A stretch of 64,000 nt of DNA from contig OX419759.1 of NCBI GenBank assembly GCA_948567375.1, positions 59,176,593-59,240,592 of the forward strand. Reading direction: 5' to 3'. The translations under genes and the position numbers were made by a program. Of this stretch, positions 1 through 64,000 are shown piece by piece. This DNA is from Lunularia cruciata (Eukaryota > Streptophyta > Marchantiopsida > Lunulariales > Lunulariaceae). Under the pieces are notes generated by a model. That model was not told where the DNA came from, made no database searches, and saw only the letters and a program-made list of their open reading frames with translations. Positions within the stretch are counted from its first letter, which is position 1. Each line of letters begins with the position of its first letter.

Positions 1-2403
1 GAGGCTGTGGGCACAAGACTTCGGGGTGGGATCGCTGAGGAATAATTGTACAGCTCGACTATCTCAGTACCCCGTGATTAGCACATAAGCACAAGAGTCG
101 GTGTAGTATCCACTGTCATTGATCTGATCCCGGCGCATGCCGTTCAATGAAAAACACGAAGTCCGTTGCAACTCCGCGATTCCCTCGAGATACGATAATG
201 GATATATGCATAAACGATAAGTCGATTGGTTTTCAGTTTAATCTCACAGCTGTATGAATTTGAAGATTTGAGGAACTCAATTGCAGTGGCGTCTTTAGTT
301 TCCGTGAACTAACATCTGACACACGTCGCCTGATGTTATATGCATTCTTCTTGTGGGGAGACGGTCGGTCCGGTGGAGCACCCATGGTTATAGTTAAAAC
401 ACCCCTAATTAAAGGCTGCGGAATTTACTCAGACAGCTTGTTTTCGTTTGAAGCCAAGTTCGATGGGCGGTTTGCGACTTTGAGATATCAGCTTGTCTAC
501 ACATCAACAGCTTGAGTTTTCAGACGTCGGGCCTCGCCGCATTCCGACACGGAGCTGCTTCGGTGTATCGTAGTTCTCTCTAGCATATTGCATGGTATCA
601 TGTCATGTGCTTGGCTTCTGGGACACCTAATCCAGTGCAAACCTGGAACGTTTCCTCATCAATGAGGAATTCCACTGTATGCATCAAGGAATGCCACCAA
701 GCAAACAAGTGACTGCTTACATAATTTTGAATGAGTTATCCGCAATACTTTTACTGATTTCAGAGTAACGAACCTTCGTTTTTTAAACTGGTGGGAAAAT
801 AAATGCTTGAAGGGCCGGTCAACTTCCCTCATTGATATGAAGAAATTGCTGTGATTCCGAAATTCCACACGGATTGCTTAACGAAGGAGCACGATAGTTT
901 CTCTTTAACTTAAATTTAACGTAATTTTCTAAAGTTAATGTTTAATACCGTCTGCATCGGAGCAACTCAGACTGGGGATTCGGGAAATTGGCTGGGCACT
1001 GGCGGAACCTCTCGGTACCTCAAACGTTAGGATTTGGCCTGAACTATCTACGTTCAGTTCGTAGTAACTGCACGGACCAGAGCACAAGACACATGGAAAG
1101 CTTCGTATTCTCTGAAGGCTTGCTTCAGGTGTCCGCCAATCCCTTTCCTCGGCATGTCTTTCCATGATCAGTTACTGCCATTTTTCATCCCTGAAATATC
1201 ATGTTAAAGAATTTGTACACGTGCGTTCCTCTTCAGCTGCAGGAGATCACTCATCTCCTGCAGGTTCCAACGGACGTAGCCCTCCTGGCAAAAGTTTCTC
1301 TAGTTTACTGCAGAACTTCCATACAAATCGACTTGATTGAGGTCTCAAAGACTTCGTGAAGGTATTCTGTTGTCCCAGCCTGTCCTCTAGCGCTTTATTG
1401 TTGTCAATGTTCCAATTTGCTCAACCCAATCACACTATTCATATGACGTTTCTAAATCGTTTGCAACTGTGAGCGGAACTAGGTAATCGTACAGTGAAAT
1501 TAACTGAGGACAGTCACTGTAGTGTAATAAATCGAGCTTCTCACATTCAAAGACAATCTCAAGGTTGCTCCAGTGCGTTGGCATATGCTCTTGGACCGTA
1601 CTGGACAACCCCCTACAAGCATACAAGCATTCTAGGCTTTAGGTCCAGAGAACGCACTACGATCTGATCGATATTTACCCTACCGCAATTCTTACTGATA
1701 GTTGTGGTAATTCGATGTCTACCTCAATCGTTCACTTCATTGTCAAGAACATATTAATGCAGGCATATTGAAGAATTCGGTACAGTACCAAATCAGGTGA
1801 ATAATCGGTGGAAGTAGAAGGAAATCAGTTCAAGGATTTCCATTTTAAGCGAGCCTCGGATTACATGCCCGCGCAGCCAGTCGTTATCATTCTCGTGGGA
1901 TGACGATGGTGAGTTATTCTAGACGGAAACACCCAGTTTGAGACATCCTTCACCCGACTAACGACTGATGCAGGTGGCCACCGCCGAGAAGGCACTCAAA
2001 TTTGAACGTTTTCGACTGCTCTTTTCTCGATGTTCTTCCTGACCTCCAAACTCACACGACCTGCCTCAACCTTGTTCTTATCCTCATTCAGTCGCCTAAA
2101 TAACGTACTGCAATTCATGATTGTGTGCAGGTATTCACCAATGCTGCCTCAGTATTGAAATTTACGGCAGGACCACATGCCTCTAGGAGGTGGCCTTAAA
2201 TTTGTTACTCCCGCCTTCCCAAGTCCTACGTGTCTAAAAAAGTTTGACTGTCAAAGCACGATGATAGCTCTACATGTAATCTTCACATGTGTAGCCAAAG
2301 AGAGCTTCCCCTCATCTCACACGATCTGGTTGACTTGGAGTTTCTTTCAACTCCAAGCTGCAGCAGGTCACTGATCTGGCTAGATGAATAAGGTCTCCTT
2401 TGC
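1..2403. other. Non-coding or unrecognised DNA
   Basis: Only short open frames (under about 80 codons) occur on either strand and none shows a domain I recognise. Base composition is balanced and less AT-rich than the stretch at 5.3-7.4 kb. I see no clear repeat or transposon end here. Confidence 0.5.
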
Positions 2404-3678
2404 TTGATTATAAAGCCAGAATTTTATTTTTATTTTTTCCGAGGTAATTGCTGCCGAGTTATTTCTGCAGAGGACATTTTTCACAGGACGACGGCATCTC
2501 CTTCCAAAGTTGTGGAAGGCCAGAAATGGCTGGTGCTCAAGGATACTGGCTTGACAGAAATTAGAAATGCGCTTACCAAGAAGCGTGGTGAAACTCAGCA
2601 CAGCAGACGTAAATAGCAGCTGGTGGAGATGCTCCAGAAGATTGGGCTCTACAAGTTCATTCGAACGGTATGGAAGTAGCGGAAGCTGGAAATCTGTGCG
2701 CAGTTCGTCAATAATTGGAAAGGGCATGAAAATACCTATGTGAACGATGTCGAGATGGAGGGGGATTGGATTCTTTCGTAATGGTGACTGGTTTGCTAGC
2801 GGAGGAAAGCGCTAGTATTGAGCGTTGCACGCGTGGTGAAACATCTAGTTCACTTGCAGCGGAGAAGCTGAAAGTAAAGGAAGAGGAGAAGGACTTTGCC
2901 TTGAGCAGTTTGAAGAATTTGTTACTTCAAGGCCTATGTGGTTCTCCTGTACAAAACGGCCTGGATGAAGAGTACTCCTTTCAAACGAGTTCTAGCCAAC
3001 TTTATGCTTGTGTAAACCGGGCAATGGATAGTGCAAGGGTAAGGTGGAGCAGAACCTTACATGGAATATTATTCTGTGAAATCAGGAAATTGCAATCCCA
3101 ATCACGGCCGTACCACTCGAAAGTTTCAGTCCCTCGTTTCTACACTGAGGCTGGTCCGATGATGTGCTTCCCGAATTGCCAAATTGCCAAATTGAAGGCA
3201 GAGGCTATGGCAGGTCGAAGCGGAACCATTGCCCAAGACAGAGAAGACTCTAGCAGTGAATAGAACGAGGGTCACGAGATGATTTCAGCGAGTTAGCAAA
3301 TCTGGAACAATAGAGGCTCAGCGCCTTCCGATCGAGGAGCAAGTTCTAATGGCTCCTAGCACCTCCTCCTCGGAAGCATCGAGAGAAGCCTTGCTCTGAA
3401 TGGTGCTCGCGAGGAACAAGGAGAAGAAAAGTAGAATTTCTCGTTGGGATACGGTAGCACTCATTTCACCAGGGGGTGTTTTATCAACTCGGCATTGGGC
3501 TGCCAGAGTCTCTACTAGGGACAGTGGGCCAGCCATTGTACCAGCGAGAGTCCCGACAGCTTCTCACGAGTTGCCTGCAAGACAAATTAGTCACGAAAAA
3601 GGTTTAGCAATTTTCCTAGTCAGATCATTGCCAGTACCCCACAACCTGGCTCCGGAATTCTGGAGTTCAAATGTGTAA
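2404..3678 (+). pseudogene. Degenerate coding-like stretch, unidentified
   Basis: Overlapping frames give protein-like sequence: a basic, Lys/Arg-rich piece (2404-2616), a 160-codon ORF beginning at an ATG at 2781 (ending 3263) with an acidic, Glu/Ser-rich first half, and a further open stretch at 3400-3678. Between 2616 and 2765 another frame reads through short hydrophilic peptides with two stops. The way coding character hops between frames suggests a decayed gene or retroelement gag rather than one intact gene. No zinc knuckle, protease or polymerase motif is visible. It could also be a genuine small lineage-specific gene at 2781-3263; I do not recognise the family. Confidence 0.25.
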
Positions 3679-4634
3679 AAGCCCGTCAGAATGCTGACCT
3701 AGCAGATTGTACGCTTTGTTTGTGTGCAAAGAAGATTGGATTCGAAAATTGGATTAAGCTCTCTAAAGTAAACATAGGGCTCTATCCATGTTGAAAGGGT
3801 GTAGCAGTGGCGATCTTGGGTTGCAACCACCCGATTTGAAGATTCAACCTACTAGACACTCATACTTTATCTGCTATTGAATCAAATGCAGTGGTCGATG
3901 TTTGCACCGACCTACCTAGCGTCCGAAAGTATAAAGGTTTCGTATGGATTTTTCTTCAGATTTGAGCAGTCGTGTAGATGTATCTGCTTCATAAACAAAG
4001 TCTGCCTTTCCGACATCGATGTCCATGTACGATGTGTAGACCTAGTACTGGTCTTTCTATCATTTCACAGTAGATCTACAGTTTAAATTTCTCCTATTTA
4101 TACTTTCTGCATGATTGAGTGTAGAAGACCCGCTGCAGTGAGTCCAGACTTTAGTGTGTTGATCGTGGAAGGAAAATAAAACGTTAACTCTAGAACTTAC
4201 ACCTCTTCATTTCCTCTTCATTTCTAAACACGTGACCTGGGTACCTCGTCGTCGAGTCTGCTTGAAATTTTAAGAAACTTGTCTTTGTTCTCAGGAAGTA
4301 GTGTAGGGCACTCTGCACATAATCTCCCGAATCGTTGAATTAGAACTTTATTCCGAGAAGGTAAAGAATCATCCACAAAAGTGGATACACCCAAAAGAAC
4401 GAACCTTCTTCTTTGAATTCTGTGTCCATTTCTATCAATGTCTACACGTCACAAATTGCTAAACGCTCTGAAGCAATTCTACATTTCACCAAGGCATAAA
4501 AGCTAAAGACAAACTAAAGATATGATTCCAGTCAGACCATATCCCTTCCTCACACTTCTAGGACAAACTATCTTCATCTAATATATTACAACGATTATTA
4601 GATTCAAACAGTAACCAACCAATGTCCAATTCCA
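3679..4634. other. Intergenic DNA, nothing recognised
   Basis: Short ORFs only (longest about 69 codons at 3877-4086). No motif, tandem repeat or transposon terminus was found. Confidence 0.5.
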
Positions 4635-4890
4635 TATTGGGGCTTAGGCCCATGTTACTTTTTTTCCTCTCCCTTGTACGGCTTGATGGAGTCTTCCCAT
4701 CCTCCGCTCCTGCTCGGCCGCCTTCCTCCAAAGTGATTCCATACTATATTCTAGAAACAGATTCCCTATAAAAGCTAGGGATCTGCTCAATGAGAGAAGA
4801 AGGCGACCGCGTAGTAAAACCGAAGGATGGGAACGCCCCCATCAATCGAGCCGTACAAGGGAGAGACAAAAAATTAACATGGGGCTGCTC
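4635..4890. repeat. Inverted pair of a dispersed short repeat (foldback)
   Basis: The left arm (about 4635-4735, plus) and right arm (about 4801-4884, minus) are copies of the same roughly 95-bp sequence, facing each other across a spacer of about 65 bp. The shared core includes CTCTCCCTTGTACGGCT and CTTCCCATCC and ends in a GGCCGCC / GCGGTCGCC block. The same family recurs at 5138-5241, 11265-11363 and partly at 14268-14312. The pair could be a foldback or MITE-like unit, or two independent insertions in opposite orientation. Confidence 0.7.
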
Positions 4891-5137
4891 AATTGGTATT
4901 GGGATTATCCTACTGTTCACATAAAAGGCACATCATAACTCTGACACCCTTGCTATAGGGCCCTACCGTGAGCAATGAAAGTCCATACCACGTGAATGAA
5001 TCCGGCAGTTTGGACTTACTCTGTCGGTTAGCTTACTAGAAAGATTTATATTGTCTTAATATTACTTTATTGGGAAATGCTACTTTCTACTGACATTACC
5101 TTTAAAAATAAAGATTTACTGGATTACACACCATTAC

Positions 5138-5241
5138 TCTATGACTCTATTGGTGCTTACCCATTTTACCTTTTTCTTCTCTCCCTTGTGCGGCTTGATG
5201 GGGGCTTCCTATCCTTCGTTTTTGCTACGCGGTCGCCTTAC
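5138..5241 (+). repeat. Dispersed short repeat flanked by 13-bp direct repeats
   Basis: This is a single copy of the family seen at 4635 and 11265. It is bracketed by perfect 13-bp direct repeats TACACACCATTAC at 5125-5137 and 5242-5254. A duplication of that length is typical of target-primed reverse transcription (LINE/SINE type insertion) and too long for a Tc1/mariner (TA) or most hAT (8 bp) events. No obvious pol III A or B box and no poly-A tail were seen, so the class is unsettled. Confidence 0.65.
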
Positions 5242-5254
5242 TACACACCATTAC

Positions 5255-7445
5255 GACTTTTCTCCTTTTCGTTAGAAGATGAGAAATCCAAGTTCTACAA
5301 GTTATCCATTTTTATCAAAGTAGATTAATTTCGGTTTTATAGAAAAGAATAAATGATATAAAGTTAAACAGTTAGGTAATAAAAGGTTCTAACTTATAAT
5401 GATGAATTTCACATACTTTAACATGTTTACTTCTTTATATACATTACAACTATTTGTAATAGACCAAATTAGATATGCATGGAGAAAGCAAGACAATTAG
5501 AGTCCAAGTGGTCAAAAATTACAAAAATATTAAAATTTTGTTACTCCAAAATTTATTTGATGAAATCATCAGATAATAGATAAATTTAGAAGTGAAAATT
5601 CTTATGAGTAAAAAAAATAATTTAGTTTATCCATTCAAATCTGTCAAAATTAATTCTAGATGATTGATATAGAATGGTGCTATATATGGGATTAATTTAA
5701 GGAAATTAAATGAGACTAAAGTACATGTGGAATATAGTTGAATTATTGACATGATAATATGTTTATAACATGAAGCTTGATATAAATTATATTTTTTTCA
5801 TTATGAAGTTCCATTGTATGTGCTGTTTTATCTATCTTTGAGGTAAAATTCTTTATAAACAATCATATAAGATTTTTTAAAGTATACTATAATTTAACAA
5901 CAGTAGAAAATTACTATATTGGAAGATCATTAAAAGCTAAAACCAGTGGATCTAAAACCGAAAAAACCACTTTACCTTGCTAAAACCAAACTGTCTTATG
6001 ATTTAAAAAAAAAATTGAATTTTTTTCTATATTAGATGTAAGAATATTTAAGAAAGCTTAAAAGACAATAAAAGTTTCATAAAAGTTTAAACTGGTGCAT
6101 AAGAGGATATTTAGGCTCAATCTACTAAAATAATATTTTTTCAAAAGAATTACAATAAGATAACCAGAACATATATAATATATAATCTATATAATCTTCA
6201 ATATTATTGGAAATTAAACAGAAATAAGAAGTTTATTTGAAGCAAATTTCAAGGCTTCTTTTAGATTTTACCTTGAAAAAATATGATAAGATTAAATCTT
6301 CTAGCATGACTTTTCCATATATTAATTCTATAGTTAACATCACCTCCTTCTTTAGTTGTATCATTTACTTTACTTAAAATTAGAAATAAAACTAATTTAA
6401 GAATAACTGTATTAGGACTCCACTTATTATATGCATGTGGTAGACGATTATCACGTGGATCTTTAATTATGTTTCTCAAGAGCAAACATAAAATTTCACA
6501 TAAAATTTATTTCTTTGATAGCAATTTTTCATGTTCAATTTAGAACATTATGCAAGGTCAACGTTCTAGACAAAGCCAATTTATGGTAAGTAGAAAATAG
6601 ATGCTTCGCTTTTTAAGAATGATAAATGTACCTTTCAAGTACATACTCATATCAAACATGTAAATATTATACTGATAAATTTTTCCTTTTCTTTAGTAGA
6701 TAGGAAGCAAAAGCATAAGATTATTCAAAGAAGAAGGTGATCAATGAATATTATTATTAGTCCACTATCTTATAATACCTTATTAAATATGTATTTCTTA
6801 TTTTAATTGAAGATAAATCTATTGAATTGTTTTTTCTTACCGTATGGCAGCTTATAAGTTCGTTCGTAACTTCAATATAGGTATTCAGATGACTCTCGTG
6901 AGTTGAGTTGGTTTAGACTTGTAATAACACCAACTGACATTCTGAGGATTTATCGAGTCTTTTCGTCATAAAAACCTCAAAAGGAGCAAAGAGTCAACAA
7001 ACTTTAGCATACTCCTACATCCACAAAGAGAAAGCTTAGTAATAAATAGATATTAGATATCATATGTGTAGAGCAATTTATTGTATTTGAAATTTCTCTC
7101 CATATGCACCTGGCCTTTTCTTAAAGTTAACTCCAACTTTATCCAAGTGCTAGGAGGTCATCCTGTATGTAGACTTACAGACATGGTAATCAATAAAATC
7201 ACTACGGGGATACAGTTTCATGTTTGGTGGTTTCTTTCACTTTGAATAGTTTCGAAGAAGCAATAATGGACACTCGAATTTCTTCTGAACGAGCGGTTCA
7301 AAAGTGAGAGTATACATGGATTTCTCTCTTGGTGTCTATGTTTGAAGAATGTATTGGACACCTACACAAGTTGAGGTGATGGGAATCTATGAAATAAAAA
7401 ACCTCTTGGCTGCTTCTATGGGATTCGTCTCTCTGACTGTGACGC
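5255..7445. other. AT-rich intergenic DNA
   Basis: Strongly AT-rich sequence with many short homopolymer runs and no convincing ORF (the longest, 74 codons on the minus strand at 6261-6485, has no domain). It lies downstream of the minus-strand SDR gene and may hold its 3' UTR near 7300-7445. No transposon ends were recognised. Confidence 0.55.
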
Positions 7446-8482
7446 TCAGAAGAAAGCTTCTTGACTAAGAGGAAAGTCCGGGATTAGAGCATGGCTTCCA
7501 TCTACAACCAAAGCATGGCCGTTAACGTACGAAGAGTCATCACTAGCAAGATACAGAACTCCCTTTGCAATGTCGTCTACTTGACCCACAGTGTCTTTAA
7601 CCGAGTAACCAGAATCTGCTACTTGGATATGGATTTTCATCTTCTCTGCGCGATTTGATTCTAAGACGTTCCAAATGGGCGTCATGATCGGCCCTGGAGA
7701 TATACAATTCACTCTGACATTCGAACCTCTCAGTTCATATGCTGCACAGCGAGTCAATCCCACGACTGCGTGCTTGAAAGTCGAGTAAAAAAGTGGAGCA
7801 AGACCAGCATTATGACCAGCTACGCTCGAAGTGTTGATTATAGTGCCTCTTTGTTCAGGTTTCATCACCCTCGCAGCGTGTTTTATGCCCAGCACGGGAC
7901 CTCTCAGAAGCACGCCGAAGAGATAATCAATATCTGCAACTTGAGCCTTATCGATAGTGCCAACTATACCAACGATGCCCGCATTGTTGTGCATTACATC
8001 CAGACGGCCGAAAGCACTGACACTCAAATCCACTGCTGCTGCTATGTGTTCCTCCTGTGTGACATCGCAGTGGATGTATCGTGCGACGTCAGGTCCTCCG
8101 AGGTCTTGAGCTAGTTTTTCTCCCACAGCGTCTTGAATGTCAGCTATTATCACTTTTGCTCCGTTTGCAACAAATTTTTCCACAGTCGCTCTCCCGAGTC
8201 CGCTCGCTCCTCCTGTTATAACAGCAACTCTGTTCTGTAACCTGCATGCGACATTCCGTTTGTAGTTTGTAGTATCAATAACTGAATCTAGCATGATCAG
8301 AAAGTAACTACGTCTGATATCAGGAAGTACAGATGTCGAAGAAGAGTATAGCGAACTATCTACCAACCACTAATTACTATCGTCTTCCCTTGAGAGAATC
8401 TTCTTCTTATAGACGTGAAGTCCACAGCAGCTGCAACTGCTTACCTCAGTGGGCTGAGGATGGCGTTCTTGACGGCAGCCAT
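7446..8482 (-). CDS. Short-chain dehydrogenase/reductase (SDR), two exons
   Basis: The model is exon 1 at 8482-8445 (ATG, 38 nt), an intron at 8444-8242 (203 bp, GT..AG, acceptor TGCAG), and exon 2 at 8241-7446 ending in TGA. It gives 277 residues, the usual size for the classical plant SDR110C-type family (xanthoxin dehydrogenase, secoisolariciresinol dehydrogenase, momilactone synthase relatives). The NAD(P) motif TGGASGLG lies about 12 residues into exon 2, an acidic residue follows beta-2 (IIADIQ, favouring NAD), then HNNAG, the catalytic Ser in INTSS, and the Tyr/Lys pair in YSTFK. The Rossmann fold predicts a soluble oxidoreductase; the substrate is unknown. Oddity: the tetrad Asn, normally in a V-N-x-x-G context before the KHAARVM segment, reads VLLRG here, so that Asn is Leu. 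The uninterrupted frame shows no other damage, so I treat it as a functional gene. The exon 1 choice rests on perfect reading-phase agreement at the splice. Confidence 0.88.
8242..8444 (-). other. Intron of the SDR gene
   Basis: On the minus strand the donor GTAAGC follows CTGAG and the acceptor TGCAG precedes GTTACAG. Joining AG to G rebuilds an Arg codon directly before the conserved L-Q-N-R-V start of the Rossmann strand. The frame is nominally open through the intron 3' part, but upstream residues there do not resemble SDR N-termini. Confidence 0.8.
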
Positions 8483-10607
8483 TTAACTCTACTTCAGAGC
8501 GAAGATGAATCACCTGTAACACTGCCTGTTATGAATATCATGCGTTAGAACAAACAAAAAACCTTCAACAGAAAGCAAAGGTCGCTCAAAAGACATCGAC
8601 AAACAACCGAAACAAACTACTCGTGATGATGTGCTCATGCACACACACTTTCAGATACTGCGCTAGTTAAATGATCCAATAAGACTGCACTGCTTCAACT
8701 GCGTTGATTGAAGTCAAGTATCAACAGTGGTCCAGTCCCTCGTTCAAGAATGCGAATCCGAAACACCCGACTTTCTTGTATCGCTTGACATCCCGTCAGT
8801 ACCTGAGGTCCCAAGTTATGCTCGCGTTGGCTGATGAAAACTTGGTGATTACCTTCTCTTCGGCACCACCAGAGGAAGATAGCTAAGAGTTATCATCCAT
8901 AACAATGCACAACGCAGTATTTGAGCTCCGAAGCTAGGGCCGACGGGACCCTATTAAATTATATTAAAGAGTCCCCTAAAATAATGACGACGATTCTTTC
9001 TCCATCATTATAGCGTAAAACCGCACGTGTTAATAGTTCCCCTGCTCCCGTTCACCGGAGCCCTGAACCACCATGTTCGGAATCTCTTCTCTAGCTGCAG
9101 CCGCTGTTGTATTTTGTTGTCTTGTTGCATTAAGCTTAACCCACCTAGGCTTCATTCAGGGGAACCAGAAGACTTGTGGGGAATTGCTCGGGAGGGTCAC
9201 AGAGTGACCTCCGACTTCTATGACCTCACAAGTCAAATCCTTTCTTCTCTTCTGTTCGTTTCACCAGTTTAGGCTTGCTCGTAGCACGAATGAAAGAGAA
9301 CATTCAGATTCTGGCCATGAGTTATTCAACCAATGATCTGACTTTCTCGCATACACCAGCGCCTCTGCTTTCGCGTGCCACTTGGGAGCTCTATGTCGTT
9401 TGCCAATGGATACGGTTCCCCACATGGTATCCGACCCTGTCTAGAATTTAGGCATCATGAGTTGTCTCAAATACACTATCATTGTCTATACAAAGTGTGC
9501 TTGGTTAACGAACTTGACATCCGGGCAAGCTTAGGTTAACTTCCTTGAATAGACTGACTAACACTTCACTTCATACAATTTGAAGGGCAATAACACTCCC
9601 ACTTAGTCTGGTACGCGAAGATTCTATCTAAGGAAAATAAGGAGTTTAAGGTTGAGGAGAATAAGGCCTGACTCAAGTTAAGACAATTAGTGTAGAAAAG
9701 AGGAATAACTTTTGTTTTGATGAATGGAATTTAAATGGACATAATTAAAACCTTCGATTTCTCAACTGAATTACCAAGTTTTTCCTTGGTCAAGTTTCTG
9801 CTTATAGTTTATGAAATGACTGTGTTTATTTTTGTATATTTATAAATATACAAATGAGATATAAACCCGTTAAATTTGAGTTGTCTGAATGAACATGGAT
9901 ATTCTAGGCATCTTTTAAGCTTTTTACTGCTACTACTAAATCCATTGAAGATACTTTCAAAAAGGTATGTGATTGTAAATTGAACAAAGAAAATGTGGCA
10001 GCGATTCTATGCATTGGAGTTCCTGACCTGCTTGATATTCTAGATAATAGATAATCTGCTCACGTCTAAACTGAAAACATAAAATTTTAGATTTAGTAGT
10101 AGGAGGATTGATAATTAGGTTATACTTATAATAGGGTATCTAGAAACATCCTGCAAATTTGACTACAGAATTTTTCATGTCATTGACTTCAGGTGAGTTT
10201 TATCCAAAGTTTTAGATGTGATATGTAGCTGTAGGGAACTATCAATAGCTATGCCAAAAGTTCCATTTGGCTAGAATTTATTGTCAATCTTCAGTTTCTT
10301 TTCAGTTCTTCTTCAAATTTCAGTTGGCTAAAGAATAGAGTCATTTTATCTGATTCTGCCGGCTGTATATTGTTAAAAAATAAACAACCTTCCACGTATT
10401 TTATGTACCACCGGCTACCTGAATTCCTAACTTAGGTCCAATAATTTCGAGGTTGAAAGAAAAAGTTAGACATATACAACCACCTGAAAGTCAACCGGAC
10501 AGTGGGACAGTTCTTAATAGTTTATTTTACATGTCACGATAAGTTTATTCACAAAGTCGCTTTGGCTGGTTATCTTGACGTATTCGTTTCCAACCGTTTC
10601 TTTTCAA
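8483..10607. other. Intergenic DNA upstream of the SDR gene
   Basis: Holds the presumed SDR promoter (just above 8482, not resolved) and then more than 2 kb with only short ORFs (8704-8886, 9027-9272). The stretch 9600-10500 is AT-rich. No transposon ends or RNA genes were recognised. Confidence 0.45.
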
Positions 10608-10641
10608 AAGGCCAGCTGCCAGGACCCTGGCAGCTGGCCTT
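10608..10641. repeat. Perfect 16-bp hairpin with 2-nt loop
   Basis: AAGGCCAGCTGCCAGG (10608-10623), AC, then CCTGGCAGCTGGCCTT (10626-10641): a perfect GC-rich inverted repeat in otherwise AT-leaning sequence. No T-run follows that would make it a bacterial-type terminator, and the setting is nuclear. It lies inside a short ORF (10575-10817) that I do not consider real. Confidence 0.8.
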
Positions 10642-11264
10642 CTCATAAGTCGAGACGGAACGTAGAGGTCATAACTAAATCCGCCAAGAAAGCCGGGCTG
10701 CCACGAAACCAGGCCACGGCCACAGCGGAAAAGACAAAAAGTGCCCCTAACGTAGCCAGCTCAGCCAACCATGAGAAGCTCAATATGCGTTTCAATCCAT
10801 ACCATAATGCTTCGTAATTATTCTTTTGAACTATGTTAAAATTCCGGATTGATGTCTCTGCTTATCTCCATACTGTGACGCGACACAGGAAAATCACTCG
10901 GTGTCCACGTCAGTTATGTATATTGCCACGTTCACCGTTCTGGCACAATAATCTGTCGCTAGTGTACTTACAGCAAGACTTAACTTGCCACATCAGCTTG
11001 TCACAGTCCTACGTCAGGCGGTGATTGTGAAGAATCCTCACCACAGAGCAACGAAACGTGACACCCTCTAATATTTCCGGAAGCTGCTTTGTCTACTCAC
11101 GGGCTCTACGGGCTGTCCATTGCTCTACAGAGTGCAGTGGCTGGTGCAATCCATAGGAGAGCAATCACATTAGGTGATGTTTCTTCGGATGCTCCAATTG
11201 TGTGTAGACGGTACGACTTGCATAGCTCGGATATCTTAGGTGCGGTAGGGCAGATTTCTCATAC

Positions 11265-11363
11265 AGACTCTATTGGGGCTTAGCCCCATGTTACCTTTTT
11301 TGTCTCTCCCTTGTACGGCTTGATGGGGTCTTCCCATCCTTCATTTTTCCTACGCGGTCGCCT
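11265..11363 (+). repeat. Copy of the dispersed short repeat
   Basis: The best preserved copy of the family at 4635 and 5138. It starts GACTCTATTGGGGCTTAGCCCC (12-13 bases of it self-complementary), continues with CTCTCCCTTGTACGGCTTGATGG-type core, and ends TACGCGGTCGCC. It lies 44 bp to the left of the MLE terminus at 11408. No long direct repeat flanks were found here. Confidence 0.75.
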
Positions 11364-11641
11364 CTATCCCTCACGGGCAATACACGAATTCTAAAAGCCC
11401 CACAGTACTCCCTCTCTCTCCTTTTGTTTTTAGCTGACCATTTCGGCTCATTATTTTGATTGAATATGGGGGTTCTGATGCTGTTTACTCTTTTACTTGT
11501 TTGATATTGCAGTTAGCGCTTGCTAAGTTATTTCCCTTGGGCATTCAAGATGAACAAGAAGACGTCTTTGATGAATCAATCTATCTTTGCTTTCAGGAGT
11601 GATTTTATAACAGTTGCTGCCACCAACTTCCAAGTTTTAGA

Positions 11642-13493
11642 TCATGCACAGTTGGTGGGTGAGGATATCTTATTCAAAGTATCATGGTCCAATGCCACAT
11701 AGTATCTTGTCACCCAGTCGATGAGCTCATCGATCATCATTGCAGCCACTTTGTGCTGAAAAGACTGAATAGCATTGAAGTAGCCCAAATCCAACACATT
11801 GGTGTCAAGGTTTTTTGGTAGCTGTTCCATCATCATCATCAAGATTGTGTTCTTTTACTTTGGTGGCAGCTTCACAGAAACTCATATTGTCTGGTTTGAA
11901 ATGAGGTCCTACATTATCGGCCTGAATGAACACCCTCTGCATAGTACCTTGAGTTTTGCGACCTGCTACAGGCCACTTGTTGTGAATGGCAACAAGCTCT
12001 TTGTCAATCATGTACTTGCGATAAACATCATGATCAACATAATCACCCTAGTACCATACTTGTCAAGCCATTTGTAGTGTCGCATCTAGATTGCTTGGAC
12101 ATTGGAGTTGCAGTGATAGTAGTTAGAGGTATTTTAGCAATCACTCATAGACTACTTTCTGACAATCAGATTTTGTGTTCGGGGTACTGACTTCATGGTG
12201 GGGCCCACCATCACTTTGTACCGTTTGCACCGTTGGGTGTGCCGTCGATGGGACCTTTAGGCTTTCAGACCTAGCTTGAGTCCAGGGATATTTTTTCAAA
12301 GTGCAGCTCTAGAGAGTTCAATTCTCTAATGTTGAGCCTTCGAGTTCCTGGCTATGGTGGACAGAGGCCGGCGAGCGTCACCTGGATTCTCTTAGCTAGA
12401 GTGGGTGTGGCTTGACTATGATCAGTGCACAGTTATTGGCAGTTCATAGAGTACTGATCTCATAAATCATAAATCAAGTACTGATCTGAGTTGAGTTGAT
12501 TTGAATGGTATAAATGAATTGGTTATTGTGGCACTTTAGGGTCTATGTATGACTTATGTGTGAGTTATGTGTCCATAGTGTATGATGCTGACAATGATGT
12601 ATGTTGTGTAGCAATGTATATATGCAGGACAAACTACAATGGGGGCAATGTTTGCTTGAACACTTGGTAGGCTCTTCGTAGACAAATGGGAAGAGGCTGA
12701 GTTTACCATCAAACAAATGGTTTTTATTGTGATAGTGACAAGGGCTAGGAATTGCTGTGGTGAACATTACCTTGGTAAGGAATCTTTTGCTTTTGATACA
12801 ACGCTTTAGAGATGGCTCATCATTTGTGAGATAATACTTCATGATGTAAAACCACTTCTTGTCGACATGACATGATTTTACATGTTGTTGAACAACTCAA
12901 TCTTGGGTCATTGATGATAGTTGCAAATGGGTCAAACAATACTAGATGTGTGCTTACTTGTTTTCCTTAGTAAAAAATGGTTTGACAACATATGAATGAG
13001 CTTGGATCTTGCATTCCTTAAGATAGGCTTGCATGACACTATATGTTTCACCCAAAGCATGCACCAAGGAACAAAGCAAAGATTACTGATTGATTGGGAT
13101 ATTTTTCATCTTATCGGTATCAATTTCAATCTTTTTGTGCCCAACACTTCCAGCCTTATGAGCCTTATGATTGACAACAATGCTGCCTTCTTGAAGAGAA
13201 CTTTGCACTTGATGCCACATAGAGCTGACTGTCTTGGTGCTGGTGCTAAATTTGCCGGCCGCTTCAACAAGGGTAGCATGTTTAAATTTTCCATTTTCAC
13301 TGCACGATAGCAGATGATGGTACATGGCTTGATGTTGATCATTGGTAAGCTCTTTGCTAGCATAATGGTTAAACATTGTTACAAAATTGGCATTTAAAAA
13401 AAGATTAAGTGATTCCAAACTAGATGTTGTTCTTATAATTGAAAAACACTCAAAATTAAATTTAAGAACACTCAAAATTGAATTAGAAAACAC
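11642..13493 (-). pseudogene. Mariner-like transposase, split and decayed
   Basis: Reading on the minus strand from 13493: an N-terminal helix-turn-helix region around LTNDQHQAMYHHLL and KTVSSMWHQVQ, then a VGHKKIEID segment (to about 13083), all in the order of plant MLE transposases. After a stop, further conserved pieces follow: the first acidic motif VDKKWFYIM, the KSKRFLTKVMF and FVYEEPTK blocks (12840-12640). Beyond the retroelement insertion come the second acidic motif QADNVGPH and the third, LDTNVLDLGYFNAIQ (12011-11642). All three catalytic aspartates of the DD39D type can be seen, but there are several stops and frame changes plus the insertion, so no active protein is possible. 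Confidence 0.88.
12061..12631 (+). mobile_element. Internally deleted or solo derivative of the DNMT-element family
   Basis: Begins TGTCAAGCCATTTGTAG and ends GCAGGACA, the same outer limits as the element at 32773-42568. It matches A1 (32773-33038), then the first part of that element's leader (to about 12500, equal to about 33200), then after a short unmatched spacer jumps to the B repeat (about 12525-12631, equal to 42089-42195). It therefore lacks all coding sequence. It could be a solo LTR if the family LTR is really A-leader-B, or a deletion derivative. Flanks (TACT left, AACT right) are only partly alike. It is visibly more diverged than A1 is from A2, so it is older or from another subfamily. 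Confidence 0.75.
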
Positions 13494-13596
13494 TCAAAAT
13501 TGAATTTAGAGGGCTCATTCAAGAAAATCTATTTTTAGAACTATTTGTTAATTTACTTATTTTTTAAAGTGAAAAACTAAAACCAATTGGAGGGAG

Positions 13597-14625
13597 TATA
13601 CATTAGGAGGTTTCAATTAAGAATTGATGAATTTTTATGGGCAGTGGATTGACATTTATAAGAGAAATTTACAATAATTATAAATCATTGTCTCTAAAAA
13701 TGAATCACTATTATAAAATGATTTAGGGGTGATGGAAAATGCTTAGGGTGTTTCAGCTTAAAAATTTATCATTGAATGATTGAGTTTGTTAGTGAGTCAT
13801 TACAAGAGGACTATGTGATAAGAAGATAAATTATTAGTGCAATATCCATACAATAGTGTTAGTGAGGTCATTACAAGAGTATTAAGTGACAATAAGAATA
13901 AAATTTAAGGTAATAATTATAAAAAAGGTTCCACATATGTGAAGAAGAGCATGTGAACCAAATTGTCAAGATAATAAAACTAGGAATTGTTATGCATAAG
14001 AGGAAGAACACGAGACAAAAAGTGAGGAAGAACAAACATTTGAAAATTCTTCCCCACTCCAAGATGGGTGAATTTGTTCACTTTCAAAACCATTTGATGA
14101 TTTTTCCCTAAGCTAGATAAGAGACAAATGAGTCAGATATTTTAATTTCTTTGTTGGAATTGATAGTCACATCCACCATCAAACCCAAACACAAACTCTT
14201 GAATGTCAAATAGAGGAAGAGTGCCACCAAACTTCCATTCTACAATTCCACAATACCATTTCTATGAGTGGGGTCTTCCCATCCTTTTTTTTCCAACACG
14301 GTTGCCTTTTTATCTTTTCTATGAGTGAATATTATAATTTTTCTCCTCATTTCATTTCTTCTTCCATTTCTCCTTGTGGTGAGTCACTTTTTGCGCTCCT
14401 TCCATCACCAAGATTCCAAGAGCTTCTTAAAATGGTGTTTTTGGTACCTAATGCGAGTGCAAAGTGAAGCACAACAAACATAGGTTCCAAATAAAAAAAG
14501 TAATAATAATAATAATTCCTCATTATTATGCAAAAATATTATATTTTGGAAGATTTGGAGCATTTCAATCAAATCCACAATGGTAATTCTAAAAAACTAA
14601 TGCAAAAAAGTATCACTTTTAATTA
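13597..14625. other. AT-rich DNA with a partial short-repeat copy
   Basis: No gene was recognised. At 14268-14312 the string GGGGTCTTCCCATCC and a degenerate ACGCGG-TGCC block match the right half of the dispersed short repeat seen at 5138 and 11265. The rest holds only short ORFs. Confidence 0.45.
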
Positions 14626-15790
14626 CATTGCCACCTATCCTGTGTGGCATGGGAGAGGATTCATACCTTTGATGACAAGAGACAAATTGTACAAAAGTGT
14701 GCATGGTATATGAAGTCCTACAAGGATGCAAGAGCATTGAAGAACAATAGTACATGTGAAGTGCTCACAAACAAAGACTTATTAATGGGGATGGGGAAAT
14801 ACATGACAATTAAATCTTCCATGTCCTCACTAAAACCAATGGAATTTGATGTTTGGAGGTTGGGAAATATATCTATCCTTGCACCTCATTACTATTAGTG
14901 TTAGAGACAAGGCTCATATTTTGGATGGGATGTGGCTTGATGGGTATAATAGAGAAAAACTTCCCATAGAGGATAATTTGGTGAGGTTTCTCCCACATTG
15001 GCCTTGGATTCAATTATATTTACTTTTACTATCTTGAGTACACAAGGGCTACAAGAAAATTCTTTTCATGGGCTTGAATAGGAGAGCCGGGCTAGTTCAA
15101 GGTATGTCTCAAGAATACATGAAGATGCTCCAAGAATGCATGAAGGTGAAGATGTTACTCCATGGGTGATAACCAAAAGAACAAAGGAAAAGTTCCTATT
15201 CAAAGAAGCTAGAATAGAGGAAATTTGAAAAGTAAGAACAAAAGAGTAGATCATATCACAAAGAATGAAAGAGTGAAAGTGAATCCCAAAATCCCAAAAC
15301 AAGAGAAAGATCGCTAAAGTGAATCTCTAGGATGACACCTACCATTGCTAGGTTATTGTAGGATTTGGCTCATCAAGTAAATAGAAGAGCAAGTCAATAG
15401 AAGCTAGAGAGAGATGAAAAATAGTTAAATTGATGCTCAAAAGATAGCAAAGATGGAGAAGCCCAAGTACCTTATTGAAGCCAAGAAGATAAAAGTTGAG
15501 TTGGAGAAGATATCTTAGACCAAGAAAATATGATAGAGAAATACTTCAAATCAAGGAAAGAAATGAAAAATCTAAAATGTTTTTACTCAATGACTCTTGG
15601 ATTAGCAGGGACAAGAAAGATTCTAAGGGAATAAAGAGTATAATAACTACACTATCCAAGAAGATTCACAACAACATGGTGGTAGTAGTTACACAATTGA
15701 TCTTAAATTCCTAGCTATAGATTGCACCCCTTGTGCAAGTCAAAATGATAGTGACAATTATGAGATGTAAACCAATAAATGACAAATTTT
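14626..15790 (+). pseudogene. Degenerate copy 1 of a repeated coiled-coil coding sequence
   Basis: Fragments across frames encode WERIHTFDDK, CAWYMKSYKDA (14644-14898) and, further on, Lys/Glu-rich coiled-coil-like stretches (about 15400-15600). A related copy lies at 19558-20560: both share a YMKSYK-type segment, a motif around TTATCTTGAGTAC, a Lys/Glu-rich helix and a downstream CATGTGCAAGT-like tail. The helical part resembles the C-terminal half of Myb/trihelix-like ORF1 proteins of PIF/Harbinger elements, but that is inference. Many stops make it non-functional. Confidence 0.4.
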
Positions 15791-17346
15791 CATACATGAT
15801 TTCATGAATTTCATACATTTTGATTATGAATTGCTTTTTTTTGTGTTATAAATTGCATTTGGTTTGGTTTGTGTCATAAAATGTATATTTCAAAATATAT
15901 GTTTCCCCAATCACATTGGGATGCAAACCAATTTAGCATTGATAAGTTTTTTGATTAATTCATTCCGTACTCCATTGACTTATCTCATCTCCTGTATCAA
16001 ATAATCCCAAACAAGCTAGAAGTCAAGAACAAGCAGGGAAGAAATGCAAAAAGGAACAAGTATGAACTTTTGAGTGAATTTTGCACAAAAATGCATTGTT
16101 GAAATGCATTGTTGTGTGCTTAGTCTACAAAATGTGTGTGGGTGTGATCACAAAAGAGGTGTAGGATGGAAGGTTTGTGTAGCAAGCATGGAGTGCAATG
16201 CAACAAAAGCTGCGATATCTGAAGTATGCACAATATGGATAGGGTGTGGTAAGAAGCCTCTTGAGAGTTAAATCAAACATAAGTTAAATCCACAAAAAAA
16301 GAATTTTTATAATATAAATTACAATGTAGGACTTGTGCTCACAAGCACAAGTGAACCAAAATGCCACTCTTATGGTTGAGTTTATTTATACATGTATTTT
16401 CATGAGTGAATATAACATGAGCATAATATAAGTAAAGCGTGAGTGAACCTAAATTCCACTCTTTAATGAGTTTATTAAGTGTCACTCTTTATGAGGTTGA
16501 GTTTATAGATTATGTAATCCATGGGTAGAATAGAGATACACAGTTTTTTTTACAAGTACTGATAAAAGAAAAACTGTCTAAACTTGAATGCACCATTATA
16601 CTATATATAGGCAAAAGCATAGGAAGGTGTGTTAAGTTATAAAAGGAAGATAACATATTATGGATGTATTAGGTGAAGACTCCTATAAAGTTACGTTAAT
16701 TCAAAAAAGATAATGAAGTAGGTGGAAGATGCAAAGCATGCCATGTGGAAGTTTCTTTGGCAAGTCCAAAATGGTTTAACATTTTGGAACCCATTATGAT
16801 AATTTCACTCATTTCACTCCTATGTTGATTAATGAAGCAATTTGAAATCCCATGATGAATTTGGATATGCTTTTATTAGAAAAATTTCTTCTCCTTCCTA
16901 TTGTTCCCATTTGCAAAATGGTGTAGGAGATGTTTGAGTGGTAAGCAATACTAAGGCATAACTATAATGGGAAAAGTAGAAAAATTGAGTGCAATTCCAT
17001 CCGAATGCAACAAATCAATAGATTGACAAGAAATAGAGGAGGTTGAACAATGTAAACCATTTGTGTCTCAAGTCCAGATACAATTTCCAATTCTCAAAGT
17101 GAGAGTGTCAATCTCATTCCCAAAAACAAGGGTATTTCTTCTCTCTCAATTGGTAAATTTAAGGAGCTTTTGAAGAAGACTGTCTCATCAATGCCTCCCA
17201 CCACCACTCCTCCAACCATAATAAACAAAGCAAAGCTTGATGAGGATCAATTCCAAACGATAGCTCATCATTATACACAAATTATAGACTACTTGGAAGA
17301 TGAGGATCAATTTGTGCAAATTTAAGAGGGAATTGTAAAAATCTAG
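15791..17346. other. Non-coding or eroded sequence left of the pogo element
   Basis: Mostly AT-rich. A short readable stretch just before the pogo insertion (about 17100-17325; contains SIGKFKELLKKTV and a DEDQF repeat) may belong to the coding remnant that resumes at 19558 on the far side of the pogo element. No other feature is supported. Confidence 0.35.
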
Positions 17347-17348
17347 TA

Positions 17349-19541
17349 CAGAGTTATCCCTTGATATAGTGATACCTTGTTATAGTGACTTCCTTGATAT
17401 AGTGATAGTATTTCTAGAACAATTGCAATTTGTATCGGAGACGATAGAAAATAGTGATAGGGTGTCATTATTTACCAATGGTGACAGATGGTGGCCACCC
17501 TAGTGCAGTGTCACTATATCAAGGAAGTGTGTTTATAGTGCAAAAAAGTCATGTGCAAAGAAGTTGGCATTCAAACTTTATTAAAAATGATCGTTTCTAA
17601 AGCTAGAAAAAGGACTTAGTAGAAGATTGCTTCATATTCTCCAACTTGGTGATGCTTTGGTCCTTTGCAAGACATTTTTGGAGCTGGTAAAGAGCCTGAT
17701 GCAAATCATTATTGACGGAAAATTTTGATGAGTATGATGACAAAGGCGCCAAATAGGATAGATAATTTAGCACGTCTTTGACACTTGCAAGATTAGTCTC
17801 AACTGAGACAAGATCCACAATATTGCCATTGTTGTCAGAATCAGTAGGCAGTATGAGGTTGCTAGACAAGATCAGAACACTCTTGATGATCTCAGTCTCA
17901 TCAATTTCTGAACTGTCTGTGGGTTCATCCTTGTCAAAGTCAGTCAATTTTGACATGTCTCCTATAATACCAAGCGAGTCCGCCAAGACATCATGCATTT
18001 GGATAGAGGACATCATATTAACTAGATCAACAACAACATTGTCATCTTTGCTAAAGGATGGAGCAAGGAAATCAATATTATTGTTGGAATTTGCAGCAAT
18101 GTCCAACGGTAGGACATTTGCCTTTAAGAAGCATCATCGGATGGTATTTTCAGAAATGTTATCATGGGCCTCCTGAAGCCAGTGAAGAACATTTTTCATA
18201 TGTGTGTGTTGGTTAATTGTAAAATGGTTCATGGGCATTTCATCATGTGAGCATTGCCACAACTTATATTCACTAAGTGGTGAGCAAAGCATTGCCTTGT
18301 GATACCTTACCTTTAGTGAGAAAATGATCCACTAATCTAGTGGTTGGCAATCGCTCATTGTGTTTGGTGGGAAAAATAGGATTGTAATTGCTTCAAAGGT
18401 GAATGACGTCTGTGCGGAACCTGCTATGTCCAACACTTTTGCAGCAAAGATGTGTGAGTTGCAATTGTCAAGTAGAATGTAGGAATGTGTTCACCTTCTT
18501 AATGCTTCTTGATTGATTCTATGGACAAGGTGCAACATAGAAGATCCATCTTGCCATGCCTTGGCCTGATGGTTATAAACTACATTGAATGTTTTGTTGA
18601 TGTCTATGCCTTTAAGAGTGCGAGGCTGTTTTGACTTCCTGATCACTTGACCGGTTAGTTTTTCATTGCATTCACAATTGAGGTGACCGTAATGTAATCT
18701 TTGCATTGCTTTACTCCCCAACCATCATTGTTAATGGTCACATATGTTCATGAAGATGTGGTGTGATGTTGGAGAGCAGTTTCATTGTATTCCAAATATC
18801 CTTCAATGGCATGTTTTCCAAATGCTTGTGAATATCAACATGCAGCCTGTCAATTGCTATTGTGTTTGTTAAATTATGCTCATTGCAATGTCACCTATTG
18901 GGAGTCCCCTTACAAGCAAGAAATTTTTGAAGCCATCCATTTGACGCCTTGAAGGCAACTAAATAATCCTTAAGCATGAGAGTAAAACCACCCTCATATT
19001 TGCTCAGTATTTTGTCTCAAAATTCTAGAGCCTTGGCCTAAAGGACCTCTCCGGTGACATTGAGATTTGGTGCGTTGATCTCAACTCAAACATGACATTG
19101 ATGCAGCATATTTTTGAGAGTGTTTGAGCTAGATGTCCTCAGGCTCTTTTTGGACCTGCTGATTGCTGACTTCTTGATCTCGGCCTTGATTAGTTCAGAT
19201 TTTTTCAAGATGTTGTTCACCATAGGCCATGACACTCTAAAGTGAAGAGCAGCTTCAACTTAGGACTTCCAAGCTTTGACAAAATTAACCACTTTCAACT
19301 TCTAACTCAGACTCATCCTTGCTCTACTTTTGCACTTCTTACTAGAGTTTGTCATCTATTTCAATTCTACTATAGGAGCATAATGCTTTATGAAATGAAT
19401 TGGGGTCCCCTCACAACAGACCAACAGTAGTTATCCGTCACAAAGAATGTCATAGAGTTGTACTTGTTATAGGGACACCCATGATATAGTGACACCTAGA
19501 TGCCACACCAATAGGTATCACTATATTGAGGGATAACTCTG
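17349..19541 (-). mobile_element. pogo/Tigger-type Tc1-mariner element with TIRs
   Basis: The left end starts CAGAGTTATCCCTTGATATA (17349) and the right end is its inverse, TATATTGAGGGATAACTCTG (ending 19541); the inverted repeats match at all but two of about 28 positions. TA flanks both sides (17347-17348, 19542-19543). Copies of a GTGTCACTATATCA-like motif recur inside each end (around 17380-17420, 17505-17525 and 19480-19530), as subterminal repeats. Length is 2193 bp. The element codes on the minus strand for a pogo/Tigger (DDE_1, CENP-B-like) transposase. Confidence 0.88.
17603..19300 (-). pseudogene. pogo/Tigger-like transposase, decayed
   Basis: Minus-strand frames contain, in order, a CENP-B-like DNA-binding region with an ASNGWLQKFLACKG motif (about 19000-18900), then CNEKLTGQVIRKSKQPR, KGIDINKTFNVVY and KAWQDGSSM (18721-18491), then LLDNCNSH (about 18450, second catalytic Asp), FFPPNTMSDCQPLD (about 18350, third Asp) and the ENTIRxCF motif near 18140, followed by an acidic C-terminal tail (18106-17603). 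These are the landmarks of Tigger transposases in proper order. Several stops (for example at 18491, just after QPLD, and within ENTIR) disable it. Confidence 0.82.
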
Positions 19542-19557
19542 TACATGACATCTACTC

Positions 19558-20560
19558 ACATGGCTATTTACTTAGTGGGGTATGGTAGAGAGATTCCCTT
19601 CATCCATGATAGGTGAGAAACTGTACAAGAAGTATGCATGCTATATGAAATCATATAAAAAGGCAAGTGATTATGCATGACATGTGTCTTCATCTTGACA
19701 AGATGAATACTATGTCTTGAAACAAAGCAAAGTTTTTACCACCCATGCTTGTTAGTATGTAAATGAGGAACAATATTAATGTAGGTGAAAGTGTGGACCA
19801 TAGAAAGGAGATGTGGATCATTGTTGAGGAGGAGGAATATCTTGGATAAGAGGACATTCCTATTTCCACTACCACTACCACTACCACACAAGCATTTCCT
19901 CTTGATTCATTACTTGAGTCAGGTCCTTTTATTATCTTGAGTACCCAAGGAGTTGAGATATGTTTGGAAGACTATATATATGAGCTAGAAGAAGAGAGTT
20001 CTGATAACTCTAATCCAATTTCCTTCAACATGGATGAGATTAAAAAAGGAGAGAAAGAAGAAGTCAAGGATAAAGATCATGAGATGAAGCATAAGAGAGT
20101 AAAAAGGGAAAAAAAGGGAATTCAAAGATAACATCTATAGTTTCTTTTTCTCAAGATTTGGCTAAGATCACCACCATGAAGATGGAAACCATAGAAGCAA
20201 GAGATAGATGCAAATTAGCCAAAATTGAAGCACTCAAAACGGCCAAGATGGAGAACATTTGGATGAAACTAGAAGAACGAGTTGAGATAGAAAAGATTAA
20301 ACTTGGAGTAGAGAAGAAGTTATGTGAGCAAAAAAGTAGATCCAAGGCAAAAGAACTTGGATTCAAAGAGAGGAAAACAAAGTCCAAGAGATTCTACTCC
20401 ATGACCTTAGAATTAACCAAGCAAGGAAAGACCTTTGATGAGATAAGAAACATTATCATTATATTTTTTTAAGATAAATTCAAATCCTTACAAAAGTTTA
20501 AGCAACGATCCTAAATTTCTAATACCAGATAATAATAGCCCATGTGCAAGTGCAAATGAT
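19558..20560 (+). pseudogene. Degenerate copy 2 of the repeated coiled-coil coding sequence
   Basis: Homologous to 14626-15790. The best preserved parts are an acidic stretch LEDYIYELEEESSD (19937-20131) and a 104-codon helix-rich ORF (20158-20472) dense in Lys/Glu/Met, ending with a SMTLELTKQGKTF segment like the C-terminal helix of Myb-type ORF1 proteins of PIF/Harbinger elements. The Harbinger transposase remnant at 21.9-22.9 kb on the opposite strand makes a shared two-gene element plausible, but its ends were not found. Confidence 0.4.
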
Positions 20561-21940
20561 ACTAGTAGAGACACTTTTATATAACTCTATATGAGTGATT
20601 GCAAACTTACTAAAAGTGATCATTCTGTTTTATTTTGAGTTTTATTCCAAATAAGTGTCCAATAAGTGAAGCCAATTTATGGAATGGTATACATTCATGT
20701 ATGCTTGTGTGCGTTGGATTGCATTGGGAACCATTATAGTGTGTGTTGGACTGCATGATATGTTGTATACTAGGGCACATTGGTATGCAATGTAGCATGC
20801 ACTAATGTATTCTTTATCTGGTCAAATTAAGGTGTGGATTCTAGTGTGCATAAAAGTGCATTAGGAATAGGCTTGGGTGTATGCTTCTTTGCACTTGTTG
20901 GGCTTGTATGCAAGGGTCCATGATAAGGTTGTGGGATGTAGTATTATGTGTGTTTGGTGTGAGCTTTGAATGATACAAGAAATTCATGGGAAATATCTCT
21001 TCCTTGAGTCATCTATTTTCTCTCTTCCCTACCTCTCTTTTGCTCTCCCTCAAAATTTCTTCCTGACTCTACTCCTTCTTTTGGCATCCTTAATGTCCTT
21101 CTAACTCTTGTGCCCTTGCAATTATCTCTCAAAATTCATCTCAAATTTCTCTTGTTGTCACAATGGTCTCTTGTTCTTTTTCCTTATTCATTGTCCTCAA
21201 AATCTCTTCTAACTACTTTGCCCTCTTCAACTATGTCAATTCATCCTCAAAAGTTCTCTTGGTTCTTGCCTTCACAAACTATCTCTTCTCCAACCTCCCA
21301 AACTCTCTCTAATATTATCCCTGCTCTTAGCAAAATAAATACTTGAGAATGTTCTTTTCTTCAACCTAGACCCTAATTTTATACATCTTCATTGGAGTGC
21401 CTCTCTCAATGTAAGGTTGAAAGAATCCTTAACATCCATGTCCTTTCCAAGGCACAATTTCTAAAATTGACAGTGATCTCTCACGTGACATCTAATAGAC
21501 ACCCATTTGATTGGGACTCTCACATGATACTTGGCATGGCCACAACCAATGCATACCAAGAACTATGGGGTTACTCCAACACACACCATGACCCCCTAAC
21601 ACACCATAAAAACCCCCCAATGCACACCTGCATATACCAAAAACATTTATGTTTTGAATCTTCCTATGTTCAACTCATACTATTGCACATAAGCAGATAG
21701 AAATGCATTCTATCTTGAACCTTCTAATAATTTCAAAACATATCATGCAAGAAAACATAATAAAATTTGAGAAAAACACAGAGTGCCAAATTTTTATTAC
21801 CTTGCATCTTCAAAGTATTTCTTCAAATATATCATGCAAAAAAAAGGATGATATTTGAGCAAACATGATGATGAAACATATTATGCAAGAAAACACAATG
21901 GCATCTGAAACAAACATGGAAGGCACATCTTTTTTTCTTC
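20561..21940. other. Eroded spacer, GT-rich then CT/AC-rich
   Basis: 20690-20960 is strongly GT-rich with recurring TGCAT/TTGG words; 21530-21660 is AC-rich with the inverse words (TGCATACCAA, AACACACACC). 21000-21350 is pyrimidine-rich. AACATAT-ATGCAAGAAAACA recurs at about 21738 and 21879. No gene is supported; the ORF at 21110-21346 reflects the pyrimidine bias. Confidence 0.35.
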
Positions 21941-21949
21941 ATGGAATTA

Positions 21950-22940
21950 AAAGTCCACTAGATTGTAGATTGAAAATAAGATAGTGACACAATACTCTAT
22001 TGTTAATTTCTTCTATGCCTTGTTAAAGACCACGTAGAAGAACATGGTCTATCCCTTCAATGAACCCACCATCTTCCTCAAACCATATATTGGAATGATA
22101 AATTAAAATTTAAGTAAAATTATACATATAAAGATCCACTTCAATAAATGACCATTTCTACTTGGATCCTTGAGTTGGACTTCCAATTCTCTTTATGAAT
22201 GCCAATGTGATTTTAGCACTCCTATAAAATGCTCATTTACTACACAATTTTGGGGTACATATTTGTTGAAAAGGCATTTGTACTCTCTTTGGGCTTTCTT
22301 GAAAGATTACACTAGGTGATTCATTGTGATGTAACTTAAATGGCCTAAGAAATATTCATTGCATGCAAAAGAGTTGAAACCTTCTCTACAATTCAATTCA
22401 CCCCATAATGGAGATTTCTTTAAGCAGATCATGTCATGACATGACCTTGGCATTCTCGTGAATACAACACAAAAAAGAGAGTTTTCATAATCAATATGAG
22501 TACCAAAATCAAATCATGATCGCTCTAAACAAACAAAAATGCATATCCAGAGCATATAATAAAAACACAACTAAAACTCACAATCCCTTACCTCCCATAA
22601 AATGTATTATTCTTCTTTTATCATCATAGATAAGATGCATACTAATCAAATAAAAGCTCTTGTGTCTATAATAAAATTCTCTATCCATTGTAGGTTGAGA
22701 TGCAAATGGAAATAATGTTTCATTTTCTAGTTCCTCTCAATTGAGGAATCCCTTTTGAGAAAATATTACTAATATTATTCTTCTTTCCTCACATTTTGGC
22801 CACTCCACCTTCCTCCTAAAAAAAGATAGAATGGCAATCATGACTTGGTTAGTGAATTCAATGGTTGATTTGTCACTAGTTCCACAATCTTCTATATTTG
22901 CTTCTGCTCTTGTACTACACACTATAGATTTTGCTATTTT
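21950..22940 (-). pseudogene. PIF/Harbinger-type transposase remnant
   Basis: On the minus strand: KSTIEFTNQVMIAI followed by VEWPKCEERR and a KGF motif (22922-22740), then PTMDREFYYRHKSF with LIYDDKRRI (to about 22620), and lower down EYFLGHLSYIT (about 22360) and NEHFIGVLKSHW (about 22230). That order and wording match the DDE_4 transposases of plant Harbinger elements (helix-turn-helix, EERR, the D-x-E-x-Y segment, the EY-L-x-D-x-A-Y region here with Asp replaced by His, and the ER-x-I-G-x-L-K region). Several stops and frame changes make it dead. Termini were not located. Confidence 0.68.
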
Positions 22941-23985
22941 CTCCTGGAGTTGTCTACAAATACTACACTACAACATATTTTTCTACTCTTGTGCATTAAA
23001 TTTCATTAAAAGGAAGGCCACAACTCATCCTTACTAGACCTAGATTATCCATCAATATCAATCATTTCCTTCAATATCATACCTTTTGTAACCCTAGCAC
23101 CACTCCTTATCAAAAGGTAGAGAGTAGAAAATGACATTGAAGGAAACTTGGAATCAAATTGGGAACCTTATGCTTCCACCAACAATTGGGGATCTCAGAT
23201 CTTGGAAATATCATGAGGAAGTAAAAAAATCTAAACCAAGTCTCAAGAACTTAAAAATGGAGCAATCAAGGACCTCATACATTGCAAGATATTGGGGACT
23301 GAAAATATTTGGACCAACAAGGAAGGTCAAAAAGGTCAAAAGCATAAACTCAAATCTAATAACTCAACTCATCAACAAACATTGAAGGTGGAAATTGCCA
23401 AACAACCATGTGTGATTCAAGTTTCAACTTTCAATTGAGTGCATCACATGCAATCCAAGTTTCAAATCTTGATGGAGGGAGTCATACTCTTAATAATGGA
23501 GAGATTATTAGATAAATTAATACTTAGGGAGGATCTTGTAAAAATAGGTAAAATTTTATGTGTCATGATTTTCATTGCCCTTAAAGCTTCATAGAATCCT
23601 TTTTTTTGCCCATAAAAATTTCTAAAAGTTGAGTTTTGAATGCACATAATTTTTATGAATTGCCCATAAATAATTTTATGGATATTTATGGATACCTGTA
23701 AAGTTATAATCAAACCTCCAATTGTTATGGATTGTGCAAGATGTGAACCAAAAAAGAAGCCTAGTTGCAATTAAGCAAGGAAAGACTAGACTAAGCAAGA
23801 ACTGGTAGGTTTCTTGATTCGTCAACTAATGTTGATCTGTTAACGGGTTCTCCTAAGCTTTTGCTTTTATATCCCTTCATTACTCATGTGCACCAAGATG
23901 CCAAGATTTAAGGTTAAGGTTTGAGGGTTTAGTTGGTTTTGTGACATCATCACCTCCTCAAGTGATATCTTTTGGATGGAGTGAG
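22941..23985. other. AT-rich spacer
   Basis: Includes a short ORF (23131-23385) of no known family. Part of it may be the LTR or flank at the 3' side of the minus-strand chromovirus that ends near 23990, but no polypurine tract or matching LTR could be identified. Confidence 0.35.
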
Positions 23986-23999
23986 TGATATCTAGATAT

Positions 24000-24190
24000 T
24001 GCCAATGGAACCAATTAACCAAGATTGGGTCATAACAAGGTTTGCAGCAAGTTCCTATGTTGCTTTTGATGCTGGATATCCTTGCCAAAAGACAAGGTAT
24101 TGCAACATGCCTTGGATCACCTTGGAGTCTAAGACTTCTTGCACCTCAATCTCCTTGTCTCCATTGACCTCAATAAGCACTATAGGTTCC
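24000..24190 (-). pseudogene. Integrase C-terminal chromodomain of chromovirus 1
   Basis: The minus-strand sequence reads EIEVQEVLDSKV, then MLQYLVFWQGYPASKAT, with a stop where Trp is expected before the ELAANL segment. This is the E-V-E-x-I-L-D / Y-L-V-K-W-K-G-Y-P pattern of plant chromovirus integrase tails. The chromodomain is thought to guide integration to heterochromatin. Confidence 0.75.
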
Positions 24191-25597
24191 TAACATTGGT
24201 TTGGGATTTGTGACTCATAATAGGCCTCCAAAAAGGATAGGTGAAAACATCATGAATCTTGAACTAGGATGGAAGTTGGAGACAATACATGGAGCACATG
24301 CTTTCCTTGATCTCAAAGGGTTTGAGATGTTTGTTATCCAACTTGGGTTAGGAATGTGTGGTGGTGATGTTTCCTCTAATGAACCACATCTTTTGACCAA
24401 CATGGAAGTCAAGAGAAACTTTATAATATTGATAAACTTGAGTCTTCTATTTTTTTGTGCTTCATTAAGCTTTAGGGCAAGATGCTATGAGCTTTTTTGA
24501 TTGCTTTGGTCCTTTCCTCTATGAAAGGATCTACCAAGTCTCTAGAGATGTCAAGGCCAAATTGGGAATGAAATCCATAATTGGCATAGAATGGACTGCT
24601 ACTAGTGAGTGCATGCACTGTGTTGTTGTATGCAAATCCTACTCAAGGTAGCAATTCTAGCCAATTGTTTTATTGGTAGCTTATAGAACACAAAGGTACT
24701 GCTCATGTATTTGGTTTAATCCATTTAATTTTTCCATCTGTCTAAGGATGAAACACCAAAGATAGCTTAATCTGAACTTTCAAAAGCTTGAACAAATGCC
24801 TCTAAAACCTTGATGCAAATTGAGGTTCATGATCCAAAATAATATCATCCGGATGTCCATGCAATTGGACTATCTAGTCAATATTCAAGTAGGTCACTTT
24901 TATGTGTTAATCAACCTAAAACAAGGAGTAAAATGGGCCATCTTGGTCAATCAATCCACCACATTCAGAATTGAATCTTTTCCACAAGCAAGTGGTAGAT
25001 TTGTGATTAAATCCATGGAAATGGATCCCCAAGGTCAATTAGGCACGGTTAGAGGTTGTAGAAGACCAAAAGAGCAGTGCAAAGGGGCCTAGGAATATGA
25101 GCATACATCACAAGACTTGATGTACTTGCAAACCATTTGGGATATCTATGGCCACTAATAGTTCCTTGTAACAAGTTCTAGAGTTTGTGCAATACCAAAG
25201 TGCCCTATGAGAGGATTATCATGACATTCTATCAAGATTTGTAGGCATACAAGACAATCAAGGACATAGATCAGATTTTCTTAAAGGAGAAGTCCATCTT
25301 TGATTGTGAACTTCTCTAAACATTGACAAGATGAGAAAGTCATGGAGTTTTTTGATTGATGCATGACTTCTTGTACCAAGAGTCATCCATTGTAGTTGCA
25401 ATAATTGACCAATGATTGAGTTTTTACTCAAGAAGCTTGAATGGTAGTAATCTTGAACTGCTCTAACTTGAACATAGCTTAGGTCTGTTGGCCATAGGCT
25501 TCATCTCTCTCTCTCAAACCTCATATTTAGAGCATCAAGAAAGTGCATCTGCTTTACTTTGTTGTGATCCTATGTGGTATTGGATTTCAAAGTCAAA

Positions 25598-26790
25598 TTA
25601 AGCTAAGACAATCAACCATCTTGCTTGGCATTGGTTAAGGGTCCTTGTCATCATGAAGTATAGGCAATTCTTGTGATCTATCAAGATGGTGACTTGATGT
25701 TCAATGCAAGCAAGGTAATGTTTTTTCCAAGAAAAGGTTTTGTCCGTACTAGTGAAGGTTGTGAGTATGGCAACAATCTTAGAGTAGTTCTTGACAAACC
25801 AACGGTAAAATTTAGCAAATCCCAAGAAGCATTGAATATCCTTGAGCAAGGCTAGAGTATACCAACATTAAATAGTGTTAATGTTGAGGAGTTATACAAA
25901 TACCACTCGTAGAGATGACATAACCCAAAAATTCCATCAACAATCAATCAAACTAACATTTTCACAACTTGGCATAAAGACCATGATTGTGTGGTTGGCC
26001 AATACCAAGGAGATATGGTTGGCATAATCATCCAAGTTCATGGAGAAATCAAGATGTCATCAAGATAGATCACCATGAACCATCCAAGTGCTCTTGGAAA
26101 ATGTCATTCATCAAGTGCTAGAATTACAAGTGTGTTGGTCAGACCAAAGGGCATCACCATGTACTTGAATTATATGTATTTAGTATGAAAGGCAATTTTT
26201 TACTCATCTCCTAGGCATATCCTAGCTAGGCTGTAGGCTCCTTGAATGTCAATCTTGGTGAAGATCTTGCAAATGCGCAAGCAATCCAAAAGCTAGGAAA
26301 TCAAGGGTAGAAGGTAACAATTCATGATTGTGATCTTGTTGAGACTTTGGTAGTCCAAAGAGAGACAAAGTAAGCTATCATTTTTCTTAAAAAATAGGAT
26401 TGGAGCAACAATGGGAGAGCATGAGTGAAAGATGAAGCACTTGGTGCAATTCTTGGTGAGGTATTCATGAGCTGCTTTGAGCTCAAGATCTAATCATCCA
26501 TATATAGGTCCAAAGGTTGGAGTCTTTCCTTCCTCTAGGTCAATAGGATAGTTGTAAGGATGGTGCTCAGAAAAGCAATTTTCATTTGTTTTCAAAAAAC
26601 CAACAAGGTCTTCAAAATGTTTTGGAAGCTTGATATTGTCTAGCTTTGTCTTGAGGATGTCCATGGGGTTGATGTAGAGAGTGAAGATTGGGGAGTGCTT
26701 GGTAGCTTGCTGAAAGGATGTAGCGCTGAAAGAATGTAATGCCAAAAAAAGAAATTTGGATGGAAATGAGAGCCTTATCAATATGAGTTT
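25598..26790 (-). pseudogene. Reverse transcriptase and RNase H of chromovirus 1
   Basis: The N-terminal approach LPKHFEDLVGFLK and LEEGKTPTFGPIYG lies at 26700-26500. The catalytic block VIYLDDILI lies at 26073-26047 with both aspartates present. The IQCFLGFAKFYRWF connection and IEHQVTILIDHKN RNase H segment lie at 25849-25598. This is the usual Ty3 order. Frames change at least twice and TGA/TAG stops occur, so the product would be truncated. Confidence 0.75.
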
Positions 26791-29078
26791 TGATAGGATT
26801 TTTGAGAGGCTTCTTGACTACATGCTTGACAAGAATTGAATTGGTTTTGACACGCTTTGTGCTCTCCACCACAAGAAACTAAATTGGGGATTCAAGAAGA
26901 CAAGACTTGATAGGACTCAATAGGGGATAATTGGCTTGATGTTGTTATGGACTAACTATTGGACATTGAGAGTGATTTTTCTACTATGCCAATTGATGAT
27001 AGGATTGTGCACTTCTATCCCACTCAAACCAAGGATGATAGGATGGTGAGGGGTTAAAAGTGAAGGAAATTCCTTTCAAATGGTTTTTGACATGCAGATC
27101 TAGAGGAACTATCTTATGCAAGATTGCACCCAAGGAAATAGTCTTACCATCAATTACTTTGATAGGGATAATGAAAAACTTCTAGGCAATTAGGATGTTG
27201 TATCTCATGACAAGGCTTGGTCAATGACGCATGAGATGACATGAGCATGAGATGGTACCAAAATCTACTTATGCTAGTCCTTGTAGTGTGATGGTTGGGG
27301 ATTGGATAATCTTGACTAGTTGGGTAAAGCTTGGATTGTGTCAGATTGCCAATCAAGAATCTTGCCAAAGAAGATGTTAAGTGATATACAATCACACAAC
27401 TTGTACTATCATTAGATATTCTCATTTTCTAAAACTTGAGGAGTCTCCACAGCTTGTATTTTTTTGGCATTAACAAGCAATGTGTCCAAGATTACCTCAA
27501 TAGAGGCAAAGATTGTTTGCTTGATGTTGAAGTTTCTTTGCCTCATATAGGGAAGCAAACCAAATCAATCTGCATGATGTCATTTCCTGGTAGTGTTGTT
27601 GGAGCTTGAGGAGCTCTTGCAAGAGAAGCCTTTGCATGGTCCAAGCTTGGGGCCAAAGATTGAATTTTTTCTTGGCAATGTTTGAAAATATGGTTATCAC
27701 ATTGGATGGCATGATGCTTTCCTCATTTAGGCTAGAAGGATCTAAATAAAGCCATGATTAAGTCTTTAACATTGTCACAAAAACCTTGGTAAAATTGGTT
27801 TGTAAAGGTTACTTTGCACTAATTGACATCACATGCAAGCTACTTGAACTTGTAGGTGTAGATTGTTGTGACTAAGACCCCTACTAAAGCTAGCATAGCT
27901 TTTTGGCCAAGGTTCTTTCCTTGTTGCTATCACCAAGGATTGCTTAAAATTTTTCCATGCAGGCCGTGAAATCATGGAGTAGCAAGACTTTGCTTCCAAG
28001 AGAGGAGGAAACCAAGCCATAACTATTCCAAAGAGAAGTTTTCCAATGAACCCAACTTGAGTGCTATCATCAAGATATTAACAAGGATGCTATTGGATCA
28101 ACTTGATCTAATCAAAAATTCTCTAAACTTTAAGCAACTTGATCTATCAAAATTTTTGAGTAGGATATGGAGGTTAGGTTGTTGGAAGTATTCCCAACTA
28201 CCTTGAAAATTTGCTCTAGGTAGGATAAGAATGCATCTTGAGATCATTCTCTTGACATTTTTAAAGCTCAACCATCTAATGAAGTATAAACATGAGGGAT
28301 CTATACCTTGTTGTAAAAATATTCCTCTTCATCTAACATGCTTTCTAGGCTCACGATGTCACCATCAAAGCTTCTACTACCTCGTTAGAGCTTCAATTGG
28401 AGTGTGCTCTTTTAAGCAAGGAACTTCTTGAAAGGCTTGCTTCATCTTGAAAGGTTTTTAAACCTGTGTCAAGTTCAAAGGGATCTTGATAGATTTAGAA
28501 TGATCCCAAAGTCACTCCTCTTGTCTCAACTACACACACACAAAACTCCCACCTAGGATTGAGTTAAGGTTTTCAAGTTCCAAAATTGATGTACCATTGA
28601 TCCTGGTCTAGGTGTCACTAGAACTTCTCCTAAACTCCCTTTCAAAAGGTTTTGCTATAATGACACAAACACACTACACCTATACAAAAAGAGTGCATAC
28701 AAAGATTGGGCAACAAACATTAAAAATATGATGATATAGATGTGTTCTTGATTTGAGGATTAACTAGGTTTGAGGATTAACCTTGGAGGAAGAACTCTCT
28801 CTCTCTCTCTTGAAAGGATATGGTAACTTGGATGAAACTATCTTGCCCTTAAAAAGTGGAGCAATTTTTGGATTGCCTAGAGCCCTAAGTGCTAGCTTTC
28901 TACAACTGCAAACATGAGGCCTTCCTACCGTCCACCTAACCTATTAGCCAACAACTAGTTTCCCATCCTTAAACTTAGTTTACAAATTTGTCTTAGGACC
29001 GGTCTTCCTACACTTACATTCTTTATCTCCACTAATGGGTCTAGATTATTTAGCCAACATTGGTTCTGATATTGCTAC

Positions 29079-29669
29079 CTATAATGTTCTGAGGATAGGC
29101 AAACTTCCAAGAGAAATAAAAGAGAAGAAACACAAAGTTTCACACTCAATAGTCCGATGCCCCAAAGGAGCACTTTATCTTTATTATATAGCAAAGTGGA
29201 TTCCCTCAAAGGAAGCTCCACCCTTGGAACAGATACATGGATTGGTGACCTATCAGCAAGCTCCATCCTAAGATTAGTTGCATGCATGGGGGAGATGTTG
29301 GTTCTTATCTTATCTAGGTGGTCAACCAATTTTGACCAAAGGGAATCTTTTTTAGGAATCTCATAATTGCATGAGTGAGGTACCATTGGAGAGCTCTTGA
29401 CAAGAAAAACAAGAAGGGAGGGAAAAAAAGCCTATTTGCATTTAAGGAGGAGGGATGTTAAATTTATTTTCAAGGCCTAATTCATCCATTTAGGCCTCCA
29501 AAATTGGCTTTGAAGTTGTCAATCTATTTTTGATTCTTGTCTTATTTGTAGGAGTAATCTTTGGTGACACTTCTATCTAATCTACTTAGTCTATCATATA
29601 TAACATCCTTCCAAATTTTACCAAACCAATTTTCACCTCTAGATAATATGTCCAAGTATTGGTACTATA
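29079..29669 (-). repeat. LTR shared by two tandem minus-strand chromoviruses
   Basis: On the minus strand the polypurine tract AAAAGGGGGGAGAT (29684-29671) of the upstream element ends at this segment, and the primer-binding-like site of the downstream element (29077-29061) begins right after it. The segment is therefore both 3' LTR of the upstream copy and 5' LTR of the downstream one, about 590 bp. Exact ends are uncertain because the TG/CA termini are not clear and no second copy was found in the window. Confidence 0.5.
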
Positions 29670-29671
29670 AA

Positions 29672-31888
29672 TCTCCCCCCTTTTAAGATGCAACGTCCTT
29701 GTTGTGAAGTTGTTACTCAAAAGATTTCACTAATACCAATGTATGGATCAAGTTACTATATGAGGCAACATATAATAACCACTATATGTTGCCTCATATA
29801 GTGGTTATTCTTTCTAATGTACAAGATATTCCACATGTGGATGGTGAGTACCACGGATGGGTTTCTAGAGAATGCGTTTGACTTCATATTCCTCCTTGAC
29901 ACAAATGAGTGTTAGACAAGGGAAAAGTTATTGTAGAGAAGCAAAGTGGAAGGTTAGGGCACATATTTGCATAGTAAGGAAACATGGATCATTAGATGGA
30001 TTTTTATGTATGGTGATAGCTCGAGGTAATAGGCCACTATGCCAATTTGAGGATGGATAGGAAAAGGCCTAATAAAATGAGGTTTGAGCTTACAAGGGCC
30101 AACTAACATGAGTTTGGTTGTTGATAGCCAGACTTGATCCCAAATATTGAACTTAATGTGCTAATGTGTGCATTTACATATTGTTTTTGTCAATTTTGGG
30201 CAATTTGCAACTTGTGTTTGAAATTCTTTGTTCCCTATTGGATTCTAGAAAAATAAGTGTTGACATTGTCAACCTTGGTGCCATCAGCTTGGATCTTCAT
30301 CAAGCTCAAAAGTTTGAAAGGATGCTCTCTATACATAAGGAAGAATGGTGTGACATGTGTGAATGTATTCATTGTATTTTTGTAATAAAAGTCCACTAGT
30401 GGAAGTAAGGTGTCCTACCTCTCTTGCTCATCTAAGTGAAGCCCTGGAGTATGTCTTCAATAGTGTGATTAGCTTGCTCTATTTTTCCATCGGTTTGTGG
30501 ATTGTAAGTAGTGGACATGGTCAATTCGGTTTTGGCAAAACCAAAGAGTGTTCTCCAAAATAAACTAGTGAATTGAGTGCCTCTATTGCAAGATAAACCA
30601 TAGTGAGGTAAGACTACATCTAAGTGCAATTGAGCTAATTGTAGAGTAGTCACATTGAGGATGCACATGAATCATTTTGTTGAGTTGGTCAACAAAGACT
30701 ATGATAGAGTCAAACCCTATGGTAGTCTTGGGCAATTTACAAACCAGATCCATGCTTACCTATTCCTAACATTGTGTAGAAGTAGGAAGGAGTTGGAGGA
30801 GCCCCTTTAGGAGCTTTATTATGTTGATAGAGTAGGTAGCTTTGAATATATTCCATCACTTTATTGCTCATCATGGGTAAATAGTAATGGTATTTGACTA
30901 CATCTAGGGTCTTGTCCACCCCGACGGGACCTATAATGGTAAATCATAATATTCCACTAGGATGGTGGTTCTTATGTCTATGGCATCCAAGATCCATGAC
31001 TTGTCATCACAAAAGGCGAGTCCTTGGGTACTAGTGATACCTTTGATGATCAAACTCTTACAATCTGTGGATCAATTTTTATAGTAGCAAGAATCCTTGG
31101 CTAGAATTATGGGTTCATCTTGGCCTTTACCACTATGTTTTTTGCCATAGGAATTCAGCTGAATGCATCTACAAGTTGCTTCTTGCCTTCCACATATGTG
31201 ATCATTATGTTGAACCATTGTCTCCACTTTGCCTACCAAATCTTTCATTGAGATACGATCTTCCTACGTCTCAAGGTAAACTAGATGTTTGTGGTCTATC
31301 TTCACTACAAATTCCTTCTTGCCAAGATAGTGCTTCCAATGCTTGGTTGTAAGGACAATGACCAACTCTTCTTGTTTGGTGGTGTGATAGTTTTATTTTT
31401 TTGGTTATAGCTTTTAAGAGAAATATGCAACTGGGTGCCATCCATCATGCCACTCTTGTTTTAGGACTGCTTCTATTACTATGCATGATGCATCTATAAC
31501 CAACGTGATTGGATGTTTTGGGTCATACCATTTCAAGATTGGTGCATGTAATAATGCATCTTTCAATTCCTAATAGGCCAATTCTTGTGCAATTCTCCAC
31601 ATCCACTTCTTCTCCTTGCCAAGTAGTGCCATTAGAGACTTGTGCAACCTTAGAGAAGTCCTTGAAAAATTATCAATAGAACCCCATCTATCCTAGGAAA
31701 CTCTTGAGTTGAGTCTACATGTTTTAATGACCTTTATTTTATCTATTAACACTTGGATACCTTCTGCATTACTCTATGCCCCAAGTAGTCTATTTCAGAC
31801 TTGCTAAATTTTTCCTTTGAGATTTTTGCATACAACTAATTATGTCATAGAATTGGGAGAACTTCTCACTTGTGTTCCATCATTGTCC
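29672..31888 (-). mobile_element. Chromodomain Ty3/gypsy element 2, 3' half
   Basis: Minus-strand order: end of RT and RNase H (31888-31200; EIDYLGHRV, HPITLVIDAS, KIDHKHLVYLE), integrase zinc-binding region (30919-30737; MEYIQSYLLYQHNKA, first Cys replaced), integrase core (30668-30432; the acidic residue of DRG-x-Q-F reads N in CNRGTQF, while the catalytic Glu in NPQTDGKIEQ remains), C-terminal domain and a broken chromodomain (about 29890-29760; EEYEVKRIL, EYLVH), then a polypurine tract. The 5' half is missing: the copy stops at 31888 against LTR sequence of the plus-strand element E1, which fits E1 having inserted there. Confidence 0.78.
29755..29806. repeat. Overlapping hairpins in chromovirus 2
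   Basis: ACTATATGAGGCAACATATA (29755-29774) has its inverse complement at about 29783-29802, and a second inverted repeat, AACCACTATATG / CATATAGTGGTT, overlaps it (about 29777-29806). It sits near the chromodomain end of element 2. Confidence 0.7.
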
Positions 31889-32772
31889 TATAACACCCAT
31901 TTGTGCATGTATGTGCTATTGTGATATTTAGTTTGGTATAATAGTACTTGAGAGATATTATTTATATGGAGATAAAGTATGGTTTTATATTAATCATGAT
32001 AAGCTAAAGTTAGTTAGAGCTAAGATAGAGGGAACCTTACTTTAGAGGAAGTATGAGCACCACTATTTTGGATTCTAGTGTATTAACTTGGTATTATTCT
32101 TAGGTGTTTGACTTTGAGGAAAGAGTTAAGAACTCTTGGACCCACAAGACTTTTTGTTTAGGATTCTTCTATAATCCAAGGATAGCCCATGTGAAGGAAT
32201 CCTTGATTTAGTGGTCGGGTCAAGATAAGACCACATGCTTAGGAGAATATTTGTATGAGTATGGATATTCCTTTAGTTCTTAAATTTATTTGACTTTTAG
32301 CTTAGTAACTTGAGTTACAACAGTAATTAGTAACTCTGGTGCGTAATTATTTCACAAGTATATAAACAAGGGGTGAGGAGGTACTAATCATCCTTTTATT
32401 TGCAACTATCTCTCTCTCTCATTGAGTTCTCTAGTGAGCAATGTATGGAGTCTTAGAGTGTTAGCCTTGGAGGAGTATGATGGAGTTCTTGCCTTTTTAG
32501 TCCATGGTGCACTACCATAATAGCCATTAGAGGTTCCTCCTAAGTGAGAGACATGCTGGCTCACATTTTTAGTTCCATTATTGGGACCTCTCTAGAAGGT
32601 AAGATAATATTGTACATACAACTCTATATTAGATAGAAGGAGGCTTTGAGAGCTCACTTAGAGAGAACATTAGGAGTAGAGAGTGCTGAACTTATATTAG
32701 AGAACCAAGACCCATTTTTATACCTTGTAGTTCATTATGATATCTTTGAGGTGATTTTTTATATCTTGTACA
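31889..32772 (+). repeat. LTR of outer element E1 (5' copy) and following leader
   Basis: Starts TATAACACCCATTTGTGCATG and matches the segment starting at 63539 for at least 460 bp (to the window end) at about nine bases in ten. The right LTR limit is not visible and some of 32400-32772 may be the E1 leader. The left junction cuts chromovirus 2 at 31888; the right flank ends in TACA, the target site of the next insertion. Contains TATA-like and CT-repeat stretches near 32350-32425. A solo LTR is the alternative. Confidence 0.65.
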
Positions 32773-33038
32773 TGTCACGCCATTTGTAGTTCCGCATCTA
32801 GATGCTCGGACACTGGAGTTCCAGTGATGGTAGTTAGAGTTATTCTAGCTGTTTCTCAGGGACTACTTTCCGACGGTCAGATTTCGTGTTCGGGGTACTG
32901 ACTTCACGGTGGGGCCCACCGTCACTTTGCACCGTTTGCACCGTCAAGTGTGCCGTCAGCGGGACCGTTAGGGTTTCAGGGCTAGCTCGAGTCCATGGAG
33001 TATAGTTTCGAAGTGAGCTCCAGAGAGCTCACTTCTCT
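32773..33038 (+). repeat. Terminal repeat A1 of the DNMT element
   Basis: 266 bp from TGTCACGCCATTTGTAG to AGCTCACTTCTCT. It is the same length as A2 (42196-42461), with only a few differences such as CCATGG/CAGGGG near the right side. Unlike A2 it runs on into the leader and is not preceded by repeat B. Confidence 0.9.
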
Positions 33039-34633
33039 GATGTTGAGCCTTCGAGTTCCTGGCTATGGTGGACAGAGGCCGGCGAGCGTCACCTGGATTC
33101 TCTATGCTTGAGTGGGTGTGGCTTGACTGTAATCAGTGCCCAGTTGTTGGCAGTTTATAGAGTGACAGATCAAGTACTGATCTGAGTTGAGTTGAGTTGA
33201 GAATGTTAAGCAATCTGATTACATCAGAGAAGTGAAGTCAGGGGGAAATCGGGTGCAGGAACGTTGAGTGTTGGTGGTATCTCCAAGCTCGGTGGATCGT
33301 GGTAGCTCAATTCAGGTTCTATGTTTCCCTAGTGTGCAGAAGCTTGTGTAGTTGATGCAAATTTGGCAGTTAGGCGGACGGTGTGCGGAAGCGCTGGCCA
33401 AATTTCGAGCAAAGAAGGAGCAATTTTCGAGCAGTGTTGTGATTTTGAGCTCAGGAGGTGAAGGCAGGACCAATTTGCTGCGAGTTGGGCTCAGAAAGTG
33501 AAATTGAAGGTGGAGTTGGAAAGCTCTTCTCATGAAATTGTGATTTGGAAAAACTCGTTTTGTCAATTTGGCTCGAGTGGAAAGTTAGCGGGGGATTTGG
33601 CGGACATCCATCTTTAGGGTTTACGTCAGATTTTACGTCAGATTTACGTCAGATTTTGGGCCAGAATTGGAGGAGTTTTGCTGTTTGGCCAAATTTGGAG
33701 AAGTTTCGCTAGTTTGGAGGAGTTTCACAGATTTGGAGAAGTTTTGCCAATTTTGGAGGAGGAGTTTCACAGATTTGGAGAAGTTTTGCCAATTTTGGAG
33801 GAGGTTCGAAGTGGCAACAAGAAAGGCCTCATTTGGCTGAATTTCGGCGTTTAGAGGCTTCGAGGCATAGGGCTGTGGGCTATGAGAGGCTACGAAGGCC
33901 TAGAAGGGCCAGAAAGCCAGCTTGCTGGCGTGAGGCTAGCTAGTTTAGTGTAGATCTTGGTCATTGGTTGGCAAAATCTGCCATTCTTGCTAGATTGTGC
34001 GCAACAAGGTTTGACCCCTAGATCTCTTGTTCCTAGACTGGTGCCCTAGCCAACTGGTCCACCCTCACTTGTTGTCATAGTGACTGTGCCACTGTTATCT
34101 ATACACATGTAGCTTTGGCTAGGAGAGGCAGTTTGATCCCATTCTTGGTGATCCTGGTAGCTTAGGACTTAGATACGAACTACTCTTATGTCAAATGCCA
34201 AATGGTGGCAGAGTCAGTCTCGTGTTGTGTTATGAGATGGAGGGTTTTCGTTTAGATTTCTTGTGATTGGATCCCCTCCATTCTCTGCTTCCTATTTGTG
34301 CACCACGTTTGTGTGAGGTGCCTTGACTTTTGAGCGTTGGTGCTCTGGTGTGCTCTCGGTGGTGAGGCTAGAGTGATGACCAGTTAGACTACCTTTGTTT
34401 CTCTCCGGTGAGGCAGGAAGTGATGACATGCAGACCGTGAGAGTGCGTGTTATGATGGCAGGTTACAGGTTGCCCTTCCCCTAGTGTAGTTATCTCGGTT
34501 AGAGTTACATTAGTGGGTGGTGTTTTAGTTGGTGTTGGCACGCGGTGGTGTTGGCACTTGGTGGGGCACTTGCGGTTGCGACTTGCTGTTGCAGTTGGTG
34601 GTTCGGGTTTGTTGGTGTGGTTACTTTGTCACG
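33039..34633 (+). other. Untranslated leader of the DNMT element with short tandem repeats
   Basis: About 1.6 kb with no ORF that continues the Gag frame. Contains GAGTT pentamer repeats (33184-33203), three TTACGTCAGATT units (about 33619-33657) and repeats of TTTGGAGAAGTTTTGCCAA and TTTGGAGGAG (about 33680-33805). The first 160 bp are shared with the derivative at 12061-12631. If the PBS at 34203 is real, the part before 34200 is LTR U5-like sequence. Confidence 0.65.
34203..34217 (+). other. Candidate primer-binding site of the DNMT element
   Basis: TGGTGGCAGAGTCAG matches TGGTATCAGAGCCAG, the initiator-Met-tRNA site common in plant LTR elements, at 12 of 15 positions. It lies 2 bp after a CA dinucleotide (34199-34200), the normal spacing from an LTR end. 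This would make 32773-34200 the R-U5-like part of the 5' LTR. Confidence 0.55.
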
Positions 34634-36322
34634 ATGGAGTTCTTTGGAGATTCCAGAGGAGTTAGCCCTGCAGTACGCAGTGGGTTTACTCGGAGTGGTG
34701 CTCGGTATCAGCCTGTATCTCAGGTCCCAGTGAGGGAGGAGATTGACTCTGAGTTGGAGTTTGACACAGGAGCTGATTCAGTTGAGAGTGCACTTGGTGT
34801 GTCCGCACCGTTGTTGTGGGACATGGACGAGATTTATGGGGCCTCCAAAGGCCCTAGGCGTTACTCTGGTACAGTGGGTACCATTGAGTTGGATGACTTC
34901 ATCTAGGAGTTTGATAGTTGGTGTGATCTGCAGCAGATGCGGAACCCGACTTTGTTCACACCTTTCATGGCATGGAAGGGGTTGTTTCAGCACTTGGAGG
35001 GTCCACCGATGGACGACTACCATGAGTTCAGGAGAGCTCATTTGGAGGAGATTGAGTTATGGAGATAGTATTGGTCTCCTCACTATGTCTCCATCACTTC
35101 AGGCTCGGTGGCCAGGAGTAGATCGGCTGTACCTACGAGTTCTAGCTCGAGTAGTGTGGGTGGAGCTAGTGGAGGTGCACTAGCTGGAGATAGTGCTACT
35201 ACGAGTGGAGGTACCGCTGCAGGAGGTGGTGTGGTACCGGGGTTTAACCCCATGGTTGAGTTCTTCCTATGTTTAAGGCAGAACTACCAAGGAGTGCGGA
35301 CTGACAAGCTGAGGAGCTTGCAGGAGTTCCAACGGAAGGCTGGAGAGAGCCTACGCGAGGCATACACTCGCATGAGGCGGCTGATCAGTTTCACTCAGGG
35401 AGTTACTGAGGCCCAGGCAGTCCAGTTTTGGTATGGGATACTGGACAAGGAGTTGCGACGTAGAGTTCGTGATGCTACGTTGTTGCAGGCTACTTTGCCC
35501 ACTTTGGCAGTAGTCTTTGGTTTGGCTGAGCGTATTGAGCTCAACATGGTGGAGGAGAGAGTGGTGACATCTGGATTTGGTAGGGAGACCTCATCCACGG
35601 TTGTGACTTCTTCTAGAGTGCAGCAGAGTGCACCACGCCCAGTTGGTTTTCGAGGACAGGGTGGACAGCCCAGATCCTATGGAGCGAGTGGAGGGCCTAG
35701 TGGAATTAGACCCTTACCCTCATTTTCGGGTCAGCAGCAGCCAGTGAGTGGTGGTGTTGCTTGTTGGACTTGTGGTGGACCTCACCATAGGAGAGAGTGT
35801 ACGCAGGGCAGCGGACCTGATACCTCTGGTGCATCACAGCCAGCACAGAGGCAGTGTGAGCATTGCCACAGATTTGGTCACACTAGTGACCGGTGTTTTG
35901 ACCTACACCCGGAGTTACGGAGTGGTAGGGCTGCTATGGCAGGTAGTAGAGGAGCTCCAGTTCATGGAGGACGAGGTGGTAGAGGTGGTGGTAGAGGATC
36001 TACACCTAGTAGGGGTGCAGTACCTGCCCTTACTTCTGACACAGCTATGGCTACTCGGATTGAGCAGTTGGAGCAGAGATTGGCTATTGCTCAGAGGAGA
36101 TCAGATTCGGGTGTTGAGGCTTCCACCTCATATGCTGGTGATAGAGATGCTTTGGACTTCATGTGCGGAGCAGCACAGGTGGATGCATCTGCAGCAGTGA
36201 CTAGGAGTGTTGTACGTGCTCCAGAGCCTAGAGGAGCATCAGTGGAGTTGGACCCACAGAGAGGAGAGGTTGGGAGACAGGTCAGACTTCCCCAGTCTTT
36301 CACGCTATCTGAGGCATTGTAG
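34634..36322 (+). other. Gag region with two zinc knuckles
   Basis: Contains a retrotransposon-gag type capsid region (EFDSWCDLQQ near 34907, FQRKAGESLREAYTRMRRL near 35330, and FWYGILDKELRRRV near 35427). It then has a Gly/Ser/Arg-rich stretch and two CCHC knuckles: CWTCGGPHHRREC (35761-35799) and CEHCHRFGHTSDRC (35855-35896), the second followed by a FDLHPE segment. An RG-rich basic tail (about 35935-36015) follows and may bind RNA. Stops at 34904 and 35066 lie within this region. Confidence 0.85.
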
Positions 36323-36331
36323 ACGACATCC

Positions 36332-37160
36332 ATGGTTCCTAGACGTCCCAGTGCAGGTGTGGTAGGTGGTGATGGAGTACCTGATGGAGTACCTGCTAGT
36401 CAGCCACCTGCTACTACACAGACTGAGTCTAGCATGATGTTGGGGGCGGCTCAGCTGATTATGCGGCATCCTTTATTTTCAGCCAGTGACATGTTTACAT
36501 TGGGAGTTGACCCAGCCCCAGTGTTCCGGTTGGCTGCCACATTGTGTGAGAGTAGGGATGGTGCAGTTCCTACTACTAGAGCAGAGGTGGTTGGTAGTGG
36601 AGCTGACTTGGTTGAGGAGCATGGGATCCGTTCAGCGACCAGTGGTTTATGGCAGGCAGCAGCGGCTAGACTGGAAGAGTTGCCAGCTAGACCGGCCTTT
36701 GAGAGAGCGCGGTTTACACCTGGTGTTGTCCTACTGGATAACCAGAGGGGGATCTTTCGTTTGGTGGGACCTTCAGGGAAGGTCTATACACCACAGAGAG
36801 TCTTGTTAGACTCTGGTGCGCAGCCCCTTATGTTGGGGAAGGCTGCAGTTGTTGGTCTGGAGTTACGGAAGACCGATGTGGAGAGGTGTCCATTTCAGAT
36901 CTAGACATCTCTAGGTGGTGGTTCGACACAGTACATCACACGTGGGGAGCTTGTTGTCCAGGTTCAGCCTGGTCATCCGACTGATAGCTCAGTGGTGAGA
37001 GCTTAGGCTATTGCGACGATAGCTGAGTCATATGATGTGCTAGTTGGGGGAGCAGTGTTATACCCTATGGGTTTCAGTATTGACTATTGGGAGGAGACAG
37101 CCTCTTATAGACCTGGTTGGCAGTCTGGTGAGGGACGGGTATGTCGCCTACCAGTACGCT
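36332..37160 (+). other. Aspartic protease region
   Basis: The active-site triad is DSGA (36809-36820) in VLLDSGAQPLMLG. The far half, YDVLVGGAVLYPMGFSIDYW (about 37031-37093), is the usual I-L-G-x-x-x-L motif of retropepsins. Stops at 36902 and 37004 fall between the two halves. About 350 bp of unassigned, acidic and Pro-rich coding sequence follow before the methyltransferase. Confidence 0.85.
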
Positions 37161-37499
37161 TTAGTAGTGGCAGTGTTGGCTCACTACAGTCCGGGACCAT
37201 GGCAGCATCAGTTTTGGCTTTCAGCGGTGCAGTCACTTGGCCTGGTGACTTCTTGGAGGGGAACGCCCATGCAGAGGATACTCCAGTACCAGAGGAGATC
37301 ACTCGACTTTGGAGTATGAGTGGGATTGTTCCATCCACCTTGGATGTTCCATTGTGGAGTTCAGAGGAGGCATTGCAGCAGCATGCGGATCAGTTGGTGC
37401 AGCAGGCTTGGAGTGGAGCCTTCGTACCATCAGGGGATGAGTGTGAGGATGAGCCTCCAGAGGCGATTGCTTTGACACCTCTGGATACCACACTCATTG

Positions 37500-38485
37500 C
37501 TTGGCAGTATCCAGTAGAGGGGATATGTCTATTAGAGTTGTTTGGTGGGATCAGCACCGGACTAGCTGCGGTGTTACAGGCGGGTATCCGAGTACAGAGG
37601 TACTTGTATGTAGAGAGAGATGAGACTGCTAGGCGAGTCTCTCTACATCATGTGGCACACTTGGCCTATCGATATCCGGAGTTATTACCGATGTCAGCAG
37701 TCAGAGGTTACCAAAAGGCCTTACCAGGAGACATTTCCTTACTGGGGGCGCATGACCTAGAGAGACATGGGCCTGTTCACTTGGTGATTTTTGGATGGCC
37801 ATGTCAGGGACATACACGTGCGGGCCGCGGTTTGGGTCTTCAGGATCCTCGTTCTGGTGTGTTTTGGGAGATGTTATGGATATTACGACATCTCCAGGTT
37901 CATCAGTCTGTTTCTCCAGCTTACCTTTTGGAGAACGTTCCATTGATGGGTGATTCTCGCACTAGAGTGGTGGCGAGTACACATCAGGTCCATTCATGGA
38001 TGGGACCTGTTGTATTGTTAGATGCAGCCAGAGTGGGATCACGGGCTCATCGTCTTCGTCTTTGGTGGACAAACCTTTTACCCAGAGAGGTTCTACAGCG
38101 TAGTTATGATGGGATTCAACGACTAGACCACATTCTTGTTGATGATATCTTGGATGCTGGACGTCAGTCTCAGACAGTGGTAGTGGCTGATAGGTCACCT
38201 ATGGCAGTGGTGAACCTAGTTGGACAGCCTAGAGCTGCATTTCCCACACTCATGAGTTTCCCAGGCTCTCATGCTTTTCGAGAGGGAGGACCTGGACTTG
38301 TTTGGGACTCATAGTTACAGCAGTTGGTGGAGCCCAATGCTGATGAGAGAGAGCGGGCGATGGGTTTTCGCACCGGTATTACCGCTGTTCTAGCAGTGTC
38401 AGAGGCATCCAGGCGTCAGGTGTTAGGTCAGGCTATGGACCTAATTTGTTTGACCTGGATTGTGAGCCTTGGTTTGGCAGAGCAG
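37500..38485 (+). other. DNMT3-like cytosine-C5 DNA methyltransferase domain
   Basis: Transfers methyl from S-adenosylmethionine to C5 of cytosine in DNA. Motif I reads LLELFGGISTGL (about 37527-37562; SAM binding). A Glu in the RYLYVER strand follows (motif II). Motif IV is FGWPCQGHTRAG with the catalytic Cys codon TGT at 37802-37804; motif VI is LLENVP (37925-37942); motif VIII is LDAARVGSRAHRLRLWW (about 38018-38070), whose shape (I-D-A-x-x-V-x-x-A-H-R-x-R-x-F-W) is that of DNMT3 rather than DNMT1 or CMT. The C-terminal ERERAMGF and RRQVLGQAMDL segments (about 38345-38450) correspond to the DNMT3 tail and motif X. No ADD or PWWP domain is attached. A single TAG (38312) interrupts it; core motifs are unbroken. 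It lies in the polyprotein frame between protease and RT, so it is part of the element and not a neighbouring host gene. Confidence 0.92.
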
Positions 38486-38889
38486 CGTAGGATGCGCTTG
38501 ATAGGCATCACCACTCGGACACTTGTGAGCCCTGTGCCGATCGAGACGATTCAGGCACATGCTGGGGGTGATGGACCAAGTGGACATGGTATTCTTGGGA
38601 CACATCCAGTAGCTACTAGGGAGAGTGGTCTACTTAGAGTCCATCCAGGTGAGGGTGGGCTACTTGGATTACACCCTTGGTCCACATGGGATGCAGCCAG
38701 AGGACGTATGGAGCTTGCAGCCAGAGTGGAGGGAGTTTTTCACACAGAGGTTGGGACCTCTAGTGGTCGGGAGCATGACACTATTGCTCCCAAGGGCCCA
38801 GTGTAGCAGCCAATCAGTACGTCTTCCACTCCTACTACAGTTACAGAGGATACTTGGGAGCCAGATCTTGGACCCAAGCTTACTGGAGA

Positions 38890-39720
38890 GGAAAGACGGA
38901 GGGTTTGGAGGTTCTTGAGGAGTCACACGAGTTGTTTTGCCTTTAGTATGAAGGATTTGGGTGCTCTGAAGGGACCTGGTATACGGATTGAGCTGACTAG
39001 CGACACACCTGTTTTCCGACGTCCTTATCGATATAGTGAGATGGAGAGGACATTGATTCAGAGCCGGAGTAGTGACCTTTTTGAGGCTGGTTTGGTGGAG
39101 ATTTCACATGGAGAGTATGCATCAGTGACAGTGATGCCAGCCAAGAAGGATATGCATGGCAACTATACAGATAGGCGGATGTGTGGAGATTACCGTCCTA
39201 TCAACCGACAGACCAGGGCTGATCGGTATGCCATGCCTACACCGGAGGAGATTTTTGATGCGATTGGGCATGCAAAGGTCTTCAGTACTTTGGATCTTCG
39301 AGCGGGATATCATCAGTTGCCGATCAGGGAGGAAGATAAGTCCAAGACATCATTTTGGGCTATTGATCCTCACGGCAAGGATGTGTTATATCAGTGGAGA
39401 TTCTTACCATTTGGGTTGAAGAATGCTCCTGCTGAGTTCCAGAGGGTCATGGATAGGATCCTAGCTGGACTGGATTTTGCTCGGTGCTATATTGATGACA
39501 TTTTGGTTTATAGCACTACTGTGGAGGAGCATGAGAGACAGTTGTTGGAGGCGTTTGAGAGGTTGAGATCTCATGGACTCAAATTACATCCTGGGAAGTG
39601 TAGGTTCTTCCATGAGCAGGTTGAGTATTTGGGTCACACTATCTACCCGGAGGACTTGGTGTTCAGCAGACCAAGGTGGAGGCTATTGCACGTATTCCTC
39701 GGCCTACGGATGTGAGCAGA
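38890..39720 (+). other. Reverse transcriptase of the DNMT element
   Basis: Landmarks: IELTSDTPVFRRPYRYS (about 38983), MCGDYRPINRQT (39180), FSTLDLRAGYHQLPI (39282), FWAIDPHG and FLPFGLKNAPAEFQRVMD (39400-39455), and an intact YIDD (39488-39499). The frame is lost at about 39652, inside the LGHTIYPE connection motif, by an apparent 1-nt deletion; the matching sequence goes on in the next frame. Confidence 0.93.
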
Positions 39721-39724
39721 GTGC

Positions 39725-40330
39725 GAGCATTCCTTGGGTTGGCAAACTTCTATCGCCGCTATGTTAGAGGATTTAGTGCCATTGCCAAGGCCTTGACGAA
39801 GCTGACCAAGCTTACACAGGAGTGGTGTTGGGGAGATGAGTAGGAGAGAGCTTTTGTAGAGCTCAAGGAGAGGTTGACATCTGCTCCTATTTTGAGGAGA
39901 CCGATCAGAGGACGACCATTTCAGGTTCACACTGATTGGAGTATGTTGGGGCTTGGAGCGGTGCTCACCCAGCATGATGATGAGGAGAAGGAGTTTGTGG
40001 TGGCCTATGCTAGTCGCTCCAACAATCCAGCGGAGGCGAAGTATTGTTCATATGAGGGAGAGTGCTTGGCAGCAGTTTGGGCTGTAGCACATTTCCGATG
40101 TTACCTATTTGGTAACCCCTTCACTCTCATCATTGATCATCAGCCGCTGAAGTGGTTGATGGAGTCCGACAAGCTTTCAGGGAAGCTTGCACGATGGGCT
40201 CTGATTTTATAGGAGTATGATTTCACGGTTGTTCACAGACCTGGAGTGGTGAACCGTGATGCAGATGGGTTGAGTAGAAACCCATGTCCCAGCCAGCAGG
40301 ATCAGACCGGAGCACGTTGGCATGGTGAGA
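39725..40330 (+). other. RNase H of the DNMT element
   Basis: After the FLGLANFYRRY connection segment, the RNase H core reads FQVHTDWSMLGLGAVL (about 39915), YEGECLAAVWA (40050) and IIDHQPLKWL (40130), and ends with the FTVVHRPG and DGLSR motifs (40225-40280). Stops at 39841 and 40210 replace residues that are Gln in most relatives. Confidence 0.88.
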
Positions 40331-40599
40331 CAGATGAGGAGATGGTGCCAGGTTGGCATGCATCAGCCTTTCTGTGTATATTTGCAGAGACATTGGTGGT
40401 ATCTCTCTCAGCGCATACAGGAGGAGTTATTGAGGTCACAGATCCAGAGAGTGAAGATATTGGTACAGTTCAGCGAGACATTCATGATGATGTCTTAGTG
40501 ATGGACTATCTTCGCACTGGTGTTGTGGGTGGCACAGTTGGGGCCAAGGAGAGAGACCGTGTTCTTCAGCGAGCCAGACGGTTCAGATTGGAGGGTAGA

Positions 40600-41770
40600 C
40601 ACCTTTTGCGTGTATGGGAGGATGGTAGAGCGCGAGTAGTACCACTTCCATCACAAAGACCACAGTTGGTCCGTCATGCTCATGAGGAGCTAGGACATTT
40701 TGGAGTAAAGCGTACATATAGCTTACTCCAGAGTCATTATTGGTGGCGCGGTATGCAGACCGAGGTACAGCAGTTTGTTGCCAGATGTGTGGTTTGTGAC
40801 CGAGTTAGAGCATCATTCAATGCTCCTACGCCATAGTTACACCCATTACCTATCATGGGATTGGGTTACCGTTGGAGTTTGGACTTCGCCGGACCTTTAC
40901 CGCTGACTGTGAGACATCATTGGTATGTTTTGGTGATGGTGGAGCACTTCTCCAAGTGGATTGAGTTGGTGGCACTTCCTGACAAGTCTAGTGAAGGGAC
41001 AGCTTACTCGTTCCTGGATCGAGTTCTTAGTCATTTTGGTGCACCAGCTGAGGTTTTGACTGATCAGGGTACAGAGTTCTTGGGAGAGTTTCAGGTCTTG
41101 TGTGACAAGGCTTTGATTGATCATCGTACTACATCCCGAGATCACCCTGAGGCAGATGGCTTAGCAGAGAGAGTGGTTCAGACGGTGAAGAGAGGATTGT
41201 GAAAGTATGGTTTGCAGAGAGGCCACTTGGGAGATTGGGATCTCCAGTTACCTTGGTTGGCCATGGGCTATCGGTTCAGCCGGCAAGCCTCCTTAGCATC
41301 CTTCTCTCCATACTTTCTACTCTATGGACGAGATCCAGATTTACCTACAACCATTCGTCGAGATGCTACTGTAGTTTTGGACTTGGATGACCCTGATGTA
41401 TGGATGAGCGCATGTTCTCAGCGGGCAGAGATCTTTCGGAGAGTGATGCCGATGGCCTTCGAGAACTTGGCAATTGCTCAGCATAGAGATACTTTACGCT
41501 ATGCTACCATTCGAGGAGGAGGTTATAGACCCTCGATCCATCGATTTCATCCAGGCAACTATGTATATCTACAGCAGATAGCACCGACGACACTTGATGT
41601 TTCTACAGGCCGCACTATCTTGAGAGTGCGCGAGGTTTTGCCATCTGGAGTCCTTGTGTTAGAAGGACGTGATGGTGTTGTTTGGAAGGATCATGTGCGC
41701 AATTGTGCGCCATGCCACCTCCCAAACATTGATGGTACTATGGACCCCAGCTTGGCACTTGTACGTGCAG
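40600..41770 (+). other. Integrase (zinc-binding, DDE core, C-terminal domain) of the DNMT element
   Basis: The HHCC zinc domain reads HAHEELGHFGVKR to CVVCDRVR (40675-40812). In the catalytic core the first Asp is in WSLDFAGPL (about 40873), the second in VLTDQGTEF (about 41053), and the Glu in ADGLAERVVQ (about 41152); all are present. A C-terminal domain with HPGNYVYL and VREVLPSGVLVLEGRDG (41545-41690) resembles the GPY/F module. Integration by this enzyme class gives 4-6 bp target duplications, consistent with the TACA flanks. Stops lie at 40834 and 41200. Confidence 0.9.
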
Positions 41771-41778
41771 GCTTGAGG

Positions 41779-41919
41779 TGTATGTTATGTGGCTCTTCTG
41801 GTGGAGCTGCTACTATGTTAGTGTGTGATAGCTGTTCGAGAGGATGGCATATGGCATGTATGACTCCTCCCCTCACGGTGGTTCCTCAGGGACAGTGGTT
41901 ATGTCCTAGATGTACTTGA
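41779..41919 (+). other. C-terminal PHD finger fused to integrase
   Basis: The last 47 residues hold a full C4HC3 zinc module: CMLC, then CDSC, then H-x-x-C in WHMAC, then CPRC, with the typical MTPPLTVVP and GQW spacer before the last pair. PHD fingers of this shape usually bind histone H3 N-terminal tails (unmodified or K4-methylated). It takes the position of the chromodomain in chromoviruses, so a targeting role is inferred. The aromatic cage was not modelled, so the preferred mark is unknown. The frame ends with TGA four bases after the last Cys codon. Confidence 0.9.
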
Positions 41920-42077
41920 CCTATAGCTAGTTCATTCTTTATATGGTATAGATTGCAGACAGGCGACTAACGATGGGGCTCCATAGCACCCGGCCTCCTG
42001 ATCTTTGCCCATTAGAGGGTATACCATATACTTAGAGTAGATGGCTATCTGGAGTTAGAGGGACCTAACCGCCAGCT

Positions 42078-42087
42078 AGGGGGGCGA
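42078..42087 (+). other. Polypurine tract of the DNMT element
   Basis: AGGGGGGCGA lies 1 bp before TGTGGCACTTTAG at 42089. This is the normal place for plus-strand priming and marks B1 as the start of the 3' LTR (U3), even though the integrated element begins at A1 instead. Confidence 0.65.
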
Positions 42088-42088
42088 T

Positions 42089-42568
42089 TGTGGCACTTTA
42101 GAGTCTATGTATGACTTATGTGTGAGTTGTGCTTTTATAGTGTATGATGTTGACAGCGATGTATGTTGTGTAGCGATGTATATACGCACAACAACTGTCA
42201 CGCCATTTGTAGTTCCGCATCTAGATGCTCGGACACTGGAGTTCTAGTGATGGTAGTTAGAGTTATTCTAGCTGTTTCTCAGGGACTACTTTCCGACGGT
42301 TAGATTTCGTGTTCGGGGTACTGACTTCACGGTGGGGCCCACCGTCACTTTGCACCGTTTGCACCGTCAAGTGTGCCGTCAGCGGGACCGTTAGGGTTTC
42401 AGGGCTAGCTCGAGTCCAGGGGGTATAGTTTCGAAGTGAGCTCCAGAGAGCTCACTTCTCTATTGTGGCACTTTAGAGTCTATGTATGACTTATGTGTGA
42501 GTTGTGCTTTTATAGTGTATGATATTGACAGCGATGTATGTTGTGTAGTGATGTATATACGCACGACA
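42089..42568 (+). repeat. Terminal block B1-A2-B2 of the DNMT element
   Basis: B1 (42089-42195) and B2 (42462-42568) are near-identical 107-bp copies starting ATTGTGGCACTTTAG and ending TATATACGCAC-ACA. A2 (42196-42461) repeats A1. TATA-like motifs (TTTTATAG, GTATATAC) stand in B just before A, so A may begin near a transcription start, which would make B U3-like and A R-like. The right end GCACGACA is followed by TACA. Confidence 0.85.
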
Positions 42569-42572
42569 TACA

Positions 42573-43093
42573 CATGAGAGGATTTGGAGAGATTGTGTGA
42601 GGTGGATTGCAGATTTTGGGGATTATGGTGATTTTAGGTGACATTTCTAGTTTTAAATATGGACTTGAAATTTCTAAACATGATAACTTAGGTTATCCTT
42701 CTGTTAGCACACTTGAAACTATTGTGAGAGCTATTGTGCACACTGAGTTAGAATTTTTGAAAGTTGATACAATGCTTCCGCAACTACATGCTCACTAGAA
42801 AATTGTATGGTGTCTGCCATTTCTTCAGTTTTTAGTGGATTTTTTGAAACTTTCAAAGAAAATCAAATGCATTGGATTCAACCTTTTGGCACAAAAATTA
42901 GAGAGAGATTGTTCTTATGTAGAGAGTTATGAGGTTTGATAGTGAAGGAGGTGGTTTTCACACCAAATCTAAAATATATGTGGTGAATAGAAAGATGCCT
43001 GGGCCAAATGGTTGAATGAAAAGATCTAAAATTTTGTAGGGGAGGACGTCTTGGGATTGTTATCATATGAAAAAAATTTAAAGGGACCTTGAC
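42573..43093 (+). pseudogene. First part of a zinc-knuckle coding remnant
   Basis: Sequence between the DNMT element and the solo LTR reads in broken frames as hydrophobic/basic peptides (HWIQPFGTKIRERL, KEVVFTPNL, GRLGIVII) that seem to continue on the far side of the solo LTR at 45878 once the duplicated target bases are allowed for. It might be E1 leader coding sequence or another element's ORF1. Family not recognised. Confidence 0.35.
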
Positions 43094-45872
43094 TGTGACA
43101 ACCCGGCAAATATCACTTTTGTGGTAATCGGGTAAGTAAAGTTCGTTCCCACAGAGATATGAGCCAGAAATGTCCAAATACAAAGCAAAGTAACAATGTA
43201 GTTCTTATTGGTTGCGTCTTTAATCTCTCAGGTAGAAACCACACCCAGAAGAGAGTAACAAGCACAGACTCACAGTCTTGTCATGAATTAACACTCCATA
43301 ATCACAACTCCATCAAATCTTTCCAAACAATCGAGATTGTGATGATTCAGGCTATCTCGAAAACGGCACTTCACTGCAAAATGACTTCGCCTCAAAATTG
43401 TGTTCCACCCCTCCACTAAAGGCACAACTTCCTCGATTGAAATTGCTTCACATCAACTTTGCACTGCACTCACAAATGCAGAATACTACCAACACTACAA
43501 TTCCTCTCAGATCTGTCAAGGCATTGCTTCGATTGCACTTCACTCAGGATCAAACACACAAAATGAAGATCAAGGCTGTGGAATCCAACATCCAACAAGC
43601 ACTCTGACTTGCACTTCAAATTTCTTCACACACTCACAAACATAGACACAAAGTTGATACTCAGAATCAAGCTCAAGCAACGAGCACTACTTCACAACAC
43701 TTTGCTTTATCTATTCTCAAAAATAATGAGCACTGAACCACAATTCTCTGCAAATATCACTCTTAAGTAGTGAATCAAATCGACAGTTCTAACAACTATA
43801 CCGTTCTACAACAACTCTTCTAACCTGCAGATCCGAAATGACAATGCACCTCTTCATAACTGCCTCTTCAAATCTCAAAACTATTACTACTCCGATCCGA
43901 TATCTACTTCTTCCTCGGCTTTCAAACCCAAACCTGAAGTAATTTTACTTCCTACTTCTCTTTCCTCGGGTTTCGTATCTTCTACTTCATCTACCAGATC
44001 CAACAATTCCCTTTCCTGATCTGAAATTCCGCTAGTGGGTAATCTATCTAACTCCTTATCTCCCGACCCACTCTTCTCTAATGTCTCCACTGGTAACTCC
44101 AAAGACATTTGTACTCCTATGTTATCTACTTTGGGTTTTGCTCTAACATCTTTCCAAAACTTTTCTATCTCTAGTTTCACTAAGTCTAATCTAATTGAAA
44201 TGTTATCCTCTACCTCTAAAATCTTTCTATCTACACGAGTTCTGAGACTAATTAACAAAGCATTCATATCTGTATCCTTTGCTTGTCTTCACCTCATCTC
44301 CTGCACCAACAACTTCAACTCGTGCAGCCTCATCTCTTCAATCCGAATGCTGGCCTCTGTACTTAACATTGCATTCATTTGGAGGACTATCTCCTTCAAT
44401 GGCTCCAATCTTGTCTTCCTCTCACGTTCACGATCTGCGAGCCAATCCTCTCGGTACATTGCCAACTTTGCCTCGAACTCGGCTTTCATCGACTCCTTCT
44501 CCTTCTCCTTCTGAACAACTCTCTCTTCCTGATTACGAAGTAACTCTCGTAATTGGTCTTCTTCTCTGTATCGTGCCGCCAACTCTTGTTGCCAAAGTTG
44601 CTTCTTCTCCTCAACACTCTCCATCACCCTATTGAGCTCTTGATCCTTTGCTGCTACCCTCGCCATAGCATGGATTACCTCTACTCTTGAATCAACAAAC
44701 CGCTGCTTCAAGATCTCATACTCCGCTACTTGTCTCTCCCTTGCTATGTCACTCTTCTTCACAAGATCCTCTCGATAACTTACTTCTCTCTTCAGGTCTT
44801 CAATTACCTGATTTCTCACCATTGCCTCCGCTCGCAGCACTTCCCTCTCCTCCTCACCTCAGGTTATACTCTCCTTCAACTCCGAGTTCTCTTCTTCTAA
44901 TTGTGCTAATACTTGCAACACAATCTTCACCTCTGGACATGTCGACTGCATTTCCTTCTTCTTGTGCTCCAACTTCACCAACAATGGGCACACAATCTCC
45001 CGTAGGTACTCCACTCCATCACTGGCAACTACTTCATCCCGTTGAGTGATCTCCCTTCTCACGTCTTGTTCTCCCGATACTCGCCTTCTTTGCTGTAGTC
45101 GTTGTATTGGAATTGACACCTCACTTCCCTTCTTCCTTGGGTCCATCGAGACACTTGCTCTTGATGATTTCTATCATGAAACTTGGAAAGCTTACATTCC
45201 AGTTCCATGCCAGAAACGTGATCCAAAGTCGGCTCAAGACTTCGATCCTAGCTATTACATCTAACCTACAAATCGCATGATTTCTCACTACAAATTCAGA
45301 GTTCTTCTTTCCTCCTCCCATCTCTTCTGCCTTCTCACTATCTCTCAATTTCACTCTCGCGACTTCTCCCTTACGCACTACCACGATTCCAACTCTATTT
45401 CCCTTCCCACGATCACCTACAAGATGACTTCTCAACAGCAAAGGAAAATTACTCAACATTTCGTCGTTGTGAGTTTGATTTTTATAGAGTTGCGCTTCTT
45501 CGTCTTTCGTCACTTTGAGTTTCTACCAAGAAATCACACCTCTTGCATGCACATGTCACTGTCAATCAACCTTCGCGCATATGGGCCGCCGGTTTTTGAA
45601 TGGTCTCTTCTTGAATTTCTCGCCCCGACGAAAGGTTGTTAGACTGTCTTGGCCTCGGGTTGAGCTCCTCCTGATACGAAGACAATTTACTTTGGGTTGT
45701 ATGCTGACAGGGCATTTCCGAGTACTTCGCCTTATGACCCGAAGTCACTTTACTTCGGGTTTCATCCTGAAGACTCTTTTCTTCGCCTTCTTTGGCCATA
45801 CAGGCGCAATCCAACTTCTCTATACACTTCTTCTCCTTTATTTTGAAAAAAACAAAAAATGTGGGCTCCACA
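43094..45872 (-). mobile_element. Solo LTR of the E2 family, minus strand, 2.8 kb
   Basis: Begins TGTGACAACCCGG on the plus strand (inverse of the E2 LTR end GGGTTGTCACA) and ends GTGGGCTCCACA (inverse of the LTR start TGTGG-ACCCAC). It is flanked by TTGAC (43089-43093) and ATGAC (45873-45877), 4 of 5 bases alike, as expected of a Ty3 target duplication. It matches both E2 LTRs in inverted orientation, but differs in length because of a roughly 1-kb deletion relative to the 3' LTR of E2. It contains the LTR reading frame described next. Confidence 0.88.
43887..45146 (-). pseudogene. Coiled-coil protein encoded inside the solo LTR
   Basis: From ATG 45146 (MDPRKKGSEV) to a stop at 43887, about 420 codons in one frame broken only by two TGA codons (at about 44859 and 44289), each where the related copies have Arg. 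The middle 180 residues (44840-44289) are a long charged helix rich in Glu, Arg, Leu (ELNRVMESVEEKKQLWQ, QKEKEKESMKAEFEAKL), strongly coiled-coil in character. The tail has a DRKILEVEDNI helix and an acidic Pro/Glu-rich end. No catalytic motif is seen. Preserved frame and phase in three copies suggest past selection. Confidence 0.7.
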
Positions 45873-45877
45873 ATGAC

Positions 45878-46400
45878 ATACCAATTGAGAGATTTGAGTA
45901 ACATTGTGAGGAGTGGTCATTTCTATAAAGTTGAGATCTCATGCATGAGGAGTGTGAGAGCAACAAAAAACATGTTTGAGTGTTTGGACTCATTTTGGGA
46001 ACATGAAGGTCACCAAGAGTGGAGATTGAGGATATGAAAGGTTCCCCAAGTGTTTGAGGTGATTGTTAGGGTGGATTTGAGGAGCAGAGAGTTTAAAATA
46101 GAATTTGAAGAGAGTGTTGAGAGGATCCAAAAATCTACATTACTTGGAGGAAAGAGTGAGTCTAAGTGATTTTTATGTGGAGAGAAGGGACATAAGGCAA
46201 GCTCATGTCTATTGACCTTTGAGAACAAGAGATTGAGGGAAAGGAGAGGCTTACTTGACTTGGGTTTACATGTTGGACCTTCTTCACCAAGATTAGGAGG
46301 AGAAGATCTAAGACCAAGGAGTTGTGTGAGGTTTGTGGAGTGGAAGGACTTCCAAAAGAACATTAGTGTAGTGGAATAAAAGCACTTTTGGAGACTTTGG
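45878..46400 (+). pseudogene. Second part of the zinc-knuckle coding remnant
   Basis: Encodes YQLRDLSNIVRSGHFYKVE, FEVIVRVDLRSREFK, and a CCHC knuckle FLCGEKGHKASSC (about 46168-46206; its first Cys codon is now TGA), then a Leu/Arg-rich tail. It joins sensibly with 42573-43093 across the solo LTR, so the LTR inserted into a coding sequence. CCHC-bearing ORF1 or Gag proteins of plant retroelements look like this, but I cannot name the family. Confidence 0.5.
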
Positions 46401-46706
46401 TGAAGGATCTTGGAGAGATTATTAGTATAGCTACAGAAATATTATCACCTTCATCAATTAGTTCTCAAGATTAGTGATGGAGATGATCTTTCAATTTATG
46501 AATAAACTATCCATGAGGGTTTAATTAATATGCACTCTACAATTTGATGTTGCTATAAAAATCTTGGAGTAACCTAAACTTTTTATACCCTAGGGTGGAT
46601 TACTCTCAAATGGTGTTAGTCATGTATATACTCTATTAGTTATAGAGTGAGAGAAAAGAAAAGAGAAAAAGAAATTGCGAGAAATGAAAGATAGTGAGGA
46701 GTTAAG
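46401..46706 (+). other. Spacer before E1 gag
   Basis: About 300 bp without a convincing ORF. It holds a ATACCCTAG block that resembles the end region of the E1 LTR area near 32730, and a purine-rich stretch just before the E1 gag start. It may be E1 leader. Confidence 0.35.
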
Positions 46707-47810
46707 ATGGAGAAATTTCTAGTTTTCTTCTGCAAGGATGCAGAAGATGTGGAAGCCTTTGTGAGAGACTTCAAGAGAGTTTGCATAGGGAAAAAATAAG
46801 AGGAAAAAGAATGAGTGAGCCTCATTATTACTAGATTTCTTTGAGAATACAACACTTACATGGTATGAGTCAGAGGAAAGATGAGCAAGAAGAGTCTTGG
46901 GAGAGTTTGAGTTCAACACTCATTGAGAACTTTCTTCCAAATGAGAGTTATGAGAGATTGATGAGTGAGGTTACCTTTTTGAAACAAGGAGATGGAGAGA
47001 AAGTGAGTCTATCTAGAAAGAGTGGAGAAATTAGAGTCTTGATTTCACATAGTGTTAAGGAAGTGTGGGGATGATGTAGAGACTACTATGATTGGCATAG
47101 TGGCCAAGCTCACCAAGAATTTTGTGGGAGGGTTGAGACCACAAATTACAAGTAAGGTGAGATATGAGAAACCTTCTTCCAAGGTTGAAGCTATCAAGAT
47201 TGCAATTCATATGGATGAGAGTTTAGAAGGAGATGGGAGTGATTTGGTGGTGAAGGAGGTTGTGCGTTCTCCTCTAGGCTACAAACTTGGTGGAACTTCT
47301 AATACTTTGGTAGCAAGGGTTACACCACAAGTAGTAGTTGCTCAAATTCTTGCACCTCCACCAAAAGATCCACTCCAAACTATCACAAAACAACTTGCAA
47401 ATCTCAAGGGCAATGTGGTGCAACTATGAGAGAAGAGAGAGGTGGATCAGAATATGGGGAGAGGGCCTAGGAGTTATAAAAGTTATCCATGTAGAGGAGG
47501 GCAACCAACCAATAATTTCAATGAGAGAAATTGTTTTGGTTGTGGAGGAAGAGGTCATATCCAAAGGAATTGCCCAAATTCCACTTACCATGGAGGAAGG
47601 AGTTATGTAGGAGCCAATAGAGAGAAAGAGGGAGGAAGTGGAACCCAAGTGGCTCCTAATCCAAACAAAGGGAAGGGGACAACATCTATAGATATGGTTG
47701 AGAGTAAGTATGGGAAGGGAGAGTACTCAAACTCCAAAGGTCTTCATTTGGGTATTTTGGCACAAGAGAAGAAGAGAGCTCATTTTATAGAGGATGTGCA
47801 CTCTTCTTAA
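46707..47810 (+). pseudogene. Gag of outer element E1
   Basis: Starts MEKFLVFFCKDAEDV (46707). The capsid-type region continues in other frames (46841-47074: WESLSSTLIENFLP, LKQGDGEKVSL; 47052-47429: GLRPQITSKV) and ends with a CCHC knuckle CFGCGGRGHIQRNC (about 47532-47573) in the ORF 47442-47810. At least three frame changes and a few stops break it. It belongs to the same plus-strand element as the protease at 48.2 kb and the RT halves either side of E2. Confidence 0.75.
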
Positions 47811-48420
47811 GGATTTACCCTTAGCCAAGATACTCTTATACCTTCTAGAATCATTTGCAAAACCACTTCAACACCATCAACAACAAAGACTCCAAGGAAG
47901 AAGTTAGGGATGGGAGACTTCTTGATATCAAAGCAACAATGGAACTACAATGTCTTAGAGGATGTTGGTAGTCACAAGGCTAACATCCTAATCGGCCAAC
48001 TGATTGCTTTGAATTCTAATTTGAGAGAGGGTCTTAGAGGTGGTTTGAGTTCTACAAGGATCAAGGAGAAGAAGAAAGCAAAAGCTCTAATATCAATGGG
48101 AGTGGTGGATGCTAAGCCAACACCATGAGAGGCTTGTGAATATGCCTCCAAGATTAATGTGAGAGTGAATGGTCACAACATCAAGGATGCACTTGTTGAT
48201 GGAGGATCTACAATGAATGCCCTATCAAAAGGGTTGATGAATAAGTTAGGTATGATACCCTTTAGACCTTCAACATTTGTGATGAGCATGGCTAACAAAC
48301 AACAAGTTCAACCAATAGGCGTGATGGATAAGGAAGTTGTTTTGGTTATGAGAGTTCAAAATCTCAAACTTTCTAGTCTTGAAGGATTCAAGCTTTGACT
48401 TAATTCTTGGGAAGCCATGG
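47811..48420 (+). pseudogene. Spacer and aspartic protease of E1
   Basis: The ORF 48159-48398 reads INGH-type approach then ALVDGGSTMNALS, with the D-G-G-S form of the retropepsin active site found in several plant Ty3 lineages, and a KLSSLEGFKL end. The frame shifts before the FDLILGKPW-like second half (about 48400-48425). Confidence 0.7.
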
Positions 48421-48479
48421 TTTAGAGCAGCACTTACATTTGATTGATGGCACAAAGGGTACTTGAGGATTGGGCCATC

Positions 48480-49057
48480 AAACCATAGAGTCATAGTTCT
48501 TATGACTAACACAACCAACATTTCTTTCAATGAGGTTGTATTTATCTTTAAGGTGGAGAATTTGGAATGGGTGTTTCCGATTGTCATTGTGAAAAAAAGA
48601 ATGGGAAGCTTTGGGTATGTGTGTATTACAAGAAGCTCAATGCTGTTACCAAAAAGGACTACTACTCATTACCATTCATTGATGAGATCTTGGACAAGGT
48701 GGTGGGTCATGAGAGGTATAGTTTTGGAGATGGTTATAGTGGATATAACCAAATCAAGATTGCACCAAAGCATCAACAACTCACCATATTCAGCACACCT
48801 TGGGGAACTTATGCTTTCAAAGTCATACCTTTTGGGCTTTGCAATGCTCTTGCCACATTACAATGGTTCATGAACTAGGTATTTGAATCTTTCATTGGGA
48901 AATTTGTAAGAGATTTCATTGAAGACTTTTGTGTCTATTGGAGCAAGAGGAGCACTTTGAGCACCTAATCAAGGTCTTGCAATGCTTGGATGAAGCAAAT
49001 GCATCACTTAAGCTAGAGAAACACATTTTTGGAGGTGAAGAAGGTCTACTTTTGGAG
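48480..49057 (+). pseudogene. Reverse transcriptase of E1, N-terminal part
   Basis: KKNGKLWVCVYYKKLN, SLPFIDEILDKV, GYSGYNQIKIAPKHQQ and VIPFGLCNALATLQWFMN (48567-48878) are RT blocks in order. The catalytic box reads FIED (48915-48926) instead of F/Y-x-DD, so the first metal-binding Asp is Glu. After a frame change near 48935, HLIKVLQCLDEAN and KLEKHIFG lead to the exact point where E2 inserted (LEH, 49052-49060). The domain resumes at 61491. Confidence 0.82.
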
Positions 49058-49062
49058 CACAT
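49058..49062 (+). repeat. Target site duplication of E2 (left)
   Basis: CACAT, identical to 61486-61490. Confidence 0.93.
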
Positions 49063-51520
49063 TGTGGTACCCACATTTTTGTTTTTTTCTTATTTTTGGA
49101 AGAAGAAGTGTACAAATGTTGTATTGTGCCTATATGGCATCATAAGGCAAAGAATGGTGTCTTTGGGTTGTAACCCAAGGTAAAGTGACTTTGTGTTAGA
49201 AGATAAATTACTTGGATTGGTCTTGATAGCTTTTCAACCCAAAGTAAGGAGACTTTGGCTAAGGGGTGCTCAACCCAAGGTGAGGACAATGTAACAACTT
49301 TCCTTTGGGGTTGAACATTCAAGAAGATATTGCATAGAAAAAAATGGTTGGCCTAGGGGCGGGGGGAAAATTGACAGTGATAGGAGCATGCTGGAGGTGT
49401 GATTTCTTGGTAGGAAATTGTGAAGTGAAGTGAAGAAAGATGGAGGAGGCACGCTACTATAAGAGTTGGGATAGAGACAAAGAGATGATAAGTAATTTTC
49501 CATTGCCTTTAAGAAGTTGTCCTAAGGGAGATCATAGAAAAGAAAATGTTGTAAGAGACACGTTGGTGCATCAAGAGGAAGTCAAGAGAGTTAGTCCAGG
49601 GATCAATCAAAAGAGTAGTCACCCATCTATAGTGGAGGAGAGTAAGATGAGAGGTGGAAAGAACTCGGAATTTGTAGTGAGAAATCATGCAATCTGGCGA
49701 TTAGATGTGATTGCCAGAATTGAAGTCTTGAGCAGACTTTGGATCACCTTTCTGGCATGGAATAAGAATCTTAGTTTTCTAGGTTTCATGATCAAGATCA
49801 TCAAGAGTAAATGTCTTGCTGGACAGAGTCAGATTTGAGGTTAGTACTTAGAAGAGAGGCGGATGAGGAATAGGGTGCCACATCCTTGGGGAAAGGAGAA
49901 GTAGCTGAGGACATACAAGAAGTGTGAGATGCCTTTTCTTCAAAGTGCACAAAGAATGGTTATAAAGTTGAGACTTACAAGGACCCTATAAGGAGATGCA
50001 TCATAGGAGCAATGATGTCTATCTTCAAGCCAGGGCAAACAACTTATGTGATGAAAAATCAACCAACATTCTTCCATAAGATCTTTACAAGGGAACCAAT
50101 TAATTGGGCAAAGTGATTCTATTAGTGCACGAGACAAATAGTGTGGAATATGCGGGACAAGTTGCCTAGGGAAGATTGGCAAGCGGATCGAGAACGGGAG
50201 AGAAGGATGAGGCTTGAGCTATTGAAGGAGATTGTAATCAAGATGAACGTGATGTTGAGTACAAAAGCCAATGTGCGGATTGAACAAATGAGATTACACA
50301 AGTTAAGGTTGGTGGTGCAAGAGACGAGGAGGAGAAATGTGAATGATAAAGATTTGAATGCTTTGCTGATTAGTCTCAAAACTCGTGTAGATAGGAAGAT
50401 ATTGGAAGTGGAAGACAATATCACAATTAGATTGGATTTAGTTAAGTTAAAGATAGATAAAATTGGGAAGGATGTAAGAGCAAAGCCCAAAGTCAATGAG
50501 ATAGGAATACAAATATCTTCAAAGTTACCATTGGAGATATTAGAGAAGAGTGGGTTGGGAGATCAAGAGTGAGGAAGGTTACCCATGGCAGGAATTGTAG
50601 ATCAAGAAGAAGTGTTAGAGGAGTTAGTAGTTGTGAAACACAAGGATAGAGTAGTATGTGAGGTTACTTTGGGATCATGTTTTGAAGCCGAGGAAGAGGT
50701 AGACATTGGATTGAAGTAGTAACACTTTTGAGATTTGAAGACGCAAATATGAAGATGTGCATTGTCATTTTGGATCTGTAAGTAGGAAGAGTTATTAGGA
50801 AACGGTATAGTTGTTAGTAACTATCGAGTGCTCTGCCTATTTAAAGGTGGCATTTGTAGTATATTGTTTGTTTAGTGCTCATGATTTTTGAGAATAGATA
50901 AAGCAAAGTGCTGATTTCAATGCTTGTCACTTGAGCTTGATTCCAAGTATCAACATTCTGTGTGTGTATTTGTGAGTGTGTGAAGAATTTTGAAGTGAAG
51001 AATCAATATGCTTGTTGGATGGTGGATTCCATAGCTTTGATCTTCATTCTGTGTGTTTGATCTTGAGTGAAGTGCAATCAGAGCAAGGCCTTGATAGATT
51101 TGAGAGGAATTGTACTATTGGTAGTATTTTGCAATTGTGAGTGCAATGCAATGTTGATGTGAAGCAATTTCAATCAAGGAAGTTGTGCCTTCAGTGGAGG
51201 GGTGGAACACAATATTGAGGTGAAGTTGTTTTGTAATGGAGTGCCATTTTTGGGAGAGATTGAATCATCACAATCAAGATTGTTTGGAAAGATTTGATGG
51301 AGTTGTGATTAAGTGTGACAACTTATTGTGAGGAGACTATGAGTCAATGCTTGTTACTCTCTTTTGGGTGTGGTTTTTGCTTGAGAGATTAAAGATGCAA
51401 CCAAGGGGAACTACTTGTTACTATTTGACTTTGTATTTGACAAATTCTAAATTGTATCTCTATGGGAACAAACTTTACTTACTTGATTACCACAAAAGGG
51501 ATATTTTCTGGGTTGTCACA
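49063..51520 (+). repeat. 5' LTR of E2 (2458 bp, internally deleted)
   Basis: Collinear with the 3' LTR except for a loss of about 1.3 kb: 5' sequence up to GCGGGACAAGT (about 50162) is followed directly by GGGAAGATTGGC, which in the 3' LTR lies at about 60127. The deletion joins short GGGA-containing repeats and removes the N-terminal and acidic parts of the LTR reading frame. The surviving end codes for KIVIKMNVMLSTKANVRIEQ-like helix and tail (50141-50572). Confidence 0.9.
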
Positions 51521-51989
51521 TGATTTAGGCACGATGCCGAGAATACAAATCTCAAAAGTGGAAGAATATAAAGCCAATTTCAAAACTGGATGTCAAAGCA
51601 ATATGATTGTCTACATTGAGAGAACAACAAGAAGAGAGAGTTCAAAGATGAACGTTGCATTGTGAATAAGAAGATTGCCTGAAAATCCAATCCACTTTTG
51701 ATGAAACCAAATGGGAGGCATTGGACTTTCAACTTCTTCACAAAGTACAAGAAGCCTTGCAAGAACTTGATCAAAAGAAATGAAAAGGCGGTTGGCAAGG
51801 AAATTTCTTGTCTCCCTTTGCCAAGAAGAAGAAAGACTCAAGTGGGCAGATATATTCATTACAGCCCAGTATACCAACTTCCCCTAAAGCTATAAAGGAA
51901 GTCAAATTTATCAAGAAATTTGTGCAAGAAAAGACAACACAAACACTAACAGAAGAAGAGTGTCAACACCTTCTATGCATGTTTCCTTG
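51521..51989 (+). other. E2 leader
   Basis: About 470 bp between the 5' LTR and the first clear gag frame. Short ORFs with a basic character (51698-51895) may be N-terminal gag in a shifted frame; no motif is seen. Confidence 0.4.
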
Positions 51990-54220
51990 ATTGTCTCAAA
52001 GGAATTTTGAAGAGCACTTTGAAGGTGGTGAGCCTTTTTCTTCCACTCAGGTTGATGTTGACATAGTCAAGGTGGAAGTAATTGTTGAGGAAGACCCGAC
52101 GGTGAACTTGACTAATTGGAATTTCTGGGCTATTAACACAATGTCTATACTAGCTAGTTCCTTGGCTCCCTTAAGTTCAACTTTACCACAACCAATTCTA
52201 CCGAGCCAAACAATGACTTTGTTACCTATCACCCAACATGCGTATTAGAAGTATAAGGGGACAGAACAAGACCAAGACCCCAATGAATTCAAAGAATCCA
52301 AAGTCATCTCCTTTGCTAATAAGGAAACATGACTTGGCGGATTGCTTGAGAATTTTTCCAAGTCTGCTCCAAAAGAAGGCTCAAAGTTAGTATACTCACA
52401 CAACCCAAAAGAGATTTGTACCGGCGGACTGGGCAGACTTGAAAAACAATTTCTTGGAATGCTTCTCGGTGATTATGACATGAGTGTCTTTGCAGCGCTC
52501 AATGATTTGGACAGAGGCAAGAAGGACAAGTTGGGAGACTACTCTGAGCGGTTCATGGCGCTCTTGAATCGAGTTCCAAAGCAATTGGGTGTGGTGGGTT
52601 ACTCCGATGCCCAAGCCATTACCTAGTACCTTGGAGGACTTTCACCAGACATTTGGATCTTTGCTAGGGAGAGGAATGTAACTTCCCTGGATAAGGTACT
52701 TCCTTGGATAAGGTACTCAAACATGTCACCCATTATGAGGTGGCTCACTCTCATTCTGCCGGTAATTGAAGAAATCAGGAGAAGAAAGGCAAGAAGGCTA
52801 GAAGGAGACCTTCCCATAGTACATCCCTTTCTTTGGAGGAATCCTCCACCTCTTCAAGTTCTTCTTTAGTATCCAAAGAAGAAACAAAGCCAAGAAGAAT
52901 ACAAAGACGTGGAGGCAAGAAACCATTGACACCTCTTGTGAAGAGTGTATATAAGGCAGACAACAAGCTTGATGCTCTTGTCAAAGAGTTTTTGGATTTT
53001 ACAATCTAGATGATTGGGGCAAAGGACCAAAGAAAGCTCCATCATTTGGCAGATCCAACATATGGTGCACTACGTGTGGCAAGTCAGGTCATGCAAACAT
53101 GAAATGCAATACTCGTAATGCATTTCCAGTGCAACAGATTGATTGGGTTCCGAGATGGAACCAAGAAGAAGAAGAGGAGGCGGTGTACCAAACCCAAGAG
53201 GTACCGCCTCAAGCGAGCACATCATACCAAGGTTTGAGGTATGGACCAAGGGAGTATATCCTCAATGCTCCCGCATGAAGACCACCGATAAGCAACCAAA
53301 ATTGACCTCAAAATGTTGCACCTGGAGCATGTTACAATTGTGGCTCAATGGGACATTGGTCTCTAAACTGTCCGGAGCCAAAACGGCAAATTGGGTATGT
53401 TCTCCTATGTGGGAATTATAAAGAATCGGGTCATACTGGCAACCAATGCCCTCATCCACCAAACCCAAAGCTGCCTATAAAATATGTATAGACTCCCACT
53501 TAACATGCCATGGTGTAGGCAAAAGGAGATACAAATGTAAATTGTATAACACTTGAAGAAGAGAGACCTCAAGAAGGGAGCCCGGCCTCTGAAGGAGAAT
53601 GACCAGACTTCAAAATTTTGAAGGTTGAGACACGCTCAAGTAAGAAGAACCATGATCCCAAGGAACTGAGCACGACCTCTTCGTCCTCACAAAAGGTGAA
53701 GATACTATGCCCAAAGTCAACTCTTTCTGCCAAGGAGGAAAAGATTCTTGCAAAAGCTAAAGCTAAAGCTAAGGCATTGCGGAAAAAACTCACAGAAGCA
53801 GTACTCAAAACTCAAGAGATAAGTTTGGAGGAGGAGACAAAGACAAAGGCTCTCGTTTTCCCGACAAACATTAGATCCAAAGTAATGAATCTGATCTAAG
53901 CCAAGGTGGGCCAACCCACGGAACCTTTGGTCAAGATCACTAGTACTCCCATCACCATCATGAAGTGTCCTAAAGTCAAATTCAAACAGGTTGATACTTC
54001 AAACCCAAAGACTAAGGCAAAGAAGGTGAAATTAGGGGGAGTACCTCAATATGATATTGTTGTAGATTTGGCATCCACGAGTGTGAACGTCACATTCAAG
54101 CAACTGCAAGAAGACAATAAGCTGTATAAGAAGCAACTAAATTCCGCCCTCAAGAAAGTAAGGCAATGTCTAAAAAAGACCTGCCTGCAATTTATCAAAT
54201 TGAACAGGAAGATTTAGGAT
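51990..54220 (+). pseudogene. Gag of E2
   Basis: Capsid-like segments include LEKQFLGMLLGDYDMSVF and YSERFMALLNRVP (52342-52626). One CCHC knuckle, CTTCGKSGHANMKC, lies at 53066-53107. A second, [14 protein letters not shown], is at about 53328-53372, and a damaged third (first pair C-x-x-N) is at about 53405-53450. A Lys/Ala-rich stretch with KAKAKAKAL (about 53750) and further charged sequence (53906-54217) follow. Frames change several times. Confidence 0.75.
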
Positions 54221-54985
54221 CTCCCGAAGTTGATGCGGAGATTGTTGGGTGCATGATCATCTTGATACCCATTGATTTGGGTTCCATGGTGAATGTCATG
54301 ACCAAAGATACTACAAATTGACTAGGGTATCATACATTTGAGCCAACATCCTGAGTTTTGAAATTTGCAGACCAAACCAGGAGACAGCCTTTAGGCATGC
54401 TGTCAAATATTACCACAATCATTGGAGAGGTGCACTTCAAGTTGACTTACATTATGTTGTGACTAGTGACTAAAATGGGTTACCCATTGTTGATCAGAAG
54501 ATCCTGGTTTTATAGTGCCCAAGTTGTGGTGGATTGGCACCAATAGAAGTTGTGGTTTATGGACATTTTGTCCAAAGACCAGTAGCTAGTGACTGTGAGT
54601 TGGATGAAGGTTCCTCACCTCAAGGAAACAACTTTGTCAAAAGACGAGGATGAATCCCAAGACTCATCATCTTCATCTTCGAAGACTCCAAAGACAAAGT
54701 CCAAGTCAATTACTTGGAATGTTATGAGGTGGATATAGAAAATAAAAACCCATATGACCTTGCCTTGGGTGAACATGACTTGGAGGAAGGGAGTTTAATG
54801 GCAGCTCGACTCAGACTTAGCCAAGTGAGCCATGTTGAAGGAGTCATCAACCCCAATGATTGTCAAGATGTTGTATTGACTAAAGGAAAATATTTCGAAA
54901 ATTTCAAAGACAATCACTTTGGAGGAGTTGGCAGAATACACTGCCCTATTTGTAGAATTCCAGGATGTATTCACCTAGTCTATTG
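54221..54985 (+). pseudogene. Protease and linker of E2
   Basis: IPIDLGSMVNVM (about 54268-54300) has the shape of a retropepsin active site with D-L-G-S, followed by a second half ending near VVVDWHQ (54525), where related plant elements have the W-x-K-A-x-V-D segment. An acidic linker (54714-54986) leads into RT. Confidence 0.6.
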
Positions 54986-55880
54986 ATCAAATGCCAGGTA
55001 TTCCACCAGACTTTGGAGAACACCAGATTGATCTAGTTGAGGGTGCAGTTCTGGTTTGGCAGAGACAATACCGCCTGAACCCAAACTACTCACTCTTGGT
55101 GAAAGATGAAATTAACAAGTACTTGGGGGCCAAAGTAATCTGTCCTATCTTAAGCAGTGAGTGGATCTCACCCATTGTCATTGCCTCAAAGAAGAAAATG
55201 GGGAAGATTGGAGTGTGCTAAGATTTCCGCAAACTGAATGCAGTCACAAGGAAGGATCATCATCCCTTGCCTTTTCCCTTGCCCTACCTTGGATCAAGTA
55301 GCTGGTCATCTCTACTACAATTTTCTCGATGGATTTTCAGGGTACAATCAAGTATCCATCCGAGAAGAGGACAAGGATAGAACCACATTCACTACCAATT
55401 GGGGCACTTTTGCTTACAATCAAATGCCCTTTGGGTTGTGTAATGCTCCAACTATGTTCCAGTGGATGATAAATGAAATCTTCAAGGATTTCTTGTGAAA
55501 ATTTTTGGAAGTTTTCATTGATGATTTTTGTGTGTTTGGGCAAAGAGATGTACATTTGGTTTATCTTTGCCAAACTTTTGAAAGGTGTCATTTTGCCTGT
55601 TTGTCATTACACTTGGAGAAATGCTTCTTTGCAATGATAGGGGGAATTCTCATGGGGCATTGGGTGTCAAGCAGAGGTGTTGAAGTTGATGTCAAGAAGG
55701 TGAAAGTTATCTCAGCTTTGGAATCCCCAAAAAATCCAGAAGTTGAGAGCCTTCTAGGGACATGTCAAATACTACAGACACTTTGTTTCAAACTATGTGG
55801 TGCTTGCTGCATCCCTTACAAAGATTCTGAAGAAGTCCAAAGACTACTTGTAGGAAGCAAGTCAAGAAGAAGCTTTCAAA
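54986..55880 (+). pseudogene. Reverse transcriptase of E2
   Basis: Approach MPGIPPDFGEHQIDL (54991), ISPIVIASKKK (55165), DFRKLNAVTRKDHHP (55222-55265), then after a frame change LDGFSGYNQVSI, TTNWGTFAYNQMPFGLCNAPTM (55330-55455), catalytic FIDD (55514-55525, both Asp present), and LEKCFFAMIGGILMGH (55613). A TAA at about 55219 and the frame shift near 55270 break it. Confidence 0.85.
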
Positions 55881-56400
55881 GTATTGGAGAGGAAATTGGT
55901 TGAAGCACTAATTATGAGGGCCCCAAATTGGGAACACTCTTTTCATGTGTATGTAGACACTTTGTCCATGGCAATTGGAGTAGTCTTGAGTCAAAAGGAC
56001 AACAAGAAGAAGGATTATGCAACCTATTATGCCAACCAACAACTTTCAGTTTCAGAAAAGAACTATTTGAGGACTGAAAGAGAAGCACTTGAAATGGTTT
56101 ATGCCTGCAAAAAGTTTCACCACTACCTATGGGATACAAGTTTGTCTTCTATGTTGACCATTACGCATTGCAACATTTGGTCAAGAAGGCAGACTTGTCC
56201 AAGCAAATTGCAAGATGGATCTTGTTATTACAAGAATTCACATATACTATACAAGTAAGGAAAGGAGCTTCATATTCCAATGCGGACTTCTTATCCAGGT
56301 TAGAAATTCAAGACCAAGAATGGGAGGTCAATGATTGGTTCCTTGAAAAAGAGTTATATCAGCTAACAACAATGTAAAGTACAAGGTATGCAACAAAATA
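55881..56400 (+). pseudogene. RNase H of E2
   Basis: HSFHVYVDTLSMAIGVVLSQ (about 55935), YLRTEREALEMVYACKKF (56065), then in the next frame FVFYVDHYALQHLVKK and RWILLLQEFTYTIQVRKG with the NADFLSR end (56129-56300). One frame change near 56140. Confidence 0.82.
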
Positions 56401-57690
56401 TCATTATCTGCATGCTCCATAGTGTCTTGATGGGCTGGACCCGGAGCAAAGGGCAGTCTTTCTTAGGAAAATGGAGCCATATCAGCTTAAACACAACATT
56501 TTATTCAAGATGGGCAAAGACAAAGTACTTTGGTGATGCTTGGAGTCATACAAGGTTGGAGGAGTAATTGAGTCTTTACACTCCAAAGCATCAGGCGGAC
56601 ACTATGCCATGAAGAATATTGTAAAGAAGATTCTTTCCTCAGGGTATTGGTGGCCTATGATGTATAAAGACACACATGCCCATATCTGAAGCTGTGACGC
56701 TTGTTAGAGAATAGGAAAGCCAATGGCTACTTCCTAATGGCCTTTGAGACCAATTTTACCATTGGCTCCAGTTGAGAAATGGGGAATTGATACAACCGGT
56801 ATTGATACAACCGATAATCCAAGTCACAAGAAAATGATACATCTTGGTTTGCACTGACTATGCTACCAAGATGGTCAAAGTTGAAGCAACTTGCAAAGAT
56901 GATGCAAAAATAGTGTCAGAATTTTTCTTTTGAAATATCATCTTCCAATATGGATGTCCTTTGGAATTGGTCAGTGACAGAGGGACACATTTCTTGAACT
57001 CTGTAATGGAGGCATTATCTAAGTACTTTCAGATTAAACATTGGAAGACGACTCCTTATAATCCCAAAGCAAATGGCCTAATGGAGAAGGCAAATGGGTT
57101 ACTCTATAAAATTCTTAATAAGGTGACTATCAATTATGCTTATGACTGAGATACAAAGTTACCAACCATGTTGTGGGCATATCAAACAACAAAAAATATC
57201 ACAACCAAGCAAACTCCATACTTCTTGATATACAGCTTGCACCTCATCCTACCAGTTGAATTTGAAGTACCAATGTACCAGATTTTGTGTGAGGAATGGT
57301 TGTTAGAAGAAGAAAGTCAAGATCTTTGGATCCATCAACTTATGTGGTTAGAAGAGAAAAGAGATGATGCAATGCAAACCATGAAAGAAGTACAAGAACA
57401 AAGGAAAGTCAGGCATGATAAGCACATCAAGCTTGTGACTGTTTGCAAAGGAATTTGGATTTTTTATACGACAATTGCCAAATATCTTTTCACGGCAAAC
57501 TGCATGTGAGATGGATAGGCCCCTATCAAGTCTTTCATCTTTATGACAATGGGTCCATTCAACTTGCAAACTTGGAGGGACAACCCTTTGACACTTGAGT
57601 GAACGGGTGGAGACTTCAGAAATATTGGACAATAGACTTGGAGGTCTCTAAGACACCCAAGGTCTCTATTTGTAAGGATGCTCACATTTG
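56401..57690 (+). pseudogene. Integrase of E2
   Basis: Zinc-binding segment GGHYAMKNIVKK to SCDA (56595-56700), core Asp in WGIDTTG (about 56780), second Asp in LVSDRGTHF (56967) and Glu in NGLMEKANGLL (57075), all present. LWAYQTTKNITTKQTPYFLIY follows (57171), and a C-terminal RWIGPYQVF motif (about 57510-57535). It ends without a chromodomain. A GATACAACCGGTATT stretch is tandemly doubled near 56785-56815, adding a few residues next to the first Asp. Confidence 0.83.
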
Positions 57691-57702
57691 AGGGAGGGGG
57701 TA

Positions 57703-60700
57703 TGTGGTACCCATATTTTTGTTCTTTTCTTATTTTTGGAAGAAGTGTACAAATGAAGTCATATTGCGCTTGTATGGCATCATAAGGCAAAGAATGGTGT
57801 CTTCAGGTTGTAACCCAAGGTAAGTGACTTTGTGTTAGAAGACAAAGTACTTGGATTGGTCCTGCTAGCATTCAACCCAAAGTAAGGAGACTTTGGGTCG
57901 GAGTGCCCAACCCGAGGTGAGGACAATGTAACAACTTTCCTTCAAGGTTGAACATTCAAGAAGGTACCACAAAAAAATACAGCTGGCCTAAGGGCAGGGG
58001 GAAAATTGATAGTGATAGGAGCATGCATGAGGTGTGATTTCTTGGTAGAAAACTCAAAGTGAAGAAAGATGGAGGAGGCGCGCCACTTTAAGATTTGGGA
58101 TAGAGACGAAGAGATGACAAGTAATTTTCCATCACCATTAAGAAGTTGTCCTAAGGGAGATTGTGGAAAAGAGAGTGTAGTAAGAGACACACTGGTGCAT
58201 TGAGAGGAAGTCAAGAGAGTTAGTTTGGGAGTCAATCGGAAGATTAGTCACCCACTCATAGTGGAAGAGAGCAAGATGGGAGTTGGAAAGAACTTGGAAT
58301 TCATAGTGTGAAATCATGCAATTTGGCAATTAGATGTGATTGCAAGAATCAAAGTCTTCATCAGACTTTGGATCACTTTTTTGGCATGGACCTGCAACCT
58401 TAGTTTTCCAAGTTTCATGACCAAGATCATCAAGAGTAAATGTCTGAAATGGATCCGAGGCAAAGGGTAAGAGAGGAAATTTGGCTTGATGGACAGAGTT
58501 GGATTGGAGGTTAGTACTCGGAAGAGAGGTGGGTGATGAGCAAGGAACCACATTCTTGGGGAAAGGAGAAGTAGCTGAGGAAACCCAAGAAGTGCTAGAA
58601 GCCTTTTCTCAAAGAGCACAAAGAATGGTTATAAAGTTGAGAGTTACAAGGACCCTATGAAGATAGGCATCATAGGAGCAATGATGGCTATCTTCAAGCT
58701 AGAGCAAACCACTTATGTGATGAAACATGAAGCGGTGTTCTTCTTTAAGATGTTTGTAGGGGAACCAATTAATTGGGCAAATCTTTTCTATCAAGACAAA
58801 TGGTGTGGAACTTGCGGGACAAGTCGTCTCCGCACTACATTGTGCCATTTGCAGCACTACTTGGGACTGAATTTGTTGAAAGTGGTAGAAAGATACAAGA
58901 TGGTGTTGCACTTCCATCTTGACTTGAGAAGAGATGCTGATGTGGAGGAGCAGCAATACATTGTGCAAATCAGAAGTAGTGATGAGTACTATGCGCCCTA
59001 GATGGGGCAGAGCGTGCATTTGGGGTTGAATACTCCAAAGTCAAAGAAGAGGAGTCAAAGAGGAGAAGAAGAAGTAGCAGCATGAGACCTCAGAAGGTCA
59101 GAAAAATAAACCCAAGGAAGGACCTGGTGGTGATTGCATTGTCGGGAGAAGAATCAAAGGAGGAAGCCGAGTACAAGTCAAAAGACTCGGAGAAGGAGGA
59201 AGAACCTGAACTCATGTTGCAAAGTGGTGAAGCAAGTAGTGAGAGTGAAAATGGAGTGGAGATGCAGCTTGTACTAGAGGATGAAGAAGGAAAGATGGAG
59301 ATGGTAGAAGAAGGAAACCCGAGTCAAGACGATGAAGTTCCAGAGAAAGAGAAGAAGAAGGTGACCATTAAGAGAGGTGTCTGTTCTAGATGGAAGGTGA
59401 TGTGTGAGGCGAGGCCAAGTAGAAGAAGAGAAGTGGAGAGTGGAAGTTCGGGAAGTGAAGAATTCATCCCAATCAGGCGGCTATGGCTAAGAAGAAGAGT
59501 GTCAAGTGACAAAGAAGTGAAGAAAGAGAAAAGCCCACAAGCTGAGGTAAGCCAGAGTGGAGGAGTGGAGTATCTACAAGAGGTTGTATGCCCATTGCTG
59601 ATGAAGTTGGAGGAAAAGAAGAAAGAGATGCAACTGGAGCATCCAGAGGTAAAGACTGTGTTGCAAATATTGGTAAGGTTAGAAGAAAAGAACGTGGAGA
59701 TGAAGAAGATCATAACTTGAAGAGAGGAGCAAAAGGAAATACTATGAGTAGATGCAGTAGTATAGAACCAAGTAATTGAGAATCTAAACAGAGAAGTGGG
59801 AAATAAAGAATTAATAATAGAGCAAGATGTCATAGCAAGAGAAAGACAAATAGCTTAGTATGAAATTTTGAACTAGCAATTTGTTGATTCACGATTAGAA
59901 ATCATTCATGCTATAGCAAGAGTAGCAGAGAAAGAGCAAGAGCTCAATAGAGTGATGGAGAGTGTAGAAAAGAAGAAGCAACTCTGGCAAAGAGAGCTAA
60001 CAGTGAGATATAAAGAGGAAGAGAGGTTAAGAGAGTTACTTTGTAATCTAGAAGAGAATATTTTCCAAAAGGAGAAGGAGAAGGAGACGATGAAAGCTGA
60101 ATTTGAGGCAAAACTGGCAATGTATAGGGAAGATTGGCAGGTGGATCAAGAACAAGAGAGAAGGATAAGGCTTGAGCCACTGAAGGAGATTGTAATCAAG
60201 AGGAACATGATGTTGAGTACAGAAGCCAATGTGCGGATTGAAAAAATGAGATTAAACAAGTTAAGATTGTTGGTGCAAGAGACAAGGAGGAGAAATGCAA
60301 ATGATAAAGATTTGAATGCTTTGCTGATTAGTCTCAAAACTTGTGTAGATAGGAAGATATTGGAAGTGGAAGACAATATCACAGATTAGATTGGATTTAG
60401 TCAAGTTAGAGATAGATAAACTTTGGAAGGATGTAAGAGCAAAGCCTAAAGTCGATGAGATAGGAGTATAAATATCTCAAAGTTACCATTGGAGATATTA
60501 GAGAAGAGTGGGTTGGGAGATCAAGAGTTAGGAAGGTTACCCATGGCGGGAATTGTAGATCAAGAAGAAGAAGTGTTAGAATTAGTAGAGGAGTAAGTAG
60601 TTGTGAAACACAAGGATAGAGTAGTATGTGAAATTACTTTGAGATTAGGTTTGGAAGCCGAGGAAGAGGTAGACATTAGATTGGAGTAGTAACAATTTTG

Positions 60701-61485
60701 AGATTTGAAGAGGCAAATATGAAGAGGTGCATTATCATGTTGGATCTATAGGTAGGAAGAGTTGTTAAGAAAGGGTATAGTTGTTAGTAACTATCGAGTG
60801 CTCTGCTATTTGAAGGTGGCATTTGTAGTATGTTGTTATTCAGTGCTCATGATTTTTGAGAATAGATAAAGCAAAGTGCTGATTTTAGTGCTCGTCGCTT
60901 GAGCTTGATTTCGAGTATCAACATTGTGTGTGTGTTTGTGAGTATGTGAAGTTTTTGAAGTGCAAAATTAGTGTGCTTGTTGGATGTTGGATTCCGCAAC
61001 CTTGATCTTCATTCTGTGTGTTTGACCTTGAATAAAGTGCAATCAGAGCAATGCCTTGACAGATCTGAGAGGAATTGTAGTGTTGGTAGTATTTTGCAAT
61101 TGTGAGTGCAATGTAGTGTTGATATGAAGCAATTTCAATTGAGGAAGTTATGCCTTCAGTGGAGGGGTGGAACACAATTCTGAGGCAAAGTCATTTTGCA
61201 TTGAAGTCCTATTTTTGGGAGAGATTGAATCATCACAATCAAGATTGTCTGGAAAGATTTGATGGAATTGTGATTGAGTGTGACAGCTTATTGTGACAAG
61301 ACTATGAGTCAGTGCTTGTTACCCTTTTCTTGGTGTGGTTTCTACTTGGGAGATTAAAGATGCAACCAAGAGGAACTACTTGTTATTGTTTGACTTTGTA
61401 TTTGACCAATTTTAAATTGTATCTCTACATGAACAAACTTTACTTACCTGATTTCCACAAAAGTGATATTTGCCAGGTTGTCACA
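57703..61485 (+). repeat. 3' LTR of E2 (3783 bp), the fullest LTR copy
   Basis: Starts right after the polypurine tract with TGTGGTACCCA and ends GGTTGTCACA before the CACAT duplication. It carries leader-like first 750 bp, the LTR reading frame (58449-60600), and a final 850 bp shared with the 5' LTR and solo LTR. GAGTGCTC-TTTGAAGGTGGC and AGTGCTGATTT words near 60800-60890 are repeated in all three copies. Confidence 0.92.
58449..60660 (+). pseudogene. Coiled-coil protein encoded inside the E2 3' LTR
   Basis: ATG at 58449 (MDPRQ) aligns with the start of the solo-LTR frame. An N-terminal region (58657-59001) has AIFKLEQTTYVMKHE, GEPINWANLFYQ, CGTCGTSRLRTTLCH and a DVEEQQYIVQ segment. Then comes a 213-codon acidic/basic stretch (59082-59720) ending GVEYLQEVVCPLLMKLEEKKKEM, and a coiled coil (59952-60389) with QKEKEKETMKAEFEAKLA. 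The N-terminal part lies in a different frame from the rest, which runs in one frame with about six stops. No protease, polymerase or envelope motif and no signal peptide or membrane helix is seen. Product and role unknown. Confidence 0.6.
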
Positions 61486-61490
61486 CACAT
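61486..61490 (+). repeat. Target site duplication of E2 (right)
   Basis: CACAT, identical to 49058-49062; after it the RT of E1 continues in phase. Confidence 0.93.
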
Positions 61491-62124
61491 CATCTCAAAG
61501 GATGGAATAGCAATTGATCTTGAGAAGGTAAGGAAAATCTCAAACCTTCCATTCACTTCAAGCTTGACAAAGTTACGCCAATTCTTGGAGATGGTTGGTA
61601 CTATAGGAGGTTCATCCTCTCATTTTCAGCAAGGCTTATGCATTGACCATCTGCATGAAGAAGAGTGTAGATTACATGGTGAGTTTGGAAGACACGGAGG
61701 CTCTCAAAGCTTTTGAGGAGCTCAAGCAATCCCTTGTTGTAGCTCCAATTCTTGCTAAACATGATAGGAGTAAGCCTTTCATCCTCTACACTGATGCTTC
61801 TAATGTAGCTATAGGATGCACTCTTAGTCAATAAGACCAAGATGGGCATGATCATCCAATAGCTTATGCTAGTAGGTAGATGGCTTTAGCAAAAAAGAAC
61901 TATTTTGTCATAGAGAGAGAAGAGTTGGGGGTGATCTTTGGTCTTAAGAAGTTTAGACACTATTTGGTTGGAAGGGAGCCACCATTTTCACAAAACAAAA
62001 GGCTTTGAAGTACGTCTTCAACAAGCTTCATGTGGAAGGGAGACAAGCAAGGTGGATGATACTCTTGTCTGAGTATGACTAGACCATTCAGGATAGGCTA
62101 GGGAAGAAATATGCAAATGCAGAT
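61491..62124 (+). pseudogene. RT C-terminal part and RNase H of E1
   Basis: Continues from 49057: ISKDGIAIDLEKVRKI (about 61492) is the RT thumb/connection segment directly after LEH. RNase H follows as KPFILYTDASNVAIGC (61775-61825) and YFVIEREELGVIFGLKKFRHYL (about 61905-61970). Several frame changes and stops. Confidence 0.83.
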
Positions 62125-63472
62125 TTGTTATTTAGGACATATGATCATGATGGAGATGAGCTAGTGTATGATTCCTTCTTGGATGAGGAGCTCAGGACAA
62201 TCTTAGTCACTCAAGAGGTTCCAATGGAGTTCAAGGAGATTGTGGATTCTATGACAAGAGGTAACTATCCAGAAGGGATGCATGCTAAGGAGAAGAAGAC
62301 CCTTGCAGCAAGATCTAGACCTTACACAATGGTGGAAGATATTCTTTTTCACCACGGAGTGGATGGTCCACTTCAAAGAACAATGGGTAAGGAAAAGTCT
62401 ATCCTACTCATAAAGGAGTTCCATGAAGTTTTAGTGTATGGAAGACACTTTGTAGGAAAAGTGATTGCTTTCAAGATTCTAGACGCAAGTTACCATTCGA
62501 GAGGGATTTTCAAGGATTGTCTTGATTATTGCAAAACTTGTCATGTTTGTCAAGCTTTTACTAGAAAGTCTACTTACACCACTTAAATCACTTAAATCAA
62601 TTCCATTGCTAGGACCTTTTGAGAAGTGGGGAATTGATTTTGTAGGTTCTCTTAATAGAACCCCAAGGAACAATCAATACATTGTGGTAGTTATTGATTA
62701 CCTTACCAAGTGGGTTGAGTTTAGATCACTGAGGGACAAGAATCAACATGAAGTCAATAAATTTCTTTATGAACGCATTAGGTTTGGATGCCCTTTGGAG
62801 TTGGTTTTTGATAGAGGAGAAGAGTTTACAAAAAGCATCACTATAGCTATGCTACAACATTTCTCTATCAAAAATAGAGTAACTACATCATATAAACTAA
62901 ATTCTAATGGCTTGGTAAAGAGAACCAATCAGACCTTGTGGATGATGTTGGCCAAAGATGTAGAAATGGAGGGGGCTAAACATAATTGGGACAAGAGGAT
63001 TTATGCAATTTTGTGGGAGTATAGAACAACCATGAAAACTTCCATTGGATATTCTCCATTTCAATTGGTATATGGTATTGAGTCTACCTTACCTATTTAC
63101 TTTGATCTTCCTTACTTCCAAAGTATTCATAGGAGATTGAAGAAAGCACAAGGAGGTGAAGCAAAGAAGTCAATGAAAGATCAACTCATGGAATTGGAAG
63201 AGGCAAGAGAAGTTGTTATGGTTAGAGTGGAGCAAGCCCAAAGGAAACAAATGGAGAGCTATGACAAGAGGCAAGGCAAGAAGAAGGCAGAGCCTTTCAA
63301 AGAAGGTGATTGGGTAAGGTTGTTTGATTCCATTCAATTCAAGAGAGTACAAAAGAAGTTTTTGCTTAAGTATTTTGGACCTTTCATAGTGGAGAAGATG
63401 TGGGGAAATTACACTTATGATCTCAGGGAGTGGGGAGAAGACACTTTGATAGGATTAACCATGATAAATTGA
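62125..63472 (+). pseudogene. Integrase of E1
   Basis: Zinc-binding region FVGKVIAFKI to YCKTCHVCQAF (62440-62565). Core: first Asp in KWGIDFVGSL (about 62625), second Asp in LVFDRGEEF (62800). The catalytic Glu position in NGLVKRTNQTL reads Lys (AAG at 62918-62920). LWEYRTTMKTSIGYSPFQLVYG follows (63015), then a long charged linker and KYFGPFIVEKMW (63370-63405). There is no chromodomain. A frame change near 62580 and the Lys substitution make it non-functional. Confidence 0.85.
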
Positions 63473-63538
63473 AAATGTATCCTAGAAGGTAGAGAGATCT
63501 TCACTCTAAGCAAAAGTGAAAACTTAGTCTGGAGTAAA
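63473..63538 (+). other. End of E1 internal region
   Basis: Short segment between the integrase stop and the 3' LTR. No clear polypurine run is left (GTCTGGAGTAAA directly before the LTR is only partly purine). Confidence 0.4.
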
Positions 63539-64000
63539 TATAACACCCATTTATGCATGTATGTACTATTGTGATATTTAGTTTGGTACAATTAGTACTT
63601 GGGAGATATTATTTATATAGAGATAAAGTATGGTTCTACATTAGTTATGATAAGCTAAAGTTACTCAGAGCTGAGATAGAGGAGAACTTACTTTAGAGAA
63701 AGTATGAGCACTACTATTTTGGATTCTAGTGTATTGACTTGTTATTATTCCTAGGTGTTTGGGTTTGAGGAAAGAGTTGAGAACTCTTGGACCCACAAGC
63801 CTTTTTGTTTTGGATTCTTCTATAGTCCAAGGATAGCCCATGTGAAGGAATCCTTGACTGAGTGGTTGGGTCAAGATAAGACTACATGCTTAGGAGAATA
63901 TTCTTATGAGTATGGATATTCCTTTAGCTTTTTGAATTTATTTGACTTTTAGCCTAATATCTTGAGTTAGTCCAGTAATTAGTAACTTTGGTGTGTAACT
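63539..64000 (+). repeat. 3' LTR of E1, cut by the window end
   Basis: Starts TATAACACCCATTTATGCATG and is collinear with 31889-32350. It continues beyond the window. Confidence 0.8.

What the first reader, a model, noticed from the sequence alone, without database searches (positions are those of the whole stretch)
37500..38485. DNMT3-like cytosine methyltransferase built into the Gag-Pol of a Ty3 retrotransposon
Seen: motifs I, IV (catalytic Cys at 37802-37804), VI and VIII plus a DNMT3-like tail lie in the same reading frame as, and between, the protease and reverse transcriptase of an LTR-type element. Known: retrotransposon-borne DNMTs have been described in dinoflagellates and charophyte algae (recalled, not looked up), and DNMT3 genes persist in non-angiosperm land plants. 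Inferred: the element could methylate its own cDNA or its insertion site, or was captured from a host or algal DNMT3. A land-plant copy with this layout would extend the known range.
Basis: partly seen in the sequence, partly recalled or inferred. Interest (0 to 1): 0.95.

Follow-up and report, generated by a model that had tools for sequence, protein, structure and literature searches.

The report
Plant jumping gene carrying DNA methyltransferase
A decayed moss- or liverwort-type jumping gene carries its own DNA-methylating enzyme and a histone-reading finger, and relatives with the same parts occur in liverworts, peat mosses and green algae, so the enzyme looks like an old working part of this family rather than an accident.

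Summary
At window 34634-41919 a Ty3/Gypsy-type element carries a DNMT3-type cytosine methyltransferase between protease and RT (37529-38443; catalytic Cys codon 37802-37804) and a PHD finger at the integrase C-terminus. This copy is dead: about 10 nonsense lesions (9 TAG, 1 TGA) and a frameshift.

It is not a recent chance fusion: relatives carry the domain in Calypogeia, Marchantia, Sphagnum, Riccia, Klebsormidium and Closterium, and an unbroken relative lies in a public contig (L028). A clade that includes a Volvox protein has the DNMT after RNase H instead.

The terminal repeats are split (A-body-B-A-B), as reported for the K. nitens element, although the integrase is DDE-type. A hairpin plus a complementary downstream site, kept in both elements with different sequence, suggests self-primed reverse transcription.

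Prior art: KnitGypsy-Dnmt3 (de Mendoza 2018). Not found in the papers I searched: bryophyte members, the PHD finger, the readthrough layout, the relocated-DNMT clade. Enzyme activity and function are untested; the source species is unknown.

The parts
32769..32772 (.). target-site duplication TACA, left copy
   Evidence: matches 42569-42572; chance of a 4-nt match in this window 0.0054
32773..33038 (+). repeat A1, begins TGTC
   Evidence: 4 differences in 266 to A2, 2 of them CAG/TAG
33010..33035 (+). hairpin at the end of A1
   Evidence: -18.9 kcal/mol, z -2.77, 0 of 200 shuffles as good
33039..33220 (+). segment X, follows A in the older solo copy too; its 3' limit is approximate
   Evidence: 84.7% identity over 33040-33200 to 12329-12504; limit from alignment
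33221..33235 (+). putative self-primer binding site, 15-nt exact complement of 33029-33043
   Evidence: 0 of 200 shuffles reach 15 (maximum 12)
34634..36319 (+). Gag region with two CCHC knuckles (35762-35800, 35855-35896); stops at 34904 and 35066 inside, 36320 at its end
   Evidence: (PF03732 E 0.017, below cut-off)
36323..37006 (+). protease region, motif LLDSGA at 36800-36838; stops at 36902 and 37004
   Evidence: no Pfam hit in the window, weak Asp_protease hits in relatives
37007..38311 (+). DNMT3-type methyltransferase, motifs I to VIII and target-recognition region; stop at 38312
38315..38803 (+). DNMT motif IX/X-like tail and the end of ORF1
   Evidence: aligns with DNMT3A C-terminus in the family profile, weakly
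38804..38812 (+). UAG-CAG-CCA: proposed natural ORF1 stop in type-I readthrough context
   Evidence: 2 of 1042 TAG in the window have this context; L028 has UAG-CAA-UCA at the same place
38807..39712 (+). reverse transcriptase piece; YIDD 39488-39505
   Evidence: PF00078 E 1.3e-31
39844..40209 (+). RNase H piece, shifted frame
   Evidence: PF17917 E 3.6e-34
40213..41199 (+). integrase: zinc-binding piece 40213-40833 and DDE core 40837-41199
   Evidence: PF17921 E 3.9e-19, PF00665 E 3.5e-14
41203..41919 (+). integrase C-terminal region and PHD finger (41779-41916)
   Evidence: PF00628 E 1.6e-11; PDB best CHD4 E 2.7e-14
42074..42086 (+). polypurine-tract-like GCTAGGGGGGC, also in L028 at about 6936
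42087..42193 (+). repeat B1
   Evidence: 97% to B2 over 107 nt
42196..42461 (+). repeat A2, without X
42462..42568 (+). repeat B2, ends GACA
42569..42572 (.). target-site duplication TACA, right copy
12061..12631 (+). older solo copy A-X-B of the same family, TGTC...GACA, imperfect duplication TACT/AACT
   Evidence: A 84%, X 85%, B 88% identity; ends

Best explanation
This is a dead copy of an old family of DNMT3- and PHD-bearing Ty3/Gypsy-type elements of green plants. Shown here: ORF order Gag-protease-DNMT3-[UAG CAR YYA]-RT-RNaseH-integrase-PHD; split direct repeats with TGTC...GACA ends and a 4-bp duplication; constraint on the DNMT codons; relatives in bryophytes and streptophyte algae. 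Inferred, likely: most ribosomes stop at the UAG and make Gag-protease-DNMT3, a minority read through to make RT-integrase-PHD, so the DNMT is packaged at Gag-like dosage beside the new cDNA; minus-strand DNA is primed from the element's own RNA (hairpin arm on a site about 180 nt downstream); the DDE integrase inserts the product, with the PHD finger steering it by histone H3. Inferred, open: the DNMT methylates the cDNA or the insertion site, marking the copy as self or heterochromatic and sparing it a damage or foreign-DNA response. The copy was later methylated by the host and decayed by C-to-T change, mainly CAG to TAG. My odds: identity and architecture 0.95, readthrough 0.8, self-priming 0.65, catalytically active DNMT in intact members 0.75, self-methylation of cDNA or target 0.45.
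Against: No activity, expression or methylation data. The K. nitens enzyme gave no methylation in yeast, called inconclusive by its authors (PMC5890265 section 10). 18 relatives have DNMT and RT on one predicted protein, some of them spliced gene models, so the stop is not universal or not visible there. X is missing from A2 in the full copy. The whole 32773-33260 leader is not unusually structured (z -0.59). The tree puts human DNMT3A, on a long branch, inside the retro-DNMT rows. The window's genome could not be searched.
Confidence: 0.62

Rival explanations
1. The DNMT domain is kept for a job other than DNA methylation: RNA methylation, structure in the particle, or binding only.
For: Activity of KnitGypsy-Dnmt3 was not seen in yeast (PMC5890265 section 10). 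Ten of 81 motif-IV matches read ECQ, not PCQ.
Against: Catalytic Cys kept in 79 of 81, ENV and R.R motifs present in the window, DNMT3 rather than DNMT2 is the nearest solved family. SymbioDIRS-Dnmt3 enzymes methylate CG in yeast (PMC5890265 section 10).
Confidence: 0.25
2. Several separate captures of host DNMT3 genes by Gypsy-type elements, in liverwort and moss, Klebsormidium, Closterium and chlorophyte lineages, rather than one capture and one move of the domain.
For: PMC5890265 read the K. nitens case as an acquisition in that lineage. The domain sits in two different places. The best tree does not hold all retro-DNMTs apart from DNMT3A.
Against: One retro clade is not rejected (p-AU 0.227). 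RT and DNMT distances agree (Mantel 0.44, 0 of 2000; within position I only 62 of 2000). Position II is one RT clade (99/98) lying beside position-I rows. The PHD finger and, by the published legend, the split repeats are shared too.
Confidence: 0.35
3. An ordinary LTR element (LTR = B-A-X) whose 5' U3 was lost and whose 3' end was rearranged; the split repeats are an accident of this copy.
For: The polypurine tract lies just before B1 and the putative primer site just after X, so B-A-X also reads as a conventional LTR. X2 is missing in the full copy. In the circular contig L028 the two readings cannot be told apart.
Against: Two separate insertions, about 15% apart, both start at A (TGTC) and end at B (GACA); the full copy has a TACA duplication. 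The legend of Fig. 4c in PMC5890265 reports DIRS-like repeat structure for K. nitens.
Confidence: 0.25
4. The TAG at 38804 is one more decay lesion, not a programmed stop.
For: Ten of the 11 in-frame stops are TAG; some relatives have DNMT and RT in one predicted protein.
Against: It alone of 12 stops listed has the CAR-YYA context, and the unbroken L028 has UAG-CAA-UCA at the same junction.
Confidence: 0.12
5. A recent chance fusion of a host methyltransferase into one element copy.
For: None found.
Against: Diverged relatives with the same domain order in several plants and algae.
Confidence: 0.01

Closest known systems
KnitGypsy-Dnmt3 of Klebsormidium nitens (de Mendoza et al. 2018, PMC5890265; sections 9-11 read)
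   Same: Dnmt3 in the coding frame of a Gypsy-type element, Gypsy domain content, repeats described there as DIRS-like, purifying selection on the DNMT. A K. nitens protein (P0233) with DNMT before RT came up.
   Different: Here in the range of bryophytes; PHD finger at the integrase end; DNMT upstream of a readthrough stop; putative self-priming; integrase-type duplication. None of these is named in the sections read.
SymbioDIRS-Dnmt3 of dinoflagellates (same paper)
   Same: Retrotransposon-borne Dnmt3; CG methylation shown in yeast.
   Different: DIRS class, which the paper calls distantly related to Gypsy; here a DDE integrase.
DIRS/PAT-type split-direct-repeat elements
   Same: A-body-B-A-B repeat order.
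   Different: DDE integrase core instead of tyrosine recombinase, and a target-site duplication.
Plant chromoviruses (Ty3/Gypsy with integrase chromodomain; recalled)
   Same: Histone-reader domain at the integrase C-terminus.
   Different: PHD finger, not a chromodomain; DNMT added.
Host DNMT3 of non-angiosperm plants (Yaari et al. 2019, PMC6453930; passages)
   Same: DNMT3-type catalytic domain without DRM rearrangement.
   Different: Part of a retrotransposon polyprotein; not a host gene.
Tf1-type self-primed elements (recalled)
   Same: An RNA arm from the transcript's own leader complementary to the primer site.
   Different: Arm is the 3' side of a hairpin; no experiment.

Membership tests
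DNMT3 cytosine-5 methyltransferase | Motifs I, IV (PC), VI (ENV), VIII (R.R), IX, X in unrearranged order | tested here: met
   Positions; DRM-type rearrangement absent
DNMT3 cytosine-5 methyltransferase | Closer to DNMT3 than to DNMT1/2, DRM or bacterial enzymes | tested here: met
DNMT3 cytosine-5 methyltransferase | Falls with host DNMT3 in a tree | tested here: inconclusive
   Only one DNMT3A fragment on a long branch; no plant or algal host DNMT3 at hand
DNMT3 cytosine-5 methyltransferase | De novo DNA methylation | not testable with these tools
   No bench data
Ty3/Gypsy retrotransposon | Gag, protease, RT, RNase H, integrase in this order | tested here: met
   Gag and protease by motif, not by a Pfam hit above cut-off in the window
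Ty3/Gypsy retrotransposon | Two identical LTRs flanking the body | tested here: not met
   A1 / B1-A2-B2; filed as a Gypsy-type pol with split repeats, not as a plain LTR element
Ty3/Gypsy retrotransposon | Target-site duplication by DDE integrase | tested here: met
   TACA on both sides of the full copy; imperfect TACT/AACT in the solo copy
Ty3/Gypsy retrotransposon | tRNA primer-binding site | tested here: inconclusive
   TGG positions listed but not compared with tRNAs; a self-complementary site found instead
DIRS/PAT tyrosine-recombinase element | Split direct repeats | tested here: met
   one full copy and one solo copy only
DIRS/PAT tyrosine-recombinase element | Tyrosine recombinase | tested here: not met
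   Pfam gives the DDE core PF00665 and no recombinase in 9 pieces
KnitGypsy-Dnmt3 | DNMT3 between protease and RT of a Gypsy pol | tested here: met
   Window and K. nitens P0233
KnitGypsy-Dnmt3 | Same element lineage by RT | tested here: inconclusive
   P0233 is not next to the bryophyte rows; its place differs
KnitGypsy-Dnmt3 | DIRS-like repeats | tested here: met
   Window structure against the legend of Fig. 4c; the K. nitens DNA was not seen

The most novel reading that the evidence does not exclude
One ancient retrotransposon lineage, spanning chlorophytes, streptophyte algae and bryophytes, has kept a captured DNMT3 for hundreds of millions of years as a structural-dosage partner of Gag: the enzyme is made ahead of a UAG-CAR-YYA readthrough stop, packaged with a self-primed genome, and pre-methylates the cDNA or the landing site, while an integrase PHD finger picks histone H3 state. 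In effect the element carries its own de novo methylation and chromatin-reading pair, analogous to DNMT3 catalytic plus ADD reader domains, on two separate polyproteins.
Probability: 0.3. Interest if true: 0.92.

Novelty: new variant of a known kind. Interest (0 to 1): 0.74.

Why it matters
Why would a transposon carry the enzyme that hosts use to silence transposons? Known cases were in dinoflagellates and one charophyte alga, and one paper states that methylase-bearing transposons are absent from land plants (PMC6338049, passages). Members in Marchantia polymorpha and Sphagnum put the question in tractable plants with genomes, methylomes and genetics. They also mean that some 'DNA (cytosine-5) methyltransferase' annotations in bryophytes are transposon proteins (for example P0012, P0019, P0081), which matters when counting host DNMT3 genes. 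The readthrough layout predicts dosage and packaging, and the PHD finger predicts targeting; both can be tested.

Tried and rejected
Own genome: the genome search (PF00145, own) was tried 11 times and never answered, so copy number, intact copies and species of the window are unknown.

Viral contigs: the DNMT profile found 27 loci, matched at 25-33% identity and taken to be phage or bacterial methyltransferases from their source; they served only as outgroup. RT searches there found no relative. The single genome-contig scan gave one locus, L028.

tRNA genes in the window: 0. A tRNA primer site was not tested beyond listing TGG positions. Whole-leader folding showed nothing unusual (z -0.59).

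Independent decay versus recoding: I considered that TAG might be read as Gln in this element. Rejected: in-frame CAG (97) and TAG both occur, TAG sits where relatives have Gln at 34904, 36902, 39841 and 40210 (by eye), and A1/A2 differ by CAG/TAG twice, which fits deamination.

Absence of the DNMT in sister elements: of 22 RT proteins with at least 330 residues before RT, 13 have it there, 4 have it after RNase H, and 5 show none (P0151, the arthropod outgroup; P0213, P0225, P0226, P0227). The other 100 of 122 are too short on that side to tell, and L028 shows why: ORF1 and ORF2 are separate records.

Haematococcus: P0208 matches the DNMT profile over only 26 residues (12.9 bits) at its very end, and P0213 not at all; the Volvox match is 83 residues, 56.7 bits. 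I therefore lean on Volvox and unnamed algal-type proteins for the relocated clade.

P0239 in the motif-IV count is a pattern misfire; P0041 has PYQ.

Papers. Read: PMC5890265 abstract and sections 9, 10, 11. Passages only: PMC6338049, PMC12344493, PMC6453930, PMC9516144, PMC9985172, PMC10952607, PMC8566409, PMC9033089. Ten searches, open-access library only. PMC12344493 refers to streptophyte DNMT3 elements as LTR Copia, against Gypsy in the 2018 paper.

Full report

The element. From the ATG at 34634 one frame runs through Gag (two CCHC knuckles), a protease motif, the DNMT and RT; the frame then shifts and continues through RNase H, integrase zinc finger, DDE core and a C-terminal PHD finger to a TGA at 41917. 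The copy is broken: 10 TAG, 1 TGA and 0 TAA lie in frame. In-frame glutamine is CAG 97 times and CAA 6 times, and at 34904, 36902, 39841 and 40210 relatives have Gln, at 41200 Arg (compared by eye). That is what C-to-T change at methylated CHG and CG sites would leave. The repeats A1 and A2 differ at 4 of 266 positions, two of them CAG/TAG. So this copy was probably silenced by the host and decayed. The stop at 36320 may be natural too, since two Calypogeia proteins begin just after it (MVPR...).

Ends. The repeats are A1 at 32773-33038, then, after the body, B1 42087-42193, A2 42196-42461 and B2 42462-42568: split direct repeats. The outer ends read TGTC...GACA and are flanked by TACA on both sides (a 4-nt match has probability 0.0054 here). 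A second, older insertion at 12061-12631 reads A-X-B, where X is the segment that follows A1 (84%, 85%, 88% identity), with the same TGTC...GACA ends and TACT/AACT flanks. Two insertions with the same unusual ends suggest a family trait, and PMC5890265 (Fig. 4c legend) says of KnitGypsy-Dnmt3 that its repeats are structured as in DIRS while its domains are Gypsy. Against this: X is missing after A2, and B-A-X could also be read as a conventional LTR between a polypurine tract and a primer site. I put 0.25 on that rival.

Relatives. The DNMT piece finds 80 proteins at E 1e-3 or better (7996 candidates scored); a profile finds 89. Named sources are Calypogeia fissa, Marchantia polymorpha, five Sphagnum species, Riccia sorocarpa and Closterium; an RT-based search (1040 hits, 120 listed) adds Klebsormidium nitens, Volvox and Haematococcus. 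No vascular plant is named in these listings, which is not proof of absence. The window's RT falls with Calypogeia, Marchantia and one unnamed row in a supported clade (100/97; 100/98). I therefore call it bryophyte-like; its species is not known.

An unbroken relative. The only RT relative in genome contigs is L028, a 9285-nt contig filed under a cyanobacterial MAG. Its ends overlap exactly by 127 nt, as in a circular assembly. ORF1 (Gag-protease-DNMT) and ORF2 (RT-RNaseH-integrase-PHD) are unbroken and adjacent in one frame; its RT is 95% identical to the environmental protein P0136 and its protease-DNMT region 42% identical to the window. It is plainly a eukaryotic element binned with a bacterium.

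Readthrough. In L028 the ORF1 stop reads UAG-CAA-UCA. In the window the stop at 38804 reads UAG-CAG-CCA, the only one of 12 listed stops with this context and one of 2 among 1042 TAGs in the window. UAG-CAR-YYA is the type-I readthrough context known from tobamoviruses (recalled). Eight of 23 relatives listed end 87-93 residues after motif X, the window 120. So the DNMT is probably the last domain of ORF1, made at Gag level, with RT-integrase as the readthrough product. Against: 18 relatives have DNMT ahead of RT in one predicted protein, including spliced gene models.

Priming. At the end of A the window has a hairpin whose 3' arm and following bases (33029-33043) are an exact 15-nt complement of 33221-33235; 200 shuffles reach at most 12. 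L028 has a hairpin of different sequence in the same position and a 13-nt complement 176 nt downstream (7239 and 7415); 300 shuffles reach at most 11. Pairing kept while the sequence changed suggests a self-primer as in Tf1 (recalled). The primer itself was not tested, and the whole leader is not unusually structured.

Selection. Between window and L028, DNMT codons differ at 41.8%, 31.1% and 63.7% of first, second and third positions (273 codons), RT at 31.9%, 26.0% and 61.1%, Gag at 52.6%, 50.3% and 70.2%. Fourfold sites are near saturation (0.73), so I give no dN/dS. Of 81 relatives in which a motif-IV pattern was found, 79 keep the Cys (69 PCQ, 10 ECQ).

Where the DNMT sits. In 16 of the 69 RT-tree rows the DNMT lies after RNase H (position II, e.g. 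P0197, P0242, P0243: RT-RNaseH-DNMT-integrase-PHD), in 15 before RT (position I). All 16 position-II rows fall in one supported clade of 24 (100/98) that holds no position-I row; in a smaller tree the 7 position-II rows are one clade (99/98) beside K. nitens P0233. In the DNMT tree the 10 position-II rows form a clade with the fragment P0064 (99/97). RT and DNMT distances correlate (20 proteins, 0.44, 0 of 2000 permutations; 62 of 2000 within position I, 5 of 2000 within II). This fits co-inheritance and one move of the domain. It does not prove one capture: holding all retro-DNMTs together against DNMT3A and phage enzymes is not rejected (p-AU 0.227), but the best tree places DNMT3A among them on a long branch.

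The PHD finger. PF00628 E 1.6e-11; PDB neighbours are CHD4, KMT2D, PHF12, KDM5 and PHF21A, several of which read H3 unmethylated at K4 (recalled). Of 48 relatives with at least 180 residues after the integrase core, 44 have it. A steering role like that of chromodomains is inference.

How it most likely works, and prior art. Gag-protease-DNMT particles form; a minority of readthrough product brings RT and integrase; cDNA made in the particle can be methylated at once; integrase with PHD inserts it. Steps shown: domain order, stop context, repeats, constraint. Steps inferred: stoichiometry, packaging, methylation, targeting. De Mendoza et al. 2018 (PMC5890265; sections 9-11) described the kind and proposed cDNA self-methylation; they showed CG methylation for the dinoflagellate but not the K. 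nitens enzyme. PMC6338049 (passages) says such transposons are absent from land plants. In ten searches of the open-access library I found no report of bryophyte members, the PHD finger, the readthrough stop or the relocated clade; subscription papers were not searchable.

Noticed in passing
L028:1-9285: Contig CADCWO010000201.1, titled uncultured Synechococcales cyanobacterium MAG81, is a circularly assembled eukaryotic retrotransposon, i.e. a contaminant of that bin; it is also an unbroken relative of the window's element.
   Followed up: yes
window 12061-12631: Older solo repeat (A-X-B) of the same element family, about 15% diverged, with the same ends.
   Followed up: yes
window 43887-45170 (-) and 58986-60389 (+): Two copies, in opposite orientation, of a repeated coiled-coil-like reading frame that look alike by eye; the pieces tested have no Pfam hit. 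Possibly another mobile element.
   Followed up: no
window 62083-63472 (+): Remnant of another Ty3-type integrase (PF17921 24.7 bits and PF00665 30.9 bits, both just below cut-off).
   Followed up: no
window 7446-8369 (-): Apparent host gene: short-chain dehydrogenase (PF13561 E 3.6e-53), one open frame of 307 residues.
   Followed up: no
window 42180-42205 and L028 about 7050: The inner B-A junction reads CAACA-AC-TGTC in the window and CGACA-GC-TGTC (a palindrome) in L028, like two joined element ends with two extra bases; it may be a template for regenerating the ends.
   Followed up: partly
P0012, P0019, P0081: Sphagnum and Marchantia proteins named DNA (cytosine-5-)-methyltransferase in public databases are pieces of this retrotransposon family.
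   Followed up: partly
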